DNA of 64,000 bases from Sphingomonas bisphenolicum (GTDB lineage: Bacteria; Pseudomonadota; Alphaproteobacteria; Sphingomonadales; Sphingomonadaceae), in the NCBI RefSeq assembly GCF_024349785.1, contig NZ_AP018818.1, forward strand, positions 685,001 to 749,000, written 5' to 3'. This document shows, piece by piece, positions 1 through 64,000 of this stretch. Under the pieces are notes generated by a model. It saw only the letters and a list, made by a program, of their open reading frames with translations, was not told the origin of the DNA and made no database searches. Position numbers and translations under genes: made by a program. Positions within the stretch are counted from its first letter, which is position 1; the number at the start of each line of letters is the position of its first letter.

Positions 1-480
1 CAGCGATCGGGCGATGGCCAGCCCACCCCCGTCCCACCCCGATCGCGCTTGCTGGTGAAGAAGGGATCGAAAAATCGGATTCGGTCGCCCTGAGGAATGC
101 CCGGCCCGTCATCGACAAGGTCAAAGCAGGCGATACCCTCCCGCACGACCAGAACGATATCCAGACGCGACGCGCCAGCCTGTTGCGCATTATCGCCTAG
201 AATCGTCAGCACCACCTCCAGCGCATCCGAATCGATGGCCAGCCTGGACCCCTATCGTCACATCGGCCCGCGCCAATTCCATCAGCCGCCGCACCAGACG
301 AGACAATCGCTCTGCGTCGGCAGCCATATTCGCCAGAAATCGCTCGCGGTCGATGGACGCCATGTCGGTTCCATGATCTTGCAGCAGCTCGACGGCGACT
401 TCAATGTCGGCCTGTCCGACCGAACGGGCTGGTGGAGATGGTGCGATATAACCGCGAGGATAGCGCAGGCGTGCGGTCCA
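1..480 (-). pseudogene. Decayed sensor histidine kinase (3' end beyond the window)
   Basis: Conceptual translation of the minus strand gives an H-box-like stretch (ISHHLHQPV) near 455-425, then a dimerisation helix (ERFLANMAADAERLSRLVRR) and LMELARAD between about 420 and 253. An N-box-like DNAQQAGASRLDI follows near 194-155, then the G1 box DDGPGIP and FFDPFFTSKRD, and finally LAIARSL at the window edge. These pieces fit the core of a sensor kinase in order, but they lie in different frames, with breaks near 420, near 245 and near 22. No intact reading frame spans them and no start was found. It reads as a multiply frameshifted pseudogene. Sequencing error is the alternative, but three breaks in about 450 bases argue against it. 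The gene continues to the left of the window. Confidence 0.7.
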
Positions 481-679
481 ATTATTGGCGGCAGGAATTC
501 ATCCAGCTCGCCAGTCTGGCGGCGTCGGGGCCTCGGTCGGTCTGGAGCAGCGAGACAGCCAGGGAATGACCGGACCTCTGGCAGCCTATCCGTCATGAAG
601 AAACTGTAATGAAGCGCTCATCCTCCTGATCTTCGACCTGTCGTATCAATGGCTGCGGTCATTATCTCGACCGTGGAGC

Positions 680-713
680 GAGAGGCGGCGCCTCCCCTGT
701 TGCGCCGCCTCTC
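680..713. terminator. GC-rich 12-bp hairpin ahead of the polysaccharide operon
   Basis: Perfect 12-base arms (680-691 and 702-713) enclose a 10-base loop. There is no T-tract. It ends 17 bases before the ATG at 731, so it may be a leader hairpin or a terminator for upstream readthrough. Apart from this, 481-730 holds nothing else that I can recognise. Confidence 0.5.
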
Positions 714-730
714 CAAAGCACGGATGAACG

Positions 731-3700
731 ATGCAAAGGCCGATCTTCTACGACGCCAGCGGGCGACGGCGGCGCATCACCCTGCCTGCGCTGTTCATCA
801 TGCTGGTCGCCATTCTGCTTGCCGCGCTGGCTTTCGCCCTCACCATCGTCGATGTCCCCACCCCGCCGGCCGTTCCGTTGCAGATGGAACGCCCGCGCGC
901 CGAAAGCATCGGTCAGAAGCTAGGTCATCTGAGCGCCAAGCTGCGCGCCGGTTTTGCCCAATGGTTGCCGCACGGCCGCTCTATCCTTTCTGCTCATCCC
1001 GTAACGGCCGCCTTCTATGTGCCTTGGGACGACGCCAGCCGCGCCTCGCTGCGGCAGCATGTCGATCATATCGACTGGATCGCCCCGGCCCTGCTGTCGG
1101 TCACCGGCCCAACCCACCCGCTGAAGGTGACGGCCGACCCCGCCTTTGCCGCGATCATGCGGGCGGCGCATCGCCGCCCCAAGATTCTGCCGGTCGTCCA
1201 GAACGTCGACGACGGCACATGGGACAGCGCCGGGACGGCGGCGCTTCTGCACGATCATCACGCGCGCACGGCCTTCCTCGAGCATCTCATCCCGGCGTTG
1301 CGCGCAATGCATGCGGCCGGCGTCGTCTTCGATTTCGAGGCGCTGCCGGCGGTGGCGCAGGGCGACTATCTCGCATTCCTCCGTCAGGCGGCGTCCATCC
1401 TGCACGATCACCACCTGCTGCTGACGCTGACCGTCCCGGTCGATGACGCCGGCTGGAATCTGGCCCGCTATGGCCGGCTGGCCGACCGGCTATTCCTGAT
1501 GGACTATGACCAGCATTATATCGGCGACACGGCCGGACCGATCGCCGCCCAGCCCTGGTTCGTGCAACGGCTCCACGCCGCGCTGAAAGTCGTCCCGGCC
1601 ACCAAGACGATCGTCGCGATCGGCAATTATGCCTATGACTGGACCGATGGCGTGAAAAACGCCGACACGCTGTCGATCGAAGACGCCTGGCTCTCCGCGC
1701 ATGACAGCGGTGCGGCGATCCGCTTCGATCCGGCGTCAGGCAATGCCAGCTTCGATTATCAGCAGGACGGGCAGGTCCACCATGTCTGGATGCTGGACGC
1801 CGCGAGCGGCTGGAATCAGGTCCGCGCGGCGCGGCTGGCGGGGACCGGAGGCGTCGCCCTGTGGCGGCTCGGATCGGAAGATCCCGGCTTCTGGGCCGCG
1901 CTCAAACAAGGCAAGGCCACGCCGCCCGCCGCGATCGGGCGGCTCACCAGCTTCAACTCGGTCGATGTCGAGGGCAATGGCGAGATATTGCGGATCGACG
2001 ATGTGCCGACCATCGGCCATCGCACGATTGTCATGGGGTCGGGCCGCACTAGCGGCCTTATCACCGACGAACATTTCGCCAGCCTGCCCACCCCCTATGT
2101 CATCCGCCGCACCGGCTATCGGCCGCATGAGGTCGCGCTGACCTTCGACGATGGTCCCGATCCGGTCTGGACGCCGCCGATCCTGGACATATTGCGCAAG
2201 GCCCATGTGCCCGCGACCTTCTTCGTCATCGGCGAAAATGCGATGATGCATCCCGGCCTGTTGCGGCAGATCGTCGCGCAGGGCAGCGAGATCGGCAATC
2301 ACAGTTATACTCACCCCAATCTGGCGCAGGTTTGGGACCGGGGCGTATCGCTGGAACTCAACAGCACGCAGCGACTGGTCGAAGCCTATACCGGCCGGGC
2401 GATGCGCCTGTTCCGCGCGCCCTATTTCGGCGACGCGGAACCGACCACGGCGGACGAGATCGGTCCGGCGCTGGAGGCGCAGAAGGCGGGCTATCTCAAT
2501 GTCGGCCTGCATGTCGATCCGGGCGACTGGACGCGACCCGGCGTCGACGCCATCGTCGCACGCACCATCGCCCAGGTCGAGGCCGGCGGCGCCGACCGAT
2601 CGGCCCAGATCATCCTGCTGCACGATAGCGGCGGCGACCGGGCGCAGACCGTGGCGGCGCTGCCGCGCATCATCAAGACGCTGTCGGCGCGCGGCTATCG
2701 CTTCGTGCCGGTGTCGGCGCTGGCCGGGCTGACGCCTGTGCAGGTGATGCCGCCCGTCCGTGGGGCTGATCTGGCCGCGGTGCGGGTGGATGTCGCCATA
2801 TTCCTGCTGCTGGCGGCTATCGCGGTAACGCTCAAATGGCTGTTCTTCGCCGTCATCCTGTTCGGCATCGGCCGCGCGCTGATGCTGGCGGGGCTTGCGT
2901 TGGGCAGCCGGTCGCCGCGCAACCGGATCGCACCGCCGGCCAGCCAGCCCGATATCTTCGTGTCCGTCATCATCCCCGCCTTCAACGAGGCCAAGGTGAT
3001 CGAAACATCGGTGCGGCGCGTCCTGGCCAGCCAGCAGGTCGGGCTGGAGGTCATCGTGGTCGATGATGGGTCTACCGACGCGACCAGCCGCATCGTGGCC
3101 GACAGCTTCGCCGACGAGGCGCGCGTGCGCCTGCTCACCCTTACCAATGGCGGCAAGGCGGCGGCGCTGAATCGCGCGCTGGAAATCGCCCGCGCGCCGA
3201 TCATCGTCGCGCTGGATGCAGATACCCAGTTCGAACCATCGACCATCGCCCGCCTCGCCCGCTGGTTCGCCGATCCGGCCATTGGCGCTGTGGCCGGCAA
3301 TGCCATGGTCGGCAACCGCATCAACCTCGTCACCCGCTGGCAGGCGGTGGAATATGTGACGGCGCAAAATCTGGAGCGGCGCGCGCTCGCCCGTTTCGGT
3401 GCGATCACGGTCGTGCCGGGCGCGGTCGGCGCCTGGCGGCGATCGGCACTGGACGCCGTCGGCGGCTATCCGCTGGACACGCTGGCGGAGGATCAGGATC
3501 TGACCATCGCGGTGCAACGGGCCGGCTGGCGCATCGCCTACGACACCGAAGCCGTCGCCTGGACCGAGGCGCCCGAAAGCTTCGGCGCACTGTCCAAGCA
3601 GCGTTTCCGCTGGGCCTATGGCACGCTGCAATGCCTGTGGAAGCATCGCAGCATCTGGCGCGAGCGCAAGCCGGCAGGCCTCGCCTGGGTCGGCCTGCCC

Positions 3701-4108
3701 CAGGCCTGGCTGTTCCAGATCGGCTTCGCGCTGGTATCGCCGATCATCGACCTGGCGCTGGTGGTCAGCGCAATCGACACCGCGCTGCGCGTCCACCAGC
3801 ATGGCTGGGCCCAGACCCAAAGCGACGTGCTGCGCATGGCGCTCTACTGGATCGCCTTCACCGCGATCGACGTCGCCTGCGGAGCCGTCGCCTATCGTCT
3901 GGAGCCGCGCGAGCAACGCTATCCGGCGCTTCTGCTGGTAGCGCAGCGCTTCATCTATCGGCAGATCATGTATAGCGTCGTCATACGCGCCGTCGCCACC
4001 GCCATATTGGGGCCATGGGTCGGATGGGGCAAGCTGGAGCGCAGCGGGCGAGTACAAACGACGAGCGCGCTGCCCCATGCCGACAGCGCATGGAGCCATG
4101 CGGCATGA
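731..4108 (+). CDS. Membrane GH18-like / NodB polysaccharide deacetylase / GT2 glycosyltransferase fusion
   Basis: A 1125-residue protein with three enzyme modules. An N-terminal membrane anchor (about 17-40) leads into a GH18-like domain (about 85-400) that keeps the acidic motif FDFE (D201, E203). A NodB domain follows (about 465-690) with TFDDGP (471-476), the metal-binding HSYTH (H524, H528) and LLHDSGG. After a membrane segment near 690-725 comes a GT2 domain with VDDGSTD, DADT, EDQDL and QRFRW, then C-terminal membrane helices. GT2 enzymes of this kind polymerise and export beta-linked sugars; NodB domains remove N-acetyl groups, and GH18-like domains bind or cut GlcNAc polymers. It probably makes and trims a cell-surface amino-sugar polymer (inference). 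It is the first gene of a five-gene operon whose next gene overlaps its stop (ATGA). Confidence 0.85.
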   Translation: MQRPIFYDASGRRRRITLPALFIMLVAILLAALAFALTIVDVPTPPAVPLQMERPRAESIGQKLGHLSAKLRAGFAQWLPHGRSILSAHPVTAAFYVPWDDASRASLRQHVDHIDWIAPALLSVTGPTHPLKVTADPAFAAIMRAAHRRPKILPVVQNVDDGTWDSAGTAALLHDHHARTAFLEHLIPALRAMHAAGVVFDFEALPAVAQGDYLAFLRQAASILHDHHLLLTLTVPVDDAGWNLARYGRLADRLFLMDYDQHYIGDTAGPIAAQPWFVQRLHAALKVVPATKTIVAIGNYAYDWTDGVKNADTLSIEDAWLSAHDSGAAIRFDPASGNASFDYQQDGQVHHVWMLDAASGWNQVRAARLAGTGGVALWRLGSEDPGFWAALKQGKATPPAAIGRLTSFNSVDVEGNGEILRIDDVPTIGHRTIVMGSGRTSGLITDEHFASLPTPYVIRRTGYRPHEVALTFDDGPDPVWTPPILDILRKAHVPATFFVIGENAMMHPGLLRQIVAQGSEIGNHSYTHPNLAQVWDRGVSLELNSTQRLVEAYTGRAMRLFRAPYFGDAEPTTADEIGPALEAQKAGYLNVGLHVDPGDWTRPGVDAIVARTIAQVEAGGADRSAQIILLHDSGGDRAQTVAALPRIIKTLSARGYRFVPVSALAGLTPVQVMPPVRGADLAAVRVDVAIFLLLAAIAVTLKWLFFAVILFGIGRALMLAGLALGSRSPRNRIAPPASQPDIFVSVIIPAFNEAKVIETSVRRVLASQQVGLEVIVVDDGSTDATSRIVADSFADEARVRLLTLTNGGKAAALNRALEIARAPIIVALDADTQFEPSTIARLARWFADPAIGAVAGNAMVGNRINLVTRWQAVEYVTAQNLERRALARFGAITVVPGAVGAWRRSALDAVGGYPLDTLAEDQDLTIAVQRAGWRIAYDTEAVAWTEAPESFGALSKQRFRWAYGTLQCLWKHRSIWRERKPAGLAWVGLPQAWLFQIGFALVSPIIDLALVVSAIDTALRVHQHGWAQTQSDVLRMALYWIAFTAIDVACGAVAYRLEPREQRYPALLLVAQRFIYRQIMYSVVIRAVATAILGPWVGWGKLERSGRVQTTSALPHADSAWSHAA

Positions 4109-4836
4109 GCCGGTCGACCGCCGCGCTTGCCGGCCCGACCTGCGCCCTGCTGCTGGCACTTTGGTATATCGGCTATATCGGCAACGGGGCGCTGTTCGAC
4201 CTGATGCCTGCGAAAGGTGCGGTCGACCCGCGCCAGCCACGTGCGGTGGCGCTCTATTTGTCGGGCGACATGGGGTTTCACGCGGGACTGGGACCAAATG
4301 TCGCAGAGCGGCTGACACGCCGGGGCATCCCCGTCGTCACCGAAAACAGCCTGCGCTTCTTTCGCACGCGCCGCACGCCCGAAGAAGCGGGTGCCATGAT
4401 CGCCGAAGGATTGCGCCGCGCCATCGCCGTCGATCCGAAGGCGCGCCTGCTGCTGCTGGGCCAGTCCTTCGGCGCCGACGTCATCGCGCCGTCGCTCCCC
4501 TACGTGCCCACCACGCTGCGTCGACGGATCGCGTTCATCGGCCTGATCGTGCCGGGCGCCACTCGCCAGTGGCGCGCCTCGCCATCCGAAATCTTCTCCT
4601 TCAACGAACCCGAAGAAGACGCGGCGACCGCCGCCCGGCGACTGAGTTGGGTGCCATTGCTGTGCATCCACGGCGCTGAGGAGGCGGCCAGCCTTTGCCC
4701 GGCCTTGCGCCAGTCCAATGTCACCCGACTGCAACTGCCCGGCGGCCATCCCCTTAATCATGACGCCGATGCCGTCAGCGCCGCGCTGTCAGGGGCGATC
4801 GGCCGAGCGATCGGCTGGCACGCCGCGGCACCATGA
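4105..4836 (+). CDS. AcvB/VirJ-like alpha/beta-hydrolase
   Basis: A 243-residue protein starting at the ATG that overlaps the previous stop (ATGA). An N-terminal hydrophobic segment (about 8-26) suggests export or anchoring. The sequence shows LSGDMGF, RRGIPVVTENSLRFF and the nucleophile region LLGQSFGADV, with GGHPLNHD near the C-terminus as the likely histidine region; this is the VirJ domain pattern. AcvB of Agrobacterium is a periplasmic hydrolase of lysyl-phosphatidylglycerol and is encoded next to its lpiA (MprF-type) synthase. The next gene here is an mprF homologue that also overlaps by ATGA, which strongly supports the same pairing. The canonical LSGDGGW is altered to LSGDMGF. The protein is about the size of VirJ and lacks the extra N-terminal domain of AcvB. 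Confidence 0.8.
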   Translation: MSRSTAALAGPTCALLLALWYIGYIGNGALFDLMPAKGAVDPRQPRAVALYLSGDMGFHAGLGPNVAERLTRRGIPVVTENSLRFFRTRRTPEEAGAMIAEGLRRAIAVDPKARLLLLGQSFGADVIAPSLPYVPTTLRRRIAFIGLIVPGATRQWRASPSEIFSFNEPEEDAATAARRLSWVPLLCIHGAEEAASLCPALRQSNVTRLQLPGGHPLNHDADAVSAALSGAIGRAIGWHAAAP

Positions 4837-7439
4837 CCGGCATCGCGCGGCCGGTCGGCGCCAGCCGATACCGACGGATCCTGGCCATCACTATGTTGCT
4901 GCTGGTGGCGGCGCTGGCATGTATCGCGCTCGATCATCTCTTTGCCGAAATCCGGTGGAGCGACGTCCGCGCCGCCTTCCAGGCCATTCCCCCGGTCGCG
5001 ATCATCACGGCCGCGGTTTTGACCGGCCTCAGCTATCTCGCCCTCACCCTCTACGATCATCTGGCGCTGCGCATCATCGGCAGCGCCGTCGGCTGGCGCA
5101 CGGCGGCGCTGGCGTCCTTCTGCAGCTACACGCTCAGCCATAATCTGGGTCTGGCGCTGGTCACCGGCGGATCGGCGCGGCTGCGCATCTATGGCGCGGC
5201 CGGCCTAGGTCCCGGCGACGTCGCCCGCATCATCGCGTCGGCCAGCTTCGCCTTCTGGGGCGGCGTTTTCACACTGACGGCCTTGGCCATGACACTATAC
5301 CCCGCCGGCCTCACCTTGGGCGGCTTCACCATCGACGCTCCGGTCCAGCGCGCCATCGGCGCTACGCTGCTCGGCGGCGCGATCCTGCTGCTGGCCGCGC
5401 TGCGATCCGCGACGCGGCCGGTCAATCTGTTCGGCTGGACATTGACGTTGCCCAGCCGGTCGCAGGCGCTGGCTCAGATCGGCATCGCCTGTATCGACCT
5501 GGCCTTCGCCAGCGCCGCGCTGTTCGTGCTTGTCCCCCATCTGTCGCCCGCGCTCTATCCGGCCTTCTTCCTGGGCTATGCACTGGCGATCATCGTCGCG
5601 CTGATCAGCCATGTCCCCGGCGGCATCGGCATATTCGAAGGCGTGATCGTCGCCAGCCTGCCCCATGTCGACAGGCCGGCGCTGGTCGCCGCGCTCATCG
5701 CCTATCGCATCCTCTATTATCTGATCCCGCTGTTCGTCGCGGTCGTCCTGATCGCCGCGCATGAGCGGCGCGCCTGGCGACAGCCGCTGCGCAACGTCAC
5801 GAGCGGCGCGCAGACCATAGCCCGGACGATCGCGCCCATCATGCTCGCCGCTTTGGTGGCGGTGGGCGGCGCCATCCTGCTCATTTCCGGCTCGCTGCCG
5901 GCGGTGCCGGGCCGCTTCCGCATGGTGGCCGGCATCATCCCCATGCCCTTCGTCGAAGCGTCGCATCTGGCCGCTAGCATGATCGGGGCGCTGCTGATCC
6001 TGCTGGCGTCGGGCCTGTACCGGCGGCTGGACGGCGCTTTCTGGCTTACCCGACTGCTGCTGGTCGCCGGCGCGATCTTCTCGCTCGCCAAAGGACTGGA
6101 CTATGAAGAGGCAAGCATCCTGCTCGTCATCGCCGCCCTGTTGCAATGGAGCCATGCGGCCTTTTATCGCCGGACCAGCCTGACATCGGCCATATTGACC
6201 CCCGGATGGATTGCGACGCTGGGCCTCGCCGTCGGCCTGTCCATCTGGATCGGCTTCATCGCCTATCGCCATATCGACTATCAAGGCGACCTGTGGTGGC
6301 AATTTGGACGCCATCGGGATGCATCCCGTTTCCTGCGTGCCGCGCTGGCGGCGGGCGTCGTGCTGGTCGGCGCGGCACTGTGGGCGCTACTGCGTCCCGC
6401 CCGCGATATATGGGACGAATCACCATCCGATCCGCCCGGCGACGCTGCGCTCTCCTTGGCTACCCGGACCGATGCTTTTCTGGCGCTGACCGGGGACAAG
6501 AAATTCCTGACATCTCCGTCGGGCCGCGCCTTCCTCATGTACCAGGTCCAGGGGCATAGCTGGATCGTCATGGGCGATCCGGTCGGCGACCCGGTGGAAT
6601 GGCCCGATCTCCTCTGGCGGATGCGGGAACGGGCCGACGCGGCACAGGGCCGCCTGCTCCTCTATCAACTCAGTCTGGCATCCCTGCCGCTGGCGATCGA
6701 CCTCGGCCTTTCCATCGTCAAATATGGGGAGGAAGCACGGATCGACCTGAACGGCTTCACCCTGGAAGGATCGCAGGCGCGCGCCCTGCGCCATGGCGTT
6801 CGCCGGACCGCGCGCGACGGCGCCCTGTTCGAGATCGTCGCGGCCGCCGACCTTCCCCCCCTGTTGCCTGCCCTGCGCGCCGTGTCCGACGACTGGCTCG
6901 CGGCGAAGGGCGCAACCGAAAAGAGCTTCAGCGTCGGCCGGTTCGACGACGCCTATCTAACGCGCTTCGATTGCGCCCTCGTGCGTTGCGGCGGGCGGAT
7001 CGTCGCTTTCGCCAATATCTGGGCGACGGCGGATGGCCGGGAATTGTCCGTCGACCTCATGCGCCACAGCGCCGACGCGCCGCCCGGCGTGATGGACTTC
7101 ATCTTCACCAGCTTGCTGCTCTGGGGCCAGGACAAGGGCTATCGCTGGTTCACCCTTGGCCTTGCGCCGCTGTCGGGGCTGGATGCGCGCCGCCTGTCCC
7201 CGCTCTGGGTCAAGGCGGCCGCCTTCCTCTATCGCCATGGCGACGCCTTCTATGGCTTTGGCGGATTGCGGGCCTATAAGGCGAAATTCGCGCCGATCTG
7301 GGAACCGCGCTTCATTGCCGGGCCGCACGGCGTTTCGCTGGCGCGGGCGATGGTGGACCTGCAACGGCTGATCGGCGGCGGACGGGGCAGCATGGCCGCC
7401 CGGATGCGTAGCGCTGATCCGGCGGTGGCCGGGAAATGA
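4833..7439 (+). CDS. mprF: Bifunctional aminoacyl-phosphatidylglycerol synthase/flippase
   Basis: An 868-residue protein of MprF layout: about 14 membrane segments over the first 530 residues (flippase part), then a soluble DUF2156-type GNAT-fold synthase domain (about 540-860) beginning at LALTGDKKFLTSPSGRAFLMYQ and including IVMGDPVGD, FTLGLAPLSGLD and GLRAYKAKF. Such enzymes move an amino acid, usually lysine, from charged tRNA to phosphatidylglycerol and flip the product, lowering membrane negative charge and raising resistance to acid and cationic peptides. The start overlaps the preceding AcvB/VirJ-like gene and the stop overlaps the next gene, both as ATGA. The amino acid used cannot be read from the sequence. 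Confidence 0.92.
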   Translation: MTGIARPVGASRYRRILAITMLLLVAALACIALDHLFAEIRWSDVRAAFQAIPPVAIITAAVLTGLSYLALTLYDHLALRIIGSAVGWRTAALASFCSYTLSHNLGLALVTGGSARLRIYGAAGLGPGDVARIIASASFAFWGGVFTLTALAMTLYPAGLTLGGFTIDAPVQRAIGATLLGGAILLLAALRSATRPVNLFGWTLTLPSRSQALAQIGIACIDLAFASAALFVLVPHLSPALYPAFFLGYALAIIVALISHVPGGIGIFEGVIVASLPHVDRPALVAALIAYRILYYLIPLFVAVVLIAAHERRAWRQPLRNVTSGAQTIARTIAPIMLAALVAVGGAILLISGSLPAVPGRFRMVAGIIPMPFVEASHLAASMIGALLILLASGLYRRLDGAFWLTRLLLVAGAIFSLAKGLDYEEASILLVIAALLQWSHAAFYRRTSLTSAILTPGWIATLGLAVGLSIWIGFIAYRHIDYQGDLWWQFGRHRDASRFLRAALAAGVVLVGAALWALLRPARDIWDESPSDPPGDAALSLATRTDAFLALTGDKKFLTSPSGRAFLMYQVQGHSWIVMGDPVGDPVEWPDLLWRMRERADAAQGRLLLYQLSLASLPLAIDLGLSIVKYGEEARIDLNGFTLEGSQARALRHGVRRTARDGALFEIVAAADLPPLLPALRAVSDDWLAAKGATEKSFSVGRFDDAYLTRFDCALVRCGGRIVAFANIWATADGRELSVDLMRHSADAPPGVMDFIFTSLLLWGQDKGYRWFTLGLAPLSGLDARRLSPLWVKAAAFLYRHGDAFYGFGGLRAYKAKFAPIWEPRFIAGPHGVSLARAMVDLQRLIGGGRGSMAARMRSADPAVAGK

Positions 7440-8131
7440 GGACGGTCATGAGCTATAAGGTGCTGCTGGTCGAAGACGACGCGACCACCGCCGATTACAT
7501 CGCCAAGGGACTGGTCGAGGAAGGCTTTACCGTCGATCGCGCCGACAATGGCCGCGACGGCCTGTTCCTGGCGACCGAAGCCGCGCATGACGCCATCATT
7601 CTGGACCGGATGCTGCCGGGCATGGACGGCATGGCGGTGCTCGCGGCGCTGCGCGCGGCTGGCATCGACACCCCGGTCATCATCCTGTCGGCGCTGGCGA
7701 CCGCCGATGAACGGATCAAGGGGCTGACCGGCGGGTCGGACGATTATCTGGCCAAGCCCTTCGCCTTCGCCGAACTGCTGGCGCGGTTGCGGATCATCCT
7801 GCGGCGCGGCGGTGGACAGGCGCCCGAAACGCGCCTGTCCTGCGGCGACCTGGACGTCGACCTCCTCTCTCGCAAGGTGAAGCGCGGCGCGCGCGTCATC
7901 GACCTGCAGCCGCGCGAGTTCCGCCTGCTCGACTATCTGCTGCGGCATCAGGGCGAGGTCGTCACCCGCACCATGTTGCTGGAAGGCGTATGGGATTATC
8001 ATTTCGATCCCGGCACAAATGTCATCGACGTGCATATCAGCCGGCTGCGGCGCAAGATCGACGAGGATGGCGAGCCGCCGCTGATCCACACGATCCGCGG
8101 CGCAGGCTATCGCCTGAGCGAACAGGGGTGA
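7436..8131 (+). CDS. OmpR-family response regulator
   Basis: A 231-residue two-domain regulator. The receiver domain has the acidic pair in VLLVEDD, the phosphorylation site D57 in IILDRMLPGMDG and a KPF motif. The C-terminal winged helix has LDLQ/REFRLLDYLL and NVIDVHISRLRRKID. The ATG at 7436 overlaps the mprF stop, as at the other junctions of this operon; an ATG at 7448 (MSYKVLLVEDD) is an equally good start by family length. It is followed at once by its histidine kinase. Being the fourth gene of the operon, it plausibly controls the envelope genes upstream of it (inference). Confidence 0.92.
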   Translation: MRTVMSYKVLLVEDDATTADYIAKGLVEEGFTVDRADNGRDGLFLATEAAHDAIILDRMLPGMDGMAVLAALRAAGIDTPVIILSALATADERIKGLTGGSDDYLAKPFAFAELLARLRIILRRGGGQAPETRLSCGDLDVDLLSRKVKRGARVIDLQPREFRLLDYLLRHQGEVVTRTMLLEGVWDYHFDPGTNVIDVHISRLRRKIDEDGEPPLIHTIRGAGYRLSEQG

Positions 8132-8133
8132 CG

Positions 8134-9507
8134 ATGCGCTGGCGCCAGAGCGTCATCTGGCGATTCGCCGCGCTCGTCTTCCTGATGCAGATCGCCTGCG
8201 TGCTGGTCGCGCTGTGGGCCGTGCATCAATTCACCAGCCGTTCGGTGGACGAAGCCAGCCGAGCGGTCGCGGTGAACCTGCGCGACGATATCGCCGCCAC
8301 CTATGCAGCGGCTGGCCTGCAAGCGGCTGGCGCCACGGTGCATAGCCGCATGATGGCCGACCCGGACGGCAGCTCGATCATGTTGCTGATCGGGCCGAAT
8401 GGCCAGCGCATCGCCGGTAACATCCCAGGCTGGCCAGCCGACATCGGTCCCTCGGAAAGCTGGCGCCAGCTCGACCTGCTGCGCATCGGCCAGAAGAACC
8501 GCGATCCCCAGAGCATCGGCATCGTCAGCACGCAATTCCCCGACGGAACGCGATTGCTGACCGGCCATGTCGTGGAAAACGACCTGCGCTTCGGCGGCTA
8601 CCTGGAAGCGGCGCTGATCGGCGCCATCCTGCTCGCCATGCCCCTGGCGGCGGGCGCCGCCTTCTTCTCCGCCGCCATCATCCGGGGCCGGCTGCGATCG
8701 GTCATCGATACCGCTGCGGCGGTCGGCACGGGCGACATCAAGCGCCGCATCCTGCTGAGCGGCAGCGGCGACATGTTCGATGCGCTGGGCGAGGAGATCA
8801 ACGCGATGCTGGACCGCATCACCGCGCTGGTGGATGAAATGCGGCTGGTGACGGACGGCCTGGCCCATGACCTTCGTTCTCCCCTTACCCGGCTGCGCGC
8901 CGTGCTGGAGAGCGCCTTGCGCCAGAGCCGGGACGAGGAATCGATCGCAGCGCTGGAAAAGGCGCTGGACGAAGGCGACACGCTGTTGCGGATGCTGGAT
9001 GCCGCGCTGTTGATCAGCCGGGCCGAAGCGGGGATCGGCCGCGACAATTTCTCGGCGGTCGACGTCGCGGCGCTACTGGACGATTTCCAGGATATGTATG
9101 ACGCGCTGGCCGAGGACAAAGGCGTGACCATCAGCGTCGATGCGCCGCCCGGCCTGCATATCCGGTCGCATCGCGAGATATTCGGTCAGGTGCTGTCGAA
9201 CCTGATCGACAATGCGCTCAAATATGGCGGCGATCACATCCTGCTGTCCGCCTGGCGGGATGGCCCGTCGATCTGCGTCGCCGTGGCGGATAACGGCCCG
9301 GGCATCGCCGAAGAAAGACGGATCGAGGCGCTGCGGCGTTTCGCCCGGCTGGATGCGTCGCGCCATATCACGGGCGCCGGTCTGGGCCTCTCGCTGGCGG
9401 CGGCGGTCGCTCATCTCCATGACGGCACCTTGACCTTGAGCGATGCGGGACCCGGATTGCGCGTGACTCTGATCCTGCCCGTCGAGGACGAGCAGCATTC
9501 GCCTTAA
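8134..9507 (+). CDS. Membrane sensor histidine kinase
   Basis: A 457-residue kinase that starts at an ATG two bases after the regulator's stop. Membrane segments lie at about 9-31 and 157-180, enclosing a sensor domain of about 125 residues on the outside. A HAMP-like linker, an H-box (AHDLRSPLTRLR, phospho-accepting H245), an N-box (NLIDNALKYG, N360), DNGPGI (D386) and GAGLGLSLA follow in order. The sensed signal is unknown. The order of envelope genes followed by regulator and kinase recalls systems that answer membrane damage or cationic peptides, but this is only context. Confidence 0.92.
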   Translation: MRWRQSVIWRFAALVFLMQIACVLVALWAVHQFTSRSVDEASRAVAVNLRDDIAATYAAAGLQAAGATVHSRMMADPDGSSIMLLIGPNGQRIAGNIPGWPADIGPSESWRQLDLLRIGQKNRDPQSIGIVSTQFPDGTRLLTGHVVENDLRFGGYLEAALIGAILLAMPLAAGAAFFSAAIIRGRLRSVIDTAAAVGTGDIKRRILLSGSGDMFDALGEEINAMLDRITALVDEMRLVTDGLAHDLRSPLTRLRAVLESALRQSRDEESIAALEKALDEGDTLLRMLDAALLISRAEAGIGRDNFSAVDVAALLDDFQDMYDALAEDKGVTISVDAPPGLHIRSHREIFGQVLSNLIDNALKYGGDHILLSAWRDGPSICVAVADNGPGIAEERRIEALRRFARLDASRHITGAGLGLSLAAAVAHLHDGTLTLSDAGPGLRVTLILPVEDEQHSP

Positions 9508-9547
9508 GGGATCTGATCGGGATCGCGCCCGCCGGGGCATGCCTGCA

Positions 9548-9600
9548 CCCTTCGGTAAAGTTTCTGCCGTGACACTTTACCGAAGGGCAAAGTGTCACGG
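9548..9600. promoter_or_regulatory. Two overlapping, mutually exclusive inverted repeats
   Basis: The first repeat has perfect 14-base arms at 9548-9561 and 9574-9587. The second has perfect 12-base arms at 9567-9578 and 9589-9600. They share 9574-9578, so only one hairpin can form at a time. The units can also be read as directed copies of a GTGACACTTTAC-like word. The block lies 68 bases upstream of the gene at 9668, so it could be an operator array or an attenuator. The rest of 9508-9667 shows nothing else. Confidence 0.6.
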
Positions 9601-9667
9601 GCGACAAAATGCGACTCGCCGAAAAAAGCGGATTCACAAGCGACTCGCTCTGTGCTTGATTCACGAT

Positions 9668-10243
9668 ATGTTTCATTCAGCCCTTCCGTCCCGCATCCCC
9701 GGCGGCAGCGATCTTTCGCTGTTGCTCGACCAGCTCTCCCATTGCTGCTCGCGGCCGCGATACGCCTTCATGCTGCTGACGCTGATCGCGGACGTGGCCC
9801 GACCGGACGGCAGCGCAGGGCCGGAGGTCCGGGTGGGCGACGGGCTGGTCCCGCTACGTGACTGGCTATGCGATGCGCTGACGCCGATGGGCCACCGCGA
9901 TCCACGCCGCATGGCGCTGGTGGAGCGGGTGCGCGACGAGTTGCGCAAGGACATGAAGTTGACCGGCGACACCCTGACTGACGATGTGCAGGTGCAGGAA
10001 GAAGTGCGCAACCGCGTGCGCGCGTCGGGCAAGACCAATCTCAGCCGGGCCGCGTCGGAACTGGTCAAGGCCGGCCTGCTCAAGCGCCATTATCAGGGCT
10101 ATGGCGTCGATCATCTCAATCGCGGCGCACAGCGCCAAGCGGTATATACGCTCACCGGCCGCGCCCGCGTGCTCATCGGTACGCCGGCCGCGCCACGACG
10201 ACTGGCCGCCCCACCCCGGCAGGGCGACCTGTTCGCCCATTAA
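9668..10243 (+). CDS. Conserved protein of unknown function, winged-helix-like
   Basis: A 191-residue soluble basic protein. I chose the ATG at 9668 (MFHSALPSRIPGG) because the upstream in-frame sequence runs through the inverted-repeat block and reads like non-coding DNA. The C-terminal half (NLSRAASELVKAGLLKRHYQGY followed by QRQAVYTLTGRA) has the rhythm of a winged-helix fold with a recognition helix and wing, so DNA binding is plausible. I do not recognise a named family. The paired inverted repeats just upstream could be its own binding sites (inference). Its stop overlaps the convergent SDR gene by four bases. Confidence 0.6.
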   Translation: MFHSALPSRIPGGSDLSLLLDQLSHCCSRPRYAFMLLTLIADVARPDGSAGPEVRVGDGLVPLRDWLCDALTPMGHRDPRRMALVERVRDELRKDMKLTGDTLTDDVQVQEEVRNRVRASGKTNLSRAASELVKAGLLKRHYQGYGVDHLNRGAQRQAVYTLTGRARVLIGTPAAPRRLAAPPRQGDLFAH

Positions 10244-11142
10244 GCGCGTTCGCGCGCCTCGCGCCGGGCCTTGGCATAATTGTCACGACGCATCTTTTCG
10301 AAGCCAGTGCGCTGGGCGAAGCCGGCATCTTCAGGATAGTCGCGGAAATCGGCGAGTATCTCTTCAAACACCGTCGCCAGTTCGTCACGAAATTCGGGGT
10401 GGGGGAAGATGTGGAAACGGTTCTCTCGTACTGCTTCCAACGTGCGCGCTGCGATGACGTCCGGCTCCATGCCGAACTGGTGCAACTGTTCCAGCCGCCC
10501 GACGGCCGCGCTGTCCACTGGCTTCGCACCACCGCTGAGCGCGGATGGCCGCACTTCGTCGCTCGCATAGATATGGCTCTTCACCAGGCCGGGGCAGAGC
10601 ACGGACACGCCGATACCGTGCGGCGCCAGGCTGTAGCGCAGGGATTCGCTCATCCCGCGCACCGCGAATTTGGTGGTGTTGTAGATGCCGGGCGCGCCGC
10701 CGCACAGGAAACTCGCCATCGACGCCGTATTGACGATATGACCGCCCTGCCCCAGCGCCTTCATCCGCGGCGCAAAGGTCATTACGCCGTTGACGACGCC
10801 GTGCAGATTGACGCCCATCACCCAGTCCCAATCGTCATAGCTGGACTCGTCGATGGTCTGGAACAGGTTGATGCCGGCATTGTTGAAGACCAGGCTGACC
10901 GGCCCCAGCGCCTTCTCCGCCCTGTCGGCCGCCTCGGCGAAACCTGTCCGCGATGCGACATCGAGTTGGACAGCTATGACGCTCTGATTGTCGAGCGTCC
11001 TGACCGCGGCGGCCAGCGCATCTTCTCTTATATCGGCGATCGCGACCTTGCACCCTTGCGCCAGCAGGGCGCGGGCCAGACCCAGACCGATGCCATTGGC
11101 GCCGCCAGTCACGAAGGCGGTGCGTCCTGCAAATTCGAGCAT
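10240..11142 (-). CDS. SDR-family NAD(P)-dependent dehydrogenase, LigD/LigL-like
   Basis: A 300-residue short-chain dehydrogenase. The Rossmann motif TGGANGIGLG lies at about 12-21, with ADIRED as the cofactor-specificity strand end, NNAGIN, the catalytic serine in NTASM and YNTTK as the Tyr-x3-Lys pair. The long C-terminal tail (FHIFPHPEFRDEL onward) matches the layout of sphingomonad Calpha-dehydrogenases, which oxidise the benzylic alcohol of beta-aryl-ether dimers. The real substrate is not readable. It is transcribed away from the MFS gene at 11276, and the shared 133-base intergenic region carries one putative MarR-type and one TAACG-type operator. A GGGAG Shine-Dalgarno sequence precedes the ATG. 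Confidence 0.85.
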   Translation of the reverse strand: MLEFAGRTAFVTGGANGIGLGLARALLAQGCKVAIADIREDALAAAVRTLDNQSVIAVQLDVASRTGFAEAADRAEKALGPVSLVFNNAGINLFQTIDESSYDDWDWVMGVNLHGVVNGVMTFAPRMKALGQGGHIVNTASMASFLCGGAPGIYNTTKFAVRGMSESLRYSLAPHGIGVSVLCPGLVKSHIYASDEVRPSALSGGAKPVDSAAVGRLEQLHQFGMEPDVIAARTLEAVRENRFHIFPHPEFRDELATVFEEILADFRDYPEDAGFAQRTGFEKMRRDNYAKARREARERA

Positions 11143-11166
11143 CCCATTCTCCCATGACGATCTTTG

Positions 11167-11178
11167 TAACGAACGTGT
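11167..11178. promoter_or_regulatory. TAACG-type operator, degenerate copy
   Basis: TAACGAACGTGT resembles the TAACG-NN-CGTTA palindrome found in four other promoters of this window, but its second half is imperfect. It lies 24 bases upstream of the SDR start at 11142. No good -35 element sits at the spacing seen for the other copies. Confidence 0.35.
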
Positions 11179-11195
11179 ATTTTTCTCTCGCCATA

Positions 11196-11217
11196 ATCGT
11201 ATAGTTCACTTACAAAT
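11196..11217. promoter_or_regulatory. Putative MarR-type operator, copy 1
   Basis: The right half ACTTACAA matches the consensus of three other sites (12702, 19993, 20703) and the left half TCGTATAG is a weaker match, with the same three-base spacing. It lies between the divergent SDR gene and the MFS gene. Confidence 0.5.
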
Positions 11218-11275
11218 TCGCCAAGCCGAAATTTCATCCCTGTGAACAAAGGGAGAAGTGGAGAGGAGAAGGCCC

Positions 11276-12700
11276 ATGGCCCTGGCACCCGCGCCGATTG
11301 CGACCGATACATTATGGGATGCGGAAGAGGCCGCATCGCCGGATGCCGCCGCATCCGCGCGCCCGCCCCATGCGATGGGTGCCGCCTATTGGGCGCTGTT
11401 CGTCATCATCCTGGCGACGTTCGTCACCTTCTTCGAACAGGTGGTGTTCGCCATGTTGGCGGAGCGGATCAAGGCGGATTTCGGCCTGTCCGATTCGCAG
11501 CTCGGCTTCCTGGCCGGACCCGCCAGCATCATCTGCTATCTGTTCGTCGGCATCCCGCTGGCGCGCCTGGCCGACATCTTCCCGCGCAAGTTCGTGCTGG
11601 CGGGAGGATGCGCGGCGCTAGGCATCATCACTTCATTAGGCGGCATCGCGCAGAGTTTCGGCCAGTTCGTCGGCACCCGCGTCTTCCTGGCTGCAGGCGG
11701 ATCGGCCCATGCGCCGTCCTCCTATTCGCTGCTGGCCGACGCCTTCCCTCCGCGCATCCTGACCCGCGCCTTCGCCCTGCTGCAATTCGGCTTCATCGGC
11801 GGCACCACACTCGGCCCGGTAATCGGAGGCATGTTGATCTCCCATGCGGTGGGCTGGCCGCCAACCCAGCATGGCGGCCTTACCATATTGGGCTGGCAAT
11901 GGCTGATGATCTGGCTGGGCCTGCCAGCCCTGTTCGTCGCCCTCCTGTTCCTGACAGTCAAGGAACCGCCGCGCCAGGCGCCCGCCGCCGACTCCATCAC
12001 GCCGCCCGTTCAAGCCTCGCTGAGCCGCCGCATCCTGACCTTCACCGGCTTGGACGCCGCCAGGGCGATCCATGCCAAGCGCCGCGTCTATTATCCGCTG
12101 TTCGCCGGACTGGCGCTGAGCGCGATCGAGGTGTTCGGCCTGCAATTCTGGCGTGTCCCCTTCATGATCCGCACCTATGGCTGGAACGAGGCGCAGATCG
12201 GCGCGGTGATGGGATCGATGACCCTGGTCGCGTCGCTCACCGGCCTGCTGCTGGGCGGCATCTTCGTCGAATGGCTGGCCAAGCGCCACGCCGACGCCAA
12301 TGTCCGCGCCGCCGCCATCTTCTTCGGCTGCGTCACCATCTGCGCCATCCTCGCGCCCTTGATGCCCAATGGCTATGCGTCGCTGGCCGTATCCAGCATC
12401 GGCGCGATGTTCGGCATGGCCGGGGCCGTCCCGCAAAATGCCGCGATCCAGCGCGTTGCGCCCAATGCGATGCGGGGCCAGGTGACGGCGATCTACCTCT
12501 TCATGTTCACCTTCTTCGGCGCGATGGGCAGCTTCCTGGTGGGCCTGGTGCAGGACTATATCGTCGGCGATCCCAGCCAGCTCTGGAAGTCGCTGGTGAT
12601 GACCGCCGGCGTGCTGCTGCCGATCGCGACGTTCTGCATGATCCGCGCCATCCGTCCCTATCGCGAGGAAGTGGAGCGACTGGCTGCGGAAGCCGTTTAA
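11276..12700 (+). CDS. MFS transporter
   Basis: A 474-residue major facilitator protein with about 12 membrane segments split by a central loop near residues 230-265. The motif-A region between segments 2 and 3 reads GIPLARLADIFPRK. The ATG at 11276 is preceded by GGAGAGGAGAA at good spacing; an in-frame GTG at 11258 lies in that Shine-Dalgarno stretch and is less likely. It is the first gene of a run of transporter, NTF2-like protein, aldehyde dehydrogenase, LigW and transporter, so it probably imports an aromatic acid or dimer (inference). The MFS fold is certain and the substrate is not. Confidence 0.85.
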   Translation: MALAPAPIATDTLWDAEEAASPDAAASARPPHAMGAAYWALFVIILATFVTFFEQVVFAMLAERIKADFGLSDSQLGFLAGPASIICYLFVGIPLARLADIFPRKFVLAGGCAALGIITSLGGIAQSFGQFVGTRVFLAAGGSAHAPSSYSLLADAFPPRILTRAFALLQFGFIGGTTLGPVIGGMLISHAVGWPPTQHGGLTILGWQWLMIWLGLPALFVALLFLTVKEPPRQAPAADSITPPVQASLSRRILTFTGLDAARAIHAKRRVYYPLFAGLALSAIEVFGLQFWRVPFMIRTYGWNEAQIGAVMGSMTLVASLTGLLLGGIFVEWLAKRHADANVRAAAIFFGCVTICAILAPLMPNGYASLAVSSIGAMFGMAGAVPQNAAIQRVAPNAMRGQVTAIYLFMFTFFGAMGSFLVGLVQDYIVGDPSQLWKSLVMTAGVLLPIATFCMIRAIRPYREEVERLAAEAV

Positions 12701-12701
12701 T

Positions 12702-12720
12702 CTGTAAGTATTACATACAA
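12702..12720. promoter_or_regulatory. Putative MarR-type operator, copy 2
   Basis: CTGTAAGT-ATT-ACATACAA is a near-perfect inverted repeat with a three-base centre. It starts two bases after the MFS stop and ends 17 bases before the ATG of the NTF2-like gene, which suggests an internal regulated promoter. Confidence 0.6.
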
Positions 12721-12737
12721 TGATAGGAGAGCAAATT

Positions 12738-13496
12738 ATGTCCGACATCGACCGTATCGCCCGCCTGGAACAGAGCGTCGCCGACCTTGGCACCCGCCTG
12801 CAACGGCGCGAGGATGAGCTGGACGTGCGCAAATTGCAGCATCTCTACGGCTACCTGATCGACAAATGCCTCTATAACGAAACCGCCGACCTGTTCACCG
12901 AGGATGGCGAAGTGCGCTTCTTCGGCGGCGTCTGGCGCGGCCAGGCAGGTATTCGCCGCCTCTATGTCGAACGCTTCCAGGCGCGCTTCACCCATGGCAC
13001 CAACGGTCCGATCGATGGCTTCCTGCTCGACCATCCGCAATTGCAGGATATCGTCGACATCGATGCAGACGGCGTCACGGCCCATGCCCGCGCCCGGTCG
13101 ATGATGCAGGCTGGCCGGCACAAGGATTATGCCGACCCCTCCAACCCGATGCTCGGCGCGCGCCAATGGTGGGAGGGCGGCATCTACGAAAATACCTACA
13201 AGAAGGTGGACGGCATCTGGCGCATCCAGATCCTGAACTACATGCCGCAATGGCATGCCGATTTCGACCAGGGCTGGGCCAATACGCCAGCCGAATATGT
13301 GCCTTTCCCCAAGATCACCTATCCCGAAGACCCGACCGGGCCGGACGCGCTGATCGAGGATCACTGGCTGTGGCCGACGCACAAGCTGGTGCCGTTCCAC
13401 ATGGTGCATCCGGTGACGGGCAAGGAAATCGTCGCCGAACGCTGGCAGGGCGATATCGACCGCGAACGGGCCGCGCGCGAAGCGGTGAGCGCCTGA
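12738..13496 (+). CDS. NTF2/SnoaL-like protein, candidate LdpA/PcfL-type gamma-formaldehyde lyase
   Basis: A 252-residue protein that starts with a short coiled stretch (about 1-30) and continues with an NTF2-like fold (about 30-165: LQHLYGYLIDKCLYNETADLF, GEVRFFGG, IWRIQILNYMPQW). An AGGAGA precedes the ATG at 12738. NTF2-like proteins of about this size in sphingomonads (LdpA, PcfL) remove formaldehyde without a cofactor from diarylpropane or phenylcoumaran dimers to give lignostilbenes. I infer a similar role from three facts: the size, the operon with LigW, and the operator shared with a lignostilbene dioxygenase at 18491. I cannot align it to LdpA here, so a different NTF2 activity remains possible. 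Confidence 0.6.
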   Translation: MSDIDRIARLEQSVADLGTRLQRREDELDVRKLQHLYGYLIDKCLYNETADLFTEDGEVRFFGGVWRGQAGIRRLYVERFQARFTHGTNGPIDGFLLDHPQLQDIVDIDADGVTAHARARSMMQAGRHKDYADPSNPMLGARQWWEGGIYENTYKKVDGIWRIQILNYMPQWHADFDQGWANTPAEYVPFPKITYPEDPTGPDALIEDHWLWPTHKLVPFHMVHPVTGKEIVAERWQGDIDRERAAREAVSA

Positions 13497-13500
13497 ACCC

Positions 13501-14928
13501 ATGGCCTATCCCGACCTCTATCTGATGATCGATGGCCAGCGGCTGTCGGGCGGCGGGCGACGGACCCACAAGGTCGTCAACCCCGCCACCGGCGAGGCGA
13601 TCGCGGACCTGCCGCTGGCCGATGCGGCGGACCTCGACGCGGCGCTGGCGGCGGCGCAGCGCGGCTTCCATCGTTGGCGCGATTCGACGCCCCATGAGCG
13701 GGCGGCCGTGCTGCAAGGCGCGGCCCGGCTGATGGTCGAGCGGCAGGAGGCACTGGCCCGCGTCGCCACGCTGGAGCAGGGCAAGACGCTGGCCGAAGCA
13801 CGCATCGAAGTGATGATGAATGTCGGCCTGTTCAACTTTTACGCCGGCGAAGTCTTTCGTCTCTACGGCCGGGCGCTGGTACGTCCGGCCGGGCAGCGAT
13901 CGACCGTTACCAAGGAGCCGGTCGGTCCGGTCGCCGCCTTCGCGCCATGGAATTTCCCGCTCGGCAATCCCGGCCGCAAGCTCGGTGCGCCGATCGCGGC
14001 GGGATGTTCGGTCATCCTGAAGGCGGCGGAGGAAACGCCTGCGTCCGCGCTGGGGGTGCTGCAATGCCTGCTCGACGCAGGGCTGCCCGGCGATGTGGCG
14101 CAGGCGGTGTTCGGGGTGCCCGACGAAGTGTCGCGCCATTTGCTCGGCTCCCCCATCATCCGCAAGATGAGCTTCACCGGCTCCACCGTCGTCGGCAAGC
14201 ATCTGGCGAAATTGGCGGCGGAGGATTGCAAGCGCACGACGATGGAGCTGGGCGGCCATGGCCCGGTGCTGATCTTCGCCGATGCCGATATCGACAAGGC
14301 GCTCGATACGGTGGTGGCGGGCAAATATCGCAATGCCGGGCAGGTGTGCGTATCGCCGACGCGCTTCATCGTGGAGGCGGGCGTCCATGATCGCTTCCTT
14401 GCCGGCTTTGTCGAGCGCGCGCAAAAGGTGACGGTCGGCGACGGCGCGGCGGCCGGCAGCGTCATGGGACCGATGGCCAACGCCCGGCGTCTCGACGCGA
14501 TGGACCGATTGATCGGCGATGCGGTGGCCAAGGGCGCGCGCCTCGAAACCGGCGGCGAACGGATCGGCAATGCCGGCTATTATTTCGCGCCGACCGTGCT
14601 GACGGCCACGCCGCTGGACGCCGCCATCATGAATGAGGAGCCGTTCGGCCCCGTCGCGCTCATCAACGCCTATACGGACGAGGCAAGCATGATCGCGGAG
14701 GCCAACCGCCTGCCCTATGGCCTCGCCGCCTATGCCTGGACCAGCGATGCCGCGCGCCAGCGCCGGGTTGGGCGGCAGATCGAAGCCGGGATGGTTGGCA
14801 TCAACACGGCGATGATCGGCGGGTCGGATTCGCCGTTCGGCGGGGTCAAATGGTCAGGTCACGGCGCGGAAGACGGTCCGGAAGGAATCGACGCCTGCCT
14901 CGTCACAAAAGCCATTCACGAAGGATAA
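13501..14928 (+). CDS. NAD(P)-dependent aldehyde dehydrogenase
   Basis: A 475-residue ALDH with the oxyanion region PWNFPLG, the cofactor motif FTGSTVVG, the general base E249 in MELGGHGP and the catalytic C283 in GQVCVSPTRF. EPFGP and the C-terminal FGGVKWSGHG are present. It looks closest to succinate-semialdehyde or aromatic-aldehyde dehydrogenases. It lies between the NTF2-like gene and ligW with gaps of four and three bases. Oxidising the formyl group of a cleaved lignostilbene to a carboxylate would supply LigW (inference); the sequence alone does not fix the substrate. Confidence 0.9.
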   Translation: MAYPDLYLMIDGQRLSGGGRRTHKVVNPATGEAIADLPLADAADLDAALAAAQRGFHRWRDSTPHERAAVLQGAARLMVERQEALARVATLEQGKTLAEARIEVMMNVGLFNFYAGEVFRLYGRALVRPAGQRSTVTKEPVGPVAAFAPWNFPLGNPGRKLGAPIAAGCSVILKAAEETPASALGVLQCLLDAGLPGDVAQAVFGVPDEVSRHLLGSPIIRKMSFTGSTVVGKHLAKLAAEDCKRTTMELGGHGPVLIFADADIDKALDTVVAGKYRNAGQVCVSPTRFIVEAGVHDRFLAGFVERAQKVTVGDGAAAGSVMGPMANARRLDAMDRLIGDAVAKGARLETGGERIGNAGYYFAPTVLTATPLDAAIMNEEPFGPVALINAYTDEASMIAEANRLPYGLAAYAWTSDAARQRRVGRQIEAGMVGINTAMIGGSDSPFGGVKWSGHGAEDGPEGIDACLVTKAIHEG

Positions 14929-14931
14929 GCC

Positions 14932-15987
14932 ATGACGCATGAACTGAAGACGGGCGGCGACCGCGGCTATCTGCGCATCGCGACGGAGGAAGCCTTCGCC
15001 ACGCGCGAACAGATCGACGCTTATCTGCGCATGTTGCGCGACGGAACGGCCGACCGGGGCATGGTGTCGCTGTGGGGCTTTTACGGCCAGTCGCCGTCGC
15101 AGCGCGCGACCCAGATCATCGATCGGCTGCTCGACCTGGGCGACCAGCGATTGGCGGATATGGACGCGACCGGGATCGACGTCGCGATATTGTCGCTGAC
15201 CTCGCCGGGCGTGCAACCACTGCTGGACGTCAACGAGGCCAAGGCGATGGTTGCCCGCGCCAACGATCATCTTGCCGAGCGTTGCGCCGCCCATCCCACG
15301 CGTTTCGTGGGCATGACATCGATCGCACCGCAGGATCCGGACTGGTCCGCCGCCGAAATCCGGCGGGGCGCTGGCGATCTGGGGTTCAAGGGAGTGATGG
15401 TCAACAGCCATACTCAGGGCGAATATCTGGACGATGCCAAGTTCGACCCGATCTTCCGCGCGCTCGCCGATACCGGCCAGCCGCTCTATATCCATCCTTC
15501 AACCCCGCCCGACGCGATGATCGGGCCGATGCTGGACGCCGGGCTGGACGGCGCGATCTTCGGCTTTGGCGTGGAGACGGGGATGCACCTGCTGCGGCTC
15601 ATCACCATCGGTATTTTCGACCGCTATCCCGACCTGCAGATCATCGTCGGCCATATGGGCGAGGCGCTGCCCTATTGGCTCTACCGGCTCGACTATATGC
15701 ATCAGGCGGGCGTGCGATCACAGCGCTACGAACGGATGAAGCCGCTCAAAAAATCGATCCACGACTATATGCGGTCCAATGTCTGCGTCACGACCAGCGG
15801 CATGGCGTGGGAGCCGGCGATCACATTCGCGCAAAAGGTGTTGGGCGAAGACAGGGTCATGTATGCGATGGACTATCCCTATCAATATGTGGCGGATGAA
15901 GTGCGCACCCATGACCTGCTGGACATGTCCGACGAGGCCAGGCGCAAGCTGATGCAGACCAATGCCGAGCGCGTGTTCGCCCTGTGA
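14932..15987 (+). CDS. ligW: 5-Carboxyvanillate decarboxylase
   Basis: A 351-residue amidohydrolase-fold enzyme. The N-terminus (GGDRGYLRIATEEAFATRE) and the four metal or active-site residues fall at E19, H188 (YIHP), H241 (GHMGE) and D314 (AMDYPYQYV), the same numbers as I recall for Novosphingobium LigW. LigW removes the 5-carboxyl group of 5-carboxyvanillate to give vanillate, using Mn(II) and no redox. 5-Carboxyvanillate comes from 5,5'-biphenyl (DDVA) dimers and from beta-5 phenylcoumaran dimers after stilbene cleavage. No LigX/LigY set is beside it here. Its neighbours are an aldehyde dehydrogenase and an NTF2-like protein, which favours the beta-5 route (inference). The next gene overlaps its stop. 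Confidence 0.9.
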   Translation: MTHELKTGGDRGYLRIATEEAFATREQIDAYLRMLRDGTADRGMVSLWGFYGQSPSQRATQIIDRLLDLGDQRLADMDATGIDVAILSLTSPGVQPLLDVNEAKAMVARANDHLAERCAAHPTRFVGMTSIAPQDPDWSAAEIRRGAGDLGFKGVMVNSHTQGEYLDDAKFDPIFRALADTGQPLYIHPSTPPDAMIGPMLDAGLDGAIFGFGVETGMHLLRLITIGIFDRYPDLQIIVGHMGEALPYWLYRLDYMHQAGVRSQRYERMKPLKKSIHDYMRSNVCVTTSGMAWEPAITFAQKVLGEDRVMYAMDYPYQYVADEVRTHDLLDMSDEARRKLMQTNAERVFAL

Positions 15988-17588
15988 CGATCATGACCCC
16001 TTCGCGCGCCACGGCCTATTATGCGCTGGCGCTGGTGGCCGGAACCAATCTCGTCAGCCTGCTCGACCGCAATATCCTCGCCATCCTCGCCCCCGCGATC
16101 AAGGCGGACCTGAAGATCGGCGACGCGGAAATGGGGCTGCTTTACGGCACCGTCTTCGCGCTCTTCTACGCGCTGTTCTCGCTGCCGCTGGGGCGACTGG
16201 CGGACGGGTGGGTCAGGACGAAGCTGCTGGCGATCACGATCGGCTTCTGGTCGCTCGCCACCGGCGGGGCGGCGCTGGCCACCGGCTTCTTCACGCTGAT
16301 GCTGTCGCGCCTGTGCGTCGGCATTGGGGAAGCGGCGTCGCAGCCGGCCGGCACCAGCCTGACCTATGATTATTTCCCGCGCGAAAAGCGCGGCATGGTG
16401 ATGGCGGTCATGGCCGCGGCGATCGCGATCGGGCTTGGCGGATCGCTCATCATCGGCGGCATGGCCGCGCAGTGGTGGGACGCGCGCTATGCGGCAGGCG
16501 CGGCACCGCTAGGCCTGAAGGGCTGGCAATTCGCCTTTGCCGTCGCGGCGACGCCCGGTTTCCTCATCGCCTTCCTGATGAGCCGCCTGCCCGAACCGCG
16601 ACGCGGCGTCATGGATGGCATCCCGACCGCGCATGATCCGCATCCTTTCCGCGCCAGCCTGAACGTGCTGGGCGCTGTGACGCCTGGCTTTCATTGGCTC
16701 AGCCTGGCGCGCACGCGGGCGACCGGGGGGGACTGGGCGCTCAATATCGGCCTGCTGGCGCTGATCGTCGTCGCCATGCTGTTGGCGATCGGCTGGGCGG
16801 AAGCGTTCTCGCCGCGACCGCCGCTGCTGCTGGCCGGTATCGCGATCAGTCCGCATGTGGTGCAGTGGAGCGTGATCGGCTTCGGCGCCTTCGTCATCGC
16901 CAACCTGCTTCAGAATCTGAAAGGGCGCGATCCGGTCGCCTTCGCCCTCATCACCCGTAATCCATCGCTGCTGCTGTGCATCGCGGCGGGGGCGTTGCAG
17001 AGCGTCATCAACTACGGCGTGATGGGCTTCACGCCCTCCTTCCTGATGAAAGGCTATGGCCTGTCGCCGGCCGACACCGGGTTGCAATTCGGCCTGCTGT
17101 CCGCCGGGCTGGGCGTCGTCGGGCCGCTGATCGCCGGGCCATTGTCCGACCGGATCGGCGCGCATCGCCTGTCGCGCCGGGTATGGGTCGCGCTGGTCGC
17201 CATGGGCCTGTCGCCGCTCTTGGCGCTCTGGGTCTATCGCGCCCCGGACGCTGGCGACTTCTACCTGCGCTTCACCCTCTACAGCCTGATCCTGACCATG
17301 TGGATGCCGCCGCTCTATGCGGTATTGTTCGAACAGGTGTTGCCGCGGATGCGCGGGCTGACCGTCAGCCTCTATATCGTCGTGTCGACCATATTCGGCC
17401 TGGGCATCGGTCCCTATGCCGTGGGGATGATCAGCGATGCGCGCGGCGGCGACCTGGGCGGGGCGATCCTGTCGATCAACTGGGTCGCGCCGCCGCTGGT
17501 GCTGATCCTGCTGGTGCTGCTGTGGCGAGTCGAACGCGACCATGCCAGCCTGCTCCCCCGCGCCCGCGCTGCAGGGGAGCAAGTATAG
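15984..17588 (+). CDS. MFS transporter
   Basis: A 534-residue major facilitator protein with about 12 membrane segments, motif-A-like SLPLGRLADGWVRTK near residues 65-80, and an extended central region (about 205-310) with two added hydrophobic stretches. The GTG at 15984 overlaps the ligW stop (GTGA); an ATG at 15993 is the alternative. It closes the ligW operon. It could import an aromatic acid or export a product, and the direction is not readable. It was probably followed directly by the convergent dioxygenase gene before the insertion sequence arrived. Confidence 0.82.
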   Translation: MTIMTPSRATAYYALALVAGTNLVSLLDRNILAILAPAIKADLKIGDAEMGLLYGTVFALFYALFSLPLGRLADGWVRTKLLAITIGFWSLATGGAALATGFFTLMLSRLCVGIGEAASQPAGTSLTYDYFPREKRGMVMAVMAAAIAIGLGGSLIIGGMAAQWWDARYAAGAAPLGLKGWQFAFAVAATPGFLIAFLMSRLPEPRRGVMDGIPTAHDPHPFRASLNVLGAVTPGFHWLSLARTRATGGDWALNIGLLALIVVAMLLAIGWAEAFSPRPPLLLAGIAISPHVVQWSVIGFGAFVIANLLQNLKGRDPVAFALITRNPSLLLCIAAGALQSVINYGVMGFTPSFLMKGYGLSPADTGLQFGLLSAGLGVVGPLIAGPLSDRIGAHRLSRRVWVALVAMGLSPLLALWVYRAPDAGDFYLRFTLYSLILTMWMPPLYAVLFEQVLPRMRGLTVSLYIVVSTIFGLGIGPYAVGMISDARGGDLGGAILSINWVAPPLVLILLVLLWRVERDHASLLPRARAAGEQV

Positions 17589-17602
17589 GTTTCTGGCTTT
17601 AC

Positions 17603-17666
17603 GCGATTTCCGAGTCGTCAGATGATTAGCTTCGCCAAACTGCGTTTCCATCTGACTAGAAATCGC
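17603..17666. terminator. Imperfect hairpin downstream of the ligW operon
   Basis: GCGATTTC (17603-17610) and GTCAGATG (17617-17624) pair with CATCTGAC (17649-17656) and GAAATCGC (17659-17666), with an internal asymmetric bulge. It sits after the MFS stop and just left of the insertion sequence, and probably served as a terminator between convergent genes. Confidence 0.45.
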
Positions 17667-17725
17667 TCTAAGGGCTGTGGGGATTTAGGATTCCCCTTTT
17701 GCTGGAGTTGTGATTCACACTCTGG

Positions 17726-18094
17726 ATGGATCGCTTTGTACTGACGGACGCCCAATGGGCGCAGATGGAACCGCACTGTCTGGGCAAGATCACCGACCCC
17801 GGACGCAGCGGCAGAAACAACCGGCTGTTCGTGGAGGCAGTGCTGTGGATTGTCCGCACTGGAAGTCCATGGCGCGACCTACCGGCGATGTTCGGCAATT
17901 GGAGCACGGCATTCCGCCGATTTCGCGATTGGCGGGAAGCCGATGTTTTCAAGCGGATTTTCGATGCTCTGTCGGATGAACCCGACATGGAATACGCCAT
18001 GATCGATGCCACCATCGTCAAGGTTCACCGGCACGGCCAGGGCGCAAAAGGGGGACTCAGAGCCAGGCCATTGGTCGTTCCAAAGGAGGCATGA
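17726..18094 (+). CDS. IS5-family transposase, OrfA
   Basis: A 122-residue N-terminal half with the DUF4096-type domain (LTDAQWAQMEP, GRNNRLFVEAVLWIVRTGSPWRDLP) and the first catalytic aspartate in YAMIDATIVKVHRH. The run AAAAGGGGG near 18045-18053 is a -1 frameshift site. Slippage there bypasses the OrfA stop and joins the OrfB frame, giving the complete DDE transposase. Confidence 0.88.
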   Translation: MDRFVLTDAQWAQMEPHCLGKITDPGRSGRNNRLFVEAVLWIVRTGSPWRDLPAMFGNWSTAFRRFRDWREADVFKRIFDALSDEPDMEYAMIDATIVKVHRHGQGAKGGLRARPLVVPKEA

Positions 18095-18477
18095 CGACCA
18101 AGATCCTGGCTTTGACCGATGCGCTGGGCAACCTTGTCCGCTTCCGCTTGATGCCCGGCCACCGCTTCGACACGGTTGGCGTTGCTCCACTCATCGACGG
18201 CATCAAGTTCGGCGCACTGCTCGCTGACAAGGCTTTCGACAGCAACGATATCGTCGCCGATCTCAACGAGCGGGGTGCAAAAATCGTCATCTCGCAGCAC
18301 CCGCGACGCGCCAGACCCATCCCGCTCGACGCCGAAATGTACAAGTGGCGCCACCTCATCGAAAACTTCTTCTGCAAACTCAAGGAATTCAAGCGTATCG
18401 CCATGCGCGCCTGCAAAACCGATCGCAGCTTCGAGGCCATGATCCACCTCGCTGCAGCCGTCATCAATTCCCGGTGA
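18091..18477 (+). CDS. IS5-family transposase, OrfB
   Basis: A 128-residue C-terminal half, read in the -1 frame relative to OrfA and overlapping it by four bases. LLADKAFDSNDI holds the second catalytic aspartate, and the Y-x2-R-x3-E-x6-K type signature (KWRHLIENFFCKLKEFK) holds the catalytic glutamate. It is probably made mainly as an OrfA-OrfB fusion. Confidence 0.86.
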   Translation: MTTKILALTDALGNLVRFRLMPGHRFDTVGVAPLIDGIKFGALLADKAFDSNDIVADLNERGAKIVISQHPRRARPIPLDAEMYKWRHLIENFFCKLKEFKRIAMRACKTDRSFEAMIHLAAAVINSR

Positions 18478-18490
18478 ATCCCCACAAGCC

Positions 18491-19960
18491 TTAGGCCGCC
18501 AGCCCGATCTGGTCGGCCGTCGCCCAATTGCCGTGCAGGCCAAACCGCAATCTTATCGGGATACGGATTTCCGCAATCGGTCCCTTGGCGATGTCCAGCG
18601 CGTCGAACAGCAGCAGATCGCTGCGATGCTCCTCCAGCCGGTTGCACACTTGCACGATCCAGCCGTCACCTTCCGCAGCATTGGGGCTGCGCGGGATGAA
18701 GCAGGGTTCCTGCAATGACGACAGCGGCCCGCACCACCATGTCTGCTCCACGCCGGTCCGGTGATCGATCAGGCCCAGCGTGTTCATCAGCATCCCCGAC
18801 GGACTGCCGCCCTTCAGTTCCACCGGCCTGGTCGGGTCGATCACCAGCAGCCAGCCATAGCGATAGGGCAGGCCGGTCTGACGATCGTCGATCCGGGGAA
18901 ATTCGCCCATCATATTGGTCAACCGCTGCACGCTGGCGAAATCCTCGCCGTTGGACGCCATGTCGACGGTCCAGCGGGTCAGGAAACTCGCCGATTCCGG
19001 CCCGTTGAACGGAGCGCCATGGATGTCGGGGAAGAAGGGGAACATATTGTTCTTCGCTTCGGGCGTGTCGAAATGAATTTTCGTGCCCTCCTGAAAGGCG
19101 TTCATGACATGGCTGGCGAAGCAATTGTCGCGCTTGAACCAGCGTATGTCCGCCGCGGTCGCATCGGCCCGGCGCGGCAGCACGCCCAGATAGACCGGCA
19201 GCGTGGCGTCGAAACCGAAATGCGGCAGCCCCTGCTCCAGCCGTTCCCAGTTGGACGTGCTGGGCACGACATGGAACAGCGCATAATCGGGCGTGATCGC
19301 GAAGTCGTGCATCATCGCATAATAAGGGAGTTCGAACCACAATTCCTGCTTCAACACCCCGTCCGGCGACACGACATAATAAGTCATGTCGCGCGTCAGC
19401 ACCCCCTTGGCCGCATAGCCAAAGGCGATCATGTCGCCGGTTGCAGGGTCTATCTTAGGATGGGCGGTGAAGGTCTGCCCGGTCATCGCGCCATCGAACC
19501 ATGTATAGCCGTCCGTCTCCAGCGTCGCCGGGTCCATCACCAACGCCGGACTATCTTCTTTCAGCGCATAGAGTTTCCCGCCATGGATGAAGGCGGTGGT
19601 GTTGGCGGTGCCGCGTATCTTGCCCTGCACCGCCTCGTCGTCGGTCAGCGGATTGCGATAGGCGCCGAACAAAGCCTTGCCCGCTTCATGCTCCAGCTTC
19701 CACTTGTCGGTCTTCGCCCAGCGTTGGCGGAAATCGACCTGGCCGTCATGAAAGCGGAACATGGTGATCATGCCATCGCCGTTGAAGGCGATGTCGTCGC
19801 CCAGCCGGGGCGGAAATTGCGGATCGGGTTGCACCCGGTAGAAGGCGCCGTCCAGTTCGGGCGGCACCGTCCCCTTTACATCCAGATCGGCGATGTCCGC
19901 CTCGATCCGCGAGGGCGTGTTGAAACCCGTGAAAGACGCTGTGTCCGGAAAATGCGCCAC
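18491..19960 (-). CDS. Lignostilbene / carotenoid-type cleavage dioxygenase, copy 1
   Basis: A 489-residue non-haem iron oxygenase with the four iron-binding histidines H167 (TAHP), H218 (MHDF), H284 (SHVMNAF) and H476 (LHGNW). These enzymes split the central double bond of 4-hydroxystilbenes into two aldehydes. I chose the GTG at 19960 because a GGGAGAGG lies just upstream and because the paralogue at 48552 begins at the same place in the alignment (MPAYPQTIHF against VAHFPDTASF). The alternative ATG at 20005 would lie in the promoter next to the MarR operator. An insertion sequence ends exactly in the stop codon and supplies a new TAA, so the protein is probably unchanged. Confidence 0.88.
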   Translation of the reverse strand: MAHFPDTASFTGFNTPSRIEADIADLDVKGTVPPELDGAFYRVQPDPQFPPRLGDDIAFNGDGMITMFRFHDGQVDFRQRWAKTDKWKLEHEAGKALFGAYRNPLTDDEAVQGKIRGTANTTAFIHGGKLYALKEDSPALVMDPATLETDGYTWFDGAMTGQTFTAHPKIDPATGDMIAFGYAAKGVLTRDMTYYVVSPDGVLKQELWFELPYYAMMHDFAITPDYALFHVVPSTSNWERLEQGLPHFGFDATLPVYLGVLPRRADATAADIRWFKRDNCFASHVMNAFQEGTKIHFDTPEAKNNMFPFFPDIHGAPFNGPESASFLTRWTVDMASNGEDFASVQRLTNMMGEFPRIDDRQTGLPYRYGWLLVIDPTRPVELKGGSPSGMLMNTLGLIDHRTGVEQTWWCGPLSSLQEPCFIPRSPNAAEGDGWIVQVCNRLEEHRSDLLLFDALDIAKGPIAEIRIPIRLRFGLHGNWATADQIGLAA

Positions 19961-19992
19961 GTCTGATCCTCTCCCTGTTCTGGTTGAAGATA

Positions 19993-20011
19993 TTGTATGT
20001 GACACTCACAT
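19993..20011. promoter_or_regulatory. Putative MarR-type operator, copy 3
   Basis: TTGTATGT-GAC-ACTCACAT lies between the divergent dioxygenase (start 19960) and marR-type (start 20064) genes, where it could repress both and give autoregulation. Confidence 0.6.
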
Positions 20012-20063
20012 TTTTTCAAGGCCAAGGATTGACGGGCCAGCGCTTACTGCGCACACTGTTACT

Positions 20064-20528
20064 ATGAATACCATGAATGACCTGGAACCGCTCGACCTCT
20101 TCCCCGACCCTCGCCTCAGCGGCATAGACGGCCTGGTCGGTTTTCATATTCGACTGGCAAGCGCCGCCGTCTATCAACATTTCACCGAAACCTTCAGCGA
20201 CCTCGGCCTCACCCAGAAGCAGGTTGCCGTCCTCTGGCTGATCGAGGATCAGCCCGGCATCGCTCAAGCGGATATCGGCCGCCGCTTGAAAATGGACCGG
20301 GCGAGCGTGATGGCCATCGTCAATCGAATGCAGGACCGCGGTTTTCTGACCCGCGGCGCGTCCGCGCAGGATCGCCGCCGCCAGACATTAAGCCTGACCG
20401 ACGGTGGCCGCGACTCGCTGACGCAGGCCCGCGCCTGCATCGCCGAGCATGAGAATTGGCTGAAGGCGCGGTTCAGCCCGGCCGAAACCGCGATGCTGGT
20501 GGAACTGCTGCGGCGCGTCTACGTCTGA
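20064..20528 (+). CDS. MarR-family transcriptional regulator
   Basis: A 154-residue MarR protein. Dimerisation helices flank a winged helix-turn-helix with LTQKQVAVLWLIEDQPGIAQADIGRRL, the recognition helix DRASVMAIVNRMQDRGFL and the wing tip SAQDRRRQTLSLT. MarR proteins usually repress and are released by phenolic ligands. The gene is divergent from a lignostilbene dioxygenase and sits between it and a TonB receptor gene. Near-palindromes of one sequence lie in both promoters and in two others to the left, so it is the natural candidate for their regulator (inference). The ATG at 20064 was chosen by family length; one at 20073 is also possible. Confidence 0.88.
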   Translation: MNTMNDLEPLDLFPDPRLSGIDGLVGFHIRLASAAVYQHFTETFSDLGLTQKQVAVLWLIEDQPGIAQADIGRRLKMDRASVMAIVNRMQDRGFLTRGASAQDRRRQTLSLTDGGRDSLTQARACIAEHENWLKARFSPAETAMLVELLRRVYV

Positions 20529-20702
20529 ACGCACCATTGGCGGAACAAAGGATTTTCAGGGCTTTCTCTCTCCGCCCCCGATCATCCTGTCACTGCCACT
20601 ACCACCAATAGAAACAACAGCATTATTTGCCCTCTCGCAATGAAGGCAAATAGTGCGACAATGTTCGTTGCGAGGTCGATGAGGCTCTTGCATCGGATAA
20701 AA

Positions 20703-20721
20703 TTGTATGTCTTACTAACAA
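20703..20721. promoter_or_regulatory. Putative MarR-type operator, copy 4
   Basis: TTGTATGT-CTT-ACTAACAA lies 80 bases upstream of the TonB receptor start, in the 273-base gap 20529-20801. Nothing else in that gap is recognisable apart from a good Shine-Dalgarno (AGGAGAGG) just before 20802. Confidence 0.6.
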
Positions 20722-20801
20722 TCGACGCACAGCAGCGTCACAGGCGGGTCACGTTCGGACAGGACGGATCTCAAAAGCCGGATTAGGAGAGGGGATTACC
20801 C

Positions 20802-23309
20802 ATGCAACACGATCTTCGTGCAATGATGTCGCGCGCCCTGTTGGCGTCAGCCTCCATCCTCGCAATCACTACACCAGCGTCGGCGCAATCATCGGCCCAA
20901 CCGCCCGCGGCCGCCCCGCAGGCCGCCGAGCAGGATGGCGCGTCGCAAAGTTCGGTCGCCGATATCGTCGTTACCGCCCAGTTCCGCGCCCAGCGGTTGC
21001 AGGACACGCCGATCTCCATCACCGCCGTCGGCGCCGCCGAGCTGGAGGCCAAGAGTCAGACCAACCTGGCGCAGATGGCCGATTCCGCGCCCAACGTGTC
21101 GTTGAAGCCGCAGGGCGCCTCTTTCGGCCCGTCCATCACCGCCTCGATCCGCGGTGTCGGCCAGAACGACTTCAACCCCGCTTATGAACCGGGCGTCGGC
21201 ATCTATATCGACGATGTCTATTATCCGCAGTTGACCGGCGCGGTGTTCGAACTGCTCGACCTCGACCGGGTCGAAATCCTGCGCGGGCCTCAGGGCACGC
21301 TGGCCGGCCGCAACGCCGAGGGCGGCGCGATCAAGCTCTATTCCAAGCGTCCGTCGGGCGATGGCGGCGGCTTCGTTGAGGTCAATTACGGCATCCGCAA
21401 CCGGATCGGTATTCGCGCCGCCGCCGATTTCGGCATCACCGACACGCTCGCCGTCCGCATCTCCGGCGTCGCCAAGCAGCAGGAAGGGTTCGTCGACCGG
21501 ATCGATTATGGCTGCGCCAATCCCGGCAGCGGCATTCCCTCCACCCAGCCCGCAGGCGACTGCACCATCAGCAAGCTGGGCGGCGTGGGCTATCAGGCGA
21601 TCCGCGCCATCGCCTTCTGGGAACCCAGCGACAAGCTGGATGTCACGGTCATCGGCGACTATACCCGCGACGAACATACGATCGCCGGCGAAGTGCTGAT
21701 CGCGACCAACCCCGTCAATTCGCCCAACACCAATCCGGCGCCGGGCGTCGTCTATGACGACCGCTTCATCTGCGGTCGTTATTGCAACTATATCGGCACC
21801 GGTCAGCCCGCCGGCGTGTGGACACCGCCGATCCCGGTCGATCCCTTCGGCGCGGCGGGCACGCCGCTGGCTGCGACGCAGGGCACCGACCGCAGCCTCT
21901 ACAAGGGCTGGGGCGTGTCGGGCCAGATCAACTATGCGCTGTCCGATGCGTTCAAATTGTCGTCCATCACCGGATACCGCACCTTCAACACCCAGTTCGA
22001 TTCCGATGACGATATATCCCCCGCCAATATCGGTTTCGGTCGCAACTATCTGGAAAATTGGAGCTTCAGCCAGGAAGTCCGGCTGAACGCGGAGCTGGGC
22101 GACAATCTCAACGCCACGGTCGGCGGCTATTATTTCAAGCAGAAGTCGACCTATGACTCGCTCCAGGACATCCGCTACGTCCCGGTCTATCCGCTGCAAT
22201 TCCGCCAGCCCGACCCGACCAAGGCGGAGGCCAAGGCGGCGTTCGCCCATCTGTCCTGGAAGCCGATCGACCGGCTGACCTTGAGCGGCGGCCTGCGCTA
22301 CACGACGGAAAGCAAGGACCAGACCTATTATCGCCTGAACTATGACGGGACGGTCAACCGCTTCCTCGATCCGGTCGGCGCGGCCTATGGCATCGGCTAT
22401 TCGGGCGCGGACACGCTCGACTATAATGGCAATGGCAACACCACCGAAACCGTGACGGCACTGTCGGGCCTTACCGCCCATTATAGCGCCAAGCGCTGGG
22501 ACTATCGCATCGCGGCCGACTATCGCCTGACCGACAGCCTGATGGTCTATGGATCGGTATCCACCGGCTTCAAGGGCGGCGGCTCCAACCCGCGCCCTTT
22601 CAACACGCAGCAGGTCATCGCCTTCCGCCCGGAAAAGCTGACCGCCTATGAAATCGGCTTCAAGAGCGACTTCTTCAATCGCCGGGTCCGGTTGAACGCC
22701 GCGGCCTTCATCAACGACTATATCGATATCCAGATCCCGGTGCTGACCTGCCCCGGCGCACCTTGCGCCGCGCGGCTCAACGCCGGCGATGCGCGGGTCA
22801 AGGGGTTCGAGGCGGAACTGTCCGCCTACCCGATCGACGGCCTCGCGATCGACGCCTCGATCAGCTATCTCGACTTCAAATACAAGGCGAGCAGCCTCGA
22901 TCCGGCAGCGGCCTATCCTACCAATCCGGGCGGCGTGTCGGCCAATGATCCGCCGGTGTCGCCACCCTGGAAGTTCAGCGTCGGCGCGCAATATAAGATC
23001 GACCTGGACAAGGCCGGCAGCCTGACCCCGCGCTTCGACGTCACCTATGAAGACAAGAAGTTCGGTGGCGCCGCAGTCATCAGTGGCGTCCGCGTCCTGA
23101 ACTTCGTGCCTGCCTACACGCTCGCCAATGCGCGGCTGACCTGGCAGAATGCGGACGAGGATCTCGACGTCTCGTTCGAAGTCACCAACCTCTTCGACAA
23201 ATATTATTATCTCTCCGTGTTCGACCTGCGCGGCGCGGGCGCGGGCGTGCGCAAGGCGCGCCCCGGCAATCCGCGCGAATGGGCGATCACGGTGAAGAAG
23301 AAATTCTAA
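20802..23309 (+). CDS. TonB-dependent outer-membrane receptor, copy 1
   Basis: An 835-residue receptor with a signal peptide ending near ASA (about 27), a TonB-box-like DIVVTAQ near 53-59, a plug domain (SITAVGAAELEAKSQTNLAQ through LRGPQGTLAGRNAEGGAIKL) and a 22-strand barrel ending in the typical C-terminal phenylalanine (KKKF). It is the first gene of a run with two GSTs, a CoA ligase, a quinohaemoprotein dehydrogenase and an amidohydrolase, and it has a MarR-type operator upstream. Such receptors import aromatic dimers in sphingomonads, so a lignin-derived dimer is a reasonable guess for its substrate. It is a close structural relative of the receptor at 44442. Confidence 0.92.
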   Translation: MQHDLRAMMSRALLASASILAITTPASAQSSAQPPAAAPQAAEQDGASQSSVADIVVTAQFRAQRLQDTPISITAVGAAELEAKSQTNLAQMADSAPNVSLKPQGASFGPSITASIRGVGQNDFNPAYEPGVGIYIDDVYYPQLTGAVFELLDLDRVEILRGPQGTLAGRNAEGGAIKLYSKRPSGDGGGFVEVNYGIRNRIGIRAAADFGITDTLAVRISGVAKQQEGFVDRIDYGCANPGSGIPSTQPAGDCTISKLGGVGYQAIRAIAFWEPSDKLDVTVIGDYTRDEHTIAGEVLIATNPVNSPNTNPAPGVVYDDRFICGRYCNYIGTGQPAGVWTPPIPVDPFGAAGTPLAATQGTDRSLYKGWGVSGQINYALSDAFKLSSITGYRTFNTQFDSDDDISPANIGFGRNYLENWSFSQEVRLNAELGDNLNATVGGYYFKQKSTYDSLQDIRYVPVYPLQFRQPDPTKAEAKAAFAHLSWKPIDRLTLSGGLRYTTESKDQTYYRLNYDGTVNRFLDPVGAAYGIGYSGADTLDYNGNGNTTETVTALSGLTAHYSAKRWDYRIAADYRLTDSLMVYGSVSTGFKGGGSNPRPFNTQQVIAFRPEKLTAYEIGFKSDFFNRRVRLNAAAFINDYIDIQIPVLTCPGAPCAARLNAGDARVKGFEAELSAYPIDGLAIDASISYLDFKYKASSLDPAAAYPTNPGGVSANDPPVSPPWKFSVGAQYKIDLDKAGSLTPRFDVTYEDKKFGGAAVISGVRVLNFVPAYTLANARLTWQNADEDLDVSFEVTNLFDKYYYLSVFDLRGAGAGVRKARPGNPREWAITVKKKF

Positions 23310-23321
23310 GCCTCCCCCTCG

Positions 23322-23358
23322 GTCGGTCGGGCTGCGCACGCCCGGCCGGCTTCTTTTC
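23322..23358 (+). terminator. Hairpin with T-rich tail between the TonB gene and the GST genes
   Basis: An 11-base stem (23322-23332 with 23340-23350, two G-U pairs) is followed by TTCTTTTC. It would reduce transcription of the downstream enzymes relative to the receptor. Confidence 0.6.
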
Positions 23359-23373
23359 GGAGACTCATCCGGC

Positions 23374-24141
23374 ATGACCGACGTCACACTCTATCACTGG
23401 GAACCCAATGCCAATTCGGGCAAGCCGATGCTGGCGCTGTTCGAAAAGGGCGTCGCGTTCGACAGCCATTATCTCGACCTGCTGAATTTCGACCAGCACC
23501 GGCCCGATTATCTGGCGGTCAATCCGCTCGGCACTATCCCGGCCATGACCCATGGCAAGCTGGTGCTGACCGAATCCACCGCCATCATGGAATATGTGGA
23601 TGAGGCGTTCGACGGCCCGCGCCTGATGCCCGCCGACCCGGTCGACCAGTGGCGCACGCGCTGGTGGATGAAGTTCATGGACCAGTGGCTCGCCCCCAGC
23701 TTCTCGATGATCGGCTGGAGCGTCTTCGTCGGCCCCTCGGTGCGGCAGAAAGACCCCGCGGAACTGGAAGCAGCGATCGACCGCATTCCGATGCCTGAAC
23801 GGCGCGTCGCATGGCGCAAGGCGATCAACGGCGCCTTTTCGGCAGAGGAGATGACGGAATCGCAGCGCCGCGTCGCCCTCGGCATCGGCTATCTGGAACA
23901 GGCGCTGGGACAGCGGGAATGGCTGGCGTCGGACGAATATGGTCTGGCCGACATCAACGGCTTCAACCTCGCCTACGCCATGCCCTTGTCGCAGCCGCAG
24001 CTCTGCAATGACGAACTGACGCCCAATATCATGCGCTGGCTGCGCGCCATTTATGCGCGCCCCGCGACCCGCGCCTGCTGGGCGTTGGGCCGCACCGACC
24101 TCGCCCGCCGCATCTCCCTGCTCGAAAGCGAACCCGCATGA
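23374..24141 (+). CDS. Glutathione S-transferase, LigF/BaeA-like
   Basis: A 255-residue GST. The thioredoxin-like N-terminal domain reads LYHWEPNANSGKPMLALFEKG, NPLGTIPAM and the glutathione-binding LTESTAIMEY; the helical C-terminal domain includes WLASDEYGLADINGFNLAY. The first segment resembles LigF (ANSLKP in LigF, ANSGKP here), which suggests the beta-etherase branch: glutathione attacks the beta carbon of a Calpha-ketone dimer and releases the aryl group. Its start is 64 bases after the TonB stop, and the next gene, a divergent GST, overlaps it by ATGA. The pair recalls the heterodimeric BaeA/BaeB etherase of Novosphingobium (inference). Confidence 0.78.
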   Translation: MTDVTLYHWEPNANSGKPMLALFEKGVAFDSHYLDLLNFDQHRPDYLAVNPLGTIPAMTHGKLVLTESTAIMEYVDEAFDGPRLMPADPVDQWRTRWWMKFMDQWLAPSFSMIGWSVFVGPSVRQKDPAELEAAIDRIPMPERRVAWRKAINGAFSAEEMTESQRRVALGIGYLEQALGQREWLASDEYGLADINGFNLAYAMPLSQPQLCNDELTPNIMRWLRAIYARPATRACWALGRTDLARRISLLESEPA

Positions 24142-24887
24142 CCGGCATCCTCTATCATGGCCAGCCCAATGGCCCGTCCTTCACCGTCCTCGCCGCCGCT
24201 TTCGAGAAAGGCGTCGATCTGGACTTGCGCGCGATCGATCTGGTCGCGGGCGAGCGCCACTCGACCGCCCTGCCCCATCCCATCGAAGTCGATCAGTCGA
24301 TCGAGGGCGAAGGGCCGGTCCTGATCGTGGGCGACGCTGCGATGACCGATAGCGTCTTCCTCGCCTGCTATCTGGACGAGGTGGGCAGCGGCCCGGCGAT
24401 CCGCCCGGCCGATCCCTATGCCCGTTGGCAGATGATGGCCTGGTGCCGCTATGTGATCGAGCGCGTGGCCCCCGCCGCCGCCGCGCTGGGCAACGCCGCC
24501 GCCCCGCCAGCTTCGGTCCCCGCCGGCATCGCCAGCGCAGACCTCGCCGCCCGCTGGTCACAGGCGGTGGAAGGCAAGGTGGACGAAGCCCAACTGGCCG
24601 ACAGCCGCACCAAGATCGCGCAGGCGGTCGAGAAGCTGGAAGCGCAACTGGCCGACGGCCGCGATTGGCTGATGGGCGATTTCACCATTGCCGACCTTGA
24701 AACCCATGCCTGGTTGGCCGGAATGCGCGGCCTCGTGCCCGAGGCCTTCGCCGCCGCGCCGCTGACCGACGCCTGGGAAGCGCGCCTGCGCGCCCGCCCC
24801 GCCGTGGCGCAGGCGCTGGGCCTCGCCACCGTTCCTGAACCCGAAGCGATCTGGGCCATCGGCCCGGAGATCAACCGCTGGGGCTGA
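24138..24887 (+). CDS. Divergent glutathione S-transferase, possible BaeB-like partner subunit
   Basis: A 249-residue GST-fold protein overlapping the upstream GST by four bases. It begins LYHGQPNGPSFTVLAAAFEKG, clearly the same subfamily. However, the usual glutathione-binding Glu-Ser is replaced by MTDSVFLACY, the N-P-x-G-x-I-P loop is shortened, and the C-terminal domain is rich in alanine. The degraded glutathione site and the tight coupling to an intact GST suggest a structural or allosteric partner in a heterodimer rather than an independent enzyme. An unknown separate activity is the alternative. Confidence 0.7.
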   Translation: MTGILYHGQPNGPSFTVLAAAFEKGVDLDLRAIDLVAGERHSTALPHPIEVDQSIEGEGPVLIVGDAAMTDSVFLACYLDEVGSGPAIRPADPYARWQMMAWCRYVIERVAPAAAALGNAAAPPASVPAGIASADLAARWSQAVEGKVDEAQLADSRTKIAQAVEKLEAQLADGRDWLMGDFTIADLETHAWLAGMRGLVPEAFAAAPLTDAWEARLRARPAVAQALGLATVPEPEAIWAIGPEINRWG

Positions 24888-24891
24888 TGAG

Positions 24892-26454
24892 ATGCGCGCG
24901 ATCGATTATTTCGACCGGGGCCATGATCTTGGTCCGGAACGCCCCTGCCTGATCGACGCGGAGAGCGGCGAGGCGCTGAGCTTCGCGGCGGTCAGGGCGC
25001 TGACGATCAAGGTCGCCGCCGCCCTCCATGCGGCGGGCTTCCGTAACCAGCAGCCGGTCGCGCTCTATGGTCCCAACAGCGCGACGATGATGGTCGCACT
25101 GCTCGCCATCTGGCGCGCCAATGGTCAGTGGGTGCCGGTCAATACCCGCAACGCGATCGACGCCAATGCCGCCTATCTCGACTATGTCCGCTGCGGCTGG
25201 CTCTTCTATCACAGCAGCCAGGCGGAGGACGTGGCGGCACTCAAGGCGCGAGTCCCCAGCCTGACCCATTTCGTCTGCCTAGATCGTGCCTATGATGGTG
25301 ATCCCTCGCTCGACCAGTTCATTGCGAACAGCGAGTTGGACAGCTTGCCGGACTTTTCCGATCCGTTCGGCAAGCCCGACGATGTGGTCGGCCTCTTCCC
25401 CACCGGGGGCACCACCGGCCCGTCCAAGGGGGTGGTGGTCACCAATCTGGGCTGGGGCACGATGATCGAGACGCTGGCGCACGCCGTAGACGGCAGAACC
25501 GCATCACCTGTCTCCCTCGTTGTCGCACCGATCACCCATGCGGCCGGCCCGGTGGCGCTCGCTACCCTGTCGCTGGGCGCGACGCAGGTGATCCTGCCCG
25601 GCTTCGAGGCGGCCGCCGTGCTGGACACGATCGCGCGCCATCGCGTCACCCATGTCTATATGCCGCCGACCGCGCTCTACAACTTGCTCGACGCGCCGGA
25701 ACGAGTGGGCAGCGACACGTCTTCGCTCAAGATATTCCTGCTGGTCGGCTCCCCCGTCTCGCCGGAGAAATTACGGCAGGCGGTGGAGATATTCGGCCCC
25801 TGCCTCTGCCAGGCCTATGGCCAGGTGGAATCGCCAATGATCGTCACATGGCTCTCGCCGGAGGATGTCGCAGCGGCGGCGTCGGGCGACCGGCCCGAAC
25901 GGCTAGCCAGTTGCGGCCGGCCCAGCCGCTCCGTCCGGGTCGCGATCATGGGTGAGGACGGCGCGCTGCTGCCTGATGGCGAGGCGGGCGAACTGGTGGT
26001 GCGCGGCGTATTGGTGTCCCGCGAATATTATGACATGCCCGATGCCACGGCCGAAGTCCGCACCCATGGCTGGCACCATACGGGTGACGTCGCCCGGCGC
26101 GACAAGGACGGCTATCTTTATATCGTCGATCGCAAGAAGGACATGGTCGTGTCCGGTGGCTTCAACGTCTTTTCCGCCGAGGTGGAGGCCGCCGTCACGG
26201 AATTGCCCGCCGTGCGCGAATGTGCGGTGATCGGCATTCCGCATGAAAAATGGGGCGAGGCCGTCCACGCCATTGTCGTCGCCGACAATATCGGTGAAAC
26301 AGAGATCATCTCCCATGCCAAGGCCCGGCTGGGCGGGGTGAAGGCGCCCAAGAGCGTCGCCTTCGTCCCCGCCATTCCCCGGACTGCCGCCGGAAAGATG
26401 GACAAGAAAGCCCTGCGCGCCGCCTATTGGACCGGCGCGCGGATGGTGAACTGA
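24892..26454 (+). CDS. Acyl-CoA synthetase / AMP-dependent ligase
   Basis: A 520-residue ANL-superfamily ligase. The P-loop-like motif PTGGTTGPSKGVVVTN lies near 165-180, AYGQVES is the A5 motif, HHTGDVARRDKDGYLYIVDR includes the A7 aspartate, and the catalytic lysine is in TAAGKMDKK near the C-terminus. It would make a CoA thioester from a carboxylic acid through an acyl-AMP. In this setting the acid may be aromatic, such as a cinnamate or benzoate type, but the pocket residues were not analysed. It starts four bases after the GST stop. Confidence 0.88.
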   Translation: MRAIDYFDRGHDLGPERPCLIDAESGEALSFAAVRALTIKVAAALHAAGFRNQQPVALYGPNSATMMVALLAIWRANGQWVPVNTRNAIDANAAYLDYVRCGWLFYHSSQAEDVAALKARVPSLTHFVCLDRAYDGDPSLDQFIANSELDSLPDFSDPFGKPDDVVGLFPTGGTTGPSKGVVVTNLGWGTMIETLAHAVDGRTASPVSLVVAPITHAAGPVALATLSLGATQVILPGFEAAAVLDTIARHRVTHVYMPPTALYNLLDAPERVGSDTSSLKIFLLVGSPVSPEKLRQAVEIFGPCLCQAYGQVESPMIVTWLSPEDVAAAASGDRPERLASCGRPSRSVRVAIMGEDGALLPDGEAGELVVRGVLVSREYYDMPDATAEVRTHGWHHTGDVARRDKDGYLYIVDRKKDMVVSGGFNVFSAEVEAAVTELPAVRECAVIGIPHEKWGEAVHAIVVADNIGETEIISHAKARLGGVKAPKSVAFVPAIPRTAAGKMDKKALRAAYWTGARMVN

Positions 26455-26495
26455 GCGAGATGCAGACATCCGCTCGACAAATGGAGAGGAAGAGG

Positions 26496-28625
26496 ATGCG
26501 GGTCGCGATTGCGCTGCTGTTGGGAACGAGTCTGGCCCTGTCGGCCTGTGGCAAGGGCACGAGCCAGGACGTTACTGCCCCTGCCTCCACAGGCGGCGTG
26601 GACGCCGCCCGGATTATCGCCGCCAAGCCCGCCGAATGGCTGTCGACCGGCCGGACCTATGACGAGCAGCGCTTCAGCCCGCTGTCCGCGATCAATCAGG
26701 ACACGGTCGGCAAACTGGGCCTCGCCTGGTCGGCCGACATGGACACCAATCGAGGGCAGGAAGCGACGCCGCTCTTCATCGACGGCACGCTCTATGTCTC
26801 GACCGCCTGGAGCATGGTGAAGGCCTATGATGCGCGCAGCGGCAAGCTGCTCTGGTCCTATGATCCGGAAGTGCCGCGCGACACTTTGGTCAAGGCCTGC
26901 TGCGACGCGGTCAATCGCGGCGTGGCGGCATGGGGCGACAAGATTTTCGTCGGCACGCTCGACGGCCGGCTGATCGCTGTCGATCGCAAGAGCGGCAAGC
27001 CGGTCTGGAGCAAAGTCACGCTCGACCAGACGAAGAATTACACCATCACCGGCGCGCCGCGCGTGGTGAACGGCATGGTCGTCATCGGCAATGGCGGCGC
27101 GGAATTCGGCGCGCGCGGCTATGTCGCCGCCTATGACGCCGACACCGGCATCGAAAAGTGGAAATTCTACACCGTCCCGGCCCAGCCCGGCACGGAAAAG
27201 GAGCCGGATTACCTCAAGAAAGCCGCCGCGACATGGTATGGCGAGTGGTGGAAGCAGGGCGGCGGCGGCACCGTGTGGGACGCCATGGCCTATGACCCGG
27301 AGCTAGACCTTCTCTATATCGGCGTCGGCAACGGATCGCCCTGGAACCAGGCCTATCGGTCCGATGGCAAGGGCGACAATCTCTATCTGTCCTCGATCGT
27401 CGCGGTTCATGCCAAGACGGGCGAATATGCCTGGCATTATCAGACCACGCCCGGCGACAGTTGGGATTTCACCGCCACCCAGCATATCATGCTGGCCGAC
27501 ATGGAGATGGGCGGGCAGAAGAAGAAAGTGCTGATGCAGGCGCCCAAGAACGGCTTCTTCTATATGCTGGATCGCACCAACGGGAAGCTGCTGTCGGCGA
27601 AGAATTTCGTGCCGGTCAACTGGGCCAGCGGCATCGACATGAAGACCGGGCGCCCGATCGAAAACCCGGAAGCGCGCTATTACAAGACCGGCAAACCCTT
27701 CATCGGATCGCCCGGTGCGACCGGCGCGCATAGCTGGCACCCGATGGCCTTCGATCCCAAGAGCCAGACCGTCTTCATCCCCGCCAACCTCGCCGCCTTC
27801 CCCTATATCCCGGAAAAGGGATGGAAGGCGAACAAGCTGGGCTTCAATGTCGGCGTCGATATCGCGGCCGCCGCCATGCCCGCCGACAAGGCGGTGCGGG
27901 ATGCCGCGATGAAGGCGACTACTGGCGCGCTCATTGCCTGGGATCCGGTCGCTCAGAAGGAAAAATGGCGCGTCTCCTACAAGGGGCCGTGGAATGGCGG
28001 CCTGCTCGCGACCGGCGGCGATCTGGTGTTTCAGGGGACGGCGACCGGTGACTTCAATGCTTACGCCACCAAGGATGGCCGCAAGCTTTGGTCCTTCCCG
28101 GCGCAGACCGGCATCGTCGCAGCCCCCATCAGCTATGAACTGGACGGGCAGCAATATGTGGCGGTGATGGCCGGCTGGGGCGGCGTCTGGGCGCTGGCGC
28201 CCGGTATCCTGTCCGACAAGAGCGGGCCCAGCCGGAACATCAGCCGGCTATTGGTATTCAAGCTGGACGGCAAGGGCGCCCTGCCCGCACCGCCGCCCCA
28301 TTCGGCGATGCCGCTCGACCCGCCGCCCTCCACCGCCAGCGCAGCGGACATAGCGGCCGGCGGCGCGCGTTTCGGCCGCTATTGCAGCACCTGCCATGGC
28401 GACGCCGCAGTTGGCGGCACCATCGTCCCCGACCTGCGCCGCAGCGCCGCGCTGAACGACAAGGCGACCTGGCAGATGATCGTACATGACGGTGCGCTCA
28501 AGGATAATGGCATGGTCAGCTTCGCATCGATCTTCTCCGCCAAGGAGATCGAAGATATCCGCGCTTATGTCATCCACCGCGCCAATGAGGACAAGACACT
28601 GGAAAGCAAGCCCAATGCCCGTTGA
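26496..28625 (+). CDS. PQQ-dependent quinohaemoprotein alcohol dehydrogenase, copy 1 (lipoprotein)
   Basis: A 709-residue enzyme with a lipoprotein signal peptide and lipobox LSAC, so the mature protein is probably anchored in the periplasm. An eight-bladed PQQ propeller (about 40-600) carries the vicinal disulfide CC at 135-136, repeated tryptophan-docking segments and the active-site region GDSWDFTATQ. A C-terminal cytochrome c domain follows, with C630-x2-C633-H634. It would oxidise an alcohol and pass electrons to haem c and then to the respiratory chain. The ATG at 26496 (with AGGAAGAGG upstream) is chosen because the signal peptide starts there. The downstream amidohydrolase overlaps it by 11 bases. 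Confidence 0.9.
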   Translation: MRVAIALLLGTSLALSACGKGTSQDVTAPASTGGVDAARIIAAKPAEWLSTGRTYDEQRFSPLSAINQDTVGKLGLAWSADMDTNRGQEATPLFIDGTLYVSTAWSMVKAYDARSGKLLWSYDPEVPRDTLVKACCDAVNRGVAAWGDKIFVGTLDGRLIAVDRKSGKPVWSKVTLDQTKNYTITGAPRVVNGMVVIGNGGAEFGARGYVAAYDADTGIEKWKFYTVPAQPGTEKEPDYLKKAAATWYGEWWKQGGGGTVWDAMAYDPELDLLYIGVGNGSPWNQAYRSDGKGDNLYLSSIVAVHAKTGEYAWHYQTTPGDSWDFTATQHIMLADMEMGGQKKKVLMQAPKNGFFYMLDRTNGKLLSAKNFVPVNWASGIDMKTGRPIENPEARYYKTGKPFIGSPGATGAHSWHPMAFDPKSQTVFIPANLAAFPYIPEKGWKANKLGFNVGVDIAAAAMPADKAVRDAAMKATTGALIAWDPVAQKEKWRVSYKGPWNGGLLATGGDLVFQGTATGDFNAYATKDGRKLWSFPAQTGIVAAPISYELDGQQYVAVMAGWGGVWALAPGILSDKSGPSRNISRLLVFKLDGKGALPAPPPHSAMPLDPPPSTASAADIAAGGARFGRYCSTCHGDAAVGGTIVPDLRRSAALNDKATWQMIVHDGALKDNGMVSFASIFSAKEIEDIRAYVIHRANEDKTLESKPNAR

Positions 28626-29484
28626 TCCGACGAAGGTTATCGCCATCGACGTCCATGTTCATGCCGAAGTGTCGTGCCATGATCCCGAAGACCCGGTGAT
28701 GGCCAAATATTTCGACGCGGCGTCGGCCTATTTCAAGGCGGACCGCAAGCGGCCGACCATTCCCGAAACTATCGCCTATTACCGGGCGCAGAATATCGCC
28801 TTTTGCCTGTTCACGGTCGATTGCGAGAGCGGCATCGGGGCCAAGCGGATCAGCAATTATGAGGTGGCGGAACTGGCCGCCAACGACAGCGACATCGTCA
28901 TCCCTTTCGCTTCAATCGACCCGCGCAAGGGCAAGTTCGGCGCGCGCGAGGCTCGCGACCTGGTCGAGAATTATGGGGTGAAGGGCTTCAAGTTCCACGG
29001 CATCATGCAGGACTGCCACCCGGCCGACCGGGTTGCCTATCCCATCTATGAAGTGATCGCCGAATATAAGCTGCCCGCCATCTTCCATACCGGCCATTCG
29101 GGCATGGGGACGGGCATGCGCGGCGGCGGCGGGGTGCGGCTGAAATATGGCCAGCCAATCCTGGTGGACGATGTCGCGGTGGACTTTCCCGACATGAAGA
29201 TCATCCTGGCCCATCCGAGCTGGCCCTGGACCGACGAAAGCCTGTCGATGGCCCTGCACAAGGACAATGTCTTCATGGACCTGTCCGGCTGGTCGCCCAA
29301 ATATTTCCCCAAACAGGTGATCCAGTACGCCAACACACAGTTGAAACATAAGATGCTGTTCGGCTCCGACTGGCCGTTGATCCGCCCTGAAAAATGGATC
29401 GACGCCGCGCGGGAAGCGGGCTTCCGCGACGAGGTGCTGCCGCTCATCATGAAGGAAAATGCGGTCAAGCTGCTGGGGCTGTAA
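28615..29484 (+). CDS. Amidohydrolase-family enzyme (decarboxylase/hydrolase type)
   Basis: A 289-residue amidohydrolase-2 protein: the metal motif DVHVH near the N-terminus, GFKFHG, the histidine in FHTGHSG, ILAHPSWPW, and the aspartate in FGSDWPLI. This clade includes metal-dependent aromatic decarboxylases and C-C hydrolases. It is the last gene of the operon that begins with the TonB receptor. The ATG at 28615 overlaps the dehydrogenase gene and begins directly with the conserved strand. The substrate is unknown; it is clearly different from LigW in this window. Confidence 0.85.
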   Translation: MPVDPTKVIAIDVHVHAEVSCHDPEDPVMAKYFDAASAYFKADRKRPTIPETIAYYRAQNIAFCLFTVDCESGIGAKRISNYEVAELAANDSDIVIPFASIDPRKGKFGAREARDLVENYGVKGFKFHGIMQDCHPADRVAYPIYEVIAEYKLPAIFHTGHSGMGTGMRGGGGVRLKYGQPILVDDVAVDFPDMKIILAHPSWPWTDESLSMALHKDNVFMDLSGWSPKYFPKQVIQYANTQLKHKMLFGSDWPLIRPEKWIDAAREAGFRDEVLPLIMKENAVKLLGL

Positions 29485-29659
29485 TCGGGGTCCGGCTGCC
29501 TTGGGAATAGTGAATGGATTGGATGTTTGCGAAGACTCCAAAGCATATCCCCATCGAAATTCCATTTAATTATCGACATTAGCTGTTGCGCCAATTGACA
29601 GGGCCGACGTCTTCGACGGATAAGTGAGCGGATGCTGCCAAAGCTACTCTGAAAGGGTA

Positions 29660-30445
29660 ATGATGGAACTTGATTTGAACAGCATACCGTCCGATTTCGA
29701 GGGTAGACGCCAGCATGCTCTGAATAAAATTCAGGACCACATCGAAGCTGGTGCCCATGCAGGTCGGTTTCTGGATATTGGATGTGGATCAGGCAACGGC
29801 GTCATTGCGGCATTACAGGCAGGATTCAAAACGGCAGTAGGCATAGATCGTAGTTTCACAGGATTTTCTTGGTTCAGTATTGAAGAATTCGATAAAATTT
29901 GCAAAGTCTATGATATTGATGCTGCACGATCATTGATGATCGAAGCAGATATATTCAAATGCAAGCTTCAGCCAAAGAGTTTTTCATGCGTCATGATGCT
30001 CGATAGTATTGAGCATGTTCCCAATCCTAAATCCTTTATCGATGTAGCTGCAAACTATGTCGCGCCGGGAGGTTACTTCCTTCTCGATACCTGCCCCCTA
30101 TTCTACTCCAATGTCGGACATCATTTATTTGATGACTTTGGGCCAGAAAAATTTCCATGGGCGCATCTCCGAAAGGATTTCACCAATCTTGTCGAAGAGC
30201 ATAAGGTGTCTTCTTGGAGCATGAAGTATTTTGAAGAATTGAACAAAGTTACTCATGCAGAACTTATCAGATATGTTGTCGAAGCCGGTCTTGAGATCAT
30301 AAAGGAGCATAAGCAGCTTCCAACACAAGAAACCATGGCATTATTAGAAGAAAATCGCAATTTTTTGAATTTGGAAGGTATCGACGAAGCAACATTGTTC
30401 GAAGACTGGATCTTGCTTGTTGCCCAACGCCCAGCCGATAAGTGA
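29660..30445 (+). CDS. Class I SAM-dependent methyltransferase (AT-richer islet)
   Basis: A 261-residue protein with the SAM-binding motif I FLDIGCGSGNGV near 33-44, an acidic residue ending strand 2 in VGIDRS, motif II in MMLDSIEHVPNP and motif III in YVAPGGYFLLDT. The acceptor is unknown; UbiG-like small molecules are possible. The ATG at 29660 follows GAAAGGG at good spacing. Codon use and base composition are visibly more AT-rich than any neighbour, roughly in the mid-40s percent GC by eye, and the 175-base upstream gap (29485-29659) shows the same drift. This points to recent acquisition. It is convergent with ligL. Confidence 0.8.
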   Translation: MMELDLNSIPSDFEGRRQHALNKIQDHIEAGAHAGRFLDIGCGSGNGVIAALQAGFKTAVGIDRSFTGFSWFSIEEFDKICKVYDIDAARSLMIEADIFKCKLQPKSFSCVMMLDSIEHVPNPKSFIDVAANYVAPGGYFLLDTCPLFYSNVGHHLFDDFGPEKFPWAHLRKDFTNLVEEHKVSSWSMKYFEELNKVTHAELIRYVVEAGLEIIKEHKQLPTQETMALLEENRNFLNLEGIDEATLFEDWILLVAQRPADK

Positions 30446-30556
30446 AATGAGCCAGGACTACAGGCTAAAAGGATGTTCTGCCTGACCCACCTTGCTTGGT
30501 GGGGCATATCCAATGGAGCTGGTGATAGACACCATGGCATCCACTGAAATCTCCCG

Positions 30557-30594
30557 AAAAAGCTGACCGGGCGGCCCCCTTTATCCACCCGGCC
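30557..30594 (-). terminator. Rho-independent terminator of the ligL operon
   Basis: On the minus strand a 10-base stem (30585-30594 with 30565-30574, two G-U pairs, 10-base loop) is followed by AGCTTTTTC. It lies 11 bases past the ligL stop, between convergent genes. Confidence 0.7.
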
Positions 30595-30604
30595 AGAGGC
30601 ATTT

Positions 30605-31498
30605 TCAGCTGTCGACCTTTTCCCGCTTCTCGCCGCCCGGCACGCCATGGGCGACGCGCTTTTCATAGTCGGGATCGTCTTCGGGCCGCGCGACTGCCGC
30701 CATCACCCGTCCGTGTATCTCCTCCAGCGTGCCGCGAAATTCCGGATAGGGCAGGATGTAGAGTTGGTTCGCCTCCACGCCCTTCAGCACATATTGGGCC
30801 AGAACCTCCGGCTCCATGCCGACCGCGATCACCCGTTTGAGATGCGCCATCATTTCGGGGTCTGCGCCATAATATCCGCTATTCTGCTGATGCGCCGGCC
30901 GGGTCAGCACCGCTTCATGGATATTGGTGTTGACCGCGCCGGGACACAACATCGATACGCCGATGCCATGATCGGCCAGGTCCAGCGCCAGGCATTCGCT
31001 CAGGCCCCGGATCGCCATCTTGGAGGTGCAATAGATGCCGGTCCCCTTGAGCGCGACGAAGGCGGACATCGACGCGGTGTTGACGATATGCCCGCCCTTG
31101 CCCCGCTCGATCATGCGCGGCACGAAGGTCTGGATGCCGTTGATGACCCCCTTCAGATTGACGTCCAGTTGCCAGTCCCAATCGTCATAGGTGGCGTTCT
31201 GGAGCGGGCCGAAGATCGATACCCCCGCCGTGTTGAACAGCAACTCGACCGGCCCCAGCTTCGCCTCGACATCGTCGGCGGCGCGGGCATAGGCGGCGCG
31301 GTCGGTGACATCCAGCTTTACCGCCATCACCGCAAGCTCGCGCCCCGCGAACCAGGCCATCGCCTCGTCCAGATGATCCTGCCGGATGTCGGCGATCGCC
31401 ACCTTGCATCCAGCCTGCGCGAAGACCTTTGCCTGGCCCAGCGCCACGCCCGATCCTCCGCCGGTGATGAAGGCGGTGCGCCCCGCGACCTGCGTCAT
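30605..31498 (-). CDS. ligL: Calpha-dehydrogenase for beta-aryl-ether dimers
   Basis: A 297-residue short-chain dehydrogenase. The segments TGGGSGVALGQAKVFAQAGC, ADIRQDHLDEAM, FNTAGVSIFGPLQNATYDDW and the tail YILPYPEFRGTLEEIH with AHGVPGGEK match what I recall of Sphingobium SYK-6 LigL. The catalytic Tyr-x3-Lys is YCTSK. LigL oxidises the benzylic alcohol of one enantiomer set of guaiacylglycerol-beta-guaiacyl ether to the ketone with NAD, which the etherases LigF/LigE then cleave. The gene overlaps the upstream SDR by ATGA, and LigF and LigG are encoded 5 kb away. Confidence 0.82.
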   Translation of the reverse strand: MTQVAGRTAFITGGGSGVALGQAKVFAQAGCKVAIADIRQDHLDEAMAWFAGRELAVMAVKLDVTDRAAYARAADDVEAKLGPVELLFNTAGVSIFGPLQNATYDDWDWQLDVNLKGVINGIQTFVPRMIERGKGGHIVNTASMSAFVALKGTGIYCTSKMAIRGLSECLALDLADHGIGVSMLCPGAVNTNIHEAVLTRPAHQQNSGYYGADPEMMAHLKRVIAVGMEPEVLAQYVLKGVEANQLYILPYPEFRGTLEEIHGRVMAAVARPEDDPDYEKRVAHGVPGGEKREKVDS

Positions 31499-32430
31499 GC
31501 CGCCAGTTCCCTCGCCTTGCGCCGCGCCAACTGATCGTCGAACACCGGATTGCCGAGCAGGAAGCCGATTTCCTTCGCCCGGTCCTGATTGATCGTCTCA
31601 TCGGGGAAGGACGCCAGGATCGCGTCGAAGCGCGTCCGCATTCCGGCGGCGAATTCGGGGTGGGTCAGGATGTAGAGGTCGTTGGCACGGATGCCGGCCA
31701 GTACCCGTTCGCCAACCTCGTCCGCGCTCATCCAAAGCGGCGACACGGGCCGCTTTTCCAGTTCCTCCTCGCGCTTGCGATAGCCGCTATCCTCGCGATA
31801 TTCGGCGGGACGCAGTTCGCCGCTATGCGCGATATTGCTCTGCACCGGGCCGGGCATGAAGGCGGAGACGCCGATATTCTCCGCCGCCAGTTCGCCGCGA
31901 ATGGCCTCGGAAATGCCCAGTACGGCCGCCTTGGCCGCGGTGTAGATGGCCGAATAGCCGATCGGGATCAGCGCCGATTGGGACGATGTGGTGACGATCT
32001 GCCCGCCCTCGCCATGCGCCTTGATGCGCGGCAGGATCGTGACCAGACCGTTGATGACCCCGCCCAGATTGACGCCCATGCCCCAGTCCCAATCGTCGAA
32101 ACGCGCGTCCAGCACCGGCCCCATCACGCCCACGCCGGCATTGCCGATCAGGATGTGAATCTTGCCGAAGCGCGCCTCCGCCGCATCGGCGGCGCGGGCG
32201 AAACCGGCACGGTCGGTGACGTCCAGTTGCACGGTTTCCACCTGTCCATCGGCGGCCAGATCGGCCTTCGCCTGCGCCAGGGCGTCCTCGCGAATGTCCG
32301 CGATCACGACATTGGCGCCGGCCCGCACCAACGCGCGGGCTATCCCTAGACCAATGCCGTTCGCGCCGCCGGTGATGAAGGCCGTGCGGCCGCTGACGTC
32401 GCCCATGGGCGATGCTGCTGTCTGTGTCAT
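31495..32430 (-). CDS. SDR-family dehydrogenase, second Calpha-dehydrogenase-like paralogue
   Basis: A 311-residue short-chain dehydrogenase with TGGANGIGLGIARAL, ADIRED, GNAGVGVMGPV and YTAAK. The long C-terminal part (VQSNIAHSGELRPAEYR, YILTHPEF) resembles the LigD/LigN/LigO class. It probably acts on another stereoisomer of a beta-aryl-ether alcohol or a related dimer (inference). The start at 32430 follows GGGAGAGG on the minus strand. It lies between the BKACE gene (16-base gap) and ligL (ATGA overlap), so all three form one transcription unit. Confidence 0.85.
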   Translation of the reverse strand: MTQTAASPMGDVSGRTAFITGGANGIGLGIARALVRAGANVVIADIREDALAQAKADLAADGQVETVQLDVTDRAGFARAADAAEARFGKIHILIGNAGVGVMGPVLDARFDDWDWGMGVNLGGVINGLVTILPRIKAHGEGGQIVTTSSQSALIPIGYSAIYTAAKAAVLGISEAIRGELAAENIGVSAFMPGPVQSNIAHSGELRPAEYREDSGYRKREEELEKRPVSPLWMSADEVGERVLAGIRANDLYILTHPEFAAGMRTRFDAILASFPDETINQDRAKEIGFLLGNPVFDDQLARRKARELAA

Positions 32431-32444
32431 ATCGATCCTCTCCC

Positions 32445-33320
32445 TTATTGTTTCAGGCCCAGCATCGCCCGCGCTTCGCCGGCACTGGCGACATCCGCGC
32501 CGATGCGTTCGATGATTTCGACGCCCCAGCGCACCAGGTCGGCATTGTCCTGCGCCATCCTGCCCTTGCGCAGGTAGATCGTATCCTCGAATCCCACGCG
32601 GATATTGCCGCCCAGCAGCGCGGACTGCGCCGCCATGGGGAAGCTGTGACGGCTGACGCCAAAGCCGGTGAACTGCGCGCCGCGCGGAATCTGGTTCCTG
32701 GAATAGAGCATCGCCTCGGTGGTCGCGGGCAGGCCATATTTGGTGCCCAGAACGAAGGTGAAGGGCACATTCTTGGGAATGGCGCCCTTGGCCATCAGAT
32801 CGTCGGCGAAGACGAAGTCGCCCGCCTCGAAACATTCGATCTCCGGCAGCACCCCGGCGTCCTGGATCATATGCCCCATCTTGGTGATCATGGGGTCGAG
32901 GTTGATCGCCACCCCACCCCATAGCTGCATCGTGCAGATGTCGAGCGTGCACATATCGGGCTTGAGATCGAGAATATGTTCCAGCCGCCGTTCGGCGGTG
33001 AACATCAAGGTGCCGGGGCCGCAGACGGCGGGATCTTCATCCCCCTGCATCCAGGTACAGCCCGGCCCGGTGGTGACGTTCAGGATCACTTCGTTGTTTT
33101 TGGCGCGGATCAGGCCGACGACCTCGCGATAATCGTCCAGCGCCTGTGACGGGTCGCCAGTCTCGCGATCCCGCACATGCAGATGGATGATCGCCGCGCC
33201 CGCCTCCGCCGCCGCCAGCGCTTCGGCCGCGACATGATCGGGGCGGAAGGGGAAATTGGGGTGCGCCGGCATCGGCGAACTCCCGGTCACCGCGCAGGTC
33301 ACAAATAGCTTGCCAGCCAA
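32445..33320 (-). CDS. BKACE (beta-keto acid cleavage enzyme, DUF849), VceA-like candidate
   Basis: A 291-residue TIM-barrel enzyme: the N-terminal strand KLFVTCAVTGSSPMP, the zinc ligands in IIHLHVRD, NVTTGPG, and the C-terminal GGNIRVGFEDTIYLRKG are the BKACE hallmarks. These enzymes move the acyl part of a beta-keto acid to CoA with acetyl-CoA, giving acetoacetate. Vanilloyl acetic acid, the oxidised end product of the LigL-LigF-LigG pathway, is a beta-keto acid. Making vanilloyl-CoA from it would fit this gene's position in the ligL operon (inference). It begins with the rare codon TTG, supported by AGGAG at good spacing, so its translation may be limited. Confidence 0.85.
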   Translation of the reverse strand: MAGKLFVTCAVTGSSPMPAHPNFPFRPDHVAAEALAAAEAGAAIIHLHVRDRETGDPSQALDDYREVVGLIRAKNNEVILNVTTGPGCTWMQGDEDPAVCGPGTLMFTAERRLEHILDLKPDMCTLDICTMQLWGGVAINLDPMITKMGHMIQDAGVLPEIECFEAGDFVFADDLMAKGAIPKNVPFTFVLGTKYGLPATTEAMLYSRNQIPRGAQFTGFGVSRHSFPMAAQSALLGGNIRVGFEDTIYLRKGRMAQDNADLVRWGVEIIERIGADVASAGEARAMLGLKQ

Positions 33321-33439
33321 TCTTACTCTCCTGTCCAGTCTCGGCTATGCTGCCGATCGCAGACCACAGGGTCTTGCAGAGGCGACGGCCCGCAAGAAGG
33401 CCGGTGGATGTCCCATTATTGCGAGTAACTGGATAAGGC

Positions 33440-34273
33440 ATGGCACAAAGGGAAGAATTGTCGCGGTTCCTGAAAGCCGCGCGGGCGAAGCTGGCCCCGG
33501 TCGAAGTCGGCCTGCCCGCCGGCGAACGCCGCCGCACCCGCGGCCTGCGGCGCGAGGAGGTGGCGACGCTCGCGGGGATGAGCGTGACCTGGTACACATG
33601 GTTCGAGCAAGGGCGGGAAGTCCAGCTATCCGCGCCGATGCTGGAACGATTGAGCCGCACCCTGCGCCTGAGCGCCAACGAGCGCGAATTCCTCTTTGCC
33701 CTGGCCCAGCATCGTCCGCCGCCATTGGCGCGCCGGCCCGACGAAACGATCCATGCCGGCACCCAGCATCTGATGGATGCCTTGTCGATCCCGGCGCTGG
33801 TGATCGTGGAGGACTGGACGGTGATCGGCTGGAACCGGCTCGTCGGTCGGGCTTTTCGCGATTACAGCAAATTGCCGCGGGAGGAGCGCAACCTGTTCCG
33901 CATCCTGATGCTGAACCCGCGCTACCGCGCCGACCCGGAGAAATTCCAGGACATGTGCCGCCGGCTGATCGCCCGTTTCAAATGGGACTATAGCCGCACC
34001 GCCCAGCCGGAAGTGTTCGAAGGCATCATCGCCGACATGATGGACCAGTCCGAATTTTTCCAGCTTTATTGGCAGGAATCGGAAATCATGGCGCATTTCG
34101 AGGACACGAACATCGCCGACATGCCCGGTGTGGGTGAAATCATGTTCCGCCACACCAGCTATGCGATCGAGGAAGCGCCGGGCCAGCGCCTGCTGCTGTT
34201 CGCGCCGCTGGACGATGTCAGCGCCGCGCGCCTCGCCAAGCTGGTGGCGGAGACAGAGAGCGTCGCTGCCTGA
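33440..34273 (+). CDS. XRE-family regulator with MmyB-like ligand-binding domain
   Basis: A 277-residue protein with an N-terminal helix-turn-helix (about 8-80: RRTRGLRREEVATLAGMSVTWYTWFEQGR) and a C-terminal MmyB-like domain (about 105-270: LVIVEDWTVIGWNRL, NLFRILMLNPRYR, FRHTSYAIEEAPGQRLLLFAPLDD). Proteins of this type bind a small hydrophobic ligand and regulate nearby genes, often ones for short-chain dehydrogenases. It is divergent from the BKACE-SDR-ligL operon across a 119-base gap, so that operon is its most likely target. I found no clear operator in the gap. Confidence 0.88.
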   Translation: MAQREELSRFLKAARAKLAPVEVGLPAGERRRTRGLRREEVATLAGMSVTWYTWFEQGREVQLSAPMLERLSRTLRLSANEREFLFALAQHRPPPLARRPDETIHAGTQHLMDALSIPALVIVEDWTVIGWNRLVGRAFRDYSKLPREERNLFRILMLNPRYRADPEKFQDMCRRLIARFKWDYSRTAQPEVFEGIIADMMDQSEFFQLYWQESEIMAHFEDTNIADMPGVGEIMFRHTSYAIEEAPGQRLLLFAPLDDVSAARLAKLVAETESVAA

Positions 34274-34285
34274 CAGGCGACGCTC
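34258..34285. terminator. Bidirectional hairpin between convergent genes
   Basis: Nine-base perfect arms (34258-34266 and 34277-34285) with a 10-base loop overlap the last codons of the XRE gene and the stop of the small gene on the other strand. Confidence 0.6.
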
Positions 34286-34547
34286 AGTTGGTCTCGCGCT
34301 TCAGTCGATCGGCCAGCGCCGCAATCTCATCCGGCTCCAGCAGCCAGGTGCGCGTCTTGCGCCCCTCGCGGTGGACGGGCTGGGTCAGCAGCACGCGCGC
34401 CTGCGCCTTCGCTTCGGGCTTATAGAGGCCATAATGGACGGCGCAGTCGCGTATCGTGCCGATCAGCGGCGGCTTGCCGTCCAGATCGATCATGGTCGCG
34501 GGCTGATCCCAGGGGATGGCGGCGACGCCGGGATATTTCTGTTCCAT
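34284..34547 (-). CDS. Small hypothetical protein
   Basis: An 87-residue protein (MEQKYPGVAAIPWDQPATM...) with no recognisable domain; it ends with a charged segment EPDEIAALADRLKRE. A longer version beginning with TTG at 34583 is open, but that version would run through the hairpin at 34548-34575. Because the hairpin abuts the ATG, neither start has a good Shine-Dalgarno. The protein-like composition and the codon use favour a real gene. Confidence 0.55.
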   Translation of the reverse strand: MEQKYPGVAAIPWDQPATMIDLDGKPPLIGTIRDCAVHYGLYKPEAKAQARVLLTQPVHREGRKTRTWLLEPDEIAALADRLKRETN

Positions 34548-34575
34548 GGCGCCGGGGACACCACGCCCCGGCGCC
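34548..34575 (-). terminator. Ten-base perfect hairpin after the DUF4197 gene
   Basis: Arms at 34548-34557 and 34566-34575 with an 8-base loop. It lies 24 bases past the DUF4197 stop and directly touches the start codon of the small downstream gene, where it could also block ribosome access. Confidence 0.6.
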
Positions 34576-34598
34576 GAAATCAAGACCTAAGCCAAAAA

Positions 34599-35270
34599 CT
34601 ATCGCAGCAAGGCCATCAGGATCGGGTCGCGCGTGGCGCCCGGATCGCGGCGAATCTCCGCCTCCTCGCGCCCGATCGCGCGGAATATCGCGTCGCCGAT
34701 CTGGCCGGAGACGTTGTCGGCCAGCGCCGCATAATCCCGGCCGCCGCTGGCGGAAAGCGCGGCAGACAGCATTTCGAACATGTCCGACCGCAACGCGCGC
34801 GACGCGCCGGGTAGCAACGCCTCGACCACCGAGCCGCGCGCTTCCCGCGCCAGCAGGTCCGTCGCTGCCGTCGGTCCGCCGCGCAGCACCGACACGGCGT
34901 CAGCCAGCGTCATGCGCTGCACCGCGTCCATCACGATCGGGGTCGCATTATCGGCCAAGTCGACCGCGACATCATTGAGCGATCGCGCAACCTGATTGCG
35001 CACCGCATTGGTGCGCAGCAGTGCAGACAGCACCGCGCCGCCTTTGCCGCCGCTCAGGTCGGGCGGGACGATGCGCGTCAACTGGTCGTCATAGAAGCCG
35101 CCCGGTTCGGTCAGCCGGGCAAAGGCCCGCTCGCTTGACAGTTGGAGCAGGCGGCGCACGGCATCCTCAACCGTATAGCGGCCCATCGGCGTGGCGCAGG
35201 CGGCCAGCGGCAACAGCGCCAATGCCGCGATCAGGCTGCGCCTGTCGGAAAGGCCGAATGATTGCTCCAT
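34599..35270 (-). CDS. DUF4197 lipoprotein
   Basis: A 223-residue protein with a lipoprotein-type signal (ALALLPLAACATP) and the DUF4197 pattern: VEDAVRRLLQLSSERAF, FYDDQLTRIVPP, and the C-terminal GRDYAALADNVSGQIGDAIFRAIGREEAEIRRDP. This is a conserved cell-envelope protein of unknown role. It is not obviously linked to aromatic catabolism and may be part of the ancestral chromosome between catabolic blocks. Confidence 0.82.
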   Translation of the reverse strand: MEQSFGLSDRRSLIAALALLPLAACATPMGRYTVEDAVRRLLQLSSERAFARLTEPGGFYDDQLTRIVPPDLSGGKGGAVLSALLRTNAVRNQVARSLNDVAVDLADNATPIVMDAVQRMTLADAVSVLRGGPTAATDLLAREARGSVVEALLPGASRALRSDMFEMLSAALSASGGRDYAALADNVSGQIGDAIFRAIGREEAEIRRDPGATRDPILMALLR

Positions 35271-35350
35271 GACGCATCTCCCTTTTTTGCAGGGGACGCT
35301 ATGGCGTGGTCAGGCTTGCCGGGCGCTGAACGTGGATAAGGCCATAATCT

Positions 35351-35377
35351 CCGTTCGCTTCGAGCGTGTCGAGAAGC
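35351..35377. repeat. Half copy of a REP-like element
   Basis: CCGTTCGCTTCGAGCGTGTC and the next GAGAAGC match the left arm of the elements at 40653 and 63341. No matching right arm lies nearby. It is the main feature of the gap 35271-35403. Confidence 0.6.
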
Positions 35378-35403
35378 GGCTGGCACTGCACGAGCGTTTG
35401 TTG

Positions 35404-35826
35404 CTATTTGGCGAACAACGCCCTGACGGCATCCGGCACCCGCTCCGCCCGCAATCCCCCCGGTCGGCTGGCGTCGGGCGCTGTCCATACCCGCTTTTCG
35501 ACACATTCCACGCACAGCCGCCCGTCCAGCGACAATCGGTGCGCCACGGTGAAACTGCTGTTGCCGAAGACCGGCGCGTCGGCCTCCACCAGCGCGTCGT
35601 CGCCATAGGCGGTCGGCACGAAAAAGCGCGCCGATACATCGACCATCGGGAAGCCGGCGAAGGGCATGGTCGCCAGCATCTGCCGCTTCTTGGGCAGGCC
35701 GGCATGCTCGAACAGCAGCATGGTGCTCTCACCGAAAATGTCGAAATATCTCGGGGCATGGACGATGCCGGCGGGGTCGCAATGCCCCCATTCGATGCGG
35801 ACGATCCGCTGGAGGAAGGCGCTCAC
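35404..35826 (-). CDS. Hotdog-fold acyl-CoA thioesterase (4-hydroxybenzoyl-CoA type), VceB-like candidate
   Basis: A 140-residue hotdog-fold protein with the signature IEWGHCDPAGIVHAPRYFDIF, whose aspartate is the catalytic residue of the 4-hydroxybenzoyl-CoA thioesterase group. It would hydrolyse an aromatic acyl-CoA. If the BKACE at 32445 makes vanilloyl-CoA, this enzyme could free vanillate (inference). It overlaps the upstream Nu-like GST gene by ATGA, and that gene is divergent from ligF, so the cluster context supports the assignment. Confidence 0.82.
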   Translation of the reverse strand: MSAFLQRIVRIEWGHCDPAGIVHAPRYFDIFGESTMLLFEHAGLPKKRQMLATMPFAGFPMVDVSARFFVPTAYGDDALVEADAPVFGNSSFTVAHRLSLDGRLCVECVEKRVWTAPDASRPGGLRAERVPDAVRALFAK

Positions 35827-36494
35827 GCGAGGATAGTCTTTCCTTGCTTCGTGGTCTTCTCCGCCATGTCTTCGTCGGTCGGCGGGGTGGGGATGAGGAG
35901 CCCGCGCTGCACCGCGGGCCGCGCTGCAATCCTGTCGAACCAGCGCCGAAGGTAGGGGAAGCCGCCCATGTCGACGCCGGCCCAGTCATGGCCGCGCACC
36001 CAGGGGAAGCAGGCAATGTCGGCGATCGAATAGTCGCCGACCAGATAATCGCGGGTCGCGAGGTGCGTGTTCATCACGCCGAACAGGCGCTGGCTTTCAC
36101 GCACATAGCGGTCGATCACCGATGGCAGTTTCTCGTCGAAATAGCGGTTGAAAACGGTCGCCTGCCCCATCATCGGGCCGAGGCCGGACATCTGCCACAT
36201 CACCCATTGGATGACACGGCTGCGGTCCTGCGCGTCGGTGGGGATGAAGCGGCCGTATTTCTCCGCCAGATAGAGCAGGATCGCACCGGATTCGAAGATG
36301 GCGAAAGCGCCGGCGTCATGATCGACCAACGTCGGGATGCGGCCATTGGGATTGAGCGCGACATACCAGTCCTGTTTCTGGACGCGATCGGTCAGCGAAA
36401 TCGGCGTCACCTTATAGGGCTCGCCCAGTTCCTCCAGCAGGATCGACACCTTCCACCCGTTGGGCGTCTCCGACGTCAGCAGTTCCAGCATCAT
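35823..36494 (-). CDS. Glutathione S-transferase, Nu/YfcG-like
   Basis: A 223-residue GST whose N-terminus reads LLTSETPNGWKVSILLEELG, with the TPNG motif typical of the Nu class and YfcG/YghU proteins, then NPNGRIPTL and the glutathione-binding FESGAILLYLAEKYG. The C-terminal domain has YLVGDYSIADIACFPWVRG. A Nu-class GST of Novosphingobium frees the glutathione adduct left after beta-ether cleavage. The position between a thioesterase gene and the divergent ligF-ligG pair fits that role (inference). The 220-base gap 36495-36714 holds the divergent promoters; I saw no operator of the two families found elsewhere. Confidence 0.85.
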   Translation of the reverse strand: MMLELLTSETPNGWKVSILLEELGEPYKVTPISLTDRVQKQDWYVALNPNGRIPTLVDHDAGAFAIFESGAILLYLAEKYGRFIPTDAQDRSRVIQWVMWQMSGLGPMMGQATVFNRYFDEKLPSVIDRYVRESQRLFGVMNTHLATRDYLVGDYSIADIACFPWVRGHDWAGVDMGGFPYLRRWFDRIAARPAVQRGLLIPTPPTDEDMAEKTTKQGKTILA

Positions 36495-36714
36495 TCTCTC
36501 CGGCTTTTCTTGTCACCATCCAAAGCAAAGCCTTGGCTCCACCGCAAGACGAGTGGCGGCGCTATCATTGAAACTGACAGGTTAAGCGGCCCGCGCTGCC
36601 GGGTAGTTCCGCTGATAGTATCGACAGACGACTTGCGGCCTGCCGGATCGATGGCCAGTTTCATGCCTGAAGGCGCACCAGACGCCATAACCATAAGGTG
36701 AGGATGAACAGCGC

Positions 36715-37467
36715 ATGTTGACGCTCTACAGCTTCGGTCCGGCTGCCAACAGCCTGAAGCCCCTGCTGGCCCTGTATGAAAAGGGGCTGGATTTCACGCC
36801 CCGCTTCGTCGACCCGACCCGGTTCGAACATCATGAAGATTGGTTCAAGGCGATCAATCCGCGCGGCCAGGTGCCGGCGCTGGACCATGACGGCCATATC
36901 ATCACCGAATCGACGGTGATCTGCGAATATCTGGAGGATGCCTTTCCGAATGCCATCCGCTTGCGCCCGACCGATCCGGTGCAGATCGCGGAGATGCGCG
37001 TCTGGACCAAATGGGTGGACGAATATTTCTGCTGGTGCGTGTCCACCATCGGCTGGGAACGGATGATCGGCCCGATGGCGCGCAAGCTGTCCGACGCCGA
37101 GTTCGAGGAGAAGCTGAAACATATCCCCATCCCCGAACAGCGAGCCAAGTGGCGCAGCGCCCGCGCCGGCTTCCCCCAGGCGGTGCTGGACGAGGAAATG
37201 CGCAAGATTCGCGTGTCGATCGACCGACTGGAACAGCGGCTGGCGCAGAGCCCCTGGCTGGCGGGCGACGACTATACGCTGGCCGATGTCTGCAACTTCG
37301 CGATCGCGAACGGGATGCAGTTTGGCTATGCCGACATCGTCAACGGGGAGGCGACGCCGCATCTGGTCGCCTGGATCGAGCGCATCAATGCCCGCCCCGC
37401 CGCGCAGGCCATGTTCGCCAAATCCAAGAGCGAAATGCCGCCCCGTCCCACCGCGACGGCGGCCTGA
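36715..37467 (+). CDS. ligF: Beta-etherase, glutathione-dependent
   Basis: A 250-residue GST closely matching LigF: LTLYSFGPAANSLKPLLALY, KAINPRGQVPALDHDGHIIT, ESTVICEYLEDAFP, VWTKWVDEYFCWCVSTIGW and NARPAAQAMFAKSK all correspond to the Sphingobium sequence as I recall it. LigF breaks the beta-aryl ether bond of the Calpha-ketone dimer, releasing guaiacol and leaving a glutathione adduct. It is the first gene of a ligF-ligG-aldehyde dehydrogenase-dioxygenase-like operon with gaps of 3, 9 and -1 bases. Confidence 0.87.
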   Translation: MLTLYSFGPAANSLKPLLALYEKGLDFTPRFVDPTRFEHHEDWFKAINPRGQVPALDHDGHIITESTVICEYLEDAFPNAIRLRPTDPVQIAEMRVWTKWVDEYFCWCVSTIGWERMIGPMARKLSDAEFEEKLKHIPIPEQRAKWRSARAGFPQAVLDEEMRKIRVSIDRLEQRLAQSPWLAGDDYTLADVCNFAIANGMQFGYADIVNGEATPHLVAWIERINARPAAQAMFAKSKSEMPPRPTATAA

Positions 37468-37470
37468 TCC

Positions 37471-38292
37471 ATGGGCTGGCAGGATGAACCGGTCGCGGGA
37501 CGACTGCGCATGTACCATATTCCCGGCTGCCCCTTTTCCGAACGGATCGAGCTGCTGCTCGATCTGAAGGGATTGCAGGGCATCATGGCCGATCATGAGA
37601 TCGACATAGCGCAGCCCCGCCCCGACTGGCTGCTCGCCAAGACGCGCGGCACCACCGCGCTGCCGGCGCTGGAGCTGGAAAATGGCGCCACGTTGAAGGA
37701 GAGCATGGTCATCATGCGCTATGTCGAGGATCGTTTCCCCGATCCGCCGGTGGCGCGGCAAGACCCCTACGAACATGCGGTCGAAGCGATGCTGTGCGCA
37801 ACCGACGGGCAGTTCACCGGCGCGGGATACCGCATGATCCTCAACCGCGATCCGGCCAGGCGCGAGGAGCATAAGGCGGAAGTGGACGCGCAATATATGC
37901 GGCTGGACGACTATCTGCGCCACTACGCCCCGAATGGCGACTATCTGTTCGACCGGTTCGGCTGGGCGGAGGTCGCCTTCACGCCGATGTTCAAGCGGCT
38001 CTGGTTCCTCGACTATTATGAAGCCTATCAGATCCCCCAGCATCTGACCCGCCTGTTGCGCTGGCGCGAGGCCTGCCTGTCGCATCCGGTAGCGCAGCGC
38101 CATCATAGCCATCGGGAACTGATGACGCTCTATTATGATTACAGCCAGGGCGGCGGCAATGGTCGCCTGCCCGAAGGCCGCGCCATCTCCAGTTTCGCAC
38201 TCGACCCCCGCTGGGACAGCCGCCCGCTGCCCCCGCGCGACAAATGGGGCGCGCCCGCCACCGACGCCGAACTCGGCCTTCTTCCCGCATAA
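37471..38292 (+). CDS. ligG: Glutathione lyase for the beta-etherase product
   Basis: A 273-residue omega-class-like GST matching LigG: MYHIPGCPFSERIELLLDLK with the catalytic cysteine at residue 20, TTALPALELENGATLKESM, AEVAFTPMFKRLWFLDYYE and YYDYSQGGGNGRLPEGR. LigG removes glutathione from the beta-etherase product to give beta-hydroxypropiovanillone. The gene begins three bases after the ligF stop. About six extra N-terminal residues relative to SYK-6 LigG are possible; M14 is too close to the active site to be the start. Confidence 0.87.
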   Translation: MGWQDEPVAGRLRMYHIPGCPFSERIELLLDLKGLQGIMADHEIDIAQPRPDWLLAKTRGTTALPALELENGATLKESMVIMRYVEDRFPDPPVARQDPYEHAVEAMLCATDGQFTGAGYRMILNRDPARREEHKAEVDAQYMRLDDYLRHYAPNGDYLFDRFGWAEVAFTPMFKRLWFLDYYEAYQIPQHLTRLLRWREACLSHPVAQRHHSHRELMTLYYDYSQGGGNGRLPEGRAISSFALDPRWDSRPLPPRDKWGAPATDAELGLLPA

Positions 38293-38301
38293 GGATTTCC
38301 C

Positions 38302-39738
38302 ATGCCCAACACGCAGCAACATTATATCGATGGCCAGTGGGTCGACAGCCAGGGCGGCCGCACCATCACCGTCATCAACCCCGCCACCGACCAGAGCGCC
38401 GCCGACCTGATCCTGGGCACCGCTGCCGATGTCGATGCCGCCGTCGTCGCCGCGCGCCGTGCGTTCGAGACATTTTCCCAGACCAGCCGCGAGGAACGTG
38501 CCGCGCTGCTGGAACGGATCGTCGCCGAATATCAGAAACGAGTGCCCGACATCGCCCGCGCCATCGCCACCGAAATGGGCTGCCCCATCTCCATGGCGCA
38601 GACGGCGCAGGCGGGATCGGGTCTGGGGCATCTGGGACAAGCGCTCAATGCGCTGAAGAATTACGAATTTTCCGAGAAGATCGGCGACAACCGGGTGGTG
38701 CGCGAAGCGATCGGCGTGGTCGCGCTCATCACGCCGTGGAACTGGCCGATGAACCAGATCGTGGCCAAGGTCGGCCCGGCGCTGGCGGCGGGCTGCACCA
38801 TGATCCTGAAACCTTCGGAAGAAGCGCCTAGCTGCGCCGCCATTTTCGCAGAGATTCTGGATGCAGCAGGCGTGCCGCCAGGTGTGTTCAATCTGGTGCA
38901 GGGCGATGGCGAAGGCGTCGGCACCGCGCTCGCCAAACATCCCGACATCGACATGGTCAGCTTCACCGGGTCGACCCGTGCGGGCATTATGGTGGCCAAG
39001 AACGCGGCCGACACGGTGAAGCGCGTTGCGCAGGAACTGGGTGGCAAATCGCCCAACATCATTCTGGAAGGCACGCCGCTCGACAAGGCGCTCCCCGGCG
39101 GGGTCGGCGGTGTGCTGCTCAACAGCGGCCAGAGCTGCGTCGCGCCCACCCGGATGCTGGTCCACAAGTCCCAGCATGATGAAGCGGCGGAAAAGGTCGG
39201 CGCATTGTTCGCCGCCAAGAAGGTCGGCGATCCGCAGGTCGAGGGCGACCATATCGGCCCGGTCGTCAGCCAGCGGCAATGGGACCGCATCCAGGGCCTG
39301 ATCCAGACCGGCATCGACGAAGGCGCGACGCTCGTTACCGGCGGCACCGGCCGTCCCGAAGCGTTGAGCGAGGGCAGCTATGTCCGTCCCACCGTCTTCG
39401 CCAACGTCACCCCCGACATGACGATCGCGAAGGAGGAGATTTTCGGTCCCGTCCTGGTCCTCATGCCCTATGAAGACGATGAAGACGCCATCCGCATCGC
39501 CAACGACACGCCCTACGGCCTGGGCGCCTATGTCGCGGGCGATCCCGCCCACGCGCGCAAGTTCGTCAGCCGCATTCGCGCGGGCGCCGTATTCGTCAAT
39601 GCCGGCGGCCTCGCCTTCGACATGCCGTTCGGCGGTTATAAACAGTCGGGCAATGGCCGCGAATTCGGCAAGTTCGGGCTGGAGGAATTTCTGGAGGTCA
39701 AGTCGGTGATCGGCGCGCTGCCAGAGGAAGTCGACTGA
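38302..39738 (+). CDS. NAD(P)-dependent aldehyde dehydrogenase of the ligFG operon
   Basis: A 478-residue ALDH with PWNWPMNQ, FTGSTRAGIMV, the general base in QELGGKSPN, the catalytic C279 in SGQSCVAPTRM, EEIFGPVL and PFGGYKQSGNGRE. In the LigF-LigG pathway the alcohol group of hydroxypropiovanillone is oxidised to an aldehyde and then to vanilloyl acetic acid, and this enzyme is well placed for the second step (inference). It starts nine bases after ligG, and the next gene overlaps its stop by one base (TGATG). Confidence 0.9.
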   Translation: MPNTQQHYIDGQWVDSQGGRTITVINPATDQSAADLILGTAADVDAAVVAARRAFETFSQTSREERAALLERIVAEYQKRVPDIARAIATEMGCPISMAQTAQAGSGLGHLGQALNALKNYEFSEKIGDNRVVREAIGVVALITPWNWPMNQIVAKVGPALAAGCTMILKPSEEAPSCAAIFAEILDAAGVPPGVFNLVQGDGEGVGTALAKHPDIDMVSFTGSTRAGIMVAKNAADTVKRVAQELGGKSPNIILEGTPLDKALPGGVGGVLLNSGQSCVAPTRMLVHKSQHDEAAEKVGALFAAKKVGDPQVEGDHIGPVVSQRQWDRIQGLIQTGIDEGATLVTGGTGRPEALSEGSYVRPTVFANVTPDMTIAKEEIFGPVLVLMPYEDDEDAIRIANDTPYGLGAYVAGDPAHARKFVSRIRAGAVFVNAGGLAFDMPFGGYKQSGNGREFGKFGLEEFLEVKSVIGALPEEVD

Positions 39739-40649
39739 TGGCCAGCCTACCGATCGCAGCCGATGTCGAGGATAGCGCGCGGCAGGCGCCCGCGCTGATC
39801 CGCTATCTCGATGAAGGCGATTTCGTCACCCGGCGCTACGTGTCGCGCGGGGTCGAGATCAACACCGGCCGCTATGGCGATCACCGCATGGTCGTGCGCG
39901 ACGGGATGCCGATCCGCGATCATTTCCGTTTCGACACCCACGGCTTCATGCTGGGCAAACACCCTAGCGCAATCACCGACTTCTTCGACAAGGAGGAGGT
40001 CGATCGTCTCTATCTGCGCGAATGTGAAGAAGCGATCCGCGCGCTAACCGGCGCGAGTGGCGTGTCGGCAGGGGGCTGGATGATCCGCACCTCCGCCGAC
40101 CTGACGGCCCGTGCGCAGGAAAAGGTCGAGAATTACCGCCATGAAGGCGGCATCCAGCCGCCCGCGGGCGAGGCCCATGTCGATTATAATGAGATTACCG
40201 GCCGCCGGGCCGCCGAACGGGCCTACGCCGCCGCCTTTCCCGACGGCCCCGGCTATAAGCGCTATGTTTGCGTCAGCTTCTGGCGCACCTTCACCCCCGG
40301 TCCACAGGACTGGCCGCTGGCGGTATGCGACGGGCGCACCGTGTCCGACGAGGAAGCGACGTCCAACACATTGTTCGTGGTGGACGAATTGCCGACCGGC
40401 GACGCGCTGACCGCGCCGGTCCCAGGCGAAGATCAGATGATCGCGGCCTCCATCTTCCGCCATCGCGACCGGCATCGCTGGTGGTATTTTTCCGACATGG
40501 CGGCTGACGATGTGCTGCTGTTCAAATTCCAGGACAGCGATCATAATGTGACCTGGCGATGCCCGCACACCGCCTTTCACGACAGCAGCCTGCCCGACAC
40601 GAAGACGCGCTCCAGTATCGAAGTGCGCGCGGTGGCGTTTTTCGAATAG
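39738..40649 (+). CDS. CmcJ/NvfI-family putative Fe(II)/2-oxoglutarate oxygenase
   Basis: A 303-residue protein of the family that includes cephalosporin CmcJ and fungal NvfI/AsaB-like enzymes. Recognisable points are the metal-type motif AHVDYNE near 147-153, RYVCVSFWRTFTPGPQDWPLAVCDGRTV, RWWYFSDMAADDVLLFK and CPHTAFHDSS, followed by the terminal arginine in SSIEVRAVAFFE. Known members are oxygenases or methoxylation partners in secondary metabolism. Its place as last gene of the ligF operon is unexpected. It could hydroxylate or demethylate a dimer fragment (inference). I see no signal peptide or membrane segment. Confidence 0.7.
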   Translation: MASLPIAADVEDSARQAPALIRYLDEGDFVTRRYVSRGVEINTGRYGDHRMVVRDGMPIRDHFRFDTHGFMLGKHPSAITDFFDKEEVDRLYLRECEEAIRALTGASGVSAGGWMIRTSADLTARAQEKVENYRHEGGIQPPAGEAHVDYNEITGRRAAERAYAAAFPDGPGYKRYVCVSFWRTFTPGPQDWPLAVCDGRTVSDEEATSNTLFVVDELPTGDALTAPVPGEDQMIAASIFRHRDRHRWWYFSDMAADDVLLFKFQDSDHNVTWRCPHTAFHDSSLPDTKTRSSIEVRAVAFFE

Positions 40650-40652
40650 CCC

Positions 40653-40715
40653 CCGTTCGGTTCGAGCTTGTCGAGAACATTGCGCTATGCTTTTCGACAG
40701 GCTCGAACCGAACGG
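40653..40715. repeat. REP-like inverted repeat / terminator
   Basis: A 25-base stem: outer 15 bases perfect (40653-40667 with 40701-40715), inner 10 with two mismatches, 13-base loop. It has the TTCGAGC...GTCGAGAA words also found at 35351 and 63341 and lies between convergent genes. Confidence 0.75.
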
Positions 40716-40726
40716 AATAAATTGGC

Positions 40727-41137
40727 CTACCAGCGCAGCAACCCGATCAACTCTCGCCGCCAAGGCCAAAGCAATATCGCGTTCAGTACCAGCGTTACGA
40801 TACCGAACGCATATTCGACCACGCCGGGATCGAGCACGAAATTCCAGTAGCCGATCACGATGTTGAGCGGGACGCAGGCCAGCGCCGTGGGTAGCACCGC
40901 CCGGTTGGCCAATATCAGCAGCGCGGCGACCACCTCCATCAGCTTGATCCAGGCGAACAGGCCGCTATGGATCAGCGCCAGCGTGAATTCCTGCGCCAGC
41001 GGCGTATTGCCCAGCGGCTGAAGGTCGAAGGGGGTGAAATATTCCACCCCCGAAAACAGGAACCAGCCGCCGAAGATGATCCGGGCGGCAGTGAACGCCG
41101 CCCCGGCGCCGCGCCCCTGCCCGTTCAATGCGATCAT
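40727..41137 (-). CDS. DoxX-family membrane protein
   Basis: A 136-residue protein with four hydrophobic segments (about 15-35, 53-75, 79-100, 106-125) and the DoxX pattern AARIIFGGWFLFSGVEYF...LIHSGLFAWIKLMEVVAALLIL. DoxX-like proteins are associated with quinone or redox-linked membrane functions, but most have no assigned role. It begins two bases after the aldehyde dehydrogenase stop on the same strand, so the two are co-transcribed. Confidence 0.8.
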   Translation of the reverse strand: MIALNGQGRGAGAAFTAARIIFGGWFLFSGVEYFTPFDLQPLGNTPLAQEFTLALIHSGLFAWIKLMEVVAALLILANRAVLPTALACVPLNIVIGYWNFVLDPGVVEYAFGIVTLVLNAILLWPWRRELIGLLRW

Positions 41138-41139
41138 GG

Positions 41140-42609
41140 TCAGAACCCCGCAGGCGCGGCGTCGAGCAGGATCGTCTTGGTTTCCAGATAGGGCTGCAGG
41201 CCTTCCACCCCGCCTTCGCGACCGATGCCCGATTGCTTGAAGCCGCCGAAGGGCAGGCCGAATTCCAGCTTCATGCCATTCTGCCCGAAGCCGCCCGCGC
41301 GGATGCGCCGGCCGATGCGATAAGCGGCATCGGCGTCGTTGGTCAGCACCGATCCGTTCAGGCCAAAGCTGCTGTCGTTGGCGATACGGATCGCATCCTC
41401 CTCATCTTCGGCGGGAATCAGGCAGAGCACCGGACCGAAAATCTCCTCCTGCGCGATGCGGCTGGCGTTATCGACATTGGCGAACAGGGTCGGCTCGATG
41501 AAATAGCCCTTGTTCAGATGCGCCGGACGATTGCCGCCCGTCACCAGATCGGCGCTCTCGCGACCCAGGGCGATATAGTCCTCCACCCGTTCCAGTTGCC
41601 GCTTCATCGCGACGGGGCCAAGCTGGGTGTCGGGCGCGTCGCTATGGCCGATGCGGATACCCTGCATCACCTTGGAAATGGCGTCGGCCAGCTCGTCATG
41701 CCGGTGCCTGGACACGATCGCGCGGCTCAGCATCGCGCAGACCTGCCCGCTCATGATGGTGATGGTGTTGCCCAGGATTGCGGCAGCGACCTCGATCGGG
41801 AAATCGTCGCGGACGATCGCTGCCGACTTGCCACCCAGCTCCAATGTGCAGCGTGCGACGCGGCCAGCGCACACTTCGCCGATCCGCTTGCCCGCCAGCG
41901 TCGATCCGGTGAAGGTCACCTTGTCAATGCCGGGATTGCGGACCAGATGGTCGGACGCATCGCGTCCGGCCGCGACCAGATTGACGACGCCCGCCGGCAC
42001 GCCCGCCGCCTCTGCCGCTTCGGCCATGATATAGGCTTCCAGCGGGGTTTCGGGCGATGGTTTCATGATGACGGTGCAACCCGCGACCAGCGCATAGGCG
42101 ACCTTGGCCGACATGATGCCATAGGGCGCGTTCCAGGGCGCGATCGCAGCGACCACGCCTGCGGGCTCCTGCACCACGATCGCGGTGTTGACCATGTGCG
42201 AGGGTCGCCGCTCCACGAAGGGATAGGTCTCGGCATAGCCGGCGATCGCCATCAGGGTCGCGGTCGCGCCACCGGTCATGATCGGCGCGAAGCTGGCGAG
42301 CCCGCCAACCTGCGCGGTCCAGGCCGCCGCCAGTTCGGGCGCGCGCTTCTCCAGTTCCGCGCCCATGCGCTTTACGATCGCACCGCGTTCGGCGGGGGCC
42401 ATGGTCGGCCATGGTCCTTCATCGAACGCCTTGCGCGCGGCGGCGACGGCACGATCCATGTCCGTCTCCGTGCCATCGACGACCCGCGCGACGACCTCCT
42501 CGCTATTGGGCGAGACGATCTCGATCACGCCGTCGCCGGTCGAATCGATCCAGGCGCCGCCGATGAACAGCTTATCGGGATGGGCGATGCGGATGGCGTC
42601 GGGAGTCAT
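41140..42609 (-). CDS. NAD(P)-dependent aldehyde dehydrogenase
   Basis: A 489-residue ALDH with PWNAPYG, FTGSTLAGKRI, the general base in LELGGKSAA, the catalytic C291 in SGQVCAMLSR, EEIFGPVL and PFGGFKQSGIGREGG. It belongs with betaine- or aromatic-aldehyde-type dehydrogenases, and the substrate is not readable. Its promoter has a -35 TTGCAA, a -10 TATGAT and a TAACG-type operator overlapping the -10, the same arrangement as three other promoters here. It is the third ALDH of the window. Confidence 0.9.
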   Translation of the reverse strand: MTPDAIRIAHPDKLFIGGAWIDSTGDGVIEIVSPNSEEVVARVVDGTETDMDRAVAAARKAFDEGPWPTMAPAERGAIVKRMGAELEKRAPELAAAWTAQVGGLASFAPIMTGGATATLMAIAGYAETYPFVERRPSHMVNTAIVVQEPAGVVAAIAPWNAPYGIMSAKVAYALVAGCTVIMKPSPETPLEAYIMAEAAEAAGVPAGVVNLVAAGRDASDHLVRNPGIDKVTFTGSTLAGKRIGEVCAGRVARCTLELGGKSAAIVRDDFPIEVAAAILGNTITIMSGQVCAMLSRAIVSRHRHDELADAISKVMQGIRIGHSDAPDTQLGPVAMKRQLERVEDYIALGRESADLVTGGNRPAHLNKGYFIEPTLFANVDNASRIAQEEIFGPVLCLIPAEDEEDAIRIANDSSFGLNGSVLTNDADAAYRIGRRIRAGGFGQNGMKLEFGLPFGGFKQSGIGREGGVEGLQPYLETKTILLDAAPAGF

Positions 42610-42680
42610 GGTCTATCCTCTTCTGCATGTCGCCACCGCACCCTTGCTGGACCATGCGGCTGGCCTTGACTGACCACTTC

Positions 42681-42708
42681 ATCATAACGAACGTTATAAT
42701 TATTGCAA
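42681..42708 (-). promoter_or_regulatory. Promoter with TAACG-type operator (aldehyde dehydrogenase)
   Basis: On the minus strand -35 TTGCAA (42703-42708) and -10 TATGAT (42681-42686) are separated by 16 bases. The palindrome TAACGAACGTTA (42685-42696) begins at the fifth base of the -10 as counted on the plus strand. The operator would block polymerase. Confidence 0.65.
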
Positions 42709-42712
42709 CGGG

Positions 42713-43276
42713 TCAATCGACACGGAAGCCCGACACCATCGCTTTCAGCCCCAACGCGAAACTCTCGTCAAAGCCGATCATCTCGGCCAGATGATCGTGC
42801 ATCGCCTCGCTCTGTTCATAGACCGCCCAGCCCAGCACAAGCGCATTGATCGACGCGAGGCAACTGAGCGCGTGGGCGCGCGACAGCCCCTGCGCCACCA
42901 ACGGCGCGGACAGTAGATCGGCCGCTGCCGCTGCCGTGTCCGGCGCGGGCCGCGCCGTGGCGCAGAGCAGCGCCGATCCCTGATGGTTGAGCAGCGCGCG
43001 GCGCAAGGCCGCACCATAGTCCAGCAACCAGTGCCGCCAATCCCTGGCCGCACCCGTGCCGGCCGCAACCAGGGCGCGCGCATGAAAGCTTTGCGCCATC
43101 GCCCGCATCAGCACCGTCTTGGATGGGAAATGCCAGTAGAGCGCCGAAGCCTGCACGCCCAACCGCGCCGCGATCGCGCGCATGTTGAGCGCCCCCAACC
43201 CCTGTTCGTCCACCAGCGTCAGCGCCGCCTCGACAATCTCTTCCTGCCTGATCTTCACCGACCCTTCTTGCCCCAT
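42713..43276 (-). CDS. TetR-family transcriptional regulator
   Basis: A 187-residue TetR protein: helix-turn-helix IRQEEIVEAALTLVDEQGLGALNMRAIAARLGVQASALYWHFPSKTVLM at about 8-56, then an all-helical ligand domain like TetR_C_1. The ATG at 43276 (MGQEGSVK) is chosen; an upstream ATG at 43315 would put 13 residues inside the long palindrome between this gene and the Rieske oxygenase gene. It is divergent from that oxygenase gene, and the palindrome is a natural autoregulatory operator. Confidence 0.88.
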   Translation of the reverse strand: MGQEGSVKIRQEEIVEAALTLVDEQGLGALNMRAIAARLGVQASALYWHFPSKTVLMRAMAQSFHARALVAAGTGAARDWRHWLLDYGAALRRALLNHQGSALLCATARPAPDTAAAAADLLSAPLVAQGLSRAHALSCLASINALVLGWAVYEQSEAMHDHLAEMIGFDESFALGLKAMVSGFRVD

Positions 43277-43292
43277 GGCGCGCGCCTTGACA

Positions 43293-43323
43293 ATTGAACA
43301 ACGTTCATTGAACATTGTTCAAT
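43293..43323. promoter_or_regulatory. Long inverted repeat between TetR and Rieske oxygenase genes
   Basis: Perfect nine-base arms ATTGAACAA (43293-43301) and TTGTTCAAT (43315-43323) enclose 13 bases that are themselves partly symmetric (CGTTCATTGAACA). It fits a TetR operator controlling both divergent genes. Confidence 0.7.
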
Positions 43324-43341
43324 AAATGAGGGAGAGTCGAA

Positions 43342-44385
43342 ATGACCTATGTCCGCAACGCCTGGTATGTCGCCGCCTGGGAGCAGGATCTGGAGCCCGA
43401 CAAGCCGATGGCCGTATCGATCCTGAATGACCCTATCGTACTCTGGTCGGCGGACGGCCGGCTGGTCGCGTGCGAGGATCGTTGCGTCCATCGCCTTGCT
43501 CCCTTGTCGCTCGGCCACTGCGAGGGCGCGCGGCTGCGCTGCATGTATCATGGCCTGTTGTTCGATGCGGACGGCGCGGTGGTGCAGATACCGGGGCAGG
43601 AGATGATCCCGCCGCAGGCGCGGCTGCGCACCTATCCCGTCGCACTGCGCCACAGTTGGGTCTGGATCTGGATGGGCGATCCCGCACTGGCGGACCCGGC
43701 GCTGATCCCGCCGGCGGTCGGCTTTGACGACCCCGACTATATATTGGGGCGCGGCTTTCTCGACTATGCGGCCGAAGCCCGGCTTATCGACGACAATCTG
43801 CTGGACTTCAGCCATCTGAGCTATGTCCATGCCAAGAGTTTCGGCGCAGGGCCGGAATTTGCAGAGGAACGCCCGCGTCTCCTGCCGCTGGACCGGGGGG
43901 TGCGTTTCGAGCGCTGGGTGGTCGGCACCCGTGGACCGGGCGGGCGCCAAAGCGATGCACCGATCGATAGCTGGCAAAGCTACGACTTCCTGTTGCCCGG
44001 CGTGCTGCTGATGTGGAGCGGCAGCTTTGCGGCTGGCACGGCAGAACGGTGCGGCTTCGAACGGCCCGATTATGACGAGGCGATCGGCGCGGTGACCTTC
44101 ACCAGCCAGGCGGTGACGCCGACCGGCGACCGGACGGCGCGTTATTTCTTTTCCTGGGGACCGCATCGCAACCATGGCGACGAAGCCGTCCGCGACATGC
44201 TGATGCGCCTGGCCGACATGGCCTTTGCCGAGGACAAGCTGATGATCGAAGCGCAGCAGCGCGTGATCGATCGCACGCCTGCGCCGCGTATCATGCCCAC
44301 CGTCCATGATCGCGGCGTGACACTGTTCACGCGCCTCGTCGATCGTCTTGCCCGCACCGAAGCCGGCGAAGCGGTCGCTGCCTGA
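43342..44385 (+). CDS. Rieske non-haem iron oxygenase, VanA/LigX-like O-demethylase subunit
   Basis: A 347-residue oxygenase component. Rieske cluster ligands are C48, H50, C67 and H70 (CVH and CMYH). The mononuclear iron site is in DDNLLDFSHLSYVH, with H158 and H163 and the bridging D155. Length and the N-terminus MTYVRNAWYVAAW are typical of vanillate O-demethylase (VanA) and the related LigX of DDVA demethylation. No ferredoxin or reductase gene is beside it, so electrons must come from proteins encoded elsewhere. It is probably controlled by the divergent TetR. The exact aromatic methyl ether cannot be read from sequence. Confidence 0.88.
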   Translation: MTYVRNAWYVAAWEQDLEPDKPMAVSILNDPIVLWSADGRLVACEDRCVHRLAPLSLGHCEGARLRCMYHGLLFDADGAVVQIPGQEMIPPQARLRTYPVALRHSWVWIWMGDPALADPALIPPAVGFDDPDYILGRGFLDYAAEARLIDDNLLDFSHLSYVHAKSFGAGPEFAEERPRLLPLDRGVRFERWVVGTRGPGGRQSDAPIDSWQSYDFLLPGVLLMWSGSFAAGTAERCGFERPDYDEAIGAVTFTSQAVTPTGDRTARYFFSWGPHRNHGDEAVRDMLMRLADMAFAEDKLMIEAQQRVIDRTPAPRIMPTVHDRGVTLFTRLVDRLARTEAGEAVAA

Positions 44386-44390
44386 CGCAA

Positions 44391-44418
44391 GGAGGGCTCG
44401 TCCGCGGACGAGCCCTCC
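44391..44418. terminator. Perfect 28-base palindrome between convergent genes
   Basis: Two 14-base arms meet without a spacer (44391-44404 and 44405-44418). It lies between the stops of the Rieske oxygenase gene and the TonB receptor gene and probably ends transcription from both sides. Confidence 0.7.
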
Positions 44419-44441
44419 TCCCCCTATCCCTGCAGAAAAGA

Positions 44442-46841
44442 TCAGAAGCTCTTCTTGACCGTGGCCGTCCATTCGCGCGGCCGGCCGACCGTGCCCGTGA
44501 CGACCCCGAAGGTGCCGACATTTTCCGCTACGCCATTATAATAGAATTTGTCGAATACATTGGTCACGCCGACGCTGAGCGACCAGTCCTTGTCGGCCGC
44601 CTGATAGGTCAGCCGCGCATTGACCAAGCTGGGCGCGTCGATCAGATTATAGGGATTGTTGACCGAGTTATAATAGAAGTTCGACCGCCAGGACCAGTCG
44701 ATCCGCGGCGTCAGCGTGCCGTTGCCGCCGAGGTCCGCTTCATATTGCACGCCCGCCGACAGTTGCCATTTGCTGATGAAGGGCGCGATCATATCCTTGG
44801 TAACCAAGGTCGCGGGATTAGTGATCTTCTTGTAATCGAAGTCCAGATAGCCGACCGACGCATCGAACGACAGGCCGTCCGCCGGACGCAATTGCGCTTC
44901 CAGTTCCCATCCGAACACTTCCGCATCGCCCGCATTGGACGGCACCGAGCAGGACAGGACGACGCTTTCCGGGCACTGATAGCGCACCAGCTGCATGTCG
45001 TTATATTTGTTGAGGAACACCGCGCCGTTCAGGCGCAGCATTCGGCCGAGCAGATCGGCCTTGAACCCGGCTTCATAGGTAGTGAGCTTTTCTGGACCGA
45101 AGGTCTGGACCTGGTCGGGCGCCGACGGGCGCGGGTTGATACCGCCACCCTTGAAGCCGGTCGATAGCTGGGCGTAGGTCATCAATTCGTCGGACCAGCG
45201 ATAATTGACGCCGATGCGATAATCGACCCGATTGCCCTTGAAGGTGCCGGTCAGCCCGTCCAGCCCGACGAGCAGGAAATTGGGCGTGAAGAAGGCGCCA
45301 CTGGGCAGCGTGCCGTCCACGTTGCGGCGCGAATAGCGATAGCTCTTCTTGTCGTCGGTGTAGCGCAGCCCGCCGATAATGTTGAAGGCGTCCGTCACAT
45401 GAAACTCGCCATGGGCGAAAACCGATGCGCTGCGATTCTTGACGACATCGTCCGCCAGAAAATCGAACAACAGGGTCGGGATCTGGCTACGGCCCTGGAT
45501 CGTATCGGTCGCCTTGTAATAGAAACCGCCGACGGTCAGGTCGACCTTGTCATTGAAATTGGCGCTGAGGCGCAGTTCCTGCGTGAACTGCTCATGGCCG
45601 TAGGTGAATTCCTGCAGAAGAATGGCGAGCGGCGATCCGTCCACGTCGATCGCGCTGGTGCCATCGGCGCTGCGATAGCCGGTGATCGACTTGAGCTTCA
45701 GACTGTCGGACAGGTCATAATCGATCGTGCCGGAGAGGCCCCAGGCCTTGACGGTGCTGGTCGGGCTGGCGGTGAAGCCGCCCGGCGCGATCTGGGTCGG
45801 GATGCCGAACACCGTCGTATAGTTGCCCCCCGTCGCATAGGTGGCATAGGAGGTATAGCTTTTGTCCCCGGTCAGGAAACGGCTGTCGAACGGGATGCCG
45901 GCTGTGGGATCGCCCGCGACATAGCTGCGCACCGACGGGTTATCGGCATAGAGCAATTTGGTCGCGACCGTCTCGCTCTTGTCCTTCGATACGTCCGCGA
46001 CGATATTGATTTCCAGCGGCGATCCGGCCGGCGCGTAGCGCAGTGCGGCACGCAGCGCCATCACGTCGATGCCGCCTTCGGTGCCGATCTGGCAATTCTT
46101 GTTGCCGCTGCTGGGCGGAATGCCGGACGCTGGATTGACGCAGCCATAGTCGAGCAGCTTCATATAACCGTCGACATTCTTCGACACGCCCGACACCCGC
46201 AGAAACAGGTCGTCGGTCAATGGGACATTGGCGCTGCCGCGCAATTCCAGCCGGTCGAACCGGCCATAGGTCGCCTCGACAAAGCCCCCCGGCGTCGAAT
46301 CCGGCTTCTTGCTGAACAGCTTTACCGCGCCGCCGACGCTGTTCTTGCCGGCCAGTGTGCCCTGCGGCCCGCGCAGCACCTCGACCCGCTCCAGGTCGGT
46401 CAGGTCCATGACCGCGCCGAAGGTCGTGCCGTAATAGATATCGTCGATATAGATGCCGACGCCCGGCTCCAGCGCGAAGCTTGCGTCGAGCTGGCCGACC
46501 CCGCGGATGAACGCGGCCACGGCGTTGCCCTGGATGCTGGTCGCGGGGGCCAGCGCGACATTGGGCGCGAACTGGCCGAGGTCTGTGACGCTGGTCTGGC
46601 TGCGCGCCGCCAGCGTATCGGCCGATACCGCGGTGATCGCGATCGGCGTATCCTGCAGATTCTGGGCCCGGAACTGGGCGGTGACGATGATGTCGGCGGC
46701 CCCGCCGGCCTGATCCGCTGCCTGTGCGGGCGCGTCGGCCGGTACGGTCGCATCCTGCGCCAGAGCCGGCGCAGCGATCATCGCACTCGCCAGCGCCCAC
46801 CCCGCCACATGGCCTCGAAATATGCGTTTCCAGTCGGACAT
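44442..46841 (-). CDS. TonB-dependent outer-membrane receptor, copy 2
   Basis: A 799-residue receptor with a signal peptide (cleavage near APALAQ), a TonB-box-like DIIVTAQFRAQNLQDTPIAI, a plug with LRGPQGTLAGKNSVGGAVKL, and a beta barrel ending KKSF. It shares long segments with the receptor at 20802 (VVTAQFRAQ-LQDTPI, STGFKGGG-NPRP, FDKYY), so the two are paralogues. The start at 46841 follows GGGAGGAAG on the minus strand. Its promoter contains a TAACG-type operator. The second lignostilbene dioxygenase gene lies just upstream under the same type of operator. Confidence 0.92.
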   Translation of the reverse strand: MSDWKRIFRGHVAGWALASAMIAAPALAQDATVPADAPAQAADQAGGAADIIVTAQFRAQNLQDTPIAITAVSADTLAARSQTSVTDLGQFAPNVALAPATSIQGNAVAAFIRGVGQLDASFALEPGVGIYIDDIYYGTTFGAVMDLTDLERVEVLRGPQGTLAGKNSVGGAVKLFSKKPDSTPGGFVEATYGRFDRLELRGSANVPLTDDLFLRVSGVSKNVDGYMKLLDYGCVNPASGIPPSSGNKNCQIGTEGGIDVMALRAALRYAPAGSPLEINIVADVSKDKSETVATKLLYADNPSVRSYVAGDPTAGIPFDSRFLTGDKSYTSYATYATGGNYTTVFGIPTQIAPGGFTASPTSTVKAWGLSGTIDYDLSDSLKLKSITGYRSADGTSAIDVDGSPLAILLQEFTYGHEQFTQELRLSANFNDKVDLTVGGFYYKATDTIQGRSQIPTLLFDFLADDVVKNRSASVFAHGEFHVTDAFNIIGGLRYTDDKKSYRYSRRNVDGTLPSGAFFTPNFLLVGLDGLTGTFKGNRVDYRIGVNYRWSDELMTYAQLSTGFKGGGINPRPSAPDQVQTFGPEKLTTYEAGFKADLLGRMLRLNGAVFLNKYNDMQLVRYQCPESVVLSCSVPSNAGDAEVFGWELEAQLRPADGLSFDASVGYLDFDYKKITNPATLVTKDMIAPFISKWQLSAGVQYEADLGGNGTLTPRIDWSWRSNFYYNSVNNPYNLIDAPSLVNARLTYQAADKDWSLSVGVTNVFDKFYYNGVAENVGTFGVVTGTVGRPREWTATVKKSF

Positions 46842-47032
46842 CTTGGTCTTCCTCCCTCTCTTGCAGCTCATGGCATGGAAAGGGCGACACCGGCCCCGCA
46901 TGTCGCAGGTTCCGGTCGGGCGGCGCTTTGCACCTGCCTTATAATGTCATCCTCTCGCCCATACCGGCGGCCGGCTTGCGCGTTGCGGTTCTTGTTGGAG
47001 GGGGCAGAAGTAGACCACCCCTCTCTCGCTTA

Positions 47033-47060
47033 TCAATAACGATCGTTAGTATTTTGTCAA
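47033..47060 (-). promoter_or_regulatory. Promoter with TAACG-type operator (TonB receptor 2)
   Basis: -35 TTGACA (47055-47060) with -10 TATTGA (47033-47038) at 16 bases, or ATTGAT at 17. The perfect 12-base palindrome TAACGATCGTTA occupies 47037-47048. Confidence 0.68.
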
Positions 47061-47076
47061 GCGTGCCGCATAGCGA

Positions 47077-48552
47077 TCAGGCTGCCTTTTTACCTTGCGC
47101 CGATGCCAATTGCGCCGCCGACACCCAGGCGCCATGGACCTGCGCGCGCATCGGCAAGGGCATGGGCACGCGCGCGATCGGCCCGGCCGCGATCGCGCCT
47201 GCATCGACCACCCACAATTCGGACCTGAACTCTGTTTCGCCCGCCTGACGGTCCACCACCATCAGCAGCCAGCCGTCATGTCCCGCTTCCGGGGAAGCCA
47301 CATGCACCGGTTCGCTGATGGCCATGCCGAACTCCAGCCCCATCATGTCGATACGGCCGTTACCCGGCTCGATCTGCAACAGCGCGTTGAAGGCGAAGCC
47401 GACCGGCCCGCCCGGCAGCGGCGGACCACCCTGGGGGTTCATCGACAGATACCAGGCCGACCGATAGGGCCGCCCCTGGTCCGCGTCGCGCAGGCGCGGC
47501 ATGTCACCGGGCGGCCCGACCAACCGTTCCTCGAAACGGTCCCCCTCCTTCGACAGGTCGAAGGTCCAGCGGGTCAACCCGCCCTGTATCTCCCGCTGGT
47601 CGCGCCGGATGCCGCCCGCTTCCCGCATGAAGCCGAACGCATTGGTATCCGACAGGCAGAGGTCGAGATGGACGAGATCGCCATCGTCATAGGCGTTGAC
47701 GATGTGGAAGGCCGACACGCCCGGTCGCCCCCGGAACCAGCGCATCTCCCCCCCCATGCCATGGCGCGGCATGATGCCGACCCAACTGTCCAGATCCTGC
47801 CGATGCGCCCAATGCGCGCCGCCGGCCTTCAGCCGATCCAGGTCGGCCGTGGTCGGAAAGACCGGGAAGATCGCGTGGCGTTCGGTGATCGCAAAATCAT
47901 GGATCGACGAGCAATAGGGCTGATCGAACCATGTTTCGCTGACCAGATTGCCATTGCGGTCCGCCACGCCATAGGCGACCTTGGTCGAACACAGGCCGTC
48001 CGCCTCATAGCCGAAGAAGAACATCTCTCCCGTCTGCGGATCGACGCGGGGATGGGCGGTGAAGGTCTGCGATGTGAAGGCGCCATGATAGTCCCAGCGA
48101 CCGATCGTCTCCAGCGTATCGGGATCGATCTCATAGCCCAGCCCGTCTTCCTTGGTCATGAACAGCCGCCCGCCATGCCAGACCGGCGTGGTGTTCGCGA
48201 CCGTACGATCGCGGCCGGCAACGACGGGATCGTCCGTGAACGGGTTGCGATACTGCCCGAACAGCGCGCGCCGCGCGTCCTTTTCCAGCCGGTAGCGCTC
48301 GGTTTCGACATAGCGGATCGCGTAATCCACCTTGCCGTCCTGGATGGTGAACTTGGCAACCATGCCGTCGCCCGACAGGACGATATCGTCGTCGAACATC
48401 GGCGCATGGGCGGGGTCCGGGACGGCGCGGAAAAAGGCGCCGGCTATCCCGGCAGGGATTTCGCCGATAACGTCCAGATTGCGGGCCGCCCATTCGATGC
48501 CGACAGGTGTGTTCAACCCGACGAAATGAATGGTCTGGGGATAGGCTGGCAT
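47077..48552 (-). CDS. Lignostilbene / carotenoid-type cleavage dioxygenase, copy 2
   Basis: A 491-residue paralogue of the dioxygenase at 18491, with the first iron histidine at H167 (TAHP), the others in SIHDF, AFHIVNAY and QVHGAW, and the same overall length. It would cleave a stilbene with a 4-hydroxyphenyl group; differences from copy 1 suggest another substrate preference. The ATG at 48552 is followed by AYPQTIHFVGLNTPVGIEW. The promoter has -35 TTGGCA and -10 TACTAT with 17 bases between, overlapped by the operator. Confidence 0.88.
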   Translation of the reverse strand: MPAYPQTIHFVGLNTPVGIEWAARNLDVIGEIPAGIAGAFFRAVPDPAHAPMFDDDIVLSGDGMVAKFTIQDGKVDYAIRYVETERYRLEKDARRALFGQYRNPFTDDPVVAGRDRTVANTTPVWHGGRLFMTKEDGLGYEIDPDTLETIGRWDYHGAFTSQTFTAHPRVDPQTGEMFFFGYEADGLCSTKVAYGVADRNGNLVSETWFDQPYCSSIHDFAITERHAIFPVFPTTADLDRLKAGGAHWAHRQDLDSWVGIMPRHGMGGEMRWFRGRPGVSAFHIVNAYDDGDLVHLDLCLSDTNAFGFMREAGGIRRDQREIQGGLTRWTFDLSKEGDRFEERLVGPPGDMPRLRDADQGRPYRSAWYLSMNPQGGPPLPGGPVGFAFNALLQIEPGNGRIDMMGLEFGMAISEPVHVASPEAGHDGWLLMVVDRQAGETEFRSELWVVDAGAIAAGPIARVPMPLPMRAQVHGAWVSAAQLASAQGKKAA

Positions 48553-48582
48553 GGCCTTGAGGCTCCTCTCTTATCTCGACTC

Positions 48583-48611
48583 ATAGTAACAATCGTTACT
48601 GTTGTTGCCAA
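48583..48611 (-). promoter_or_regulatory. Promoter with TAACG-type operator (dioxygenase 2)
   Basis: -35 TTGGCA (48606-48611) and -10 TACTAT (48583-48588), spacer 17. The palindrome AGTAAC-AATC-GTTACT (48585-48600) contains the TAACAATCGTTA core at 48587-48598, placed as in the other three promoters. Confidence 0.68.
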
Positions 48612-48631
48612 GCGGAGAGTGCAAGGCGCCG

Positions 48632-49138
48632 TCAGCGCAGTGTTAGGGGCAAGCCTGCCGCCAGGAAAACCGCTTCGTCAGAACAGGTCGCCACCGCCTG
48701 GTTGATGGTGCCCGCGACGTCGCGGAACCGCCGCGCCAGCGCATTGTCCGGGACGATGCCCAGCCCCACCTCGTTCGCGACCAAAATCACCGGCCCCCGC
48801 GCCTGGCGTAGCGCCATAACGAGAGCATCCACCGCTCCGTCGATGTCGCGCTCCGCCATCATCAGGTTGGACGCCCATAAGGTCAGGCAGTCGATCAGCA
48901 ACACCCGGCCCGGCCGCGCTTCCGTCCGCACGATACTATCCAGCGCGACCGGCTCCTCGATCGTGCGCCAGCGTGCGCCGCGCTCCTCCCGGTGGCGCGC
49001 GATACGACTGTCCATTTCGCTGTCCAGCGCCTGCGCGGTCGCAACGAACAGACAGTCGCCCGGCATCGCTTCTGCACGGGCGAGCGCATAGCGGCTCTTG
49101 CCCGATCGCGCGCCGCCCAGCACCAATAGCACCGTCAT
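48632..49138 (-). CDS. cobU: Adenosylcobinamide kinase / guanylyltransferase
   Basis: A 168-residue CobU/CobP enzyme. The P-loop GARSGKS lies at 9-15, followed by the guanylylation region ARHREERGARWRTIEEP and the Walker-B-like LLIDCLTLWASNL; VANEVGLGIVPDN is conserved. It phosphorylates adenosylcobinamide and adds GMP to give AdoCbi-GDP. It is the last gene of the cobalamin operon, overlapping the previous gene by ATGA. The start at 49138 is chosen for that overlap. Confidence 0.9.
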   Translation of the reverse strand: MTVLLVLGGARSGKSRYALARAEAMPGDCLFVATAQALDSEMDSRIARHREERGARWRTIEEPVALDSIVRTEARPGRVLLIDCLTLWASNLMMAERDIDGAVDALVMALRQARGPVILVANEVGLGIVPDNALARRFRDVAGTINQAVATCSDEAVFLAAGLPLTLR

Positions 49139-50076
49139 AAGCCACTCCATGCAAAGAGCGCAGCGGCCAATCCAAGCAGCAGGCAGGCGCGCAGATAAAG
49201 GCGCAGCGCCGCTTCGAGATCGGCGGCGGCGAGATCCCCTCGGCCCGATCCGATCCACGGCTTGTCCTGCGCCACGCCATCATAGGCGATCGGCCCGGCC
49301 AGCCGTACGCCGAGAGCGCCCGCCATGGCCGCTTCCGGCCATCCGGCATTGGGAGAGGCGTGACGACGCGCGTCGCGCAGCATGATGCGCCAGCCTCGCC
49401 CCGCACTCAGGCAAAGCAACAGGCCGGCAAACCGCGCGGGTATGAGATTGAGCAAATCATCGAGCCTTGCTGCCGCCCATCCGAAGGCGCGCCACCGTTC
49501 TTCGCGATGACCGATCATGCTGTCGGCGGTGTTGATAGCCTTATAAGCCCACAGGCCCGGCAACCCGCCCAGCAGCAGCCAGAAGAGCGGCGCCACCACG
49601 CCGTCGCAAAAGCTTTCGGCCAGGCTCTCGATCGCGGCGCGCGCGATGCCCGCGCTGTCGAGCCTTTCGGTATCCCGGCCCACGATCATGGCGACGGCGG
49701 TGCGGGCCGCAGCCAGATCATTCGCCTGCAAGGGTTCCGTCACCGCGCGGACATGCCGGTAGAGGCTGCCTGCCGCCATGCCCGGCACGGCGCAGAGCGT
49801 GATGAAAATCCAGGCCCAGCGTCCTCCAATCCCATTCAGGCCCCACTCCAGCAAAAGCCCTGCCCCCATGGCGACGATCAGCAGCAGCAATAGACAACCA
49901 ATACCCGCCACGCGTCGTAGCCGACCGGGCAATTCCGGTCGGTTCCAGGCCCGCTCGCACCCGTCGATGATCGCCGCAAAGGCGCCGACCGGGTGGCCGA
50001 AGCGCCGATACAATGGCTGGGGCCAGCCGATCGCACCCTCGATCGCCAGCGCCAGCAGGGCCACGGGCTCAGCCAC
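49135..50076 (-). CDS. cobD: Adenosylcobinamide-phosphate synthase
   Basis: A 313-residue membrane enzyme (CobD/CbiB) with about five hydrophobic segments and the conserved GRDTERLDSAGIARAAIESLAESFCDGVVAPLFW and KAINTADSMIGHREERW. It joins aminopropanol phosphate to adenosylcobyric acid. The GTG at 50076 sits inside the end of the preceding gene (GTGGCTGA), in keeping with the overlaps throughout this operon. Confidence 0.9.
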   Translation of the reverse strand: MAEPVALLALAIEGAIGWPQPLYRRFGHPVGAFAAIIDGCERAWNRPELPGRLRRVAGIGCLLLLLIVAMGAGLLLEWGLNGIGGRWAWIFITLCAVPGMAAGSLYRHVRAVTEPLQANDLAAARTAVAMIVGRDTERLDSAGIARAAIESLAESFCDGVVAPLFWLLLGGLPGLWAYKAINTADSMIGHREERWRAFGWAAARLDDLLNLIPARFAGLLLCLSAGRGWRIMLRDARRHASPNAGWPEAAMAGALGVRLAGPIAYDGVAQDKPWIGSGRGDLAAADLEAALRLYLRACLLLGLAAALFAWSGL

Positions 50077-51058
50077 CCTCCAGCGCCCGATCCAGTCGCG
50101 CCAGCGCCGCCGCGTCGGCAGGCAGACCGATTCGTAACCAGCCTGCATTCTCGTCGAAGGGCCGGGTCAGGATCGCGTGCCGGGCGCAACGGGCAAACAA
50201 CGTCGTGGCGACATCGGTGACGATCAGGCGGAACAGGGGGCAAGCGCCCTGGGGAGACAGGCCATGTGCGTGCAACAATCCGTCCAGCGTTGCCGCCTGT
50301 TCGATCAGGCGTGCCTGGGTGGTAGTGATCCAGTCCCGATCCGCATAGGCGGCCGCCCCGATAACCAACGCCGCGGTCGATACCGGCCAGCTCCCCAGCC
50401 GTTCGCGAAATCGCGCGATGGTCGCGCGCGGCCCGATGACAAATCCCAACCGTATGCCAGCCAACCCGAAGAATTTGCCGAAGGAACGGAAGATGAGGAG
50501 ACGCCGATCGTCCGCAATGCGATCCGCCATGCTGATGTCCGGCAGACAGTCGGCAAAGGCTTCGTCCAGCACCAGCCAGCCGTCGCTCGAAGTCTGTCGC
50601 TCCAGCAGCGCGTTCAGTTGAACCTTGTCCAACAAGCCGCCGTCGGGATTATTGGGATTGGCGATCAGCAGGATATTGCCGTCGAGCAAGGCCGGATCAT
50701 CTACGCCGGGGATGAAGGCGCGGCCGTCGGGATGGATATCGCGATGGGTGCGGTAGCAGGCTGCGCCATGCAAGACATTCCCGGCTATGATCCCGCGCAG
50801 CAGCCGCAATCCCGCCTCGCTCCCCGGCAACGCGCATAAATGGGCCGGATCGACGCTGAAATGCCGCGCAGCGTTCTGCTCCAATTCGGCCAGTAGCGCA
50901 TCGCCGGGCAAGCCGCGCCAATCGATCGCAGGCGCTTTCTCCACCGGCCAGCCAAGCGGATTGATCCCGGTCGACAGGTCGATCCACGGGTCCCGGCCTT
51001 CGCCGAACCATCGCCGCGCCTCGTTCAGCTTGCCACCATGATGGGTCCAGCGCGTCAT
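50069..51058 (-). CDS. cobC: Threonine-phosphate decarboxylase (PLP-dependent)
   Basis: A 329-residue class I/II aminotransferase-fold enzyme of the CobC (Salmonella CobD) type: WIDLSTGINPLGWP, ALPGSEAGLRLL, IANPNNPDGG, LDEAFADC and the PLP lysine in FRSFGKFFGLAGIRLG. It makes aminopropanol phosphate for the nucleotide loop. The start at 51058 overlaps the cobS stop (ATGA). Confidence 0.88.
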   Translation of the reverse strand: MTRWTHHGGKLNEARRWFGEGRDPWIDLSTGINPLGWPVEKAPAIDWRGLPGDALLAELEQNAARHFSVDPAHLCALPGSEAGLRLLRGIIAGNVLHGAACYRTHRDIHPDGRAFIPGVDDPALLDGNILLIANPNNPDGGLLDKVQLNALLERQTSSDGWLVLDEAFADCLPDISMADRIADDRRLLIFRSFGKFFGLAGIRLGFVIGPRATIARFRERLGSWPVSTAALVIGAAAYADRDWITTTQARLIEQAATLDGLLHAHGLSPQGACPLFRLIVTDVATTLFARCARHAILTRPFDENAGWLRIGLPADAAALARLDRALEGG

Positions 51059-51774
51059 GACGCCCGCGTCAGGATCAGTGCTGCGAGCAACAGGCCGCTT
51101 TCCAGCAGTTCGATGCCCGCACCATGGCTGTCGCCTGAAATGCCGCCGATCCGCACAAGAACCCACCAGCCCCACAATCCGGCCAACGGCGCCACGGCCA
51201 GCAGCGCCGGCATCCAGAAGGCGGCGGAGAGGAGCATGACGCCCCACAGCGCCAGATCGGCCGGGCGGATGACCGCGCGGAATTGCGCGCCAAGGCCGTC
51301 ATGCAGAGGCGGCAGCCAGCGGCTCCAGAGCAGCGGCCCAATCCGTGCGGCGAAGGGGATCAACAGCAGCGCGGCGAATGCCTTCGATTCCACAAGGCCA
51401 TGGAGCAGCACCAGCTTGGCGATCACCTGCAACGCCACCGCGGTGGCGCCCATGGCGCCGACATGGGGATCGGCCAGCACCGCCAGCAACCGCTCGCGAT
51501 TCTTGTGCGCCGCGCTCGTCGCATCGGCCAGATCGGCCAGTCCATCCAGATGAAGCGCGCCGGTCACGCAGACCCACGCCACGAGCGCCAGCAACGCGCC
51601 GGTCCACGCATCGATCCAGGCGCCGGCCCATCCCGCGGCGGCGACCAGCGCGCCGACCACCAGGCCCGCCGCCGGAAAGCAGCGCATCGCGGCGGCGAAC
51701 GCCGCCCCGTCCGCCTCCACCCGCGGCATAGGCAATCGCGTCAAGAACTGGAGCGCGAAGATGAGGCCCTTCAC
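51055..51774 (-). CDS. cobS: Adenosylcobinamide-GDP ribazoletransferase
   Basis: A 239-residue membrane protein with FALQFLTRLPMPR at the start, GALHLDGLADLADA as the metal-binding motif, and ISGDSHGAGIELLESG at the end; about six hydrophobic segments. It joins AdoCbi-GDP with alpha-ribazole in the last step of cobalamin synthesis. The GTG start overlaps the preceding stop (GTGA). Confidence 0.9.
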   Translation of the reverse strand: MKGLIFALQFLTRLPMPRVEADGAAFAAAMRCFPAAGLVVGALVAAAGWAGAWIDAWTGALLALVAWVCVTGALHLDGLADLADATSAAHKNRERLLAVLADPHVGAMGATAVALQVIAKLVLLHGLVESKAFAALLLIPFAARIGPLLWSRWLPPLHDGLGAQFRAVIRPADLALWGVMLLSAAFWMPALLAVAPLAGLWGWWVLVRIGGISGDSHGAGIELLESGLLLAALILTRAS

Positions 51775-52340
51775 GCCGCAAGCCCCGCGATCTGCGCCCA
51801 AGGTTTCTCGCCAGGCCAGAGACGCAGCGTAAGACGGGCGGCATAGGGCAGGTCGATCGCCCAGATCTGGCGCTGGTCGAAGCCGCACAGCAGCGCCAGC
51901 GCGGCGCGTATGGCCCCGCCATGGGTGACGACCAGCGTCGGCCGGGGCGACAGGGCGGCGATCGCCGCACCGACCCGCGCTACCAGCGCAGACCAGCGCT
52001 CGCCTCCGGGGGGCGGACAGGCATCGGGGTCCGCGTAGAAATGCGTCAGGGCCGCCTGGTCCAGCATCGCCGGATCGGCGCCGTCCCATGCCCCGAAATC
52101 CAGCTCCCGCCAGCGCGGGTCGATCTGCGGCGCGATGCCACGCGGCGCGGCGATGGCCGTCGCCGCCTGCCGCGTGCGGGTCAGGTCAGACGATATTATA
52201 ACCTCCGCCTCCAGCCCGCAGGCACGCGCCACGCAGGCGGCCGTCCCCGCATCGGTGGCGGCCCAGTCGGCATGTCCCAGCAATCGCCCGGCAAGTTCGG
52301 GCGTGCCATGCCGCATCAGATGGAGCAGCATGCCGCTCAT
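51771..52340 (-). CDS. Histidine phosphatase, alpha-ribazole phosphatase-like
   Basis: A 189-residue phosphoglycerate-mutase-like protein with the phospho-histidine in LMRHG (residues 8-12), SSDLTRTRQTA-type SSDLTRTRQAA, WRELDFGAWDG and THGGAIRAAL. In this operon it should remove phosphate from alpha-ribazole phosphate (the CobC/CblC step of enteric bacteria). It overlaps cobT by ATGA. Confidence 0.85.
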   Translation of the reverse strand: MSGMLLHLMRHGTPELAGRLLGHADWAATDAGTAACVARACGLEAEVIISSDLTRTRQAATAIAAPRGIAPQIDPRWRELDFGAWDGADPAMLDQAALTHFYADPDACPPPGGERWSALVARVGAAIAALSPRPTLVVTHGGAIRAALALLCGFDQRQIWAIDLPYAARLTLRLWPGEKPWAQIAGLAA

Positions 52341-53353
52341 CCGCCCGCCGATACACCCGCATCGGCGAAGGTCGCCATCTGGTCATGGGCCGCTACCGCC
52401 GCGCGGATCACCGCCACCGCCACCGCGCCGCCGCTGCCCTCGCCCAACCGCATGTCGAGATCGAGCACTGGCTTCAGTCCCAGCCGGTCGAGCAGCCGCC
52501 CGTGCCCGGCTTCGGCCGAGCGATGTCCGGCGATCACATGATCGGTGATCGCGGGCGTGGTGGCCGCCAGCGGCGCCAGCGCCGATGCGCAGATGAACCC
52601 GTCAAGCACCACCGGCACTTGGCGATGCCGCGCCGCCAGCATGGCCCCTGCAATGGCGACGATCTCCCGCCCGCCAACCCGGCGCAGCGTCTCGAACGGC
52701 GTCATCGGCGCTTGGGCATGATGCGCCATGGCCAGATCGACCACCTGTCGCTTGACCGCCAGTGCGTGGGCATCCACGCCGGTCCCCGCGCCGACCCATT
52801 CCGCCACGCTGCCGCCGAAGCTGCGCTGGCACAGGGCCGCGGCGGCGGTACTGTTCCCAATGCCCATCTCGCCCAGCAACAGCAGGTCCAGGCCCGGATC
52901 GACCATATCGGCCCCGCAGTTGAGCGCGGCCAGGCAATCCGCCTCGCCCATCGCCGCGGCGACCGTGAAGTCTTCGGTCGGGCGATCAAGGTCGATCGGC
53001 ACGACCTGCAGATCCAGCCCGGCTGCGCCCGCCAGCGCATTGATGGCGGCGCCGCCAGCGGCGAAATTCGCAACCATCTGCGCCGTCACCGCGGGCGGAA
53101 AGGCGCTGACGCCATGCCGCGCCACGCCATGATTGCCCGCAAAAATCACCGCCCGGCCGCGATCGATATGCGGGCGCGCGCGCCGTTGCCAGCCGGCCAG
53201 GAAGATGGCGATCTCCTCCAGCCGACCCAAAGACCCGGCCGGTTTTGTCAATTGCCCCTGCCGCGCTGCGGCAGCGACGCGGCAGGCCAGGTCGGCCCCC
53301 GGCAGGGACGCCAGCGCGTCGTCGAAAGCCGCCACGGTGGGAAACAGGCTCAT
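52337..53353 (-). CDS. cobT: Nicotinate-nucleotide-dimethylbenzimidazole phosphoribosyltransferase
   Basis: A 338-residue CobT enzyme: TKPAGSLGRLEEIAIFLAGW, VIFAGNHGVARHGVSAFP, GEMGIGNSTAAAALC and the C-terminal MRLGEGSGGAVAV with the catalytic glutamate. It activates the lower ligand base as alpha-ribazole phosphate. The start at 53353 overlaps the DUF1636 gene by ATGA. Confidence 0.92.
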   Translation of the reverse strand: MSLFPTVAAFDDALASLPGADLACRVAAAARQGQLTKPAGSLGRLEEIAIFLAGWQRRARPHIDRGRAVIFAGNHGVARHGVSAFPPAVTAQMVANFAAGGAAINALAGAAGLDLQVVPIDLDRPTEDFTVAAAMGEADCLAALNCGADMVDPGLDLLLLGEMGIGNSTAAAALCQRSFGGSVAEWVGAGTGVDAHALAVKRQVVDLAMAHHAQAPMTPFETLRRVGGREIVAIAGAMLAARHRQVPVVLDGFICASALAPLAATTPAITDHVIAGHRSAEAGHGRLLDRLGLKPVLDLDMRLGEGSGGAVAVAVIRAAVAAHDQMATFADAGVSAGG

Positions 53354-53757
53354 GTGGCGACGAACCCGGCAGGCGGCAGACGCACGATGAAGTGGCCCTT
53401 CACCCCTTGCGGCCAGTCGGCATAAGGCACCTGGCCATGGGCGCTCGCGGCATGATGCGCCGCATAGTCGAGGATCGCGCGCGCGGCATCCTCGTCGGGC
53501 GTAAAGCGCCCCAGCACATAACCGATCTTCCCCGGCGCCCGCAGATGGACGGCGCAATGGTCGGAACAGGCGAAGAGGCAGGGCATGTCCTGCACCGCCA
53601 CCCCGTCATAGCGGTCCGACCCGGCCTTCACCCGGCGCAGCGCCTCCGCCAGCCGCGCACCGCCGCGCACGCCATCGGCATCTTCCCGCTGCCCCGGCGA
53701 GTGGCGGCAACTGCTGCACACCACCACCGCCGGACCATCCTCGACCGCGCGCAACAT
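53350..53757 (-). CDS. DUF1636 cysteine-rich protein of the cobalamin operon
   Basis: A 135-residue protein with VVCSSCRHSPGQ near the start and MPCLFACSDHCAVHLRAPGKIGYVLGRF in the middle. The four or five cysteines recall a thioredoxin-like 2Fe-2S ferredoxin. This family (DUF1636) recurs in cobalamin clusters without an assigned role; metal or electron supply is the usual guess. Start and stop both overlap the neighbours by one and four bases. Confidence 0.82.
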   Translation of the reverse strand: MLRAVEDGPAVVVCSSCRHSPGQREDADGVRGGARLAEALRRVKAGSDRYDGVAVQDMPCLFACSDHCAVHLRAPGKIGYVLGRFTPDEDAARAILDYAAHHAASAHGQVPYADWPQGVKGHFIVRLPPAGFVAT

Positions 53758-54296
53758 CAGGCGGTCGCCGCACGGCGCAGCAGGCCGCTGCGGTCGGCCA
53801 GATGCTGCAAAGCCAGCAGGCCGGCCAGGATCATGGCGTAGCGCGCGAACTGCCGCGCCATTACATCCGGCGCGAAGGCCGCCCAGCCGGAATCGAGCGC
53901 CCACGCGCCCGCCAGGACGGCCAGCTTGAACGTAGCGAACGCTGCCCCATAGGCCACGACCAGCCGCACCGCCGGATGGTGCGGCAACAGGCGCGCCGCA
54001 CCATCCGCGCCGAGCAGCGACGCGATCGCCGCCAGCGCCATGGTCCCGGCCCACACGCCATTCTCCACAGTCGTTTCATAACCCAGCAGGCAATAGCCCA
54101 CCCCCTGCGACACCGCCCAGGCCGCGAGCATCAGGATGATGCCGTCCTGCCGGCGGACATGCAACGCGGCGAGGGCGGCCAGGGCGGGGAAAGGCGTGGC
54201 GCAGGCCAGCGCCAGAGTGGTTATGGTGCTGGCCAGCGTCATCAATCCGATCCAGAGATGGCGGGCGGCGGCAGGGGACAGGCTGTCCATGGTCAT
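53757..54296 (-). CDS. Predicted membrane protein of the cobalamin operon
   Basis: A 179-residue protein with about five membrane segments (12-38, 45-70, 80-98, 108-130, 145-165). I do not recognise the family with certainty. Its place between btuB and a DUF1636 gene suggests a part in corrinoid or cobalt transport (inference). An AAGGA precedes the ATG at 54296, and its stop shares one base with the next start (TGATG). Confidence 0.65.
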   Translation of the reverse strand: MTMDSLSPAAARHLWIGLMTLASTITTLALACATPFPALAALAALHVRRQDGIILMLAAWAVSQGVGYCLLGYETTVENGVWAGTMALAAIASLLGADGAARLLPHHPAVRLVVAYGAAFATFKLAVLAGAWALDSGWAAFAPDVMARQFARYAMILAGLLALQHLADRSGLLRRAATA

Positions 54297-54316
54297 ACGT
54301 TCCTTGTCAGGGGGGA

Positions 54317-56257
54317 TCAGAACCGCGCCCGCAGGCCAGCATGAATGCTGCGGCCCAATTGACCGTAGCGCCGCGCGGTTTCATAATATTCGTCGAACAG
54401 ATTTTCGACCCGGCCGAATAGCGTCAGCTTGCCCATCACCGGCATTTCGGCACGCAGATCCACCAGCGTGTAGGCCGCGTTGACCAGTGGCGCGACCGTG
54501 GCGCTGGTGCGCGCGGTGTCGAGCGCCTTGCCCGACCAGCGCACCGCCACGGCAGTGCTCAGGCCGAACGCCCAGTCGTACCGCGCTGTCGCATTGGCCG
54601 CATGGCGCGGTCGCCGCGCCAGTTGGTTGCCATAGTTCAGGCCCGGCGACCGATCCTCCGCGGACACCCAGCTATAATTGCCGTCGATCGTCAGCCGACC
54701 GGCATGGGCGACGCCGGCCAGTTCCAGCCCGTGCGCCTCGCTGCGCTGGACATTGGCATAATAGCCAAAGCGCGGTGTCGTCGTGCCCGGCGCATAGCAG
54801 AGCGGCGGCCGGTTGGTCGTCGGACAGCCATTATAGGTGATGAGATTGTCGGTGCTGCGATCGAACCAGGTCGCCGACAGGATCAGCGCATGGTCGAACA
54901 GATGCTGTTCGATGCCGGCATCCCAGCCATGCGCCTTTTCAGGCACCAGGGCGGTGTTCCCATAATCGCTGTAGAGCTGGTAGAGCGTCGGCGCCTTGAA
55001 GCCCTCGCCATAGCTCGCCCGCAGGATCGTGCGGTCCTTGACCAGCGCCCAGGCTGCGCCCGCGCCGAAGACCGTGTTGCCGCCAAAGGTCGAATGATGA
55101 TCGTAGCGCACTCCACCATTGACGGTCAGGCCGGCCAGCGGCTCGACGCTCAGTTGGGCATAGAGGCTGTCGATATCGGCAGACCCGCGGGTCGTGGCGT
55201 AGGCAGCCAAACTATCGGAAGGCGAAGCCGTGCGCATCCGCTGCTCCTCGCGCTCCGCGCCGAAGGCCGCGGTCCAGCCCTGCGCGATGGTGAACACGCC
55301 CTGATATTCGTAGCGCTTCGTCTCGCCTCTGGCGGTGAAACTGGTCTGGCGCAGTTTGCGGGCGGGGTTGACGTTGTCGCGTAGCGTCTCGCTGCGGCTG
55401 AAGGACAGGCGATTGCGCAGCGCACCGCCGAACAGATCGGCGTTCAGGCCGGCGTAGCCGATCCATTCCTCCACTTCCGAATATTCCGGACTATCGGGAA
55501 TGGCCCCGGCGCTGTCGATGTCGGTGCGCCCCTTGGCATAATAGCCGCGCATATCGATCGACACGCCCGGCGCCAGCGCGACGCCGAGACGCCCGTTGAG
55601 CGTGCCGTTGGTGTAGCCGTCCTTCTCCTTGGCGCCAAAGCGCGGGCTGATCGCCGAGATGCCCTCCGTCGTGAAGCGGCTGCCCGCGACCTGCCAGTCG
55701 ATCGCGCCCTGTCGTCCGCCCAGCGCAGCGCGGGCGCTGACGGTATCGCGCGATCCCGCCTCGATATCGAAGCTGCCTTCGATCGGGCGTTCGGCCCGCG
55801 CGGTGACGATGTTCACCACGCCACCGATCGCCTGGCTGCCCCAGAGGATCGACTGTGGACCGCGCAATATCTCGATCCGGTCGATGGCGCCGGTCATCAG
55901 CGTCGCGAAATTATAGCCGCCGCCGGTCGAAGACGGATCGGCCAGCTTCACGCCGTCAATGACCAGCACGGTCTGGTCGGCCTCCGCGCCGCGAATGCGG
56001 ATCGAGGTCGCCGTGCCATAGCCGCCATTGCGGGTGAAGCTGACGCCCGGCGTGCGGATCAGCAGGTCGGACACCGCCAGCGCCTGTGCGGCGTCGATTG
56101 CCGGCTTGTCGATGATGGTGATGCTCGACGCCACCTGTTCGATGGCCTGCGGCTGACGCAGCGCGGTCACGATCACCTCGCCCGCATCATCGGCCCAGGC
56201 CGGCGTCGACAGGCCCGCCAGAAGCAGAAGGCCGCTCTTTGAAATCCAATGCATCAT
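54317..56257 (-). CDS. btuB: TonB-dependent cobalamin receptor
   Basis: A 646-residue receptor with a signal peptide (AWADDAGE), a TonB-box-like EVIVTALRQPQ, a plug (ITIIDKPAIDAAQALAVSDLL, LRGPQSILWGSQAIGGVVNIVT) and a barrel ending GLRARF. The family, the cobalamin riboswitch in its leader and the downstream cob genes identify it as the vitamin B12/cobinamide receptor. The start at 56257 (MMHW) follows a GGGGG at good spacing. It heads an operon of nine genes ending with cobU. Confidence 0.92.
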   Translation of the reverse strand: MMHWISKSGLLLLAGLSTPAWADDAGEVIVTALRQPQAIEQVASSITIIDKPAIDAAQALAVSDLLIRTPGVSFTRNGGYGTATSIRIRGAEADQTVLVIDGVKLADPSSTGGGYNFATLMTGAIDRIEILRGPQSILWGSQAIGGVVNIVTARAERPIEGSFDIEAGSRDTVSARAALGGRQGAIDWQVAGSRFTTEGISAISPRFGAKEKDGYTNGTLNGRLGVALAPGVSIDMRGYYAKGRTDIDSAGAIPDSPEYSEVEEWIGYAGLNADLFGGALRNRLSFSRSETLRDNVNPARKLRQTSFTARGETKRYEYQGVFTIAQGWTAAFGAEREEQRMRTASPSDSLAAYATTRGSADIDSLYAQLSVEPLAGLTVNGGVRYDHHSTFGGNTVFGAGAAWALVKDRTILRASYGEGFKAPTLYQLYSDYGNTALVPEKAHGWDAGIEQHLFDHALILSATWFDRSTDNLITYNGCPTTNRPPLCYAPGTTTPRFGYYANVQRSEAHGLELAGVAHAGRLTIDGNYSWVSAEDRSPGLNYGNQLARRPRHAANATARYDWAFGLSTAVAVRWSGKALDTARTSATVAPLVNAAYTLVDLRAEMPVMGKLTLFGRVENLFDEYYETARRYGQLGRSIHAGLRARF

Positions 56258-56414
56258 AATCCCCCAGTCGTTGACAGGACCGGGCGGACGCGACGCGGTG
56301 GCGATGCAGGGCGCACGCGCGCACGACATCGCCACCGTGCGAACCCGCACGGTCAGCTTGTCGTTGCGCGAGGATATCCTCGTTCGACCGGCACACCCTG
56401 TCCGGACGAAGAAC

Positions 56415-56590
56415 GACCGCGACAGGCAGGTCTCCTGGCTTGCGGGTCAATGCCGTATTCGAAGCGCCTTCTCGGAATCATCGATTCCAATGGCTTGTGC
56501 CTCGATGGCTCGCCGCTCACAGTTGCAGGGGCAGCCGGGGTCTTTAACCCCGTTCCCTTTTGATCCCCTTGCGGGGAACCTGACGCGCAG
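56415..56590 (-). ncRNA. Cobalamin riboswitch
   Basis: On the minus strand the conserved parts appear in order: GGTTCCCCGCAAGGGGAT (P2-P3 region, near 56582-56563), AAAAGGGAACGGGG, GGCTGCCCCTGCAACTGTGA (near 56537-56517), and the B12 box AGCCAGGAGACCTGCC at 56440-56425. It lies about 160 bases upstream of the btuB start, leaving room for an expression platform at 56258-56414. Cobalamin binding should switch off btuB and the cob genes behind it. Confidence 0.95.
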
Positions 56591-56609
56591 CCGCCCTAAT
56601 CGACTTGGA

Positions 56610-57929
56610 TCAGGCGATCAAGTGGAAGAAGCCACCGGTCACCTGGCCCGCGCGGTGGCCCGCCGGAGGAAGGGCCTGCCCCTCCGCATCGGCCATGTCG
56701 GCCAGCGGCTCGCCCTCGCTGGCGGTGATGCTGGCATAATGGAACTCATGACCCAGCAACAGTTGCCCGACAGAGGCGAAGCTGGTGCCGTGCCGCAGCC
56801 GCGCGCTGCGATAGCCCAATGTTCGGCGCCTGCGCGCAAAACTGGTATCCATCGGCAACAGGCCCGCCATCGGGTGGACGATGCCGTCGCCATCCTCCAG
56901 CGTGCGGCCCAGCACCATATAGCCGCCGCATTCGCCATGCACCGGCCGGCTCTGCGCAAAGGCGCGCAGGCCGTTCAGGAACTGACCATTGGCCGCGATC
57001 CGCGCAGCATGGAGTTCGGGATAGCCGCCGGGCAGCCAGCAGGCATCGCAATCGGCGGGCGGCGATTCGTCCGCCAGCGGAGAAAAGAAGCGCAGCTCCG
57101 CGCCGGCCGACCGCCACCAATGTACGATATGGGGATAGAAGAAGCTGAAGGCGGCGTCCCTGGCGACGGCGATCCGCTGCCCCGGTGGCCGGATGCCGGG
57201 CGGTTGCGCCAGCACGTCTGTCGTAGCGCCGGCCGCCGCCTGGATCGCATCCAGATCGCATTGCGCCGTCACCCGCGCTGCGATCGCGTCGATTCGCCGT
57301 TCCAGTTCCTCCGTTTCGCCAGCCTGCACCAGTCCCAGATGGCGGGACGGCATGGCCAATCCCTCGTCCGTGGCCATCGCACCCAGCAGCGGCAGGCCGA
57401 TACGCGCGAACCCATCCTCGATCATGCGGACATGGCGCGTGCTGGCCACCTTGTTGGCGATCACTCCGGCGATGGCCGGCGCGCCGGGAAAAGTCGCGCA
57501 GCCATGCGCCACCGCCGCCACCGTCTGCGCCGCTGCGCGGGCATCGACGACCAGCAGCATCGGCCAGCCCAGCAGCCGCGCCACATCGGCCGACGCGCCC
57601 GAACGACCCGGCGCCCGCGCGCCGTCATAAAGGCCCATCGCGCCTTCCGCGACGACGAGTTGAACAGTTGTAGCGACGTGCGCCGCCAGCCCCTGCAGCA
57701 TGGTCGGCGCCATGGCGAAACCGTCCAGGTTGATCGAGGGCCGGCCGGTCGCGGCTTCGTGAAAGGCCGGGTCGATATAGTCGGGTCCGCATTTGGCACC
57801 CTGCACGCTCAGGCCGCGATCGGTGAAGGCGCGTTGCAGGCCAATCGTCACCATCGTCTTGCCCGCGCCCGACGCCGGGGCGGCGATCACCAGTCCCGCG
57901 CCCAGTCGCGGCGTCACGACGTGCGCCAT
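56610..57929 (-). CDS. cobB: Cobyrinate a,c-diamide synthase
   Basis: A 439-residue CobB/CbiA enzyme: an N-terminal dethiobiotin-synthase-like ATP domain (VIAAPASGAGKTMVTIGL, KCGPDYIDPAFH, AEGAMGLYDG) and a C-terminal glutamine amidotransferase domain with LPGGYPELHA and the nucleophilic cysteine in VHGECGGYMVLG. It amidates the a and c side chains of the corrin. It precedes the riboswitch and so seems not to be controlled by it. The start at 57929 overlaps the end of a coding-looking remnant. Confidence 0.92.
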   Translation of the reverse strand: MAHVVTPRLGAGLVIAAPASGAGKTMVTIGLQRAFTDRGLSVQGAKCGPDYIDPAFHEAATGRPSINLDGFAMAPTMLQGLAAHVATTVQLVVAEGAMGLYDGARAPGRSGASADVARLLGWPMLLVVDARAAAQTVAAVAHGCATFPGAPAIAGVIANKVASTRHVRMIEDGFARIGLPLLGAMATDEGLAMPSRHLGLVQAGETEELERRIDAIAARVTAQCDLDAIQAAAGATTDVLAQPPGIRPPGQRIAVARDAAFSFFYPHIVHWWRSAGAELRFFSPLADESPPADCDACWLPGGYPELHAARIAANGQFLNGLRAFAQSRPVHGECGGYMVLGRTLEDGDGIVHPMAGLLPMDTSFARRRRTLGYRSARLRHGTSFASVGQLLLGHEFHYASITASEGEPLADMADAEGQALPPAGHRAGQVTGGFFHLIA

Positions 57930-58030
57930 ACCGGCAAGGGGGCGATGGCATCCACGAAGAGGGCGGCGCGATTCGGTGTCATGCCCGCCTTGTGGCAAAG
58001 CAGGCCCCGCGCCGCCAGCGCCTCAATTGC
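57914..58030 (-). pseudogene. C-terminal remnant upstream of cobB, parent unknown
   Basis: The minus strand reads ALAARGLLCHKAGMTPNRAA, then LFVDAIAPLPVWRTS, then a stop at 57916-57914 that overlaps the cobB start by 16 bases. This is the normal spacing of a neighbouring operon gene. Upstream, the frame runs into the 3' end of the GMC gene, which is read in another frame. It may be the tail of a lost cobalamin gene cut off by a rearrangement. I cannot name the parent. Confidence 0.35.
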
Positions 58031-59630
58031 GGCGGAGGCGCCTCAGCAGGTGATCCGCGCCCTTGTCGCCGATCATGATCGCGGTGGCGTTGGTATTGCC
58101 GGCGGGAAGGCTGGGCATGACCGAGGCGTCGGCGACCCACAGCCCCTCGACGCCGATGACGGCCAGATCGGCGTCGACCACCGCCAACGCATCGTCGCGC
58201 GCGCCCATCCTGGCCGTGCCGACCGGGTGATATAGTGGGATCGATGCCATGCGCACGTAGGCGCGCAACTGTTCCGGGTCGGTCAGCCCCGCGCCGGGGC
58301 GTAGCTCCCCCCTTATATGTGTCGCAATCGGTGTCTCATGCAGGATCGAGCGGGCGATGCCGATGCCCTCGACGATCTGGTCGATATCATCGTCGCTGCC
58401 CAGTTGCCGATGTTCGATTTTCGGCGGCGCGAAAGGGTCGGCCGAGCGCAGGCTGATCCGCCCGCGATGGCTGGGCCGCATAAGCCCGACCAGGGTCGAG
58501 ACCGACGGCGTCTTGCGCAGCATCAGCCGGCCCTGTTCGTCGAAATCGAAAGCGAAGGCGGCAAAGCTGATCTGCAGATTGGGCGCAGGCAGGTCCGGCC
58601 GGCTCTTCACGAAGGCCTGGGCGTGGCCGATCGCCGTGGTCAGCGCGCCGCGACGCGACAGCGCGTAGCGCAGCACCTGCCACGCCCCGCGCAGCCCCTG
58701 CGCGTCGCTGTTGAGCGTCAGCACATCCACCTCGTTCACGACATGGGTGCCCACATGGTCCTGAAGATTGGCGCCGACGCCGGGGAGGTCGCGGACGACC
58801 TCTATCCCATGGGCGTGCAGATGGTCGGCCGGGCCAATACCGGACAGCATCAGCAGGCGCGGCGTGTTCATCGCCCCGGCACTCAGCACCACGCCATGGC
58901 GCGCACGCAGCGTCTTTTCAACGCCGTCCTGCCAATAGACGATGCCGACCGCGCGACCTGCCTCGATCAGGATGCGCAGCAATTGCGCCCCCAGCATTAT
59001 GGTGGGCGCCTTGCCACTGCGCCGCTCGTGCAGATAGCCCCGCGCCGCGGAACAGCGTGTGCCGCCTCGCTGTGACACCTGCACATAGTCGACGCCCTCG
59101 GCGTTCTGCCCGTTCAAGTCCGACGAGCGGGGGATGCCCGCCGCCTGCGCCGCTGCGATCCACTGGTCGGTAATCGGATAGCGCGCGCGCCCTTCGGACA
59201 CCGCGATCGGTCCACCGGTGCCGCGCCACTTGTCGGCGCCGCGCTCATTATCCTCCATCCGCCGGAAATAGGGCAGGACCGATTCATAATCCCATCCCGC
59301 CGCGCCCTGCCGCGCCCATTCGTCATAGTCCCAGCGATGGCCGCGAATGAACATCATGCCGTTGAGCGCGCTGCCACCGCCCAGCATCTTGCCCGCCGGC
59401 CAGATATCGGCCCGGCCACCCACCGACGGGTCCGGCTCGACCTGATGGCACCAGTCATAGGCGGGATTCTGCACGATGGCGCTGGTAAGCGCGGGGATGC
59501 GCGACCGCATATGCCGGTCGGTCCCGCCCGCCTCGATCAGGGTGACGGACAGGCCCGCATCGGCCAGCCGCCCGGTCATCGCGGACCCGGCCGAACCGCC
59601 GCCCACGACAATGATGTCGGTGTCTTCCAT
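58023..59630 (-). CDS. GMC-family FAD oxidoreductase, HpvZ-like candidate
   Basis: A 535-residue GMC enzyme: the FAD-binding GGGSAGSAMTGRLAD near 11-25, GGGSALNGMMFIRGH as the first PROSITE-type segment, GAMNTPRLLMLSGIGP as the second, and the C-terminal PVGTARMG with the catalytic histidine pair region and the final ADASVMPSLPAGNTNATAIMIG. Members oxidise primary alcohols to aldehydes. In Sphingobium a GMC enzyme (HpvZ) oxidises beta-hydroxypropiovanillone, the LigG product, so that role is plausible here (inference). The Shine-Dalgarno AGGAAC overlaps the stop of the upstream dehydrogenase gene. Confidence 0.85.
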   Translation of the reverse strand: MEDTDIIVVGGGSAGSAMTGRLADAGLSVTLIEAGGTDRHMRSRIPALTSAIVQNPAYDWCHQVEPDPSVGGRADIWPAGKMLGGGSALNGMMFIRGHRWDYDEWARQGAAGWDYESVLPYFRRMEDNERGADKWRGTGGPIAVSEGRARYPITDQWIAAAQAAGIPRSSDLNGQNAEGVDYVQVSQRGGTRCSAARGYLHERRSGKAPTIMLGAQLLRILIEAGRAVGIVYWQDGVEKTLRARHGVVLSAGAMNTPRLLMLSGIGPADHLHAHGIEVVRDLPGVGANLQDHVGTHVVNEVDVLTLNSDAQGLRGAWQVLRYALSRRGALTTAIGHAQAFVKSRPDLPAPNLQISFAAFAFDFDEQGRLMLRKTPSVSTLVGLMRPSHRGRISLRSADPFAPPKIEHRQLGSDDDIDQIVEGIGIARSILHETPIATHIRGELRPGAGLTDPEQLRAYVRMASIPLYHPVGTARMGARDDALAVVDADLAVIGVEGLWVADASVMPSLPAGNTNATAIMIGDKGADHLLRRLRRN

Positions 59631-59638
59631 GATCGTTC

Positions 59639-61828
59639 CTAGAAATTGGACATGATGGCGGCGCTGGGCGCGTCGAGCGGCTTGCCGGCGGCTTTCAGCT
59701 TCAACTCGCGCTCCCGCAACGGCCCCTGTTCGGCGATCAGCCAGGCATGGATGGCATCGACATCCTCTACGCCCAGCAGGTCGTCCCAGCGTGGCATCCC
59801 GCCCGGCAGCAACAGTCCTTCCCGCACGATCTGATTGAACATGTCATGCGTGCCTGGCTGCATCCGCCGCAGGTCGGGCGCGGTCGAGCGTAGCTGGTTG
59901 CTGTGGCAGATGGCGCAATTCTGGAAAAACAGCCCCTGCCCCTTGGCGATCATCGCTGGCGTCACGCCGGGCTTTTGCGCGGGCGGTGCGGAGGCCACCT
60001 CCACGGGTGGTAGCGGCGTTGGCTGCGCCACCGGTCCGCCGTCCAGCTTGAACACCAGGATGCGGTTGGCATTGCCGTTGCGATAGGCGGCGGAATAGCG
60101 CGGCACATAGCCCCAGCCGCCGCCGCCGAAGCCAGCCGCGACCGCGATATATTGCACGCCCTTCACGCGATAGGTCATGGGCGCGGCCATGATCGAAGTG
60201 CCGGTGTCGATTGCCTTGATGAGCTTGCCGTTGTCGGCGTCGCGGACCATCAACTTGCCGCCGATCGTGCCGTGGACGATGAGGCCGGACGCGGTGGAGA
60301 GCATACCCATCCGGTCCTGCCACCCTTCGGTCGGCACCGCCCAGCGGGCCTTGCCGGTCAGCGGGTCGATCGCGCGCAATTCCGACGAATAAGGCTTGTC
60401 CTTCACCCACTGCATTTCGGGCAGCTTTTCCACCTGTTCACGGATCGCGGGCGGCAGGGTCGGCAGCACGGCCTGCAATTGCGGGGTGAAGATGAGCGTC
60501 GTCTGGACATTGAGCGCCTTGGGCCGCCGCGCTTCCGCCGGGGTGCCGGGGGGCACGGTGAACATCAGGTTCCCCATGTCCAGCACAGAGGCATAATAGC
60601 TTTTGCGCTCCGCATCATAGGCGGCCGGATACCAGTTGCGCGCGCCCGCCGATGCCGGGAAGACGATACGCGGGCCGTTCCAGAAATCGGTGCGGTCCGG
60701 CGTCATCTGCGGCACGCCATCCTTGTCGAATCCCCTGGTCCAGTTGGTCCGCACGAGTGGATTGACGCGCAGCGGCTTGCCGGTTTCGCGATCCAGCACG
60801 AACAGATAGCCGTTCTTGGGCGAATGGAGGATGACCGGTCGAACCTGCCCGTCCACTTCCATCTCCGTCAGCACCATCGGCTGGGTGGCGGTGAAGTCCC
60901 AGCTATCGCCGGGCGTTTCCTGATAATGCCACTTCACCGCGCCGCTTTTGGCGTCCAGCGCGACGATCGAGGAGAGATAGAGGTTGGTCCCACCCTTGGG
61001 CGATCGGGTCGCGATCGAATAGGGGCCGCCATTGCCGACGCCGATATAGACGGTGCCGAACTTGGGATCATAGTTGATCGCATCCCAGACGGTGCCGCCG
61101 CCGCCGATATCCCAGCGGCTGTTGGCGTCCCAGGTCTTGAGCGCGGCGTCGAGCGCCTTGTCCTCTTGCGGTCCCTTGGCCGGATCATGGGGTACGGTGT
61201 AGAAACGCCAGGCCTGCGTGCCGTCTGCGATGCGATAGGCGGTGACATAGCCGCGCGTGTCATATTCCGCGCCGGCATTGCCGAGGATGACGAGGTCGCC
61301 GGCCACTTCGGGCGCGCCGGTGCTGGTATAGCCCCGGCTGTGATCGACCACCGTGTCGGTCTTCCAGAGGATCTTGCCGGTCTTCGCGTCGAGCGCGTAG
61401 AGCATCCCGTCAAGCGCGCCGACCATGACCTTGCCATTGGCCACGGCGACACCGCGATTGGCCTGATCGCAACAGGTCGACCGATTGGACTGCATGTCGA
61501 CCTCCGGCTCGAAGGTCCAGAGCGGCTGGCCGCTCGCGGCGTCGAGCGCATAGACGCGGCCGAGATTGCCGCTGGTGTACATCACCCCATCGACCACCAC
61601 AGGCGTCGCTTCCTGCACGCGGTTGGTGTTGAGGTCATAGGACCAGGCGAGGCCCAGCCGCCCCGCATTGCCCTTGTCGATATCGGTCAGGCGCGAATGA
61701 TGGCTGCCCCAGACGTCGCCGCCGGTATAGGGCCAGTCGTCGCCCGCCCCGCTGTCACCCGTCGTTCCACCGCCCGCGCATCCTGCGAGCGCCAGCAACG
61801 CCGCCAGCGCGGCCATCATCTTCTTCAC
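59639..61828 (-). CDS. PQQ-dependent quinohaemoprotein alcohol dehydrogenase, copy 2 (lipoprotein)
   Basis: A 729-residue enzyme with a lipoprotein signal (LALAGCAGG), the PQQ propeller with vicinal cysteines in STCCDQANRG, GDSWDFTATQPM, and a C-terminal cytochrome c with NCAICHS. It is about 20 residues longer than copy 1 at 26496 and clearly a diverged paralogue. It starts with GTG at 61828, overlapping the NmrA-like gene (GTGA). With the GMC gene downstream it offers two different ways to oxidise an alcohol from one operon. Confidence 0.9.
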   Translation of the reverse strand: MKKMMAALAALLALAGCAGGGTTGDSGAGDDWPYTGGDVWGSHHSRLTDIDKGNAGRLGLAWSYDLNTNRVQEATPVVVDGVMYTSGNLGRVYALDAASGQPLWTFEPEVDMQSNRSTCCDQANRGVAVANGKVMVGALDGMLYALDAKTGKILWKTDTVVDHSRGYTSTGAPEVAGDLVILGNAGAEYDTRGYVTAYRIADGTQAWRFYTVPHDPAKGPQEDKALDAALKTWDANSRWDIGGGGTVWDAINYDPKFGTVYIGVGNGGPYSIATRSPKGGTNLYLSSIVALDAKSGAVKWHYQETPGDSWDFTATQPMVLTEMEVDGQVRPVILHSPKNGYLFVLDRETGKPLRVNPLVRTNWTRGFDKDGVPQMTPDRTDFWNGPRIVFPASAGARNWYPAAYDAERKSYYASVLDMGNLMFTVPPGTPAEARRPKALNVQTTLIFTPQLQAVLPTLPPAIREQVEKLPEMQWVKDKPYSSELRAIDPLTGKARWAVPTEGWQDRMGMLSTASGLIVHGTIGGKLMVRDADNGKLIKAIDTGTSIMAAPMTYRVKGVQYIAVAAGFGGGGWGYVPRYSAAYRNGNANRILVFKLDGGPVAQPTPLPPVEVASAPPAQKPGVTPAMIAKGQGLFFQNCAICHSNQLRSTAPDLRRMQPGTHDMFNQIVREGLLLPGGMPRWDDLLGVEDVDAIHAWLIAEQGPLRERELKLKAAGKPLDAPSAAIMSNF

Positions 61829-62739
61829 AGCGGCCAGCCTTCCTTGTGCGCCAGCATCACGTCGCGCAGGCTTTTCGGCTTGCGACCGGTGATCTTTTCC
61901 ACCCAGTCGGTCTTTTCCGCGAAATAGCCTTCGCGGATCGACTGGCCGAATGTCACCATGTCGTCGCTCGACCAGGGGATCGGCCCGTCGGGCACGATGT
62001 CGGAGGCATGGCGCGGCGCACCCAGCCCATCGAAATAGGCGAACATCGCCTCGTCATCGACGGCTTCGACCACGATCGGCTTGCCGGCGAGTTCGCTCGC
62101 CAGCGCCATCGCCTGCGGGATGGTGATGAGGTCGGGACCGGTCAGCACATAGGCCTGATTCTCGTGGCCCGGCTGGGTCAGCACGCCCACGGCGGTCGCG
62201 ACGCAATCGTCGCGGCTGACGAAAGCGACCGGGCCATCACCGCAATTGTCGGGCTTTCCGCCCATCATCAGTGCGGGGATGGTCATCGGCCCGGCGATCG
62301 CCTCGGCATATTGGCTGTCGCGCAAATGGGTCCAGGCGGCGCCGGAGCCTTCGATAATCTCCTCGGTCGCGCGATGGTCGTTCTTGACGATCGCGGGATT
62401 GCCGGGCTGATCGGCGGCGATGATCGAGGTGTAGACGATGTGCCGGACGCCAGCCGCGACCGCCGCTTCCACCGCATGGCGATGCTGGCCGACGCGGGTG
62501 CCGACGCGCGCGGTGCTGATCAGCAGCATCTTTTCGCCCCCCGCCATCGCGGCGGGAAGGGTGGCGGGATCGTCGAAATCGGCGAAGCGGACGTCGGCGC
62601 CTTTTGCTGCCAGATCGGCCAGCCTGGCCGGGGTGCGGGTCAGCAATATCGCATCCTGCGGCGCGACCTTTTCCAGCAGCAATTCCGCCGCCGCCCGCCC
62701 GAACGAACCCGAAGCGCCTGAAATGATGATCTTCCCCAT
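61825..62739 (-). CDS. NmrA-like NAD(P)-binding protein
   Basis: A 304-residue atypical short-chain dehydrogenase with the N-terminal GASGSFGRAAAELLL, TRTPARLADLAAKGADVRFADFDD, VYTSIIAAD and the downstream FVSRDDCVATAVGVL. Members are redox sensors, reductases or quinone oxidoreductases such as QorB. The ATG at 62739 is preceded by GAGAGG. It heads the NmrA-PQQ-GMC operon, whose promoter carries a TAACG-type operator. Confidence 0.82.
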   Translation of the reverse strand: MGKIIISGASGSFGRAAAELLLEKVAPQDAILLTRTPARLADLAAKGADVRFADFDDPATLPAAMAGGEKMLLISTARVGTRVGQHRHAVEAAVAAGVRHIVYTSIIAADQPGNPAIVKNDHRATEEIIEGSGAAWTHLRDSQYAEAIAGPMTIPALMMGGKPDNCGDGPVAFVSRDDCVATAVGVLTQPGHENQAYVLTGPDLITIPQAMALASELAGKPIVVEAVDDEAMFAYFDGLGAPRHASDIVPDGPIPWSSDDMVTFGQSIREGYFAEKTDWVEKITGRKPKSLRDVMLAHKEGWPL

Positions 62740-62780
62740 GCGTCCTCTCGCTTGCATGATCTGTCGTCTTGTTGCAGATA

Positions 62781-62808
62781 ATCGTAACGAATGTTATTAT
62801 TGCGTCAA
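62781..62808 (-). promoter_or_regulatory. Promoter with TAACG-type operator (NmrA-PQQ-GMC operon)
   Basis: -35 TTGACG (62803-62808) and -10 TACGAT (62781-62786) with 16 bases between. The palindrome-like TAACGAATGTTA lies at 62785-62796. The divergent NTF2-like gene at 62837 could be controlled from the same site. Confidence 0.6.
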
Positions 62809-62836
62809 GCCATAGAAACTAAGGAGAGTGACTATC

Positions 62837-63334
62837 ATGCCTTCCCTTCCGATCGAGGACCGGATTGCGCTGCAAGACCTGATCGCCGCCTATAGCTGGG
62901 CGCTCGACACGGGTGACGTCGACGGGCTGGTCGCCTGCTTCACCCCGGACGCGCGCATGGTGGAGGAAGTATTTGACGATCCCGACATCTGGGAGGGCCA
63001 TGAAGGGATTCGCGGCATCGCCGAACATTATCGCAATGCGCCGGGCTTTCCGGGGCGCCAGCATCATGTGACGCAGGTTCAATATACCGCACAGGACGAC
63101 GGCAGTTGCAAGATGCGCGGCTTCGCCTTCGTGACCGAGTGCGAGGGCGAGCCGCCCTATCTGTTGCGCTTTGCCGGCTGGTATGACGACCATGCGGTGA
63201 AGGGTGCCGACGGCCAGTGGCGCTTCCATCGCCGTACCGTGCGGCTTTGGGATGGCGAAGTGCTGAAGAATTTTCCCGGTCGCGGGGAATGGGTGCCGCG
63301 CAAGCGGCCGGACTCGCTGATTATCCGGCGGTAA
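62837..63334 (+). CDS. NTF2/SnoaL-like protein
   Basis: A 165-residue protein of the SnoaL_4/NTF2 fold: IEDRIALQDLIAAYSWALDTGDVDGLVACFTPDARMVEE, HHVTQVQYTAQDDGSCKMRGFAFVTE and GQWRFHRRTVRLW. The ATG at 62837 has AAGGAG about ten bases upstream; an in-frame GTG at 62828 abuts that site and is unlikely. Such proteins can be small lyases, isomerases or dehydratases. It is divergent from the NmrA operon and probably shares its regulation. It is much shorter than the NTF2-like protein at 12738, so the two are not simple duplicates. Confidence 0.78.
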   Translation: MPSLPIEDRIALQDLIAAYSWALDTGDVDGLVACFTPDARMVEEVFDDPDIWEGHEGIRGIAEHYRNAPGFPGRQHHVTQVQYTAQDDGSCKMRGFAFVTECEGEPPYLLRFAGWYDDHAVKGADGQWRFHRRTVRLWDGEVLKNFPGRGEWVPRKRPDSLIIRR

Positions 63335-63340
63335 CACCAG

Positions 63341-63452
63341 CCGTTCGTTTCGAGCGTGTCGAGAAACGGGAGCGCAGCTCTGGCCGCTTCTCGACCTTGG
63401 CCTGTCCTGAGCGCCTGCCTTGTCAGACAGTCGAAGGGCTCGAAGCGAACGG
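63341..63452. repeat. REP-like inverted repeat
   Basis: CCGTTCGTTTCGAGC (63341-63355) pairs, with one mismatch, with the arm ending at 63452. The inner part (GTGTCGAGAAACGG...GACAGTCGAAGG) is related. It lies after the NTF2-like stop and before the convergent Tat protein, and belongs with the elements at 35351 and 40653. Confidence 0.65.
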
Positions 63453-63456
63453 ATGT

Positions 63457-63963
63457 TTAAGGTCTAACCATCACCCAACTGAACGCGGGCATCATCTCGA
63501 TGGCGGGCGCGACGGCGCATTGGCCGATCTTGTCCAGCGCCAGTTCGGCAAAGGCTTCGGGCCAGTTGGCTTGGGAAAGGTGTGCCAGCTTGGCGACGGT
63601 GGCGCCGTTCGCCTCGCAGTTGGCTACCGTAGAACCATGGCCATGCCGCACCAGCGCCACGCGCCGATAGCCTGCCTCGGCCGCGATCTCGCCGACCAGG
63701 AGTTCGTCGCTGCGCCGGGTGACAGCGAAGATCGCCGTGGGCGAAGTCGCCAGCAAAGCCCGCATCTGCCGCACGCGATCGCCGTCGAGCGTCACGGCCT
63801 GGCCGCCCAATGACTGAGCGCGGGCAGCGAAGCGGCGGCCGGCCATCAGTTGCGCGTCGTGCAGGAGGAGCGGCAAGGTGGTCGCCTCCGTCCGTCCGCC
63901 GATCACCGCCGTCGAGGCCACCGCTGCGCTTGCCAGAAAGCTCCTTCGAGACAGGCCGCTCAT
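63457..63963 (-). CDS. Tat-exported hypothetical protein
   Basis: A 168-residue protein with a twin-arginine signal (LSRRSFLASAAVASTAVIGG). The rest has an alternating strand-helix pattern (LAHLSQANWPEAF, YRRVALVRHGHGST) without a domain I recognise. Tat export usually means folding, often with a cofactor, before secretion. Its start overlaps the upstream partial gene (ATGA). Confidence 0.65.
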   Translation of the reverse strand: MSGLSRRSFLASAAVASTAVIGGRTEATTLPLLLHDAQLMAGRRFAARAQSLGGQAVTLDGDRVRQMRALLATSPTAIFAVTRRSDELLVGEIAAEAGYRRVALVRHGHGSTVANCEANGATVAKLAHLSQANWPEAFAELALDKIGQCAVAPAIEMMPAFSWVMVRP

Positions 63964-64000
63964 GGCTTCGCCCCCTTGGCCAGATGCTCGGCGATCTGCT
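63960..64000 (-). CDS. 3' end of a gene cut by the window edge
   Basis: Only the last 12 codons are present (QIAEHLAKGAKP, stop at 63962-63960). The stop overlaps the start of the Tat-exported protein gene, so it is the upstream operon member. The fragment is too short for a call; the tail would suit a small c-type cytochrome, but that is a guess. Confidence 0.45.
   Translation of the reverse strand, partial: QIAEHLAKGAKP

Follow-up and report, generated by a model that had tools for sequence, protein, structure and literature searches.

The window, a 64,000-nucleotide stretch of the Sphingomonas bisphenolicum genome analyzed here, carries a gene cluster whose genes and predicted operators (given without a strand) are listed below.

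10240..11142, minus strand: SDR (adh_short; 65% to 5820-6752 of L100, the Novosphingobium aromaticivorans locus)
11197..11215: predicted operator TCGTATAGTTCACTTACAA, between the SDR and MFS1 genes, conserved at SDR/MFS1
11258..12700, plus strand: MFS transporter 1 (MFS_1), conserved beside pcfL
12702..12720: predicted operator CTGTAAGTATTACATACAA, 17 bp 5′ of pcfL, conserved in relatives
12738..13496, plus strand: predicted PcfL ortholog, an NTF2/SnoaL_4 gamma-formaldehyde lyase (SnoaL_4, PF13577, 94 bits)
13501..14928, plus strand: FerD-type aldehyde dehydrogenase (Aldedh; 79% to L100 10281-11711)
14932..15987, plus strand: LigW decarboxylase (PDB 4inf/4qrn, 5-carboxyvanillate decarboxylase, E 6e-187, 350 residues)
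15984..17588, plus strand: MFS transporter 2 (MFS_1), conserved
18491..19957, minus strand: LsdD/NOV1-type lignostilbene dioxygenase, LSD (PDB 6xm6, E 3e-258; 5j53, E 4e-256)
19993..20011: predicted operator TTGTATGTGACACTCACAT, between lsdD and marR
20064..20528, plus strand: predicted DesR/Saro_0803-family MarR repressor (NF053777, 228.8 bits, cut-off 200)
20703..20721: predicted operator TTGTATGTCTTACTAACAA, 5′ of the TonB receptor gene
20802..23309, plus strand: TonB-dependent receptor (Plug and barrel; 47% to the receptor beside ldpA in N. aromaticivorans)
23374..24141, plus strand: BaeA-type beta-etherase subunit (70% to N. aromaticivorans BaeA; 95% to the S. xenophagum locus)
24138..24887, plus strand: BaeB-type subunit (weak LigF match; assigned from position and overlap)
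24892..26454, plus strand: AMP-dependent acyl-CoA ligase (AMP-binding; 67% to the baeAB-linked ligase)
26427..28625, plus strand: PQQ-dependent alcohol dehydrogenase with a cytochrome c domain (TIGR03075, 635 bits; start uncertain)
28616..29484, plus strand: amidohydrolase (Amidohydro_2; 80% to the baeAB-linked one; start read by eye)

The gene assignments made in an earlier note from the letters alone (SDR, MFS, SnoaL_4/NTF2, Aldedh, MarR, TonB, LigW, and LSD) proved right. The start of the NTF2 gene was corrected to 12738, and that of the LSD gene, whose product is 73% identical to the 5j53 sequence, was inferred from homologues to lie at about 19957, which places the lsdD operator upstream of the gene and not inside it. 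The window LigW is 75% identical to the product of L100 12517-13572, where N. aromaticivorans has its ligW, and this orthology together with the match to the solved enzymes supports its identity; its substrate here is likely 5-carboxyferulate, as judged from the pathway described in PMC11323797, rather than the 5-carboxyvanillate named before. The counterpart of the SDR (L100 5820-6752) is the second gene before MFS1 and, counting back from pcfL (Saro_0796), corresponds to Saro_0793, a gene named ligO in a review (PMC12997858). In the window pcfL is linked to lsdD, ferD, and ligW, and the cluster is orthologous to the PcfL/FerD/LigW/LsdD pathway of N. aromaticivorans; the proposal of a stilbene-type beta-5 route is supported. 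Two of its wordings went too far: 'complete' says too much of the pathway, since dimer side-chain oxidation and the use of ferulate and vanillin need genes beyond those shown, and the order of genes does not follow the order of reactions, since lsdD acts between pcfL and ferD, yet is encoded apart on the opposite strand. The enzymes of the region are already known, the pathway having been published in N. aromaticivorans (PMC11323797). The five candidate genes of that study, of which four belong to two neighbouring transcription units, were selected on expression (more than 2-fold up on DC-A vs. vanillin) and fitness (a cost when hit), and its main text makes no mention of a regulator, MarR, a repressor, or Saro_0803.

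As an alternative for the same cluster, a beta-1 (diarylpropane) route had been offered, in which the lyase would be of LdpA type. By sequence, the NTF2 protein has solved relatives in three SnoaL-like chains only (best E 9e-55), among them one that looks like the LdpA of N. aromaticivorans, and LsdD-type enzymes also cut lignostilbene. The protein is kin to both lyases, yet shares 194 of 246 residues (79%) with PcfL (Saro_0796) against 100 of 233 (43%) with LdpA. In a tree of 17 chosen rows, which omits most rows of an earlier one, including L083 and the second NTF2 copies in loci L019 and L078, it groups with PcfL instead of unrelated SnoaL families and is split from LdpA with 100/100 support, at a point where long branches meet; that earlier tree, of 26 rows drawn from 79 translated matches plus the window, was built without PcfL. 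Moreover, a search of the genome found no second NTF2 homologue, and having FerD and LigW linked to it is in keeping with 5-formylferulate rather than with vanillin alone. On the tree split, the identity to PcfL, and the genome search we rejected the beta-1 reading, which we regard as very improbable. PcfL is said to share eight of the 11 residues in the LdpA active site; as an indirect check of the catalytic residues, among the 104 alignment columns common to PcfL and LdpA, 91 are unchanged in the window protein.

A pattern search of the window recovered all four near-palindromes claimed before, the first of them at 11197 and not at 11196. With up to 3 mismatches, TTGTATGTNNNACTTACAA gave six strand-wise matches in the window, representing these four places (expectation 0.04, 100 shuffles). 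In the 5,209,012-base genome the same search returned exactly the four window sites, and not the random matches that the earlier note had considered, while the reversed control matched 2 places. The symmetric form TTGTATGTNNNACATACAA, again with up to 3 mismatches, matched 5 places in the genome, three window sites and two elsewhere (control, 1 place). Both half-sites of the motif are conserved, and the 11197 site, a weak palindrome, is nevertheless conserved among Sphingobium loci. The motif overlaps −10 boxes (TACAAT), as the 19993-20011 site does in the lsdD promoter, so that promoter constraint could explain some of its conservation.

Conservation across loci was scanned with a matrix built from the four window sites only. 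In Sphingobium-like loci an upstream site was present at MFS1 (12/12), NTF2 (12/12), LSD|MarR (10/10), and TonB (10/10). The other loci had it at LSD|MarR (34/35) and MFS1 (47/53); the NTF2 gene had its own site at the matrix threshold in just 33 of 63 non-Sphingobium loci, a point against the repressor model given below. Background was 14/960 and 23/960 for random stretches of 160 and 260 bp, respectively, real sites being included in both sets, and 1/750 for shuffles. Using a matrix that includes the window and N. aromaticivorans sites, 166 of the 169 sites scoring above 19 in 80 loci lay close to labelled gene starts, the labels being the expected genes; 14 of the 169 were at purU|ligM. The motif also travels with the regulator. 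Among 397 family genomes 52 had both, 3 the regulator only, 11 the motif only, and 331 neither, i.e., the motif occurred in 52/55 regulator-positive vs. 11/342 regulator-negative genomes; the corresponding numbers for 195 genus genomes were 74, 7, 7, and 107.

The marR gene is divergent from lsdD with the predicted operator in between. Its product is 48% identical to Saro_0803 and 58% to DesR of Sphingobium sp. SYK-6, which also falls in NF053777. All four Saro_0803 pocket residues (F30, F43, F47, W61) are identical in the window protein, and the DNA contacts K55, R82, R91, and R108 are kept, with K109 replaced by R. By these likenesses the regulator belongs to an already known family: Saro_0803 is a resveratrol-released MarR repressor of nov1/lsdD that binds the nov1 operator (PMC10046596), and DesR binds at ligM, desB, and desR and is released by vanillate or syringate (PMC6888825). 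The published effectors thus differ between orthologs. With four sites specific in the genome and kept at homologous promoters, the idea of one MarR-linked regulon is upheld at the level of sequence.

Judged from their bases, the published Saro_0803 and DesR operators carry variants of the window motif. SYK-6 DNA has the published IR-R precisely at positions −76 to −62 relative to a possible desR start, as well as a match to IR-M; of the 16 fixed bases in the symmetric consensus, 4 are changed in the former and 2 in the latter. The nov1 operator of N. aromaticivorans (3 mismatches) contains the palindrome and the published repeat GCAATA..TATTGC. Whereas in the window the motif marks pcfL, lsdD, and the TonB gene, in N. 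aromaticivorans it is also found at ldpA, ligE, ligF, baeA, ligM, desA, and one-carbon genes. That this operator would mark whole lignin-dimer programmes appears to be new. We at first took the N. aromaticivorans sites to reflect Saro_0803 as a stilbene sensor alone, a reading that was widened on finding that the ligM-controlling DesR is the SYK-6 ortholog. An evolved ligE promoter mutation at −55, accompanied by about 1000-fold more LigE (PMC11837543), falls inside a predicted operator (−58 to −40). Further mutations are present in the evolved strains, and re-creating the ligE change in wild type did not succeed (PMC11837543). That the other evolved promoter mutation (hpvY, −49) falls in an operator as well was not borne out: the loci of five N. 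aromaticivorans GMC genes (E 1e-20), taken to include hpvY, held no site scoring above 12, and the gene at 5035 of locus L112, tried as hpvY, is folD.

The genes under this control may also include a beta-etherase operon (23374-29484) downstream of the TonB gene. Here the BaeB-type gene, whose product had no Pfam match, overlaps baeA by 4 bp and the amidohydrolase gene overlaps the PQQ gene, while a terminator-like hairpin between the TonB gene and baeA counts against read-through. A LigF-like gene at 36691-37446 was rejected as a member, as it has no good site upstream.

Could the palindromes be conserved promoter sequence (−10 boxes) or chance only? The −10-like TACAAT within the 19993 site and the two further symmetric-form matches in the genome would suit such a view; against it stand the conservation of both half-sites, the absence of TTGTATGTNNNACTTACAA matches elsewhere in the genome, the scarcity of the motif where the regulator is missing, and the coincidence with published operators. 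In the light of the genome, shuffle, and co-occurrence controls we rejected it as scarcely credible. It is likewise unlikely, if less so, that other MarR proteins read the same motif and the sites do not form one regulon. The MarR family is large, SYK-6 reportedly has the further MarR-type regulators FerC and DesX, and the motif occurs without an NF053777 match in 11 family and 7 genus genomes, the latter holding 18 sites, 4 of them in G462, a genome 94% complete. Yet the 11 family genomes hold one site each, with the reversed motif found in 27/397, four of the seven genus genomes are at most 80% complete, at E 1e-30 one protein of N. aromaticivorans matches NF053777, and DesR and Saro_0803 themselves bind such sites.

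An alternative, which we consider less likely than not, is that the repressor is mainly a vanillate/syringate sensor like DesR, with the end product of the pathway, rather than a stilbene, as the inducer. The closer identity to DesR, the identical pocket residues, the release of DesR by both compounds, and the sites at purU|ligM speak for it. On the other hand, in gel shifts at 0.05–50 mM, DesR release was complete only at 50 mM vanillate (PMC6888825), the N. aromaticivorans candidate genes were higher on DC-A than on vanillin, and Saro_0803 responds to resveratrol.

Taken together, we consider it very probable that the region is a PcfL-type beta-5 (phenylcoumaran) dimer pathway under a local DesR/Saro_0803-family MarR repressor released by an aromatic compound. 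The sites, their conservation, the orthology, and the agreement with published operators were observed here, and the enzyme reactions were shown by others in relatives. In the absence of substrate, a repressor dimer would occupy the 19-bp palindrome, TTGTAWGY-N3-RCWTACAA or a variant of it, at the four promoters, covering the −10 box at least at lsdD. A pathway stilbene, probably the acid DC-S-C, or vanillate derived from it, would enter the aromatic pocket and release the repressor, so that the transporters, PcfL, LsdD, FerD, LigW, and the repressor itself are made. The BaeAB operon would perhaps be co-expressed from behind the TonB receptor. We infer in this scheme the binding to the individual window sites, the identity of the natural effector, and TonB-to-baeAB read-through.

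With more reserve, we lean towards a wider proposal, in which lignin-dimer use throughout Sphingomonadales is under the DesR/Saro_0803 family as master repressor. A single MarR protein that senses aromatics, together with a single 19-bp operator, would gate uptake, cleavage of beta-5 (PcfL, LsdD), beta-1 (LdpA), and beta-O-4 links (LigE, LigF, BaeAB, LigN/O), O-demethylation (LigM, DesA), and one-carbon disposal (FolD, PurU, formate dehydrogenase). A stilbene common to several dimer pathways would be the natural strong signal, with resveratrol and vanillate as its mimics or fragments, and the window would be a compact, single-locus edition of the regulon. This proposal joins the resveratrol biosensor (Saro_0803), the vanillate/syringate regulator (DesR), and the PcfL pathway, which are treated apart in the literature cited here, and offers a testable identity for the regulator, so far unnamed, that underlies the evolved ligE promoter mutation (PMC11837543). 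It also predicts that removal of one gene, or of one operator, switches on whole dimer pathways, which bears on the conversion of mixed lignin dimers to products.

Compared with the beta-5 pathway of N. aromaticivorans DSM 12444 (PMC11323797), the window has orthologous genes in nearly the same order, four enzymes being 73–79% identical to PcfL, LsdD, FerD, and LigW. It differs in having one SDR instead of two and no extra gene between ferD and ligW, and in that the TonB receptor and the baeAB operon come after the regulator. LdpA, described as sharing fold family (NTF2) and reaction type with PcfL, forms a separate clade. Saro_0803 (PMC10046596) resembles the window MarR in family model, position beside lsdD, pocket, DNA contacts (but one), and operator; it is described for the nov1 site, and the word 'lignin' is absent from the main text of that paper. 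DesR (PMC6888825) is the closer of the two, its gene adjoining lsdD with the same class of operator, with ligM, desB, and desR as known targets; no NTF2 match was found in the SYK-6 cluster. The heterodimeric beta-etherase BaeAB (PMC6369299) has its counterpart in the overlapping gene pair of the window, which lies behind the TonB gene without an operator directly 5′ of baeA, and the 19993-20011 site is placed as the nov1 operator of N. aromaticivorans.

The 19-bp palindrome TTGTAWGY-N3-RCWTACAA and its variants, the predicted operator of a MarR-type repressor, was found at the four places where an earlier note had put it, one of them shifted by a single base:

11197: start of predicted operator
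11258-12700: MFS1 gene
12702: start of predicted operator
12738-13496: NTF2-like gene, PcfL ortholog
18491-19957: lsdD, lignostilbene dioxygenase (LSD), divergent from the MarR gene
19993: start of predicted operator
20064-20528: MarR-type regulator gene
20703: start of predicted operator
20802-23309: TonB receptor gene

Allowing up to three mismatches, the note's pattern occurred at four places in the window (six strand-wise matches), with 0.04 expected from shuffles. The same note had called for a genome scan; pattern searches, the only type run on the window's own genome, returned four places in 5.21 Mb at the same tolerance, all identical to the window sites, and two for the reversed control. 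A symmetric consensus gave five places, i.e., three of the four window sites and two elsewhere, vs. one for the control. One of these two extra matches, a weaker copy of the motif outside the window (G000:C2:766903, locus L092; TTGTATGTGGATGACACAA), is flanked by a divergent pair of MFS-like genes and counts as a possible site. The lsdD promoter in the window reads TTGAAA-16-TACAAT. It is the best of the nine matches to a promoter pattern in this stretch, where 4.6 were expected, and its -10 box is inside the operator, which leads us to propose that the repressor would cover this box.

The window regulator matched the NCBIfam model NF053777 ('Saro_0803 family') with 228.8 bits (cut-off 200); none of 14 control genomes was matched by this model. 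Saro_0803 represses nov1 (Saro_0802, lsdD) and is released by resveratrol (PMC10046596). The window protein has the same four pocket residues and keeps the contacts K55, R82, R91, and R108, with K109 replaced by R. DesR of Sphingobium sp. SYK-6 (SLG_12870) belongs to the same family (237 bits), is 58% identical to the window protein and adjoins SLG_12860 (PMC6888825), given as lsdD in a review (PMC12997858). We took genome G144 as SYK-6 because the published IR-R occupies exactly positions -76 to -62 relative to a putative desR start codon and IR-M was also matched, and G400 as N. aromaticivorans DSM 12444 because its dioxygenase is 100% identical to 5j53 and the regulator residues occur at the published numbers. 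The best window sites follow the symmetric consensus more closely than those of SYK-6, where IR-R differs from its 16 fixed bases at four and IR-M at two. The nov1 promoter of G400, TTGTTAGCAATACATACAATATTGC, contains the palindrome together with the published repeat GCAATA..TATTGC.

Conservation was evaluated in the best 80 of 99 loci matching the NTF2 protein query, many of them broken by contig ends. Among these, 65 had MFS1 immediately 5′ of NTF2 with sequence long enough for scoring, and 45 the divergent LSD/MarR pair. With a matrix built from the four window sites alone (score ≥15), a site was present in all Sphingobium-like loci, at LSD/MarR (10/10), MFS1 (12/12), NTF2 (12/12), and TonB (10/10). 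The values for the remaining loci were 34/35 for LSD/MarR, 47/53 for MFS1, and 33/63 for NTF2. Background was 14/960 for random 160-bp segments, 23/960 for random 260-bp segments, and 1/750 for shuffled NTF2 upstream regions. Thirty NTF2 upstream regions were below the threshold; among the 14 listed, seven scored 12.7-14.1 and seven ≤4.2. A wider matrix including N. aromaticivorans sites detected 169 sites scoring >19 in the same best 80 of 99 loci, 166 of them at a labelled gene and 14 in the purU/ligM divergent region; ligM is a shown DesR target in SYK-6 (PMC6888825).

Regulator and motif also occurred together. Of 397 family genomes (motif with ≤2 mismatches), 55 contained the regulator, always over the cut-off, and 63 the motif; the two co-occurred in 52, 3 had the regulator alone, 11 the motif alone, and 331 neither. 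In the genus of N. aromaticivorans (195 genomes; regulator match at E 1e-30) each was found in 81, with 77 regulators over the cut-off: both in 74, each alone in 7, neither in 107. The reversed motif was detected in 27 of the 397 family genomes and in 11 of the 195 from the genus. Fisher values (3e-50 for the family, 8e-37 for the genus) overstate independence because the genomes are related. Contrary to the rule, the seven motif-only genus genomes hold 18 sites. Three of them with several sites (G503, G520, G530) are 67-80% complete. Another of the seven, G462, is 94% complete and has four of these sites with no NF053777 match; either the regulator was missed or lost, or another protein reads the motif.

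The earlier note had read the gene set as a beta-5 or beta-1 route with an NTF2-like lyase. The alignment it proposed placed the window protein, which carries a SnoaL_4 domain, with PcfL (Saro_0796) and apart from LdpA with 100/100 support, in a 17-row tree for which the tool warned that long branches meet at this split. Identity was 194/246 positions with PcfL and 100/233 with LdpA. Here we took the second NTF2 protein of G400 (L117) as LdpA because it is the sole NTF2 match there besides PcfL; 8abt, in the parts printed, reads like this protein. Solved relatives by sequence comprised only three distinct chains, named SnoaL-like, 8abt being one of them. PcfL has 8 of 11 active-site residues in common with LdpA (PMC11323797), and the window protein keeps 91 of the 104 columns common to both, which bears indirectly on the active-site check proposed in the note. 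Also encoded in the window are LigW, the lignostilbene dioxygenase, and an aldehyde dehydrogenase with 79% identity to the one at the FerD position.

In G400 the symmetric pattern (≤3 mismatches) matched 12 places and the control none.

Predicted operator sites in N. aromaticivorans (G400): gene at the site; basis
ligN/ligO and MFS1, divergent; genes read around site
nov1 and Saro_0803, divergent; genes read around site
TonB gene adjoining ldpA; genes read around site
LigF-type GST and GFA gene; genes read around site
desA; family search 878.7 bits (cut-off 800)
ligM and purU, divergent; ligM family search 900 bits (cut-off 580)
folD; third contig
small gene 5′ of second folD; genes read around site
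formate dehydrogenase gamma-like gene; 166 bits, below cut-off (198)
further TonB gene; genes read around site
baeA; genes read around site
operator-like match about 3 kb past Saro_0803 (L119 896); no clear target gene

Three additional sites, before pcfL, ldpA, and ligE, were seen by matrix only, in fetched stretches. Saro numbers of baeA, baeB, ligE, and ligF1 follow PMC6369299. Judged from sequence, this predicted regulon would cover enzymes for beta-5, beta-1, and beta-O-4 links along with O-demethylases and enzymes of one-carbon metabolism. The one-carbon genes behind the motif are two folD, purU, and a formate dehydrogenase-like subunit gene (L112 5035, L118 5006, L113 5005, L111 4985), in keeping with a role in removing the formaldehyde and methyl groups that PcfL, LdpA, LigM, and DesA release.

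Independent support for the wider regulon comes from evolved strains, three of four of which carry the same point mutation 55 bp before ligE, within an inverted repeat; LigE was about 1000-fold up on glucose in the two analysed (PMC11837543). The predicted operator spans -58 to -40, so the mutation falls inside it; the section of that paper on the promoter mutation names no regulator. Against this support count the further mutations of the evolved strains and the fact that the ligE change could not be rebuilt (PMC11837543), as well as the lack of a motif site at any of five GMC genes of G400, taken to include hpvY (mutation at -49).

Past the region delimited in the earlier note, 3′ of TonB, the window has a BaeA-type gene (70% to N. 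aromaticivorans BaeA) and, overlapping it, a BaeB-type gene, then genes for acyl-CoA ligase, PQQ dehydrogenase, and amidohydrolase (the last 80% to the baeAB-linked one). BaeAB of S. xenophagum is active (PMC6369299); locus L015 is from that strain, and its GST1 is 95% identical to that of the window. An operator precedes baeA itself in G400 and, at a distance of 350 bases, in Rhizorhapis (L061). The closest one in the window is that before TonB. A terminator-like hairpin of 12 pairs (23321-23351, +) inside the 64-bp TonB-baeA gap argues against full read-through into baeA; such matches numbered 14 in the stretch vs. 12.2 in shuffles.

Elsewhere in the window, a LigF-type beta-etherase gene (36691-37446, +; product 64% to the N. 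aromaticivorans LigF1-type protein) had no good operator in its upstream region and is followed 3′ by an aldehyde-dehydrogenase match (38317-39711). A further aromatic route may be encoded at 43342-48552, where the gene of a VanA-type Rieske oxygenase is accompanied by those of a second TonB receptor and a second carotenoid-oxygenase/LSD-family protein (47077-48552). Two adjoining reading frames between MFS2 and lsdD (17726-18477, +) may represent an IS5-type transposase.

As to the effector, pocket residues are alike across DesR, Saro_0803, and the window regulator. Saro_0803 responds to resveratrol (PMC10046596), and full release of DesR in gel shifts required vanillate at up to 50 mM (PMC6888825). 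On these grounds a stilbene intermediate would be the probable strong signal, and we favour it over vanillate, which seems rather unlikely in this role.

Neither the enzymes nor the repressor family is new; in the openly licensed literature searched we found no published link of DesR, Saro_0803, and the dimer genes. Phenylpropanones act as inducers in another Novosphingobium (PMC10866074). SYK-6 (L125-L126) shares with the window the cluster MFS1-ALDH-LigW-MFS2 ... LSD/DesR; over 28 kb just two motif sites score >14 there, and no NTF2 match lies in this cluster, consistent with the PhcCDFG route of SYK-6 (PMC12997858). Compared with the published beta-5 pathway (PMC11323797), all four enzymes are present in the window.
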